Shown: in pieces, positions 1-34,431 of the stretch
How positions within the stretch are numbered: position 1 is the first letter of the stretch
How the letters are laid out: every line of letters starts with the position of its first letter
DNA from: an uncultured Opitutia bacterium
GTDB lineage: Bacteria; Verrucomicrobiota; Verrucomicrobiia; Opitutales; Opitutaceae
DNA: 34,431 nt
Assembly: GCA_903940425.1 (NCBI GenBank)
Contig: CAJAKX010000066.1
Location: 1 to 34,431 of the forward strand
Direction of reading: 5' to 3'
Translations under genes and position numbers: made by a program
Notes under the pieces: generated by a model
Databases searched by the model: none
Seen by the model: only the letters and a program-made list of their open reading frames with translations
Told to the model about the DNA's origin: nothing

Positions 1-187
1 CGATCTTCCGGAAATCATTCACGGCGTGCGAGGCATTGGCGGCGCTGCCGCCGACGCCCAGAATGAAAAGGCGGCCGCCGCGCTCGCGCACGCCGCGCAG
101 TTCGGCGACGCATTTTTCGCAGTCGGCGGGATTGATCTTGGAAACGATCCCGGCGGTCTCCTTCAGGTGCTGGATGGAATAGGACAT
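1..187 (-). CDS. gmhA: SIS-domain phosphoheptose isomerase-like protein, N-terminal part (truncated by window edge)
   Basis: Not in the ORF track because it runs off the edge. Reverse complement from ATG at 187 reads MSYSIQHLKETAGIVSKINPADCEKCVAELRGVRERGGRLFILGVGGSAANASHAVNDFRKI, with the SIS/GmhA-type GxGGSAxNAxH motif. Neighbours hddA/hddC-like genes. Confidence 0.7.
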   Translation of the reverse strand, partial: MSYSIQHLKETAGIVSKINPADCEKCVAELRGVRERGGRLFILGVGGSAANASHAVNDFRKI

Positions 188-521
188 GGGTGGAGCAGAG
201 GCTGTTTTTGGGAGGGTGTTAAGCCGATTCTTGGCGGGACAAGCGGCGGCTGGCGTTGCCGGGATGCGGGAGCGCGGGGAAAGAAGCGCGGACGGGCGGT
301 GCGGTTAGCCGAATTTATCTCCATGGACGAGTTGGTGGAGCACGACCAGATTAAGTTGCGGCACACAAGAGAGCAGGAAGCCTGGGGCTGAAGGCGGTTT
401 GGAGAAATAGCAGGATGCTCGTGCTTCGTTCGCTCACCCCTTGGCCGAGTCGCGCCGCTCGATGAGGCGTGAGCGCTTTACCGTCTTGCCAATCTGGGGA
501 TGGCGCTCCTTGTTTCCAGCG

Positions 522-2912
522 ATGGGGATCAGCGAAGGCGCGAGCGAACAGCTCTCTTTGAAAGGTCGTGACTGGTTTGCGCTGGGCGTGTTCATGCTGG
601 CCGTCGCGGTGATGCTGGGCGGCTTGGCCTTCGAGGCTTCCGGCGGGCGCGTTGTGACGAGCAGCCCGGATGGCTATTATTCCTTGATGACCGACGCCCT
701 GCTTTCGGGGCAGCTGCATCTGAAGGTCGCGCCGCGGCCGGAGCTTATGAGGCTTTCGGACCCATACAACCCTGCACTCAATCAACCCTATCGGATGGGC
801 GACCTCAGTATGTATCGGGGCCGTTATTATTTCTACTGGGGATTGACGCCGGTCGTGCTGTTTTTCGCGCCGTTCCACTGGGTTACCGGGCGATTCCCGA
901 GCGAAGCACTGGCCTGTGCTTTTTTTGGCGCTGCTGCGTTGGGATGCATGGGCTGGCTTATTCTGGCTTTGCGCCGGCGGTATTTCCCCGGCGTGTCCGT
1001 GGTTCTGACGGTGTTGACACTGGGATGCGTGGCAGTGGCCTCGTTTCTCCCGCTGCTGGCGATGGGCAATAGCGTCTACGGTGTGCCGATCACGGCGGCG
1101 GCGTTTTGCCAGGCGCTGTTGTGGTGTTGCATTGCGCGGACCTTGCACGCCACGGAGCCGGCAGTCGGTTGGACGGTGGGGGCGGGCCTGGCCTTCGGCT
1201 TGGCAGTGGCTGCGAGACCAAACTACGTGCTCTGGTCAGTCGTGCTGATCTGGCCGTTGGTGGTTCTCTGCCAGAGGTATCCCGCTCGCAGGATGGCCCT
1301 CACTGCGGCGGCCGGCCTGCCTCCGCTTTTGACGATCGCCGTGATGCTGTGGCTGAATTGGCTGCGGTTTGGAAAATTGACGGAATTCGGCATGCACTAC
1401 CAGTTCACGGGGCCGGGGCAACCCGAGGTATTGTTCAGCTGGAAGTACATTCTGCCGAATCTGGGAGTCTATGCCTGGAACCCACCCGTACTGGTCCGGC
1501 TTTTCCCGTTCGTAACGACCATGGCGACGGGTCCGTTCGGGGTTTTCAGCGCACTCCCCGTCGTGTTTGGAGCCGCTGGGTTGCTGGGTTTTAGGTCGGC
1601 CAGGCCAGCGCTCACTGTGGCGGGGACGATTGCCCTGGCTGGGGTCGGCGGCTTGCTGGCAACCTGCGCATTTTTTGGCTGCGGGGGACGCTATCAAGTC
1701 GATTACCTGCCGGCGATGGTCACCGCCGGTGCCTTGGGCCTGCTGCTTTGGAGTGCGCGCCCCGGTCGCCTGCCACGATGGGCGGCGGGAGGAATTGCGG
1801 CCTTGGTGCTGCTCGTTTCCGGGGCCGTTGCCGCCATGCTGCAACTACAGGCTTGGGGTTCGCAAGGCGACCGCCTGCTGCCACTCTCGCGGCTATTCAA
1901 CCGGCCCGTTTTCTGGGTCGACGAGCTGATGGGGCGTACCTACGGCCCTGTGCAGGTCGAGTTCGAGCTGCCGCTGAACAAAGTGGGCGCGTTCGAGCCG
2001 GTGATCGCAACCGGTAACGGCATCCAGGGCGGTGAGTTGGTGTTTCTCAGTTATTTGGATGGGCAGCGTGTGCGCATCGGTTTTTTCCAGATGGGAACCA
2101 CGCACTGGCTATCCGAGCCGATGGCGGTCGATTTCACCCATCCGCACCGGATTGATGTCCAGCTGGGGGCATTTAACCCGCCGGGCTCGCATCCGGTCTT
2201 CGCCGACCAGCCGGCCAGGCGCCGGATCGAGGCGGAGCAGGCTGTCTTGATCGAATGGGACGGCCGGCCGATCTACCGCGCGAGCCTGGACTTTGGGATG
2301 CGCCATGGGGAGCGTTTCGTCATCGGGGAAAATCAGTTCTGGTCCGGAATCAGCGATGCCCGTTTCACCGGAAAAATCCTAACCGTCTGGCAATCGCCTT
2401 TCAAACTGAGTTCCGCCGCCCTGGGCCCGGCGCTTTACGGACCGTGGCGGATCAGGCTGCGGTTTCCAATAGATGCGAAGCCCGGCCGCTACGATCCCGT
2501 GCTGGTCAGTGGCGTCACTGGTGCAGGCGACTTCGTCAATGTTTTCTATCCCGAGCCAGGGAAAATCGCCTTCAGTCATGATGCCTGGGGATTCGGAGGG
2601 TGGGCTTCGCCCTCTATCATCGTAGATCTTGAAAAGGAGCATGTGATCGAGATCGACCACGGTGGACTTTATCCCGAACCGGACCGGGCACCGGCGGAAC
2701 TCGCGGCCGCGGCTCGCGCGATGCAAGATCGTGTTCGTATCACACTGGATGGCGTGGTGGTCATGGATGTGCCTCAGCAGACCTATCGAGCCCCTCCGGA
2801 GACTGTCACTGCGGGGGAGAATCGCCTGGGTGGGTCGAGCACGGCGGCGCGTTTTTCCGGCGTGTTGATTTCCGCGGAGCGAAGCCGGGTGGAGACCAGA
2901 CCCGGACCGTGA
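522..2912 (+). CDS. Polytopic membrane protein, GT-C glycosyltransferase-like (family A), with two C-terminal repeat modules
   Basis: ORF 441..2912; start at 522 (MGISEG) is plausible but uncertain. Many hydrophobic helices; motif DGYYSLMTDALLSGQ...SMYRGRYYFYWGLTPVVLFFAPF shared with the paralogs at 6436, 12197 and 18576. Confidence 0.75.
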   Translation: MGISEGASEQLSLKGRDWFALGVFMLAVAVMLGGLAFEASGGRVVTSSPDGYYSLMTDALLSGQLHLKVAPRPELMRLSDPYNPALNQPYRMGDLSMYRGRYYFYWGLTPVVLFFAPFHWVTGRFPSEALACAFFGAAALGCMGWLILALRRRYFPGVSVVLTVLTLGCVAVASFLPLLAMGNSVYGVPITAAAFCQALLWCCIARTLHATEPAVGWTVGAGLAFGLAVAARPNYVLWSVVLIWPLVVLCQRYPARRMALTAAAGLPPLLTIAVMLWLNWLRFGKLTEFGMHYQFTGPGQPEVLFSWKYILPNLGVYAWNPPVLVRLFPFVTTMATGPFGVFSALPVVFGAAGLLGFRSARPALTVAGTIALAGVGGLLATCAFFGCGGRYQVDYLPAMVTAGALGLLLWSARPGRLPRWAAGGIAALVLLVSGAVAAMLQLQAWGSQGDRLLPLSRLFNRPVFWVDELMGRTYGPVQVEFELPLNKVGAFEPVIATGNGIQGGELVFLSYLDGQRVRIGFFQMGTTHWLSEPMAVDFTHPHRIDVQLGAFNPPGSHPVFADQPARRRIEAEQAVLIEWDGRPIYRASLDFGMRHGERFVIGENQFWSGISDARFTGKILTVWQSPFKLSSAALGPALYGPWRIRLRFPIDAKPGRYDPVLVSGVTGAGDFVNVFYPEPGKIAFSHDAWGFGGWASPSIIVDLEKEHVIEIDHGGLYPEPDRAPAELAAAARAMQDRVRITLDGVVVMDVPQQTYRAPPETVTAGENRLGGSSTAARFSGVLISAERSRVETRPGP
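1944..2395 (+). repeat. C-terminal repeat module, copy 1 of 2
   Basis: GPVQVEFELPLNKVGAFEPVIATGNGIQGGELVFLSYLDGQRVRIGFFQMGTTHWLSEPMAVDF...HPVFAD...VLIEWDGRPIYRA...FVIGENQFW...FTGKI. Confidence 0.8.
2439..2885 (+). repeat. C-terminal repeat module, copy 2 of 2
   Basis: GPWRIRLRFPIDAKPGRYDPVLVSGVTGAGDFVNVFYPEPGKIAFSHDAWGFGGWASPSIIVDL...VRITLDGVVVMDV...VTAGENRLGGSSTAARFSGVLI. Confidence 0.8.
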
Positions 2913-3136
2913 TGAGCGGTCGGGAGCGCGCTAATTGGCCTATCGTGGCGAATGGGGATTGTACTCGGGCAGGGGCTTCGCTTACCGCAGGCGCCGGGAT
3001 AACAAGAGCACCAAAAGCGGTGCCGTAGACTGAGGATTCTGGGACGGCGGCAGCAGTCGCCTAAAGCTTTGTGTGCGCTAAGCGGTTATTCCCAGTATTG
3101 GGGGATCAGCTGCTCGGCGGGTTGAAATTCGCGGCT

Positions 3137-3153
3137 GTGAAATGTCATTTCAC
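3137..3153. repeat. Perfect inverted repeat GTGAAATG-T-CATTTCAC in convergent intergenic region
   Basis: 8-bp arms separated by a single base, read directly. Confidence 0.6.
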
Positions 3154-3170
3154 CCGTCGTACACGCGTGG

Positions 3171-3884
3171 CTATAAAGCGCCGGCGCGGAAGAGTCGGTC
3201 GAGCTCGGCGAGGCCCGCCGGGGAGCCGATTTCGTAGAATCGCTGCTTCACCTCATAGCCGGCGAGCTGATCTTGCGCGACGAGCCGGCCATAGACGGCC
3301 GCCAGATCCACGCTGTCATCGCGGGGCCAGCCGTCCAGGGCCCGGGCGCGGAGCAGGCCGAGTCCGTAGTCGATGTGATGCATCTGCGGCACCTTGTTTT
3401 TCTTGTCGTAGACCTTGATCCTTCCCTCGGCGAACCAGACGTTGCTGGTGTCGTAGCGCTCCTGGTTCTCGTAGACGGTCATCAGGCCGAGCCGGCCCGA
3501 GGCGAGGAAGCTGCGACCGACATCGAGGTAGTCGACAGGCAGATAAGAATCGCCATAAAGAATGTAGAACGCGTCGCCGAGACGCGGCAGGGCGCGGATG
3601 AGCGCGCCGCCGGTGCCGAGAAGTTTGGGGCCGTCGAACGAGTAATCGATGTGCACACCCCACTTGGCGCCGTCGCCGTAGCGGTCGACGACCATTTCTC
3701 CAAGGTGGCCCACGCAGAGCACGATCCGCCGGAGGCCGGCGTTTTTCAACAGGCGGAGCTGGTGCGAGAAGAACGGCTCGCCCGCGACCTCGACCAGCAG
3801 CTTCGGCACCTTTTCGGTGAGGGGTCGGAGCCGCTTGGCCAGGCCGCCGGCCAGGATGGCTACAGGGAGATCGGAAGGAGTCAT
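3171..3884 (-). CDS. hddC: Sugar-1-phosphate nucleotidyltransferase, D-glycero-D-manno-heptose-1-P guanylyltransferase-like
   Basis: N-terminus VAILAGGLAKRLRPLTEKVPKLLVEVAGEPFF (NTP_transferase signature), LGTGGAL, YGDSYLPVD; adjacent to the HddA-like kinase. Confidence 0.75.
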   Translation of the reverse strand: MTPSDLPVAILAGGLAKRLRPLTEKVPKLLVEVAGEPFFSHQLRLLKNAGLRRIVLCVGHLGEMVVDRYGDGAKWGVHIDYSFDGPKLLGTGGALIRALPRLGDAFYILYGDSYLPVDYLDVGRSFLASGRLGLMTVYENQERYDTSNVWFAEGRIKVYDKKNKVPQMHHIDYGLGLLRARALDGWPRDDSVDLAAVYGRLVAQDQLAGYEVKQRFYEIGSPAGLAELDRLFRAGAL

Positions 3885-3953
3885 GGAGATCCCGCGGACA
3901 CGCCGAAAAGAAAACCAACGGTGCCGTCCTGGGTGGGCTTGGCGAGCAGCATC

Positions 3954-4937
3954 CTAATTTTGCGTGACGACCTTGGTGCCTTCGAAGTCAAAGCGGAAGC
4001 GCACCTCCTGCAGGCCCTTCTCGCGCATGCCGTGGCGGAGCCGCGCCTTGTCGGCCGCGTAGAACATCAGGAAGCCGCCGCCGCCGGCCCCGATGAGCTT
4101 TCCCCCGAGCGCGCCGTGGGCCATGGCATAATCATACCACTCGTTGATGTGCGGGTTGCTCATGCCGGACGAGCGGGCCTTCTTGCGCTGCCAGTGCACG
4201 TCCATGAGGCGCGCGAACTCCTCGAGATTGCCGGCTTCCAAGGCGTCGAGCGACTTGTAGCCGAGCTCCTTCGTGAAGTGGAGGTTGTCGAGCATCGCCT
4301 GGTCGTTCTTTTTCGAACGGTCATTCTGATCCTTGAGGATCGTCGAGGCCGAGCGGGAGTAGCCGGTGAAGAACAGCAGCAGATTGTCCTCGAGGTTGAA
4401 ATGCGTCTCCTCGGAGAGGCGCACGGGGCGGTACTCGACGCGGCCGTCCTGGCGGAAGGTGAAGGCGGTGATGCCGCCGATGGCGGAGATGTACTGGTCC
4501 TGCTTGCCGATGGGTTCGCCCAGCCGGTTGATCTCGATGTCGCAGGCCTGCTCCGCCAGTTCGACGGGGGAAAGCAGGTTCTTCTTGTAGGCGTGCAGCG
4601 CCTTGAGCAGGGCGGTGGTGAAACTGCCGGAGGAGCCGAGGCCGGTGCCGCCCGGGATGTCCGCCATGGAGGTCAGCTCCAGGTGGGGATCGGTGATGCC
4701 CACGAGCTTCAACGCCTCGCGCACGATGGGATGTTCGATCTGGTCGACAGCCGAGACGCGCTCGAGCTTGGAATACTTGACGATGATCTCCTCCTGAAAC
4801 GTGCGGTGCTGGGTGATATAGACGTATTTGTCGACCGCCGCCGCGACGAGGAAACCGCCGTGTTCCCGGTAGTAGGAGGGCAGGTCGGTGCCGCCGCCGC
4901 CAAGGGAGACGCGCAGGGGGGAGCGGGTGATGATCAT
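3954..4937 (-). CDS. hddA: GHMP-family kinase, D-glycero-alpha-D-manno-heptose 7-phosphate kinase-like
   Basis: MIITRSPLRVSLGGGGTDLPSYYREHGGFLVAAAVDKYVYI and GGTGLGSSGSFTTALLKAL (GHMP ATP-binding motif), GGKLIGAGGGGFLMFY near the C-terminus. Confidence 0.8.
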   Translation of the reverse strand: MIITRSPLRVSLGGGGTDLPSYYREHGGFLVAAAVDKYVYITQHRTFQEEIIVKYSKLERVSAVDQIEHPIVREALKLVGITDPHLELTSMADIPGGTGLGSSGSFTTALLKALHAYKKNLLSPVELAEQACDIEINRLGEPIGKQDQYISAIGGITAFTFRQDGRVEYRPVRLSEETHFNLEDNLLLFFTGYSRSASTILKDQNDRSKKNDQAMLDNLHFTKELGYKSLDALEAGNLEEFARLMDVHWQRKKARSSGMSNPHINEWYDYAMAHGALGGKLIGAGGGGFLMFYAADKARLRHGMREKGLQEVRFRFDFEGTKVVTQN

Positions 4938-5000
4938 GGGTGAGGAAAAGCGGAAAAGCGGGCGCAGGGGAAGGGGAAAGCGCAGCCGCAGCGAGGCGCG

Positions 5001-6011
5001 TCACGCCTTGGGGTAGCCACACTGGCGGTAGATGGTCTCGACAATTTCGAGCGCTTGGATGCCTTCGCGCAGGCCGGGCGACGGTTCGCGCCCAAGGAGG
5101 AGGTCGTCGATGAAGGCGTTGGTCTCGAGCGACCAAGAGTCGTCGCCGTGCGGGTATTCCCAGACCTTGGTCTCCGGCGGCCCCATTTGCGGGAGCATCT
5201 TGTAGAAGGTCAGGCGTTCGGGGCCATAGCTGCCGCCGAGACCGTCGACGGCGATCTTTGCGTCGCGCCCATAGATTTCGAGTGAGAAGAGGTTTTTCCA
5301 CTCGGTGCAGCTCACGTGTAGCCACGCGGTCTGGCCGGCGGCGGTGCGCAGACTGAGGAAGGCGTTGTCGTCGACCGGCATGTCCCAGAAGTACGTGGCG
5401 CAATGGCCGTTGATGGCGGTGAAGTCGCCAAGGAACCAGCCGGCCAGATCGATGAGGTGCACGCCCTGGTCGATGAGTTCGCCGCCGCCGGAGAGCTTGG
5501 GATCGGCGCGCCACTCGCGGTCGTAGCCCTTGCGCCCGCCGTGGCCGTAGCGACCGCGCAGGAACATGAGCGGTCCGGCGGCTCCGGCGTCAATCAACTC
5601 GCGCGCCTTCCGGAGCGCCGGGTGGAAACGGTGGTTGTAGCCAAGTCGGACCTTGACGCCGGTTTTGGCAGCAGCGTCATGCACTTCCCGCAATTGGGCC
5701 GCGTTCAGCGCGCCGGGCTTCTCCACCAGCACGTGTTTACCAGCGCGGACGGCCGCGAGGCTGATGGGCGCGAGCGAGGCGTTCAGCGTGGAGACAACGA
5801 CGGCGTTGACCGCGGCGTCATGGAGGACGGTGGTGTAATCGGTGACCGCCTGACAGCCGGGCGTGGTCGTGGCGAGACTGGCGGCGCGGGCTGCATCCAG
5901 GTCGCAGGCATAAAGCAGGCGCGCGTTCTTCAAGGCGGCCGCGCGCTTGCGACCGATGAGACCGCAGCCGATGATGGCAAACCCGAGCGGGTTTTGCGAC
6001 TTGTCAGCCAT
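5001..6011 (-). CDS. Gfo/Idh/MocA-family oxidoreductase
   Basis: ORF to 6044; internal ATG at 6011 (MADKSQNPLGFAIIGCGLIGRKRAAAL) better fits a Rossmann N-terminus. Has EKPGALNAAQ and a Gfo/Idh-type C-terminal domain. Confidence 0.85.
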   Translation of the reverse strand: MADKSQNPLGFAIIGCGLIGRKRAAALKNARLLYACDLDAARAASLATTTPGCQAVTDYTTVLHDAAVNAVVVSTLNASLAPISLAAVRAGKHVLVEKPGALNAAQLREVHDAAAKTGVKVRLGYNHRFHPALRKARELIDAGAAGPLMFLRGRYGHGGRKGYDREWRADPKLSGGGELIDQGVHLIDLAGWFLGDFTAINGHCATYFWDMPVDDNAFLSLRTAAGQTAWLHVSCTEWKNLFSLEIYGRDAKIAVDGLGGSYGPERLTFYKMLPQMGPPETKVWEYPHGDDSWSLETNAFIDDLLLGREPSPGLREGIQALEIVETIYRQCGYPKA

Positions 6012-6036
6012 AGCGCGCAGCCTTTGCTTGGGACGG

Positions 6037-6429
6037 ATGGTCAATCAAGACTTATTTCGGCGCGTGGTGCGGTTCTGTGTGGTTGGCAGCATAGTAATGG
6101 TGTCTTTTGCCTTCCTAAACTGGCTGTTTGGCCACTGGATGGGGAAACAGGCGGCCTTTCTGCTGGCGTATTCCCCGGCGCTGGCGCTCCATTTCTCCCT
6201 CAACAAATGGTGGACTTTCGGCTGTGAGCGCACAGACATGGCGCGGCAGATCGGAGAGTATCTCGTGATGGTGGTGGTGACGTTTGTCATCCAGTGGACG
6301 ATCTTTACCGCGTTGATAGCCTGGACGCCGATGCCCGGCTGGCTGGCCGCCGCGGCGGCCAACGCCGCGCAAATGTTGGTCACCTTTGTCGCCATGCAGC
6401 GCAAGGTGTTCGCCAGCGCGTCCCAGTAG
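6037..6429 (+). CDS. GtrA-like small membrane protein (polyprenyl-phosphate-sugar flippase family)
   Basis: MVNQDLFRRVVRFCVVGSIVMVSFAFLNWLFGHWMGKQAAFLLAYSPALALHFSLNKWWTFG...; FxxNxxWTF-type GtrA motif and about 4 TM segments. Start at 6037 within ORF 5947..6429. Confidence 0.75.
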   Translation: MVNQDLFRRVVRFCVVGSIVMVSFAFLNWLFGHWMGKQAAFLLAYSPALALHFSLNKWWTFGCERTDMARQIGEYLVMVVVTFVIQWTIFTALIAWTPMPGWLAAAAANAAQMLVTFVAMQRKVFASASQ

Positions 6430-6435
6430 CCCGGG

Positions 6436-9414
6436 TTGGATCTTGATACCGCCCTGAAGGACATGGCCATTACCGAAAAGCATCAGGAAGGTCATCCGCG
6501 GGCGGCGGGCGGGCGTTGGATCGAACGGCTGTTACTGGGAGCGGTCTTGGCGGCGGTCGCCTCGTTTTATGTCTGGACGGTATCGTCCAATGGCGAGCCC
6601 TGGAGTTTCGGCGGAAAGCAGCAGGATTATTACAACCGGCTTTTGCATGGTTTCATCAACGGGCACCTTTACATGAACATAAGGGTACCCGAGGCACTGT
6701 TGAAGCTGGATGATCCGTATGACCCGCAGAAGCGACCCCCGGGGGTGGGACTCCATGATGCCAGCTACTACCACGGGAGATATTACCTCTATTTCGGAGC
6801 GGCGCCGGTGGTGACCCTGATGCTGCCATTCGAGCTGCTGACCGGAATGGATCTGCCGGCGCGCGCCGCAAGCATCATCTTTGTCTATGCGGGATTTCTT
6901 GCCAGCGCGGGGGTTTGGTTGCTGATTCGCCGGCGCTATTTCCCGTCGGTTGGTGCATGGGTCAGCGTGCCTTGCTTGCTCACCTTGGGAATAGCGAGCT
7001 TGGGTCCGGTATTGCTTCGAAGATCGAGCTTTTGGGAGTTACCCATCGCCGGAGGCTATTGTTTCGCGATGATCACGCTGCTCTGTGTGTATCTCAGCCT
7101 TCATTCGGAGCGGCGCTCCGGATGGTGGTTCGCGGCAGCGGGCTTAAGCCTGGGATTGGCCGTGGGTTCGCGGCCGACCTATGTTTTCGCCACGGTATTA
7201 ATGGCGGTTCCGTTGGTCTGGCGCTGGTGGGAAGGACGCGTGGAGGGAAAATGGCGCTGGCTGCCGGGACTACCGTGGTGGCGTCTCGGGGTGGCGGGTG
7301 CGGCCCCCCTGGCTTTCATTGGCGGGTTGATTGGTCTCTACAATTATCTCCGGTTCGGCAACCCCTTGGAATTTGGCTTCAGCTATCAATTGACCGGCAA
7401 CATCGAGGCCAAGCTGCAGCATTTCCGGGCGAGTTTCGTACCGTTCAATTTCTACGTATACTTCCTCGCGCCGGCCCAGTGGAGCCGGTATTTCCCCTTT
7501 GTCCAGGTGATCAACGCGCCCACCCAGCCTCAAGGCTACTACGGCTGGGAATACACCTACGGGATTCTGGCGAACCTGCCGGTTGTCTGGCTGGCATTGG
7601 CTGCTCCCTTTGGGGCCCTCCGGCAGAGCGGGCGGGAGGGCGTCCGGCTGCTGGCCTGGATCGGATCAGCCTGCCTCTTGTCCGCGTCGATGACGGGGAT
7701 CCTCGTTTTTTTCAATTCCGCCGCCGCACGTTACATGATGGATTTTGTTCCTGCGATCGTGCTGCTCGGGTGTGTCGGAGTCGCCGTCTGTGCGACGGAA
7801 ATTCGCAGACTCCCATGGCCCTGGATGCGGGGTTTGGGCCGGCTGGTGTGCGGCGGGCTGCTGCTCTTCTCGGGGTTCTTCGCCCTGATGTTCAGCTTTC
7901 AACTTCATGAATTGCTGCGTCAGCTCAATCCCCAAGCCCACCGGCAGCTCGCGCGGTTTTTTAATTATCCATCGTACTGGATGGAGAAAATCACCGGCAC
8001 ACCGCACGGCCCCCTCGACATCAAGCTGCGGTTTCCCAAAGACCGTCTGGGCAAACTTCAGCCGCTGGTCGTGACCGGCCGGTCGTTCTATGCAGATCAT
8101 GTTTTCGTCTATTACTTTGATGATCGGCATGTGCAGATCGGTTTTGACCATACCAGCCGGGGCATGCAGCTCAGCTCGCCACTGTCCATCGACTATGACG
8201 CCGTGCATGATATGCGTGTCGACATGGGATCCCTCTATCCCCCGGAGGGGCATCCGTTTTTTTCCGGCATGACCGAGATGGAGATGAACATGTTGACGCG
8301 GTGGCTCCGCATCACCGTCGATGGAAAAATTATTATCGAAGGCCACCAGGAGTTCTATGATGCTTCGCCTGAAAGCATCTCCGTCGGCTACAATCCGACC
8401 TCGGATGCCTATGGCAGCCGTTTTACGGGAGAGATTCTGGAAATCCGACACCTCCCGATTCCCACGGTGGTGGAGCCACGGGGGGTATATGGAGGTTACC
8501 GGGTACATTTGAGTTTTCCCCCCAACGTGGCAAACCGCAGCGAACCCTTGGTCAGCGCGGGTGAGCGTGGTCGGGCCGATGTGTGCTATGTCAAGTATCT
8601 TGAGGGCAAGCAGCTGCAGTTTGGATGTGATCATTGGGGCGTTGGTGCCTCCGAAAGTGATATTTTGGAGGTCGACCGTTCGATCATGCATGACGTGGAG
8701 ATCAGGATGGGCGCATTGTTCCCTCCCAAGTGCACCGTGGTGCAGGCGGCCTTGCGCCGCTCCATTCAAATCAAGGTGGATGGAAGAATCGTATGGGCGC
8801 AGCCGGTCCCCTTTTATGAGGTTAATCCGGTGAGCATCAGTCTGGGGCGCAACACGGCGGGGTCTTCCATGTGCGAACCGGCTTTCACCGGGCGCATTTA
8901 CGAGATTGCGCGTTTTCTGGACGGCGAGGATGTGCCGGTACCGGCATATGGCGCGGTCCGAATGGAGGTCATGTTGCCCCGCGGCCGTCTTGGTCGCAGC
9001 GAACCTTTGCTCGTGGCAGGGGAGGCCGGACATGGCGACCTGCTTTCCATTCAGTATGTGGACGACGGCCACGTGCGTTTTGGTCTCGATCACTGGGGGA
9101 GCGATTATTTCCTGAGTGACCCTGTCGCGGTAGATTATGCGCTCCCCCAAGTGCTGGACCTCCGGCTGGGCTCGCTTGAACGGAATGCCGACCGGACACC
9201 CGGAACCACGATCAATTCCACCGTTGAAGTCGCCCTCAACGGGAATGTGGTCTGGTCGCGGCCGGTCCGATTGCATGCCTGCGCCATCGAATCAGTGGCG
9301 TTTGGGCACAATTCGATCGGTGGCAGCATGTGCGACGAATATTTCTCGGGTGACATTGTGAGCATCGATCGCCCCGGGCAGCGCCGGGCCGAGCCGCCAG
9401 CCACCATCCGATGA
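6436..9414 (+). CDS. Polytopic membrane protein, GT-C-like (family A), with three C-terminal repeat modules
   Basis: TTG start at 6436 or ATG at 6463. QQDYYNRLLHGFINGHLYMNIR...LHDASYYHGRYYLYFGAAPVVTLMLPFELLTG; overlaps the next CDS by ATGA. Confidence 0.8.
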   Translation: MDLDTALKDMAITEKHQEGHPRAAGGRWIERLLLGAVLAAVASFYVWTVSSNGEPWSFGGKQQDYYNRLLHGFINGHLYMNIRVPEALLKLDDPYDPQKRPPGVGLHDASYYHGRYYLYFGAAPVVTLMLPFELLTGMDLPARAASIIFVYAGFLASAGVWLLIRRRYFPSVGAWVSVPCLLTLGIASLGPVLLRRSSFWELPIAGGYCFAMITLLCVYLSLHSERRSGWWFAAAGLSLGLAVGSRPTYVFATVLMAVPLVWRWWEGRVEGKWRWLPGLPWWRLGVAGAAPLAFIGGLIGLYNYLRFGNPLEFGFSYQLTGNIEAKLQHFRASFVPFNFYVYFLAPAQWSRYFPFVQVINAPTQPQGYYGWEYTYGILANLPVVWLALAAPFGALRQSGREGVRLLAWIGSACLLSASMTGILVFFNSAAARYMMDFVPAIVLLGCVGVAVCATEIRRLPWPWMRGLGRLVCGGLLLFSGFFALMFSFQLHELLRQLNPQAHRQLARFFNYPSYWMEKITGTPHGPLDIKLRFPKDRLGKLQPLVVTGRSFYADHVFVYYFDDRHVQIGFDHTSRGMQLSSPLSIDYDAVHDMRVDMGSLYPPEGHPFFSGMTEMEMNMLTRWLRITVDGKIIIEGHQEFYDASPESISVGYNPTSDAYGSRFTGEILEIRHLPIPTVVEPRGVYGGYRVHLSFPPNVANRSEPLVSAGERGRADVCYVKYLEGKQLQFGCDHWGVGASESDILEVDRSIMHDVEIRMGALFPPKCTVVQAALRRSIQIKVDGRIVWAQPVPFYEVNPVSISLGRNTAGSSMCEPAFTGRIYEIARFLDGEDVPVPAYGAVRMEVMLPRGRLGRSEPLLVAGEAGHGDLLSIQYVDDGHVRFGLDHWGSDYFLSDPVAVDYALPQVLDLRLGSLERNADRTPGTTINSTVEVALNGNVVWSRPVRLHACAIESVAFGHNSIGGSMCDEYFSGDIVSIDRPGQRRAEPPATIR
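8008..8453 (+). repeat. C-terminal repeat module, copy 1 of 3
   Basis: GPLDIKLRFPKDRLGKLQPLVVTG...VYYFDDRHVQIGFDHTSRGMQLSSPLSIDYDAVHDMRVDMGSLYPPEGHPFF...LRITVDGKIII...ISVGYNP...FTGEIL. Confidence 0.85.
8482..8920 (+). repeat. C-terminal repeat module, copy 2 of 3
   Basis: GVYGGYRVHLSFPPNVANRSEPLVSAGERGRADVCYVKYLEGKQLQFGCDHWGVGASESDILEVD...IQIKVDGRIVWA...ISLGRNTAGSSMCEPAFTGRIYEIAR. Confidence 0.85.
8947..9390 (+). repeat. C-terminal repeat module, copy 3 of 3
   Basis: YGAVRMEVMLPRGRLGRSEPLLVAGEAGHGDLLSIQYVDDGHVRFGLDHWGSDYFLSDPVAVDY...VEVALNGNVVWS...VAFGHNSIGGSMCDEYFSGDIVSIDR. Confidence 0.85.
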
Positions 9415-12221
9415 TGGCTGCGTGCCGTTCCAATCTGGCGAAGTTAAGCGGACACGCCGCGCCATACGTGGGCGAGGTACTGCTGGCAGGGCTGGTGCTG
9501 TTCGCCGCCGATGCTTTCTTGCACCTGCGGCTCGCTGGCCCGCAGTTTCTAGCCTGTCTCGCCCCTTGGCCGGTTTGTCTTCTGGCCGGGCGCCTGCTGC
9601 GCAGGCGAAAAGTGCGCGGGTGGCCGGTGCATTTGCTCGACCTGGTTCTGCCGGGTCCGTTGTTGAACGAATTGGCGATCCGTTCCGGATGCCAATGGTC
9701 GCTGGCCCAAATGGTGTATGTGGTGATCGTCGTGGCGATGCTGGTGCTCGTCTGGCGCCGGTGGCTCGCCGGAGTGGGCCTCCATGGTGTCCGACCGGGG
9801 GAGGAGGCGCTGCGGTTGCTGCTGGCTGGCGGTGCGGCCGTGTGGGTGACGCTGCCGTTCTTCACCGATCGATTTCTCGGCGGCACCGACGCACGCTGGT
9901 ATGCCTATATGTTCAAGGATTTCCTGGACCAGTGGCGGGCGGGCATCTTTCCGGTATTTGTGGGACAGGGTGAGTTCGCCTTCAATGGCGGGGTGCATCC
10001 CTTCCGCTCGGCCCCCTTCCATTTCTATCTTGGTTGGTTGTGGGATATCTTCACCACGGGAGCCCTGTCGTCCGTGGCGCTCCAGCATCTGACCGTCATC
10101 ACCAGCGCCCTGGGTGGCGCGGTCGGCTTCTATTATGCGCTGACCCAATTAACCCCCGACCGCCGTTGGTCGGCGGCTGCGGTGGCGGTCATTTACGTGA
10201 CCTGCCCCGGCCTGCTCCTGCCGCTGTACAGCGCGGACATGTATATGACCTATATGGCAGTCGGTGTGATGCCGCTCGTAATTTATGGCAATGGGCGTCT
10301 TTTGTCGGGTGATGGCTGCGTCGGTTATCCCGCGTTGGCAGCCGGGCTGGCGCTCCTCTGGACCTGCCATCCACCCGTGGCATTGTTGACCACGCTCGCG
10401 ACCGTCGTGGCCCAAGGGGGCAGATTCCTGTTCGCAACGCAGTCGCGCAAAGCTTGGCGGGCTGCGGCGGGCGGAGCGGTGCTCTTTGCCCTGCTTGCGG
10501 CCTACTATTTCTATTCAATGTCCGAACTGCCTCCATCGGCGGGCACGCCAGCGCGCGGCAGCTTGATTCAGATGGCCGGCTTGGGATTATGGCTGTGGGG
10601 TGTGACCCGCGGCCTGGTCTGGAGGCGGTGGGCGGCGGCTTGGCTGTTGCTGCCAGGGGGCGGGTTGCTCTACGTAACGCAACCGGCCTGGTTCTGGTGC
10701 GGTCTGCTGCAGGCTTTGCTGGCTGCAATCGTGGCGTGGCAGGTACACCGGCGGGGATGGTTTGATCTCCGGCGCTGGTCCGGGGCGGTGGTGATTGCGA
10801 CAGGCTTGCTAGCCACCCTGCTGATTCCGCTGGTTTGGGGCGATCAGGGGGCTGGCCGAAACATGACAACCCTCGCCGGGCTGGCGCAAAATGCCGCGGT
10901 ATTTGGAAATTACCTTCGTCCGCTTTCGCCGGGCGTGATGAGACCGGGAGACTGCCAGCCCGGTTTGGGCATCTGGATGCTGCTCGTGGTGGGGGCGGTG
11001 GCGGCGCTGGCAGGGCGTTCGCTCGCCGCACGATTACTGTGGTTTCCCGCCGCGTTGCTGGCGCTGGCAGTGTTTCGTGTGCCGGGGCTGAGCGATTTCT
11101 TCGTGGCGTATTTCCCGCGGCGTCTCGCGGAAATTGCCGGTCTTCCGTTGGACCTGCGGTTGATGCCCGTGGTGGCGACATTTGCCTGCGTGGCAGGGCA
11201 CATTGGCCTGTCCTGTCTGCCAGGAGAACGGGCATGGTCGCAGCGGGCGATTTTGGCCGTCGTCGGCCTGCTGGCAGTCTGGGGCGTGTGGGAGGCGCGC
11301 AAATTCGTCTCCCGAGGGTGGGCGATCACCGCTTCACGCACCCAAACAGCCATGTTTTTCCGCGCCGAAAATGCGGTGCTCGACCGGTATGCTTACGATT
11401 TGCTGACGATTCCCGCCTATTTTTCCAACGGCAAGACTGATGGTCGGTTGGAGAATCGCCTTTTGGATGCGAAGCGAGGACTTCTGGTTGGACCCGATAC
11501 CATCGCCCGGCGAATGGAACAGGCGGGCGCGGAAACGCTCCTGTTAACCACCCGAATCGATCCGACCGCTTATGCCTGGCTGAACATCGAGCCGGCGCTG
11601 ATCATCCAGCCTGGGGAACACCGTTTGCTGCGATTTGAATTCCCGGATAAGATTTACCACGGCTATTTGATCCTGAAAAGTGAGCACGGTTATCGGGATT
11701 ATATCTTTCCTGACTCCGGCAACACCCAGGCCTTCGGCGTCGGGCCGGGCTGTTCCAAGGTTCTTTCGCTATGGAATTCCGGCGAGACAGCGGAAACGGT
11801 AAATCTGATGTTCCAGCGTATCGGGACGTTTGGACCGGATTCCGAATTTGGCGATTTTGGGCGGGTAACACTCTCGCATTATGATCCGAAGCGCTCACCG
11901 GTCCGGATTGTTTCGTGGATACCCTACCGTGCCGAAGTGGAGATAGAGAAGCCGGGCTTCCTCGAGACTCCGCGGGTCCTCTTGCCGGGTTACGTGGCCA
12001 CGGTGGACGGTCGGCCGGCCAAGGTGCAGGATTCGCCACAGCATTTGGCCATGGTCCCGCTCACCAGCGGACGGCACATTGTCGAATTGCACTTCGTCGG
12101 CTCCACCAGACTTTGGACAGCCTGGTGGCTGAGTACCCTCACATGGGCCGGTCTCCTTGGCTGGTCGGCACTGAGCAAGTTTCAAATTCCGCAGCTATGG
12201 CAGAGGCAACCGGAAAACTGA
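9411..12221 (+). CDS. Large polytopic membrane protein (family B, YfhO/GT-C-like)
   Basis: FFTDRFLGGTDARWYAYMFKDFLDQWRAGIFPVFVGQGEFAFNGGVHPFRSAPFHFYLG, and C-terminal WIPYRAEVEIEKPGFLETPRVLLPGYVATVDGRPAKVQDSPQHLAMVPLTSGRHIVELHFVG; both shared with the minus-strand CDSs at 22019 and 26829. Confidence 0.75.
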   Translation: MMAACRSNLAKLSGHAAPYVGEVLLAGLVLFAADAFLHLRLAGPQFLACLAPWPVCLLAGRLLRRRKVRGWPVHLLDLVLPGPLLNELAIRSGCQWSLAQMVYVVIVVAMLVLVWRRWLAGVGLHGVRPGEEALRLLLAGGAAVWVTLPFFTDRFLGGTDARWYAYMFKDFLDQWRAGIFPVFVGQGEFAFNGGVHPFRSAPFHFYLGWLWDIFTTGALSSVALQHLTVITSALGGAVGFYYALTQLTPDRRWSAAAVAVIYVTCPGLLLPLYSADMYMTYMAVGVMPLVIYGNGRLLSGDGCVGYPALAAGLALLWTCHPPVALLTTLATVVAQGGRFLFATQSRKAWRAAAGGAVLFALLAAYYFYSMSELPPSAGTPARGSLIQMAGLGLWLWGVTRGLVWRRWAAAWLLLPGGGLLYVTQPAWFWCGLLQALLAAIVAWQVHRRGWFDLRRWSGAVVIATGLLATLLIPLVWGDQGAGRNMTTLAGLAQNAAVFGNYLRPLSPGVMRPGDCQPGLGIWMLLVVGAVAALAGRSLAARLLWFPAALLALAVFRVPGLSDFFVAYFPRRLAEIAGLPLDLRLMPVVATFACVAGHIGLSCLPGERAWSQRAILAVVGLLAVWGVWEARKFVSRGWAITASRTQTAMFFRAENAVLDRYAYDLLTIPAYFSNGKTDGRLENRLLDAKRGLLVGPDTIARRMEQAGAETLLLTTRIDPTAYAWLNIEPALIIQPGEHRLLRFEFPDKIYHGYLILKSEHGYRDYIFPDSGNTQAFGVGPGCSKVLSLWNSGETAETVNLMFQRIGTFGPDSEFGDFGRVTLSHYDPKRSPVRIVSWIPYRAEVEIEKPGFLETPRVLLPGYVATVDGRPAKVQDSPQHLAMVPLTSGRHIVELHFVGSTRLWTAWWLSTLTWAGLLGWSALSKFQIPQLWQRQPEN

Positions 12222-15097
12222 TTGGGCCGGCGGGTCGCGGCCGGCGCTCAGCGCGATATCTTGAAGGAGGCCTGACGCTGGTGATCGCCGCTGCCGTGGT
12301 GGTTTTCTACGTATGGACGGTACGGTCAAACGGGGGTGATTTCTCGTTCAGCGGGAAAAAGCAGGACTACTACAATCTGCTGGCAGACGGATTTCTTGAC
12401 GGACACCTCTACATGAAGGTGGGAGGGGCACCCGGGGCGACCGACTCGAATCAGCTCCCGCCAGGGGCGCCGTTCCTGCTCGATGCGTCGTATTACCACG
12501 GAAACTACTACCTTTATTTCGGCGTCACGCCGGCAGTAACGGTGTTTTTGCCCTATGCCTGGCTGACGGGGCAGGACTTGCCCCAAGCATATGTGGCCGT
12601 GTTGTTCGCCGCCATGGGTTTTGCGCTGAGCTTGGCATGGCTGCGGGTGATCCGGCAGGGGTTTTTTCAGCAGGCGGGCATGGGAATCTGGCTCATCTTG
12701 GTCGCCGCACTTGGGCTTTGCAGCGTGGCACCGGCGGCATTGCGACGGCCGTTGTTTTACGAAGTGGCCATCATGTCGGGCTATGCATGGGGATCCGCTT
12801 GTCTTTTGTTCGCAACGCTCGCAGTGCTGTGGCGCGAGCGGGCGGGAAGATGGCTGGTGGCGGCGGGTTTGTCTGCCGGGCTGGCGGTTGGTTCGCGGGC
12901 GAATCTGCTGCCAGGGACGCTGGTGATCCTGCCACTGGCCGTGGCTTGGATCCTATGGCGCGATCGCCGTGGGACGCGTGGTGCACAATGGCGCCGCGCG
13001 GCACGGTTGGTGATGGCGGGGGGATTGCCGATGGCCTGCTGTCTGACAGCCCTGCTCTGGTACAACCATGCCCGCTTTGGGAACGTATTTGAGTTCGGCC
13101 ACCGCTATCAACTCGGTTCAAATCCTGCCGGATTTCCATCCTCTCCGGCGTTTTTCTGGAACAATCTTAAGATTTATTACCTGACCCCTCCCGACACCGG
13201 TTGGTATTTTCCGTTTTTTTCGCCGGGGCCGGAGGGTTCACCGCCGGCTGGGTATTGGGGTGTCGAGCAGGCCCACGGCCAGTTTTTCCACCTGCCCTTC
13301 ATCATCGCCTTGCTGGCGGCTGGGGCGGTCAGCATACGGCGACGGCGTGCGCTGCCGACGGGGCTGGGCATGGCGGTCATGATGACCACAGTGTGGTTTG
13401 CGGTTAACTTCGCGATCGTGGCTTCATTCGGGGTGCGCACCAACCGTTACATGCTTGATTTTCATCCGGCGCTCCTCGCCTTGACGGGGATGATGCTCCT
13501 GGCGGGTGCGCAGGCGGCCGCCGCGGGCTGGCGCTGGCTGGCGCGCGGCGGGGCGGCGTGGCTCGGTGTGATTTGCGCCTACAACGTATTCATCAGCCTC
13601 CAGGTGCACGCCTTTTTCCAGGAGAACAACCCCGCGGCTTACGCAGCTCTCGGCCGGATCTGCGACCGGCTCGGGTGGCCGCTGCAACGTATGTCCGGGT
13701 CGAAGCCCGGCCCGATTGAGCTTGAGGTAACCTTTCCCGACGGCCACCCGGGCCGGTTCGAACCCTTGGTGGTCGCTGGGACTGCCGACTATTCGGATGT
13801 GGTATTGGTCGAATACACCCGTCCTGGCTTTGCCAGGCTCGTACTTGATCATCAACCCTACGGCCGCATGAGCGGCGGGGAATTCGCCTTGGAGCCCGGC
13901 CGCATCCGGCGGCTCAGCGTTCATCTGGGAACGCTGCTTCCGCCGGCGTGGCATCCTTGGTGGGGAACGCTGGATGAGGCGCGGGCCCAGCGATTACGAA
14001 ATCGGGTGCGCGTGGCGCTGGACGGTCGCGACCTGCTGGCCCTCGATGCACCTTGTTTCGAGGCTTCCCCGAATCAGGTCAGGCTGGGCAAGCGGGAAAG
14101 GTCATTGCCAGGGGAGGACGATTTCTCAGGGCGGGTGCAATTGGCCGGGCTGCTCGGACCTGATCTTGCATGGCTTGACCAACTAGCCGGCCAGTGCGGT
14201 CCCGTACGGTTGCGGGTGGAACTGCCCCGTGATCGTTACGGCGAAGTGGAGCCACTCTTGGTTTTTCAATACGGCAACCAGTATGACGCTCTGCTCGTGA
14301 CTTATCTCGATGAGTCCACCATCCAGCTGAGTTTTCAACACGTCAGGGGTCTCATCGTGCGATCCGAGCCGATCCGCGTTGATTACACCCGGCCGCATGA
14401 GCTCGAAGTGTCCCTGGAGGCTTTGCGGTGCCGACCGCGGTCCAGCCCGGTGCCGCATCAGACGCTGCGAGTCTTGCTGGACGGCAGAACCGTCCTATTC
14501 GCCACGGTCAACTGGCACGACGTGGCATCCTTCCAAATCTATGCCGCTTGCTCGCCCATACCTTTCTCAGTCTGCCGGCGTTTATTTGGTGGACAAGTGC
14601 TGGCGGTGTCCCGCCGGATGCGCGTGGATCACGGATATGATGAGCCCTTCAAGGAATTGCCGGGACCGCTCTGCTTGCATCTGCGGCTGCCACTCAGGCG
14701 AACCGGGATTGCGGAACCTCTGGTCACCACCGGTGTAACCGGGCGCGGCGACGGTCTCTATGTGCGTTACGTCAGCGAGACGGCCGTGGTTGTCGGCTTT
14801 GATCACTGGGGCTTTGGCAACGTCGAGTCCGTGCCTATTCCAGTCAACTACGATGCCGAGCAAACGTTCTGGATATCGTTCGGCGGATTGCTTCCAGCCG
14901 GTCACCCGGAGGCAGAGCGAGTCCTGATCAAGCTCAACGGCACCGTGGTGTTGAATCAACCGTTTGGTTTCAACCTGACGGCGCCCGAACAGATCGTGAT
15001 TGGCGAAAACCCGATCGGGCTCTCGACAGCACAAACGGTCTTTACGGGGGATGTTTTTTCGGTGGAGGCCGGAGTGCCTGACGTCAGTCCGCGTTGA
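12197..15097 (+). CDS. Polytopic membrane protein, GT-C-like (family A), with three C-terminal repeat modules
   Basis: ORF begins at a GTG at 11915 inside the upstream gene; ATG at 12197 (MAEATGKL) is the likely start. KKQDYYNLLADGFLDGHLYMKV...LLDASYYHGNYYLYFGVTPAVTVFLPYAWLTG. Confidence 0.8.
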   Translation: MAEATGKLIGPAGRGRRSARYLEGGLTLVIAAAVVVFYVWTVRSNGGDFSFSGKKQDYYNLLADGFLDGHLYMKVGGAPGATDSNQLPPGAPFLLDASYYHGNYYLYFGVTPAVTVFLPYAWLTGQDLPQAYVAVLFAAMGFALSLAWLRVIRQGFFQQAGMGIWLILVAALGLCSVAPAALRRPLFYEVAIMSGYAWGSACLLFATLAVLWRERAGRWLVAAGLSAGLAVGSRANLLPGTLVILPLAVAWILWRDRRGTRGAQWRRAARLVMAGGLPMACCLTALLWYNHARFGNVFEFGHRYQLGSNPAGFPSSPAFFWNNLKIYYLTPPDTGWYFPFFSPGPEGSPPAGYWGVEQAHGQFFHLPFIIALLAAGAVSIRRRRALPTGLGMAVMMTTVWFAVNFAIVASFGVRTNRYMLDFHPALLALTGMMLLAGAQAAAAGWRWLARGGAAWLGVICAYNVFISLQVHAFFQENNPAAYAALGRICDRLGWPLQRMSGSKPGPIELEVTFPDGHPGRFEPLVVAGTADYSDVVLVEYTRPGFARLVLDHQPYGRMSGGEFALEPGRIRRLSVHLGTLLPPAWHPWWGTLDEARAQRLRNRVRVALDGRDLLALDAPCFEASPNQVRLGKRERSLPGEDDFSGRVQLAGLLGPDLAWLDQLAGQCGPVRLRVELPRDRYGEVEPLLVFQYGNQYDALLVTYLDESTIQLSFQHVRGLIVRSEPIRVDYTRPHELEVSLEALRCRPRSSPVPHQTLRVLLDGRTVLFATVNWHDVASFQIYAACSPIPFSVCRRLFGGQVLAVSRRMRVDHGYDEPFKELPGPLCLHLRLPLRRTGIAEPLVTTGVTGRGDGLYVRYVSETAVVVGFDHWGFGNVESVPIPVNYDAEQTFWISFGGLLPAGHPEAERVLIKLNGTVVLNQPFGFNLTAPEQIVIGENPIGLSTAQTVFTGDVFSVEAGVPDVSPR
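13709..14155 (+). repeat. C-terminal repeat module, copy 1 of 3
   Basis: GPIELEVTFPDGHPGRFEPLVVAGTADYSDVVLVEYTRPGFARLVLDHQPYGRMSGGEF...HPWWGTL...VRVALDGRDLL. Confidence 0.75.
14198..14625 (+). repeat. C-terminal repeat module, copy 2 of 3 (divergent)
   Basis: GPVRLRVELPRDRYGEVEPLLVFQYGNQYDALLVTYLDESTIQLSFQHVRGLIVRSEPIRVDYTRPHELEVSLEAL...LRVLLDGRTVLFA. Confidence 0.75.
14663..15085 (+). repeat. C-terminal repeat module, copy 3 of 3
   Basis: GPLCLHLRLPLRRTGIAEPLVTTGVTGRGDGLYVRYVSETAVVVGFDHWGFGNVESVPIPVNYDAEQTFWISFGGLLPAGHPEAERVLIKLNGTVVLNQ...IVIGENPIGLSTAQTVFTGDVFSVE. Confidence 0.85.
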
Positions 15098-15227
15098 GCA
15101 TGCCTTTGGTCGCAGCTGCATGCTTGCGTGCAAGGGGTGTCTTTCGTGGACGCAGGTGCTCTTGCCGGGACGGTGAGAGGGCGGAGATCCGGCGCCGGCC
15201 TATGCAGACCCCGGGCGCAGGGCGGGG

Positions 15228-16337
15228 CTACCAGTGCTTGAATTCGCGGATGGAACGGGCCACGTGCTCGATTTGAGCATCGGTCAGCTCCGGGTAGATG
15301 GGCAGGCTGAGGCATTCCCGTGCGGCGCGCTCGGCGACGGGGAAATCACCCGGCTGGTATCCCAGATGGCTGAAGCATTTCTGCAGATGCAGCGGCAGGG
15401 GATAATGAATGGCGCTGCCGATACCCCAGGTTTCCAAGTGTGCTTTCAAACGATCGCGGCTGGGATGTCGCACGGTGTAGAGGTGGTAGACGCTTTCCGC
15501 ATAGCCGGCGTCGCGGGGCAGGATGAGCGGGGTGTCTTGGAGCAGTGCGTGGTAACGCTGCGCGATGTGCCGCCGGGCGATGTTCCCAGCGGCCAGGCGG
15601 GTGAGCTTCACGCGCAGGACCGCGCCTTGGATGCCCTCCATGCGGTAGTTGTATCCAACCTCGTCGTGCAGGTAGCGCGCGCTTGAACCGTGTTCGCGGA
15701 GGGCGCGGGCGCGGGCGGCGAGATCGGCCCGGTTGGTCACGAGGGCGCCTGCCTCGCCGCAGGCGCCAAGATTCTTGGTCGGGTAGAAACTGAAGGCGGA
15801 CATTTCGCCCATGGTCCCCACGGTTTTGCCCCGGTAACGAGCCCCGTGTGCCTGGGCGGCATCCTCGACCAGCGGCAGATGGTGACGGCGGGCAACCTCG
15901 AGCAGGGGGTCGAGGTCGCAGGGCTGGCCGTAGAGATGCACGGGCAGGATCGCCTTGGTCCGGGCGGTGATCGCTTTCTCCACCAGACGCGGATCAAGAT
16001 TGAAAGTCGCCTCCTCGACGTCCACGAAGACCGGCCGCGCTCCGGTGTAGACGATGGCCCAGCTTGTGGCGATGAAGGTGTAGGGGGTGGTGATGACTTC
16101 GTCGCCCGGTCCGATGTTGAGCAGCCGCATGGCGACATGCAGGGCGGAAGTGCCGCTGTTGAACCCGATGCAGTGGGCGGCCGAGCAAAACGCCGCGAAT
16201 TCCCTTTCAAACTGCTGGACTTCGGGTCCGAGGCAGAACGCGCCCGTGTCGAGACTGCGGGCGATGGCGGCATCCAGTTCAGGCCGAAGCGCATGGATCT
16301 GCGCGGGCAGGTCAAGATACGGGACTTTCATTCGCAT
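15228..16337 (-). CDS. DegT/DnrJ/EryC1/StrS-family PLP-dependent aminotransferase
   Basis: VPYLDLPAQI...LGPEVQQFEREFAAFC...FNSGTSALHVAMR...VEDAAQAHGARYRGKTVGTMGEMSAFSFYPTKNLGACGEAGALVT (PLP lysine region), HGSSARYLHDEVGYNYRMEGIQGAVLRVKL. Confidence 0.92.
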   Translation of the reverse strand: MRMKVPYLDLPAQIHALRPELDAAIARSLDTGAFCLGPEVQQFEREFAAFCSAAHCIGFNSGTSALHVAMRLLNIGPGDEVITTPYTFIATSWAIVYTGARPVFVDVEEATFNLDPRLVEKAITARTKAILPVHLYGQPCDLDPLLEVARRHHLPLVEDAAQAHGARYRGKTVGTMGEMSAFSFYPTKNLGACGEAGALVTNRADLAARARALREHGSSARYLHDEVGYNYRMEGIQGAVLRVKLTRLAAGNIARRHIAQRYHALLQDTPLILPRDAGYAESVYHLYTVRHPSRDRLKAHLETWGIGSAIHYPLPLHLQKCFSHLGYQPGDFPVAERAARECLSLPIYPELTDAQIEHVARSIREFKHW

Positions 16338-16394
16338 CCAACAAACGGGCCTTGGGCGGCGGAGGAAAGCCGATTATGCACGGGGACGGTCCTT

Positions 16395-17219
16395 TTAGAA
16401 GTGTTGCCCGCGGTCCTCGGGCACGATGCGCCGGAGGGTGTAGACATCCGACTTGGCAATGGCCCCGGCGTGCCGGCCAAGTCCGGCCCACGGATCCCAC
16501 GGCGCGGAGAGGAGGCGGCCGCTGATGCCATCGGAAGCGGGCGACAGCAACCATTCCACGAGGCCGATGACTTTTTCGAGCGACCCGCCACCGGTTCCCT
16601 TTTGCTTAAGGGCGGATTGGTACTCGGCTTCGCCGACGACGGCTGGTCCGAGCCGGATCACCTCGTCGGTCAGTCGCGTATTGATGGCTCCGGGAGCGAC
16701 GGCGTTGATGTCGAGTGGTTCACTCCGCAGCTCTTCGGCGATCGTTTCAACGAGTCGGACGACGCCGGTCTTGGCTGCGGCGTAAGCGGAGAAACAGGGG
16801 CGGGCCTTGGTGGCACCGCCACCGGAGAAGCAGACGACCTTGGCGCGGCGCGGGGTGTGGCGCAGGAGTTCATGAAAGGCCCGGATGGCATAGTAGGTGC
16901 CGTCGAGATTGGCGCGAACGGTGGCGCTCCACTGGAGCGGATCAAGCGAGACAGCGGGGCCGATGGCGCCCTGCAGACCGGCGCAGGCGATGAGCCCGTC
17001 AATGTGAGGCCAGATGGCGGCAATTTCGGTGGCGGTGCGCTCCATTTGCGCCCAGTCCGCGACATCGCACCGGGAGGCGCGAAAAACACCGGGATGCTTT
17101 GCGGTCAGCTCCGACTGGTCGGAGCGGGCGAGACCCCAGACTTGATGCCCCTGCACGAGCAGATGCTTGGCCAGAGCGCGTCCGATGCCCGAACTGGTGC
17201 CGGTAATGACAAGATGCAT
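16395..17219 (-). CDS. Short-chain dehydrogenase/reductase (SDR)
   Basis: MHLVITGTSSGIGRALAKHLL (TGxxxGIG), CAG, FSGGGAT...YAAAK catalytic YxxxK. Strong SD AGGAG 4 nt upstream of ATG (cc TGAGGAGTCGC ATG), overlapping the upstream stop. Confidence 0.9.
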   Translation of the reverse strand: MHLVITGTSSGIGRALAKHLLVQGHQVWGLARSDQSELTAKHPGVFRASRCDVADWAQMERTATEIAAIWPHIDGLIACAGLQGAIGPAVSLDPLQWSATVRANLDGTYYAIRAFHELLRHTPRRAKVVCFSGGGATKARPCFSAYAAAKTGVVRLVETIAEELRSEPLDINAVAPGAINTRLTDEVIRLGPAVVGEAEYQSALKQKGTGGGSLEKVIGLVEWLLSPASDGISGRLLSAPWDPWAGLGRHAGAIAKSDVYTLRRIVPEDRGQHF

Positions 17220-17227
17220 GCGACTCC

Positions 17228-17619
17228 TCAGGCTTTGGCGGGAAACGGCAGCTTTTGCAACAACCGGCGCAGCTCCACGCTGAGGAGCCCGATGTCGGTC
17301 CAGGAGTACTGCTTTTGCAGGAAGTGCGAGTTAAGCACGAGCAGGACGGTCAAAACGATCCAGTAAGTGGGCAGGATCCACCCGGGCCTCCGGACCAGAA
17401 ATTCCCGCGCACTGGTGTAGCGCGAGCCCAGCGCCAGACCGAGGCCGCTCAGGATGACGAACATGTCCACCCCGATATCGCCGTGCAGGTAGTTGTTCCA
17501 CACGAGCACGCCGCCGGCGTGAAAAGGATCACCAAGATGATCGCCAGGCCCTTGAGTTCGTCGAGCACCGGCAGACGGCCGGAGACCGGGGCGGGGAGTT
17601 CGATTTTTAGCTCGGCCAT
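17228..17619 (-). pseudogene. Acyltransferase-3 (OafA-like) remnant, frameshifted and truncated or internally deleted
   Basis: From ATG at 17619: MAELKIELPAPVSGRLPVLDELKGLAIILVILF, then frame lost at the A-tract 17522-17525 (T4 on the sense strand). The -1 frame continues HAGGVLVWNNYLHGDIGVDMFVILSGLGLALGSRYTSAREFLVRRPGWILPTYWIVL and stops after only about 130 aa. Confidence 0.75.
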
Positions 17620-17664
17620 GCTTGGTCGGTTTCAGGGCCAGGCGCCTACTGACGGGCCGCTACT

Positions 17665-18255
17665 TTATTTCTTCACGCGCTCCACGGCGTAATCAGGGAG
17701 GATGGTGGGTGCCTCGTCGCGCTGCTCGGGTGTGTGGTCCAGAATCCAAAATGCATCGAGGCGAGGATAGCGGCGTTCCGCCTCATTGATGAACAGAATT
17801 TCGAAGGTGATGTGCGTGCCGCGGCGGCTGGTTTCTCGGCGCACCGAGATGATCTTGAAACGGTCACCGATGCGCGCGAGGTCCAGGATGCGCACCTCCG
17901 GCAGAGCGGCGCCGACATATTGGGGCGATACTTCGGCGGGCAGCGCGGGAACACTCATGACGGAACCGGGGGCGTTGGCTCCGACGAGCGGCCACTCGGT
18001 GTTATGGCGCTTGAATTTGAAGATGTAGCAATCCCGCTGGAAGATAAACTCCCGGCCGGGGAGCTGGTTGTATTGGGGCAGACCGTTGACGTAGGCGGTC
18101 TTGGTCGAATTGAGCTGCCAGTAAACAAACCCGATCAGCAACACCGCGGCGGCAGCGGCGATGATCCATTTCATAAGCAGAAAGAAAAAACGGGTTACAG
18201 GGGGATGGCGATGACTTTTCTCGGAGCGGACAGAGCTGAACGAAGGGCGATTCAT
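17665..18255 (-). CDS. Small single-TM membrane protein of unknown function
   Basis: Start at 18255 (MNRPSFSSVRSEKSHRHPPVTRFFFLLMKWIIAAAAAVLLIGFVYWQL) or 18174 (MKWII). One TM followed by a soluble domain (LPGREFIFQRDCYIFKFKRHNTEW...). Confidence 0.6.
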   Translation of the reverse strand: MNRPSFSSVRSEKSHRHPPVTRFFFLLMKWIIAAAAAVLLIGFVYWQLNSTKTAYVNGLPQYNQLPGREFIFQRDCYIFKFKRHNTEWPLVGANAPGSVMSVPALPAEVSPQYVGAALPEVRILDLARIGDRFKIISVRRETSRRGTHITFEILFINEAERRYPRLDAFWILDHTPEQRDEAPTILPDYAVERVKK

Positions 18256-18259
18256 GTCA
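18146..18259. repeat. Direct repeat, left copy (5' end of the 17665-18255 gene)
   Basis: gcggcggcagcggcgatgatccatttcataagcagaaagaaaaaacgggttac..gatgacttttctcgg...gcgattcatgtca matches 21914-22021 in the same orientation. Confidence 0.75.
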
Positions 18260-18575
18260 GCTACACTTCGGGATGAGACTTTATACAGGAACAGGAGCTT
18301 TAGCTTGGTCCGCAAGCCAGCCCGCATTGGTTAAGCGGGCGACATGCAGGGATTTGGTGCGGAACGATTGCCGTGCCGCGAGCACATCGGTCTCCAGCGG
18401 TCCGAGTTTTCATCGATTATGGCTCCGCTCGTCGCCCAGAGTGGTCTGATAGATGCGGGAACAAGGGCCTAGCGGGCTAAGCTGCTGACACGGGTGAACA
18501 TGCGGCGTTTCGTGTTTTTCTTTGGCGATGGGAAAAAGCTCGCGATGACCAGACGTCGCTGGTTCCTCTAAGCTT

Positions 18576-21458
18576 ATGTTGTCGGTAAGTGATAGCGCCG
18601 GAGCCAGGGGCGGGATGAGTACTGATGATCGGCTGGCCCGGTGGATGAACCGCATCGCAATTGTTGGCGTGCTGTGCATTTACGCCTTCTTTTTGGTCGG
18701 AAGGGGACAGCCTCTTTGCTCGCCGAAGGCGATGGGGCATTATCAGTACCTGACGGAAGCGCTACTGTCCGGCCAAACATATTTCAAGGTCCAGCCCGAT
18801 CCAGCGTTGGCCGGATTGGATAATCCCTATGCCGGCGCGCAGGGAGTGCCTCGATTGCACGACGCCACCTACTTCAAGGGACGCTACTACCTATATTTCG
18901 GCGTGACGCCCGTTTTGTTATTACTGGGGCCTTGGACGCTCGTCACCGGCAGTTATCTGACTGATTCTGCAGCCGTGCTGGTTTTCTGTTCGGGCGGCTT
19001 CTTGGTTTCCGTTGCTATCTGGAGTGAATTGCGTCGCCGGTCGTTACCGAGCCTAAAAGGTCTTGCGCCGGCATTCGGCACGATCGTTCTCGGGTTGGGC
19101 AATTACATCATCATTCTCATGGTGGGGGTGCAGTTTTATCAGGTTGCGAACGCAGCCGCGTATTTCTGCCTGATGGTGGCATTCTGGTGCGTCCTGAGAC
19201 TGTCAGCTGCGCCATCAGCCTGTCAGCAGGATCTCTGGATGGCTTTGGCATCTGCCTTCTGGGGGTTGCTCGTGGGATCACGACCAAACCTCGTGGCCAG
19301 CCTGCCTGTTTTGGGCGCAGTCGCTCTGTTTCTCGTTGGGAAGCGCGGTTGCCACGATGGATGGCGCCGGGTGCGAACGTGGTCCATTCTCGCTGCGGCA
19401 ATGGCTCCGGCTTTTCTGATCGGCTGTGGACTTGCCGCCTATAACTACGCTCGATTTCAGGATCCTTTCGAGTTTGGAATCCACTATCAATTTGCTGCGG
19501 GGGATCTGCGCCATGTGAAGCTGGCTGGACTTCGGTTCATCCCTGGGAACCTCGCCAGCTATCTATTCACGCCCTGCCGATACCATCCGTACTTTCCTTT
19601 TGTGGAGTTGTTTGGGCCAGCCTTCGGCGTTCTGACTTGGGCGCCGTTTTCGGTCTTTGTTTTGTTTTTCCCGCTCAGCCTGCTGCTCCTGGAGGCCAGG
19701 AGGAACTGGCCTTGGTTTTTGGTGGGATTGACCGTCAGCTCCGCAGCGCTTTTATGTTTTGCGAGCTTGCTGGTGTATACAGGCCCCGTCGGCCGTTACG
19801 CGCTGGATTTTCTGCCGGCGGCAACGTTGGGTTCGGTGCTCTTCTGGGGTGCGGCCGTCGCTCGGGGCGAGTATTCCCGCGGGTGGCGCACAGTAGCCGT
19901 CATTGGAGGAATGGCAGCGATTTTTTCAATGGCGCACGCACTTTTGTTCACGCTGCCCTCTCAGCCGGAATCCGTGGGATTTTCACGCCTCGCGCGACTG
20001 TTGGACTATCCATCGAGCATCTGGGATAGGATTGCCGGGACCAGGTATGGACCGATAGTGGGTGAAATCAGATTTCAAGAACAACCTGCCGGAACTTGGG
20101 AGCCTTTGGTGGCCACGGGCGGAGGGCGTGACGTGTTGTTCATCGAACATCGGGGCGAAAATATGATCCGGTTCGGCTTCTTTCATTTGGGCACGCAATC
20201 CCCATTCGGGGAGGAGCTTTCGTATATGCCGAACCACGTTTACAAATTTCAGTTCTCTCTCGGCTCGTTATATCCACCCATGGAACATCCGGTGTTTTCC
20301 AAGACGCCTCCGGCCATCGCGCGGGCTCTCCGGCGGGGCGTCGAAGTCACTCTGGATGGCGCCGTTGTGTATCGTGCGTTTTCTGATTTCTACGTCTCCA
20401 ATCCTGGGCAGGTTCTTGTTGGTGCGAACCCTTCCGGGGTTGGGACAACCCCCCGGTTTTCAGGGCAACTGACAATCGCCGGAAGAAAGGGCGTGCCACC
20501 GATCAGTCAGTTTCAGAATGGCGGCAGCTATGGACCGGTGCGCCTTACGCTGCGGTTCCCGGAGTTTAGAGGCGCGGTCGGAGAACCACTCATTAGCACG
20601 GGGCCAAGGCGGGAGGGGGATCTCGTGTTTGTGTATTACCTGCGACCGGGGAAAATGCGACTGGGGGTAGACTCGGCACATGGCGGAGCTGCGGAAACAC
20701 GGGAGCTTTCCTATGATCCGGCCATCGATCATGTGCTGGATGTGGATCTCCCGCCACTCCACCCGGGTCCCGCTGAGGCAACACCGAAAGCCTTTGAATT
20801 GCGATTCGATGGCCAAGTGGTGATGCGGCTGAAGCGGCGTTTTGCAGCCACGAGTTCAGTCGATACGGTTTTCGGTTATAACGCGGTTCTTTCGACGGCG
20901 GCGGCTGCCTCGTTCACCGGACCGAAACTCCAAATCAGCCCGATTACGCTCGCTCCGTCGCCGTTGAGCCTGGAACCCGCATGGGGACCCATACGGCTTA
21001 TCCTCATGCTGCCGGCCAACCGAATCGGCGCTCAGGAACCGCTGGTCGTCACGGGCAAGTCTGGTGCCGGTGATTTCGCATATATCGTCTACGCGGATCC
21101 CCAGCACATTCGGATTGGCTACGACCACTGGGGGGTGGGAGGAATCCTCAGCGATCCAGTTCCAATAGATTACGGGAAGATCAATGCCTTTGAGGTCAGC
21201 GTGGGTTCGCTCTACCCGGACCTCTCAGATCCTTGGTGGAGTCGTCAAAATAGCCAAGTGAATCCGCAGGCAAAACGAACCGTCTGGGTCAAAGTGAACG
21301 ACCGGGTGGTCCTCAACCAAGGTTATGATGCATATCCGTCGTCGTTGGATCAAATTGTGCCATGCAAAAACCCTATCGGAGGATCGAGTTGCGAGTCCGC
21401 ATTCACGGGCATGCTTCAGGAAGTCGAGCACTGCCCGGTGTCGGAAGAATTGAAATAA
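18576..21458 (+). CDS. Polytopic membrane protein, GT-C-like (family A), with three C-terminal repeat modules
   Basis: Start at 18576 or 18615 (MSTDD). GHYQYLTEALLSGQTYFKV...RLHDATYFKGRYYLYFGVTPVLLLLGPWTLVTG; paralogous to the CDSs at 522, 6436 and 12197. Confidence 0.8.
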   Translation: MLSVSDSAGARGGMSTDDRLARWMNRIAIVGVLCIYAFFLVGRGQPLCSPKAMGHYQYLTEALLSGQTYFKVQPDPALAGLDNPYAGAQGVPRLHDATYFKGRYYLYFGVTPVLLLLGPWTLVTGSYLTDSAAVLVFCSGGFLVSVAIWSELRRRSLPSLKGLAPAFGTIVLGLGNYIIILMVGVQFYQVANAAAYFCLMVAFWCVLRLSAAPSACQQDLWMALASAFWGLLVGSRPNLVASLPVLGAVALFLVGKRGCHDGWRRVRTWSILAAAMAPAFLIGCGLAAYNYARFQDPFEFGIHYQFAAGDLRHVKLAGLRFIPGNLASYLFTPCRYHPYFPFVELFGPAFGVLTWAPFSVFVLFFPLSLLLLEARRNWPWFLVGLTVSSAALLCFASLLVYTGPVGRYALDFLPAATLGSVLFWGAAVARGEYSRGWRTVAVIGGMAAIFSMAHALLFTLPSQPESVGFSRLARLLDYPSSIWDRIAGTRYGPIVGEIRFQEQPAGTWEPLVATGGGRDVLFIEHRGENMIRFGFFHLGTQSPFGEELSYMPNHVYKFQFSLGSLYPPMEHPVFSKTPPAIARALRRGVEVTLDGAVVYRAFSDFYVSNPGQVLVGANPSGVGTTPRFSGQLTIAGRKGVPPISQFQNGGSYGPVRLTLRFPEFRGAVGEPLISTGPRREGDLVFVYYLRPGKMRLGVDSAHGGAAETRELSYDPAIDHVLDVDLPPLHPGPAEATPKAFELRFDGQVVMRLKRRFAATSSVDTVFGYNAVLSTAAAASFTGPKLQISPITLAPSPLSLEPAWGPIRLILMLPANRIGAQEPLVVTGKSGAGDFAYIVYADPQHIRIGYDHWGVGGILSDPVPIDYGKINAFEVSVGSLYPDLSDPWWSRQNSQVNPQAKRTVWVKVNDRVVLNQGYDAYPSSLDQIVPCKNPIGGSSCESAFTGMLQEVEHCPVSEELK
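20049..20490 (+). repeat. C-terminal repeat module, copy 1 of 3
   Basis: GPIVGEIRFQEQPAGTWEPLVATGGGRDVLFIEHRGENMIRFGFFHLGTQSPFGEELSY...FSLGSLYPPMEHPVFSK...VEVTLDGAVVYRAFSDF. Confidence 0.8.
20532..20945 (+). repeat. C-terminal repeat module, copy 2 of 3 (divergent)
   Basis: GPVRLTLRFPEFRGAVGEPLISTGPRREGDLVFVYYLRPGKMRLGVDSAHGGAAETRELSYD...FELRFDGQVVMRL...VFGYNAVLS...ASFTG. Confidence 0.75.
20985..21440 (+). repeat. C-terminal repeat module, copy 3 of 3
   Basis: GPIRLILMLPANRIGAQEPLVVTGKSGAGDFAYIVYADPQHIRIGYDHWGVGGILSDPVPIDYGKINAFEVSVGSLYPDLSDPWW...VWVKVNDRVVLNQ...IGGSSCESAFTGML. Confidence 0.85.
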
Positions 21459-21649
21459 ACTGGTCCGGTGGGTTGTCTGACTCCACTCCGTTACGTGGTT
21501 GGGAAATATCCAAGATGACCCGGATCGGGTAAATCGAGTCTGACCGGCTAGGCCGGTGCCTGCCGTCAGAACGTCTGTGGCATCAATTTCTCCGCTGCAG
21601 ACGACGTTGCGGTGAGGCAAAAATCGCGGTTAAGTCCGCCGCATCTGGC

Positions 21650-21925
21650 AGATCCAGCGATTGGTTTCGATCCAGCGGAGGGTTGGGAGGATGCCCTGCT
21701 CAATGGGGAGCTTCGGTTTCCAGCCGGTGGCCTGGATTTTCCGCAATGTCGCGGGAAGATGAAGGGATTGTCACCGATTCAGCCACGATTGCCGCCGCTA
21801 TGGCGTAGCTGGAGTCTGAAGCCAAGGGCACCGCAGATGTAACGCACCGAGTCGTTTACCCGCGCCTATGCCGGCGTGCTCAAATTGCAGATTTGCGTGC
21901 GGTGTTTCGCCTTGGCGGTGGCAGC
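21650..21925 (-). pseudogene. Decayed C-terminal fragment of the NAD-dependent epimerase (copy of about 24979-25252)
   Basis: Direct nucleotide match, e.g. gatccagcgattgg..tccagcggagggttg, gagcttcggtttccagccggtgg.ctggatttt, cgcaccgagtcgttta, cagatttgcgtgcggtgtttcgccttggcgg. Indel near 21740 disrupts the frame. Confidence 0.85.
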
Positions 21926-22021
21926 GGCGATGATCCATTTTATAAACAAAAAGAAGTACGGGTTACCGGGGATGACTTTTCTCGATGGATATGGAGACGA
22001 CCGGGGGACGATTCTACGTCA
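21914..22021 (-). pseudogene. Decayed 5' end of the small membrane gene (copy of about 18146-18259)
   Basis: Reverse complement reads TAG AAT CGT CCC CCG GTC GTC TCC ATA TCC ATC GAG AAA AGT CAT (NRPPVVSISIEKSH) against MNRPSFSSVRSEKSH, with ATG changed to TAG and an indel, then ...AAATGGATCATCGCCGCTGCC shared. Confidence 0.8.
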
Positions 22022-24925
22022 CATGGTCGAAAATGGCCCCTTTGGAGCATCGGCGGAATACCGTACGCCAACCCGAAATGTCGCCGCTCCCAAGCCAAGC
22101 ATGCTGGTCATTGATATCCAAAACAGAGCCACGAGTCCTCGTGGGGGCCGGTAGCTGAGCTCAACGGTGCAATCACCAGCCGGCACTGCAATACAAACGA
22201 GCCCTTCGGGGGATCGGCATACCGAAGCCGGTACACGGTTTACCACCGCGGTATAGCCGGTCTGATACATGCGAGGTGTTTCGAGCCAGGCGGCTGTCTG
22301 ACTGCGAACCCGCGCACGGTAAGGCACCCACGACTCGACGCGAACCGGCAGTGCCGTCTGCTCGTAAGTGAGGAGTCGTGTATGGATAAGCGGCTCGAGT
22401 GCTTCCAGCTTGCCCGCCTCGGGCGCCGGATAGAACCGCACAGTCAGTCTTTCGGCGGCGGGCGCCGTCGTCCACAATGAGAGCCACGGTGCATGCCGGC
22501 CACCCACCCCGAAGGAACCCGGCTCGCCGTACTCAGGCAGCGCGTATTCGCGGAAAAAACTGCGGCCAGCGAGCTGCAGCACGCCGAGGGTGCTCGCGGG
22601 CTTGAGAAACTCGCAGACCAGCAGGTAGCGCCGGCCCGGCTCGAGCGTGAGCGGCACGGTCAGCTCAAGCCACCTGTTCCCTTTGAGAACGGCGCGATCA
22701 AAATATCCGGTGCTGATTTCGCGGCCCGCGGCCAGCGCGGCAGAGGAATTGGTGGTGAGCGGGGCGAAAGTATCGCGCGCCAGCAGGCGGTGCTCCATCT
22801 GCGGATCCATCACCCCATGGGAGAACGTGTCGGGCAGCCGTGGGAAGATGAGATAGGAGAAACGCGTGATGCTGACGTTCTCGGGACGGAGCAGGTTAGT
22901 GGCGCTTTCGGGGGGACGCATGAGCAGACGCGAGCCCTCGGCGAACTTTGCCGCTTCAGCCAGACTCCATCCGCAGCCAACGGCAACGAGCACCGCCAGG
23001 ATCCGGCTGCGGCGCGGTTCATCGAGCAATCCGCGAGCCACCATCGTCGCGGCGCCGAAGATAACCGTGCTGGCCAGCACGAGGTAGAGACGATTCATTA
23101 CCCAGTTGCCGGTGGGATTGCGAATAAAGGCTGGCACGGCGTTCCATAGCACGAAGTCGAGGCCGGGCAGGGGTGTGAGCAGCATAGCCAGGAGGGCGGC
23201 GGCGCCGAGCATGACACGGACTTCAAGCTGGGGCGTGCGACGCAGTTGCCATAGACAGAAAATCAGCACGCCCCACAGCGCGTAGCCGAGTTGAAAATCT
23301 CCTAACAGCCGGCCGAACGGACTCAGGGGCAGGAATACGGCCGGTAATACTTCGCGAAGAAAATGCACGATGGTACCCGACGTGGCCACCTGAAAGCCGG
23401 AGGCCTTGACGCCGGGTTCGGGCGGAAAGAGCAACACTGAACCCACGGGATAGGCCGAGACGGCCAGGAACACAACGGCCCCAGCGGTCAGGTGGAGCCA
23501 GCCGCGGCCGTGCGGACGTTGCGCGGCAACACGGGCAAGCTGCATGGCACCGGCGAGGAGCGTCATCCACAGCGCAATGGGTGAATGTCCCCACCAGCAG
23601 AGGCCGAGCGAACCGCCGAGCAGGAGCAGCGGTCCAAGCGCCCCGCCGTCGCGAAATGAGCGTACCGTGGCAAACCATACCAATGGCACGCACGGTAGCG
23701 TAGTCCACGACATGAAGAGGTCGGTGTTATAGGCGATGCCCAGCACGCCCGGGCAACTCAGATAGAGCCCGGCAAGCCCGGCGGCGAGCCAGCGTCGCCC
23801 GGGCAGCAATGCCCCGAGACTGAAAAAGGCCGAGAAAATGGCACCGACGCCGAGGAGCGTGATCAGCAGGTTTTGCAACGCCAAAACGCCGAGCGTATGC
23901 ATGGTCAGCGTATCCAGCAGTACCCCGAGATAGTGAAAGGCCGGTGCGATCCGCAGCGGGTAGATTGCTCCATTGAACTGGTACAAGCTCTGGCCGAGCC
24001 AGACGGGAAACACCCCGGCACGCGTCTGCGCAACCATGTCGGCGAGCATGGTGCCATACCACAACGCGTCGCCGGTGCCATGCAGGGTGTAGCGGGCGAA
24101 GCCTCGCATGAGCCACAGGGCTGAGATCAAAAGCAATCCCCAGCGCACATTCTCCGCGAAAACGTCCGTTCTTTTTCTTGTGGTTATGCGCAGCAACGCG
24201 CGGTGAGCCGCCAAAGCGAGGATGCTCCACCCCAATACGACCAGATGGACAGGACTTGGATGGAAGCCAGCACCGGTCCCCAAGGCTGGCATGCCCACAA
24301 CCAAGGCGGCCACTGCCCAGCCAGCGGCTTGGTGCGCCAAGTCGAGCCAGTAGCTCGGTGCGGGCCGATGCCAGTGGCCCAAGGCACGCAGCATCGGCCA
24401 CACCGCAGTGATGATGCCAGGCAGCCAGAAATTGGGCCAAAAATCCGGCCAAAAACTGTTCGCCACATGGCACGCGGCACCAATGATTGATGCTTCGACG
24501 ACAAGAATATCCCAGCGGCGGATGACGGCCGCCCGTTGCAGCCAGTTCCAAGCATTGAGCAGCCAAAGCATCTTGGCCCACGGCAGGCGCGCAAGCAGGG
24601 TCGCTGCGACCCAGAGGGGTATGAAGGAAAGAACGGTTAAAGGAAGCGCGAGCCACCAGCTCAGTAATACGCCGGTCGCAATGCCCACCGTCAATTGCCA
24701 CGGCAGCCTTGTGCACCAGCGCGCGAGCGGACTGGCCTCAGGAACGGTGTGCCGGGCAGGCACCAACAGGGCGATGGCCAGGGCCGCGCATGGCGCCTTC
24801 CAACCAAGTTGGATAGTGGCGGCGAGATGATCCACCGTCTCGGCCGCGAGTAGCAGCAACAAGAGATCGATGACAGCATGCCGCTCCCTCCTCAGCCAAT
24901 CATTCAACCTTTGGAGCGGACTCAT
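22019..24925 (-). CDS. Large polytopic membrane protein (family B, YfhO/GT-C-like)
   Basis: GTGDALWYGTMLADMVAQTRAGVFPVWLGQSLYQFNGAIYPLRIAPAFHYLG, SCPGVLGIAYNTDLFMSW, and C-terminal ESWVPYRARVRSQTAAWLETPRMYQTGYTAVVNRVPASVCRSPEGLVCIAVPAGDCTVELSYRPP, matching the CDSs at 9411 and 26829. Confidence 0.8.
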   Translation of the reverse strand: MSPLQRLNDWLRRERHAVIDLLLLLLAAETVDHLAATIQLGWKAPCAALAIALLVPARHTVPEASPLARWCTRLPWQLTVGIATGVLLSWWLALPLTVLSFIPLWVAATLLARLPWAKMLWLLNAWNWLQRAAVIRRWDILVVEASIIGAACHVANSFWPDFWPNFWLPGIITAVWPMLRALGHWHRPAPSYWLDLAHQAAGWAVAALVVGMPALGTGAGFHPSPVHLVVLGWSILALAAHRALLRITTRKRTDVFAENVRWGLLLISALWLMRGFARYTLHGTGDALWYGTMLADMVAQTRAGVFPVWLGQSLYQFNGAIYPLRIAPAFHYLGVLLDTLTMHTLGVLALQNLLITLLGVGAIFSAFFSLGALLPGRRWLAAGLAGLYLSCPGVLGIAYNTDLFMSWTTLPCVPLVWFATVRSFRDGGALGPLLLLGGSLGLCWWGHSPIALWMTLLAGAMQLARVAAQRPHGRGWLHLTAGAVVFLAVSAYPVGSVLLFPPEPGVKASGFQVATSGTIVHFLREVLPAVFLPLSPFGRLLGDFQLGYALWGVLIFCLWQLRRTPQLEVRVMLGAAALLAMLLTPLPGLDFVLWNAVPAFIRNPTGNWVMNRLYLVLASTVIFGAATMVARGLLDEPRRSRILAVLVAVGCGWSLAEAAKFAEGSRLLMRPPESATNLLRPENVSITRFSYLIFPRLPDTFSHGVMDPQMEHRLLARDTFAPLTTNSSAALAAGREISTGYFDRAVLKGNRWLELTVPLTLEPGRRYLLVCEFLKPASTLGVLQLAGRSFFREYALPEYGEPGSFGVGGRHAPWLSLWTTAPAAERLTVRFYPAPEAGKLEALEPLIHTRLLTYEQTALPVRVESWVPYRARVRSQTAAWLETPRMYQTGYTAVVNRVPASVCRSPEGLVCIAVPAGDCTVELSYRPPRGLVALFWISMTSMLGLGAATFRVGVRYSADAPKGPFSTM

Positions 24926-24954
24926 CGGAGGGAGTACCGGGGAAGGGACCGGGC

Positions 24955-25935
24955 TTACTTCCCCTTCCGCGTTTCGTAGATCCAGCGATTGGCTTCCAAC
25001 CAGCGGAGGGTTGCAAGGATTCCTTGCTCGATGGTGAGCTTCGGTTTCCAGCCGGTGGTCTGGATTTTCTTCGTGTCGAGGAAGATGAAGGGATTGTCGC
25101 CGATCCAGCCACGAGCGCCGCCGGTGTGACGGAGCTCAGGCTTGAGGCCAAGCGCGCCGCAGATGCAACGCACCGAGTCGTTTACGTGCACAAATTCCGG
25201 CGTGCCGAGATTGTAGATTTGCGTGCGGTGTTTCGCCTTGGCGGCGGCGGCGAGACGGATGACGTGCAGCATGGCATCGACGCAATCGTGCACGTAGAGA
25301 TAGCTCTTGCGTTGGGTCCCATCCCCCAGGATGCGCAGCCACGCCGGATGTGCGAGGAGCTGCTGGTAGAAATCGAACACGTGGCCATGGGTGTAGCGTT
25401 CGCCCACGATGGAGACAAAGCGGAAGATATACCCCTCGAACCCGAAACCCTCTCCATAAGCGGCAATCAGGCCCTCGCCGGCCAGCTTCGACGCGCCATA
25501 CAGCGAGGTCTGGATGGGGAACGGCGCATCCTCGGGCGTGGGAATAACGGGGGCCTCGCCATAGATGGAACCGGTCGAGGCGAAGGCGAGCCGCTTGATG
25601 CCGTTGGCGCGCATCGCCTCCAAGACGTTGAAGGTGGCGAGGGTGTTTTGGTCGAAGTCCTTGCGCGGATTTTCGGTGCCGAAGCGCACGTCGGCGTTGG
25701 CGGCGAGATGAAAAACGAAATCGCAACCCTTCATCGCCGTCGTGAGCGCCGGCAGGTCGAGGTTGTCGCCGCGCACAAAGGTGAAGCGCGGCTGCGCGAG
25801 TGCGCCTTCAAGAAAACGCTTCTGCCCGGTGGCGAAATTGTCCCAGCCGACGACGGCGAGGCCGTCCGCGAGCAGGCGGTCGGTCAGATGGGAACCGATA
25901 AAACCGGCGGCGCCGGTCACGAAGACTTTTTGCAT
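24955..25935 (-). CDS. NAD-dependent epimerase/dehydratase (extended SDR, UDP-sugar epimerase-like)
   Basis: MQKVFVTGAAGFIGSHLTDRLL (GxxGxxG), VFHLAANADV, STGSIYGE, SLYGASKLAGEG (YxxxK), SYLYVHDCVDAMLHV. Confidence 0.92.
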   Translation of the reverse strand: MQKVFVTGAAGFIGSHLTDRLLADGLAVVGWDNFATGQKRFLEGALAQPRFTFVRGDNLDLPALTTAMKGCDFVFHLAANADVRFGTENPRKDFDQNTLATFNVLEAMRANGIKRLAFASTGSIYGEAPVIPTPEDAPFPIQTSLYGASKLAGEGLIAAYGEGFGFEGYIFRFVSIVGERYTHGHVFDFYQQLLAHPAWLRILGDGTQRKSYLYVHDCVDAMLHVIRLAAAAKAKHRTQIYNLGTPEFVHVNDSVRCICGALGLKPELRHTGGARGWIGDNPFIFLDTKKIQTTGWKPKLTIEQGILATLRWLEANRWIYETRKGK

Positions 25936-26032
25936 GAGACGATGAATAACGGAGACGCCAAGACCGCGAATGATTCAGCAGATGTCAAAGCCTCTCTTCA
26001 CGCCCGGGTAAACGTCGAGTGGAGCGCTGGGG

Positions 26033-26767
26033 TCAACCGGGGACTGGTCGGGTGCGCGGTCTGAGCGCGAGGCCGATGCAGAGGTTACACCAAATGCAGG
26101 GGATACGAAGAGGGAAGTAACTGCGGGCCTCGATGGCAAACCATGGCTTCAGTTCTTCGATAATCTCGGGGGCCAGGTTGATGTGCTCGCGTTTGTAGAA
26201 CCAGGAGTAGTCGCCGCCGATGTGCTTTTTGTAGACGCGCTCGGCCGAAAGCTTGCGGGCAAGCGTGTAAGCCGGGCTGCCCTCCGTGGGGATGACCACA
26301 AGAAATCGGCCGGTTTCCTTGTTGAGGAGGCGATGCGCCTCGCGGATTGCGGCCGGCAGGTTGGGCAGGTGCTCGAGTACGTGGACGGCGATGACGCGGT
26401 CAAAATGCCCGTCGGCAAAATCGAGGCGCTGCTGGCAGTCGCCCACGATGGCCTGCACGCGAGGAAAGTTCTTCCGGATCTCGGCGGCCATATTCCCGCG
26501 CAACTCCAGCGCGTAGTAGCTCTGTTCCTGCTCGACCGTAAGCCGTTCGTAGTGGAGGTGCTCGCCGAGGCCCGCGCCGATCTCCAGCGTGGTCTTGAAG
26601 CCGGGCTGCGAGTACCGGACCGGGAAATTGTGGTTGAAGGTCTCGACAATGCCGAAGCGCCGCGGCAGCACCTCGTGCCATAGCTTCATGAAGTCGTCGC
26701 TGATGCGCTTCTGTTCGGGGGTCAACGGGGGGAGAACCTTGGGCCATTTGGTCGTGGGAATAGCCAT
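26033..26767 (-). CDS. Class I SAM-dependent methyltransferase
   Basis: ORF to 26902; ATG at 26767 (MAIPTTKWPKVLPPL) preferred. TTLEIGAGLGEHL (motif I), HFDRVIAVHVLEHLPNLPAAIREAHRLL. Confidence 0.85.
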   Translation of the reverse strand: MAIPTTKWPKVLPPLTPEQKRISDDFMKLWHEVLPRRFGIVETFNHNFPVRYSQPGFKTTLEIGAGLGEHLHYERLTVEQEQSYYALELRGNMAAEIRKNFPRVQAIVGDCQQRLDFADGHFDRVIAVHVLEHLPNLPAAIREAHRLLNKETGRFLVVIPTEGSPAYTLARKLSAERVYKKHIGGDYSWFYKREHINLAPEIIEELKPWFAIEARSYFPLRIPCIWCNLCIGLALRPRTRPVPG

Positions 26768-26828
26768 GTCGTAAAAACTTGAGCGAATAGCGTCCCCCGC
26801 GCCGGGGGAAGCCAAATCTCGCCGGGAT

Positions 26829-29534
26829 TCAAGGCCGGACCGGTCCGCGATGGACATCGAGGATTGTGCCGGTGAAGCGTATGCCGGCATTGGAGCCGCC
26901 AATGCGATTCTCTCCTACGGTGATCTCGGAAAGCGTGGTGTCATATTGCTGCACGGTTTCGTTGAGCACCATCCGGCCGTCAAGGACGACGCGCAGCTGC
27001 TGGCGCAGGGCCTCACGCTCCGCAGGCGGCAGTGCCCGCACCGCGGGATGATCCGGCGGATAGAGTGCGCCCGTCGAAATCTCGATCTGATGCACCGCAT
27101 AGTAATCAACTTCGACCGGTTCGGAGAGTTTGCCGAGCAAGCCCCAGACATCGGTGCCGATGCGCAGATGCCGTGGATCATCGTAGCGTACGTAGACAAA
27201 GGTCCCCGCGTGTGGTTTGCCGGTGACAACCAGCGGTTGCGAACCCTGCCAAAAGTCGCGCGGGAAAATGACCTTCATGACGATCGGTCCCACCGCGGCG
27301 CGCTGGCGCTGCCAGGCTCCTGCCGCCCAGACCGCCGCCGTGATCGCGGTTGCCACGCCCAGCAACCACCATTTGATCCTCCACAGCTTCCGGCCAACGG
27401 CGAAGCTGGACACGCGTATGCTTTTCCGCCCACGCGCGGGCAGGACAAGCCAGCCGCCCACTGCGCACCAGCCCGCACAGGTCAGCCAGAACGCCGTGCG
27501 CAGCAGTCGTGGCCCGACATAGCGCACCTCCACCCGGCTCTCACCGGCGGGCACCGGCAGCAGCACCAGCGCGTCGGGCGAGGCCTGCACATGAACCGGC
27601 CGGCCGTCGACTGTCGCGCGATAGCCATCAAGGAACATGCGCGGCACCTCCAGGTAGCCGGCGCTTTCCGCGCGCACCCGGGCGCGCAGCGGCACGAGCG
27701 ATTCCACCACGACTGGCAGCCGGTCGGGCGCGACGGCGTCCAGCTTGAAACTGGCGAACTGCATGCGGGACTGGCTTTCAATGCCGGTGGCGACGAGGTG
27801 CAGCTCGACCTCCTCGGGCTCCTGGCCCGTTGTCCACAGGAACAGCGAGCGGTTGTTGCCCGGTTGCATGCCGAAGGCGTGCGGCTGGCCGGCGGCGGGC
27901 AGGGGATATTGCCGGAAGAAAGTGCGGCCCCGCAACTGCAGAAGCATCGTCTGGGACGGCGCCTTGAAGTCGAGGGTGAGCCGGTAACGGAGTCCGGACT
28001 GCAGGAGCAGCCGCGGGGTCAGGATGAGCCGGTCGGCATCGGTCTCCGCAACCCGCAACGTACCGCTGGCAACCATTTCGCCAAAGGGAGCGGCCCCGTT
28101 GGCGATCACCTCATGGGCGTCAAACGGCGCGCGCAGCCGGAACTCCATGAGGGGATCCATGACACCGTTGGCGAACCAGGGCGGGGGGTCGAACAACGCA
28201 TAGGAGATCAAGGTCAGGTTGACGTTTTCAGGCCGGTGGGTGCGGGCCGAAACCGCCGCATCGAGATGCGAGCTGAATCCGCGCACCACGAAACGCAGGG
28301 ACTGCCAGCCGGTCCAGAGCATCGCGGCGACCGTGACGAAGATGGCAACTTCGCGGAGAAAGCCGGTGATTGGCCGGGCCGGAGGCCGCCACACAAGGGC
28401 AAACGCAAAAATGGCGAGGGCCGTGACCAGCAGATAAAAGCGCTGCATCGGCCACTGGTTGGTCAGGGTGACGGCGAGGGTGGGCAGCTTATCCCACAAC
28501 CACGCCTGCACGCCCGGCACCGGCAACGTCAACGCGAGGAAAAAAGCGCTGCTGACGACCAGGGCCAGCGCCAGCACCTGGCGCCGCCAGAGGGCGAGGC
28601 CGGTCGCGATTGCAAGGAGCGCCCAATAAAGATAACCCAGTTGGAAGTCGCCCAGCTGGCCGGCATCCGCGCTCACCGGCGCCAGCGCCGTGGCGGCCAC
28701 CCGATGCGTCTCGAAGAGCAGCAGTTGCACATCCTTGACGTGGGTCATGCTGGCGTAGCCGCTCACCGTGAGCGCCGATACGAAGGCATAGCCGGTCAGC
28801 ACCGCAAACAGCAGGCCCGCATTGGCGGCCGGCAGCAGCATTCGGCGGCGCTGGTCTCCGGTCACGAGGACGACCAGGCCCGCCGGCAGCGTGACGATGG
28901 TCAACCAGAATGCCACCGGGGGATGGGCCAGCCAGGTGGCCCCCAGTCCGATCGCGACCTGGGCCAGGGCGCCGAACGTGGCCTCCCGCTGTGCCCGCAC
29001 CAGCCCGCCGAGCACCAGCGGGATCCACGGCACGGTCATGACGGTCATGTAGAGATCCATGGTGTAAGCCGTGGAAAGCAGGCCGGGCGAAAGTCCGTAA
29101 GCGGCGGCCAGAAGCGCGGCGGTGCGGTCGCCCAGTCCAGGCACGGCGCGGCGCAAACAGAAATAGCAGCTGAGGACTCCGCCGAGCAGGCTCAGGCCAA
29201 CGACCAGGTTCTGCAGGGTCCAGAAATCGAGGGTATGAAAAGTCACCAAGTCGAGCAGGCCGGCCGCGTAGGGGAAATAGGGTGCCGTACGCAGCGGGTG
29301 AATGCGACCGTTCCAGGCGTAGTCACTCTGGCCGACCAACACTGGAAACTCGCCCGCGCGCACTTGGGTGACGAAATCGGCCACGGCGAGGCTGTAGTTG
29401 TAGGCCTCACTCGTGCCCAGGCCGCGATTGGTGAAAAAGGGCGCGGCGATAAACAACCCCGCGGCGAGCACGATGCCCAGGCTGCGTCCCCGGGTGGCGG
29501 CCCATGATTGCAGGGAGGCGAGCGGCGAGGTCAT
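26829..29534 (-). CDS. Large polytopic membrane protein (family B) with one C-terminal repeat module of the family-A type (chimera)
   Basis: N-terminal FFTNRGLGTSEAYNYSLAVADFVTQVRAGEFPVLVGQSDYAWNGRIHPLRTAPYFPYAAG; family-B beta region ESLVPLRARVRAESAGYLEVPRMFLDGYRATVDGRPVHVQASPDALVLLPVPAGESRVEVRYVGP; then one more TM and a repeat module. Confidence 0.85.
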   Translation of the reverse strand: MTSPLASLQSWAATRGRSLGIVLAAGLFIAAPFFTNRGLGTSEAYNYSLAVADFVTQVRAGEFPVLVGQSDYAWNGRIHPLRTAPYFPYAAGLLDLVTFHTLDFWTLQNLVVGLSLLGGVLSCYFCLRRAVPGLGDRTAALLAAAYGLSPGLLSTAYTMDLYMTVMTVPWIPLVLGGLVRAQREATFGALAQVAIGLGATWLAHPPVAFWLTIVTLPAGLVVLVTGDQRRRMLLPAANAGLLFAVLTGYAFVSALTVSGYASMTHVKDVQLLLFETHRVAATALAPVSADAGQLGDFQLGYLYWALLAIATGLALWRRQVLALALVVSSAFFLALTLPVPGVQAWLWDKLPTLAVTLTNQWPMQRFYLLVTALAIFAFALVWRPPARPITGFLREVAIFVTVAAMLWTGWQSLRFVVRGFSSHLDAAVSARTHRPENVNLTLISYALFDPPPWFANGVMDPLMEFRLRAPFDAHEVIANGAAPFGEMVASGTLRVAETDADRLILTPRLLLQSGLRYRLTLDFKAPSQTMLLQLRGRTFFRQYPLPAAGQPHAFGMQPGNNRSLFLWTTGQEPEEVELHLVATGIESQSRMQFASFKLDAVAPDRLPVVVESLVPLRARVRAESAGYLEVPRMFLDGYRATVDGRPVHVQASPDALVLLPVPAGESRVEVRYVGPRLLRTAFWLTCAGWCAVGGWLVLPARGRKSIRVSSFAVGRKLWRIKWWLLGVATAITAAVWAAGAWQRQRAAVGPIVMKVIFPRDFWQGSQPLVVTGKPHAGTFVYVRYDDPRHLRIGTDVWGLLGKLSEPVEVDYYAVHQIEISTGALYPPDHPAVRALPPAEREALRQQLRVVLDGRMVLNETVQQYDTTLSEITVGENRIGGSNAGIRFTGTILDVHRGPVRP
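26838..27290 (-). repeat. C-terminal repeat module, single copy
   Basis: GPIVMKVIFPRDFWQGSQPLVVTGKPHAGTFVYVRYDDPRHLRIGTDVWGLLGKLSEPVEVDYYAVHQIEISTGALYPPDHPAV...LRVVLDGRMVLNETVQQYDTTLSEITVGENRIGGSNAGIRFTGTILDVHRG. Confidence 0.88.
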
Positions 29535-29579
29535 GCGGGGTGAAGCCGGCTCATGCTCCGCGGGGTTCCACGCGAGGGG

Positions 29580-30512
29580 CTATGACTTGAAACCCTCGGC
29601 GCGGTCGACGATGAACCGGGGCCGGGCGCGCACCTCCTCGTAGATGCGGCCGATGTACTCGCCGAGGATGCCGACGCTGATGAGCTGCACGCCGCCCATG
29701 AAGAGGATGAGGATCACGACCGTCGGATTGCCGACCGGGAAGGGGAAGCCGGCCAGTTTCATCACCAGATAGATGAGCGCGATGAAGATCGAGCCGAACG
29801 CGAGGGCGAAGCCGAGCTGCGTGCTCAGCGTCAGCGCGAAGGTGGAGAAGCAGAAGATGCCGTTGAAACCGATGCGCAGCGATCCGAGGAAGCGGTTGTA
29901 GTTGGTCTGTCCGGCAAAGCGCGGCGGACGGTCGAAGGGAAGGAGCACCTGCTTGAAGCCGACAACCGCCACCATGCCGCGCAGGAAGCCGTGCGTCTCC
30001 CGGAGGCGCACGACCTCGTTGACAACCCGCCGCGCCATCAAACGGAAGTCGCCCGTGTTGGGCGGGATTTTCACATCGGCGATCCGGTTGATGATCCGGT
30101 AGCCGGTCCCAGCAATCAGCCTTTTGAGCCATGGTTCACCCGTGCGCTGGCGGCGTTGCGGCAGGACGACGTCGTAGCCTTCCCGCCACTTGGCGACCAT
30201 GTCCACCACGAGTTCGGGCGGATCCTGCAGATCCACGTCCATCACGACGACGGCGTCACCCGAGGAATATTGCATGCCGGCCAGGGTGGCCATGGGCTGG
30301 CCGAAGCGGCGGGAAAACTTGAGCAGTTTGATGCGCTGGTCCTGGCCGCGCTGTTCCAGAACGGCCTCCTCGGTGCGGTCGGGCGACGGATCCAAGGCGA
30401 AGATGATTTCGTAGTCCTCGGTGATGCCCGCCAGGATCGGGCGCAGGCGGCGGAGAAACTCGGAGATGTTTTTCTCCTCACGATAGACCGGGACAACGAT
30501 GCTCAGGAGCAT
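29580..30512 (-). CDS. GT2 family, GtrB/DPM-like polyprenyl-phosphate glycosyltransferase with C-terminal TM helices
   Basis: MLLSIVVPVYREEKNISEFLRRL...DAVVVMDVDLQDPPELVVDMVAKWREGYDVVLPQRRQRTGEPWLKRLIAGTGYRIINRIADVKIPPNTGDFRLMARRVV, two C-terminal TMs, GILGEYIGRIYEEVRARPRFIVD. Confidence 0.92.
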   Translation of the reverse strand: MLLSIVVPVYREEKNISEFLRRLRPILAGITEDYEIIFALDPSPDRTEEAVLEQRGQDQRIKLLKFSRRFGQPMATLAGMQYSSGDAVVVMDVDLQDPPELVVDMVAKWREGYDVVLPQRRQRTGEPWLKRLIAGTGYRIINRIADVKIPPNTGDFRLMARRVVNEVVRLRETHGFLRGMVAVVGFKQVLLPFDRPPRFAGQTNYNRFLGSLRIGFNGIFCFSTFALTLSTQLGFALAFGSIFIALIYLVMKLAGFPFPVGNPTVVILILFMGGVQLISVGILGEYIGRIYEEVRARPRFIVDRAEGFKS

Positions 30513-30614
30513 GGCAGGAAGCTTAGGCCACCAGAGAATACAGAAAACACGCGAAAAGAAAGAACGGAAGTTACCGAAGCTTTCGGGTGGGGTGTGACCC
30601 GGCGGCGGCCTGAA

Positions 30615-33600
30615 TTATTCGAAATCAATGTTGGCGATGCGGAAGGAGCGCTCGCGGGTGTCGGGTGCGGCCAGGGGATAGCTGCGCGGAGCGGAAAGCG
30701 AGAGGGTGGCGGCGCGGGTGGCCGAGAGCGGCACGGCGAGGCGCTCGACTTTTTCCAGCTCGAGGGTACGGGTCTCCGGTGCGCCGCCATCGCGGCTGAC
30801 CGCCAGCGGCAGGTCGGCATGAGCGGGGAAGCGCACGATGTCCACGTAGGCCATCTTGAAGCGATCAGTGGCGGGGAAGGAAAAATCGATGCGGCGGTCC
30901 ACCCAGCCATCATTGTCAGCGTGATCAATACTGAAGAGATAGCCCGATTGGTGCCAGCCGCGCGCGAAGAGGTCGGTGCGGCTTAGGTTTTCGAAGGAGA
31001 TGTTCTTGATCAGAAACGCCCGGTTGCGCGGATCGTTGGGCAGCGGGAACGTCTTGCCCGCCTCGAGGCGCATCTCGTTGCGGCCACCAGCCGGGAGCGG
31101 GACGTAGAGGCTCAGGTAGGAGGTGCGCTCGGCCGTCAGGGCTTGGAGCGGGGTGGCATTGAGGTAGATTTTGATCTCGTTGGTGGCAACGGGAGCCCAG
31201 CCGGGCATTTCCAGATCAACCTTGAGCACTTTGAACTCGGGGAAAGGCGGGGTATTGAAGACCGCGGTCTGCCCGATCCAGCCATCTTCGTCGACGCCGG
31301 TCAGTTCGAACTTGTCGCCTTTCTCATTGGTAAGGTTGCGGAAAGCGGTGAGGTCGGGAATATCGCCGATGGAAATTTCACGGACGAAGGCGGACACCGC
31401 CCGGTCGTCACCCTTCCCATAGGTCTGCGCGTCCGAGAAGTGCAGCGAGATGGAAGTAATGCTGGCCGGCTCCTTGATGAGGCGGGCGAGCGTGAATTCA
31501 CCGGCCTGCAGGTGGACAATCTCGGTCGGCTTCTCGTTGATCGACACCGTCAGATCCACCCCTTCGGTGCGGAACTTGGCGTTTTCGGGGATGAAGCCCT
31601 TGAAAGAAAGCACCTGGCCGGGATGGGACGCGCCGAATTTGAAGTAAGCGTCGTCGGCCACCCAGCCGTCTTCGAACATGCCCGAATACTCGAGGCCCGG
31701 ATACTTGTAGAGATCCCAGGGAAACTCGCTGATCTTCGTCGGCCGCGGCAGCGCGCGATACTGTTCATCAGTCATGACCGAGATGTCGCGTACGAAACCG
31801 ACGAGGCGGCGATCATCCAGGTTGTACCGCACGCCATAGAGGCGCATGAGACCGGTCTTCTTCTTGAGGATCATCGCGGGTCGGTCGGCGAAGTCGACGG
31901 TGATGTAGGCCTGTTTTTCGTAGTGTTCGGGCTTGATGACAGGCGAAAACACGCGCGCCGAGCCATGCCCGACGAAAGGCAGCCGATAGTCATTCTCGCC
32001 AATCACGACGGCATTGGCGGGCAGCTTGGAGCGGCCTTCGCCGAGCGAGGTGCGCGTGAAGTCGACCACGACGCGCAGGTCGGGCGAGGGATTGATGATG
32101 TTGAAGAGATTGTAGCGGCCGCTGCCATGGAAAGAGACCCGATGGTTGCTGACCGGCTCGGGCTCGCGCTGGAAGAACGCCGCCTTGAAACGCGCCGAGG
32201 AGTAATAGTGGGGGCCAAGTTCGGAGTGGATGAAGACCAGGCGGTCCTTCAGCTGGCTCTCGAGCTTGTATTGATACACGTGCTGGATGGTCCAGCCGTC
32301 GCCCGGATTGGCCTTGTTGAAATGATCGAATTCGGTGCGGATGGCGACGAAGAGGCGGTCCCGATAGTCGAGCTGCCGCGAACTGGTTTCCGTCCAGTTG
32401 TTGTCCAGCTTGTTGATGGTCATCACGCGGTAGTCGGGCACGTCGCCCGTCATGATCTCGGACGGCAGCAGGAAACGCAGCAGGGCCAGCTTCTCGATGA
32501 TGCGCGCCTGCGGGCCGAGGTCGGGATCGGGCGTGCGCAGGAACTTCAACACCGCGATGTTGGCGATGTTATCCATGTAGGAGCGGCTCAGGAAGCGCGT
32601 GTCGATGCCCTGGGTGTATTGGGAGAGCATCTTGGCGCTGACCACGTTGCTGATGTCGCTCTCGATGGCGTCGTACGGGAGGTTCTTGGGCGGGTCGAAG
32701 CGCACACCCAGGCGGGATGCGCCCACGACTTCGGTGAGGCCGCCGCCGTAGGTGCCGAGGGCGGCGTAGCTGTAATAGATGTCGCTCGGCATGGTGCAGA
32801 GAAAGAAAAGGACGAGCACCACGCGCGCCCGGCGGCGGACCAACAGCCGCGGACTGAAGAGAAACCTGGCGAAACCCTGGGCGAGAAAGAGCGTGATCAC
32901 CGGCTGGGCGAACATCGCCAGCTTGAACAGTCCGAAGTCCTGGCCTTTAAAGAACAGGTAGAAGCCAAGCGGGATCATGATGGCGGCGAGGTAGCCGAGC
33001 GGGGCGTTCTGCACCACATTGCGCCAGGCAGCCCAAATCGTGTAGCCGAGGAAGACGAAGCCCACCACGATCTGGATCGAGATCAGGGGATCGATGCCGA
33101 CCACGCCGAAGGGATGCAGGCCGAACAGCATGGGAATGAACGAGGGCACGAGCGTCCACGGAAACAGCACGAGGCCGCCGCTCTGGTCGTTGATCTCCGC
33201 CATCGCCCCCAGGCCGGCGGAGCCGACCGACTGCATCACCAGCGTGTTGATGAACTCGTAGGTGCTCGTGCCGAGCAGCAGGAAGGTCAGCACCGCGACG
33301 CCCGCCACAAAGAGCATATACCGGCCAAACTTCGGCAGATTGGTGTAACGCAGCCGGATCGCGAACAGCACGATGCCGAGCGCGATGAAGGGCGACACCT
33401 CCGGGTAGACAATGCCGAGGCAGCTGGTGAGCAGGCCGGCCAGCAGCAGCTTGCGCACGCTGAGAAACCGGGCGGAAAACAACAGCGTGATTGCCGCCAG
33501 CAGAACGGCAATGCCACCCACCTGCGCGATCAATTGGTAGAGCGTACCGAGCCCGAAGAGCGGGCTCGTGGCGAAAAGAAAGAAGCCCACCAGCGCAATC

Positions 33601-34247
33601 TTGCGATAGCGGCCGCGATAAATGGCGGCCGCGCCCATGGTGAAGATCTGCAGCATGCTCATCATGAGGATGACGGGCATGAAAACCTCATGGGACTTGC
33701 GGCCGGTGAGCGATGCCGCCCAGGCCACCGTCAGCTCCGAGCCGGCCCGGATCTGCTGCAGGCCGTGCATGAACCAGTAGTGCTGCGTGTAGTCCATGCC
33801 CTCGAGGTCGGTCTGCTGCGGCAGCTGGTAGTAGCCGTGATTAAGAAAACGGTCGGCGGCCAGGGTGTAGTTGGCCATGTCATCGTTGCCGTAGGAAATC
33901 CAGTTGAAGCCGTAGAGGAAAAGCGGCCAGCCGGTGTAGAGCAGATAGCCCAGCGTGATGGCGAAAAACGGCGCGAGCTGGCGCCAGGGCAGGACGGGCC
34001 GGCGCCACCAGAAGACCACGCCCGCGAACACCGCCAGACCCAGCGTGAGCCACGGGCCGATGACCTTGAACGGCAGTCCCCATACGCTCAGGCGCGTGCC
34101 GATGACCAGCAGCAGCGCGAGACCGGTCATCGGGGCGATGAACCAGCTCCACAACACGCCCAGCCGCGGACGGAGGAGGCTGACGACAGCCTGGCCGACA
34201 AAAGTAAGGAAAAGGAAAAGCGCGACGACGAGCAGCAGAGCGATCAT
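30615..34247 (-). CDS. Giant (1210 aa) polytopic membrane protein with extracytoplasmic C-terminal tandem repeats
   Basis: About half hydrophobic TM region (YGNDDMANYTLAADRFLNHGYY in the first large loop), then a large soluble C-terminus with three similar blocks. Confidence 0.8.
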   Translation of the reverse strand: MIALLLVVALFLFLTFVGQAVVSLLRPRLGVLWSWFIAPMTGLALLLVIGTRLSVWGLPFKVIGPWLTLGLAVFAGVVFWWRRPVLPWRQLAPFFAITLGYLLYTGWPLFLYGFNWISYGNDDMANYTLAADRFLNHGYYQLPQQTDLEGMDYTQHYWFMHGLQQIRAGSELTVAWAASLTGRKSHEVFMPVILMMSMLQIFTMGAAAIYRGRYRKIALVGFFLFATSPLFGLGTLYQLIAQVGGIAVLLAAITLLFSARFLSVRKLLLAGLLTSCLGIVYPEVSPFIALGIVLFAIRLRYTNLPKFGRYMLFVAGVAVLTFLLLGTSTYEFINTLVMQSVGSAGLGAMAEINDQSGGLVLFPWTLVPSFIPMLFGLHPFGVVGIDPLISIQIVVGFVFLGYTIWAAWRNVVQNAPLGYLAAIMIPLGFYLFFKGQDFGLFKLAMFAQPVITLFLAQGFARFLFSPRLLVRRRARVVLVLFFLCTMPSDIYYSYAALGTYGGGLTEVVGASRLGVRFDPPKNLPYDAIESDISNVVSAKMLSQYTQGIDTRFLSRSYMDNIANIAVLKFLRTPDPDLGPQARIIEKLALLRFLLPSEIMTGDVPDYRVMTINKLDNNWTETSSRQLDYRDRLFVAIRTEFDHFNKANPGDGWTIQHVYQYKLESQLKDRLVFIHSELGPHYYSSARFKAAFFQREPEPVSNHRVSFHGSGRYNLFNIINPSPDLRVVVDFTRTSLGEGRSKLPANAVVIGENDYRLPFVGHGSARVFSPVIKPEHYEKQAYITVDFADRPAMILKKKTGLMRLYGVRYNLDDRRLVGFVRDISVMTDEQYRALPRPTKISEFPWDLYKYPGLEYSGMFEDGWVADDAYFKFGASHPGQVLSFKGFIPENAKFRTEGVDLTVSINEKPTEIVHLQAGEFTLARLIKEPASITSISLHFSDAQTYGKGDDRAVSAFVREISIGDIPDLTAFRNLTNEKGDKFELTGVDEDGWIGQTAVFNTPPFPEFKVLKVDLEMPGWAPVATNEIKIYLNATPLQALTAERTSYLSLYVPLPAGGRNEMRLEAGKTFPLPNDPRNRAFLIKNISFENLSRTDLFARGWHQSGYLFSIDHADNDGWVDRRIDFSFPATDRFKMAYVDIVRFPAHADLPLAVSRDGGAPETRTLELEKVERLAVPLSATRAATLSLSAPRSYPLAAPDTRERSFRIANIDFE
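30618..30944 (-). repeat. DGW-type tandem block 3
   Basis: YLFSIDHADNDGWVDRRIDFSFPATDRFKMAYVDIVRFPAH...LAVSRDGGAPETRTLELEKVERLAVPLSATRAATLSLSAPRSYPLAAPDTRERSFRIANIDFE. Confidence 0.7.
30990..31315 (-). repeat. DGW-type tandem block 2
   Basis: FELTGVDEDGWIGQTAVFNTPPFPEFKVLKVDLEMPGW...IKIYLNATPLQALTAERTSYLSLYVPLPAGGRNEMRLEAGKTFPLPNDPRNRAFLIKNISF. Confidence 0.7.
31365..31690 (-). repeat. DGW-type tandem block 1
   Basis: YSGMFEDGWVADDAYFKFGASHPGQVLSFKGFIPEN...LTVSINEKPTEIVHLQAGEFTLARLI...DDRAVSAFVREISI. Confidence 0.65.
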
Positions 34248-34267
34248 GCCGGTGAAAAAGGGAGTGA

Positions 34268-34431
34268 TTAGAAGCGAATTCCCAGCGCGTGCAACCGCGC
34301 AGTAAGGGCCCCATGGAAGCGTATGCGGCGCGCCCAGGCGGTGATTTTTTCCTGATCGCCCGGCCGTTCCTGGCCATGGAACAGGGCGCGCACCCGGCGC
34401 ATCTCATCCGCGCCGGTCGTGTGGATGGCCG
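34268..34431 (-). CDS. C-terminal end of an unidentified protein (truncated by window edge)
   Basis: Open minus-strand frame ending TAA at 34268-34270: AIHTTGADEMRRVRALFHGQERPGDQEKITAWARRIRFHGALTARLHALGIRF. Same strand as and 20 nt upstream of the 34247 start. Confidence 0.5.
   Translation of the reverse strand, partial: AIHTTGADEMRRVRALFHGQERPGDQEKITAWARRIRFHGALTARLHALGIRF

Follow-up and report, generated by a model that had tools for sequence, protein, structure and literature searches.

Additive insertion of genes, with one homologous and one illegitimate end, has been proposed for the T6SS effector/immunity arrays of Vibrio cholerae (PMC5361080), and homology-facilitated illegitimate recombination is reported in E. 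coli conjugation (PMC3240628). In Streptococcus pneumoniae, merodiploidy results from tandem duplication, either spontaneous or by transformation, and small duplications without flanking repeats are formed too (PMC3784515). The galactose-initiated O-antigen clusters of Salmonella contain gene remnants, mostly inactivated wzy genes and pieces of insertion elements (PMC3715488).

The locus presented here lies in a stretch of 34,431 nt from an uncultured Opitutia bacterium, referred to as the window, and features a seam between two gene fragments that is a new example, in Opitutia, of a kind of event already known in bacteria. As in the V. cholerae arrays (PMC5361080) and in E. coli conjugation (PMC3240628), a conserved region would have served as homologous anchor for one end, the other end being joined without real homology, and the older genes would now lie further downstream, after the orphaned 3′ part of a gene. 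Here, by contrast, the genes involved probably belong to a surface-sugar cluster of Opitutia, the event is reconstructed solely from sequence, and the orphan is the tail of an epimerase gene fused to the start of the gene at the far boundary. A hybrid junction where neighbouring copies of a region meet is also what pneumococcal tandem duplication produces; however, the pneumococcal duplications hold two copies of the same genes (PMC3784515), while the second interval here is without a copy of the membrane-protein gene B. Interchangeable central genes and leftover fragments at recombination junctions are shared with the Salmonella O-antigen clusters (PMC3715488), in contrast with whose remnants the fragment described here is a two-parent fusion, with B placed between direct copies of the epimerase tail.

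Structure and decay of the scar

The fragment, hereafter the scar, consists of ~375 bases of dead DNA adjoining the gene of family B. Its parts and the principal genes around it are as follows.

21639..21926, minus strand: decayed direct copy of the epimerase 3′ end (parent 24967-25252; BLASTN, 83% over 288 nt, E ~1e-80), with stops and indels
21915..22014, minus strand: decayed direct copy of the small-gene leader and first codons (parent 18146-18253; BLASTN, 78 nt at 81%, E ~1e-14)
21915..21926, no strand assigned: junction, a 12-nt GC tract common to both parents, where the two matches overlap
22019..24925, minus strand: gene of family B (product of 968 aa, a large predicted membrane protein); the gene is a mosaic when compared with the sister genome G060
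24955..25935, minus strand: intact epimerase (NAD-dependent epimerase/dehydratase; PF01370, E 3.7e-51), parent of the tail copy
17665..18174, minus strand: intact small gene, 169 aa with a hydrophobic N-terminus, parent of the start copy and conserved boundary of the interval
18576..21458, plus strand: gene of family A (product of 960 aa, likewise a large predicted membrane protein), between the scar and the small gene

A preliminary description of this DNA had placed a copy of the epimerase tail beside a copy of the small-gene start. A repeat search within the window finds these direct repeats independently, with coordinates within ~12 nt of those given before: 21639-21741 matches 24967-25069 at 86% and 21754-21926 matches 25080-25252 at 83%, while the small-gene copy is 90% identical in its inner 41 nt (21915-21955 against 18146-18186) and 70% identical in its outer 47 nt (21968-22014 against 18207-18253). 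The pairwise similarity is significant, the best score of the scar being 292 bits compared with at most 30 bits in 100 shuffles. The join at a shared GC tract is likewise borne out, as the two matches overlap in the 12 nt of 21915-21926, where the parents differ by one base. The small-gene start is joined to the epimerase tail in direct orientation, such that the downstream end of the unit is fused to its upstream end. Elsewhere in the assembly from which the window is taken (459 contigs), a search for further copies of the scar returned only chance matches. A ‘relic TGA’ at 18257-18259, which had been aligned with the stop codon of B, was set aside; similarity in this stretch is ~60–70%, the two codons line up only if one is moved by a base, and the B gene of the sister species stops, by eye, at a different codon.

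On the minus strand, the small-gene start runs on in frame into the epimerase tail, so that the scar reads as a fusion. The window copy has lost its start codon (ATG changed to ATA at 21943), contains TAG and TGA stops and is broken by indels in its 3′ half. The differences between the scar and the intact window epimerase are spread evenly over the three codon positions (12:14:18), whereas a coding comparison of orthologous epimerases gives 24:3:75 (p = 1e-6), indicating that the window scar has decayed neutrally; the same flat distribution would follow plain duplication or conversion, and hence cannot show allelic divergence at the time of joining. With its frame disrupted and its substitutions flat over codon positions, the window fusion is a pseudogene.

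The surrounding locus

The neighbouring genes are of the nucleotide-sugar type: an epimerase/dehydratase, a DegT aminotransferase, an SDR protein, a Gfo/Idh/MocA oxidoreductase, a nucleotidyltransferase, a GHMP kinase and a methyltransferase. From established knowledge of these families, we take this to be, probably, a surface-polysaccharide locus. Families A and B have no Pfam or NCBIfam match, and B is also without a PDB sequence match. The plus-strand family-A gene, with a GC content of 0.57 compared with 0.62 for the window, was considered as an inverted or decayed B and rejected, being a member of another family, which has further members both in other parts of the window and in other genomes. 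The proteins of families A and B2 (window 11915-15097, 18576-21458, 26829-29534 and 6436-9414) carry C-terminal modules of ~150 residues in varying copy number; these modules cross-match one another and have no assigned Pfam family. A motif resembling AAAAnCnTCGCCAA, seen by eye ~35–50 nt upstream of the small gene (window ~18205-18225), recurs in most relatives within small-gene leaders that are otherwise unalike, and is possibly a promoter or regulatory element.

In eleven genomes, the distance from the epimerase to the small gene (window 18174-24955) ranges over 0.25–9.5 kb, from 247 bp in G062 to 9.5 kb in G060. The content differs in every relative that keeps both boundary genes, and several encode large membrane proteins of type A or B, on one strand or the other. 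In G030, the order is epimerase, B-like gene, opposed A-like gene and small gene, without a scar, and the genes between the scar and the small gene are wholly different in the window and in G060. The interval is thus a hypervariable gene-shuffling site across this family of Verrucomicrobiota, and an opposed A gene beside B needs no special history. In another relative, G131 (L024:15773-16366), a B-like C-terminal stretch matching residues 499–696 of B2 lies 13 bp from the epimerase end; it may be what is left of another B gene that was replaced.

The same junction in a sister species

Comparison with a sister genome, which the preliminary description had proposed, reveals the same junction. 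G060 (PLMW01000057.1, ‘Opitutia bacterium isolate fen_1467’, a MAG) represents a sister species and has this junction at the same place, in the order methyltransferase, epimerase, B, scar that is also seen in the window. Its fusion is undamaged, with an open frame of 104 codons. A protein search of 252 genomes of the family detects two adjacent epimerase tails only in the window genome (G000) and G060, and a DNA search of all 6 genomes of the genus gives the same two; a contig scan with B returned the G060 record alone. The scar is absent from G125, the third close relative in which the region is complete. G180 was rejected as a further case, since its two epimerase copies are on separate contigs, each beside its own SDR gene. 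Self-BLAST of other loci found no similar flank-duplication scars. The SDR gene of G060 (L021:7833-8556) matches in two overlapping frames (residues 1–176 and 192–274), which suggests a frameshift or an assembly error. The leader of the G060 scar is 95% like that of the window small gene, while the leader of G060's own small gene is unrelated; the background in which the seam arose therefore seems to have been of the window type.

The divergence between the two species is uneven across the locus. At fourfold sites it is 0.20 in B, compared with 0.34 in the epimerase (Fisher p = 0.0007), 0.30 in SDR and 0.54 in DegT, and the third-position difference is 0.11 in the first 120 codons of B compared with 0.33 in the epimerase (p = 1e-6). 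Within B (window 22019-24925 against L021:15711-18611), a ~98% block with sharp borders at ~23460-24100 alternates with ~70% blocks at ~22820-23400 and ~24180-24500, a mosaic that lies beyond all 5000 permutations, although in draft assemblies, one of them a MAG, such blocks could partly be assembly chimeras. The scar of G060 is itself mosaic. In nt 683–824 of the tail it shares 19 sites with the window epimerase and 9 with its own, in nt 865–954 it shares 0 and 20, respectively, and a run of 100 nt (nt 862–961) is identical to its own epimerase; this switch in parentage inside the epimerase tail has a Fisher p = 5e-7 (computed with 20:9 in place of 19:9). Both scars carry one scar-specific change, a Tyr to Cys codon at tail nt 721. 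The divergence between the species falls at ~24975 of the window, where the identical run of G060 ends. This drop fits a homologous crossover at the end of the G060 epimerase, which would belong to a later transfer and not to the first join. These patterns are evidence of a transfer of the B-scar unit between species, which the preliminary description did not foresee.

Proposed origin and movement of the unit

The explanation that we prefer, and on which our judgement is evenly balanced, is that the scar is a dead recombination seam in the hypervariable interval, in which two haplotypes were joined at a microhomology, the resulting unit then spreading by homologous recombination. Donor DNA with the order epimerase, B, small gene would have joined a resident haplotype in which other genes lay between the epimerase and the small gene, through homologous recombination in the epimerase and an illegitimate join, at the GC-rich microhomology, of the start of the donor small gene with the resident epimerase tail. 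B would have been added beside the resident genes without replacing them, and the fused small-gene start and epimerase tail would have remained. An end at a few bases of microhomology, as is characteristic of homology-facilitated illegitimate recombination, is what is found. As for a net gain of DNA beside retained resident genes, the intervals hold different genes from genome to genome and B appears to have been transferred, the resident state that it joined being a presumed one.

With a direct copy of the epimerase tail on either side of B, ordinary homologous recombination could bring the unit into another epimerase gene or remove it. Judging from the tracts described above, the unit (epimerase end, B, small-gene start and epimerase tail) may have crossed between the window lineage and G060. 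The patterns fit a donor unit that entered the native epimerase tail of G060 through a homologous crossover at each end; the native sequence lying between these crossovers would then be present twice. Subsequently, the fusion decayed to a pseudogene in the window, whereas the G060 frame is open to this day. We put forward only tentatively the stronger proposal that the illegitimate junction made a self-sufficient cassette, a large membrane-protein gene between direct copies of its conserved neighbour's 3′ end, which could be gained or lost at the locus of any relative by RecA recombination without an integrase or transposase and so moved between the window lineage and G060. Against the preferred explanation, the homogenised tract in G060 could also be produced by gene conversion after vertical inheritance, and the shared change at nt 721 also fits common descent. 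The epimerase tail is short, with limited phylogenetic signal, and the comparison is based on the sequences of two scar-bearing genomes, both draft assemblies.

It is quite possible, if short of probable, that the scar predates the species split and was inherited vertically, with later conversion between scar and epimerase and strain-level recombination of B; in that case no cassette moved between the species, however the junction had formed. Both species share the position and flanking order of the scar and the scar-specific substitution at nt 721, and the epimerase upstream of the tail has diverged like other genes. At odds with this history, silent-site divergence is significantly lower in B, and in the bases just beyond the end of the epimerase, than in the surrounding genes, and part of B is 98% identical between the species. 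The preliminary description had proposed instead a tandem duplication within one chromosome, by microhomology, of a unit of epimerase tail, B and small-gene start, after which the second B was lost and its place taken, through recombination in the flanks, by the plus-strand gene. We consider this rather unlikely. The junction geometry is exactly head-to-tail, and the window scar differs from its parent in the flat, neutral pattern that a once-identical duplicate would show; the part of the claim that survives is a fusion of small-gene start and epimerase tail in head-to-tail order, duplicating the epimerase-to-small-gene interval. A second B in the unit is unsupported. Duplication of such a unit predicts a scar tail running into the epimerase-B spacer and a second B, but neither scar enters this conserved spacer; both lose homology to the B side at the last codons or stop of the epimerase and have a different C-terminus, with codons for RR at the end in place of the RKGK of both B-linked epimerases. 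Searches between the scar and the small gene, by tblastn with three B proteins and by blastn with the epimerase-B region, detect no B relic beyond chance in the window or G060. Replacement of a lost B by the opposed gene finds no footing either, given the different interval genes of every relative and the scarless arrangement of G030. Duplication followed by replacement is possible at the cost of an extra event, swapping B for unrelated genes that differ in the two species.

That the fusion is a working small gene appears improbable. The intact G060 frame behind a 95% conserved small-gene leader speaks for it; however, the 3′ part of that frame (nt 862–961) is identical to its parent and hence recently homogenised, so that the open frame is weak evidence of selection, the product would be without the NAD-binding part of the epimerase, and the fusion is dead in the window. 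An assembly artefact, in which repeats or related strains were joined by the assembler, is more improbable still. Both genomes invite the suspicion, G000 being in 459 contigs and PLMW01000057.1 being named a MAG, but they are separate, come from different species and share the junction, and stops and indels of its own have built up in the window copy; one junction with different later damage makes misassembly unlikely.

What is unusual in this locus is that the seam is common to two species and that a cargo gene is left between direct repeats. Such seams are rarely preserved, and one present in two species is a trace of a way in which variable genes of surface-sugar clusters can be added and not swapped. 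If the preferred explanation is true, a single microhomology accident would leave a gene between direct repeats, and its later gain or loss by normal recombination would be easy.
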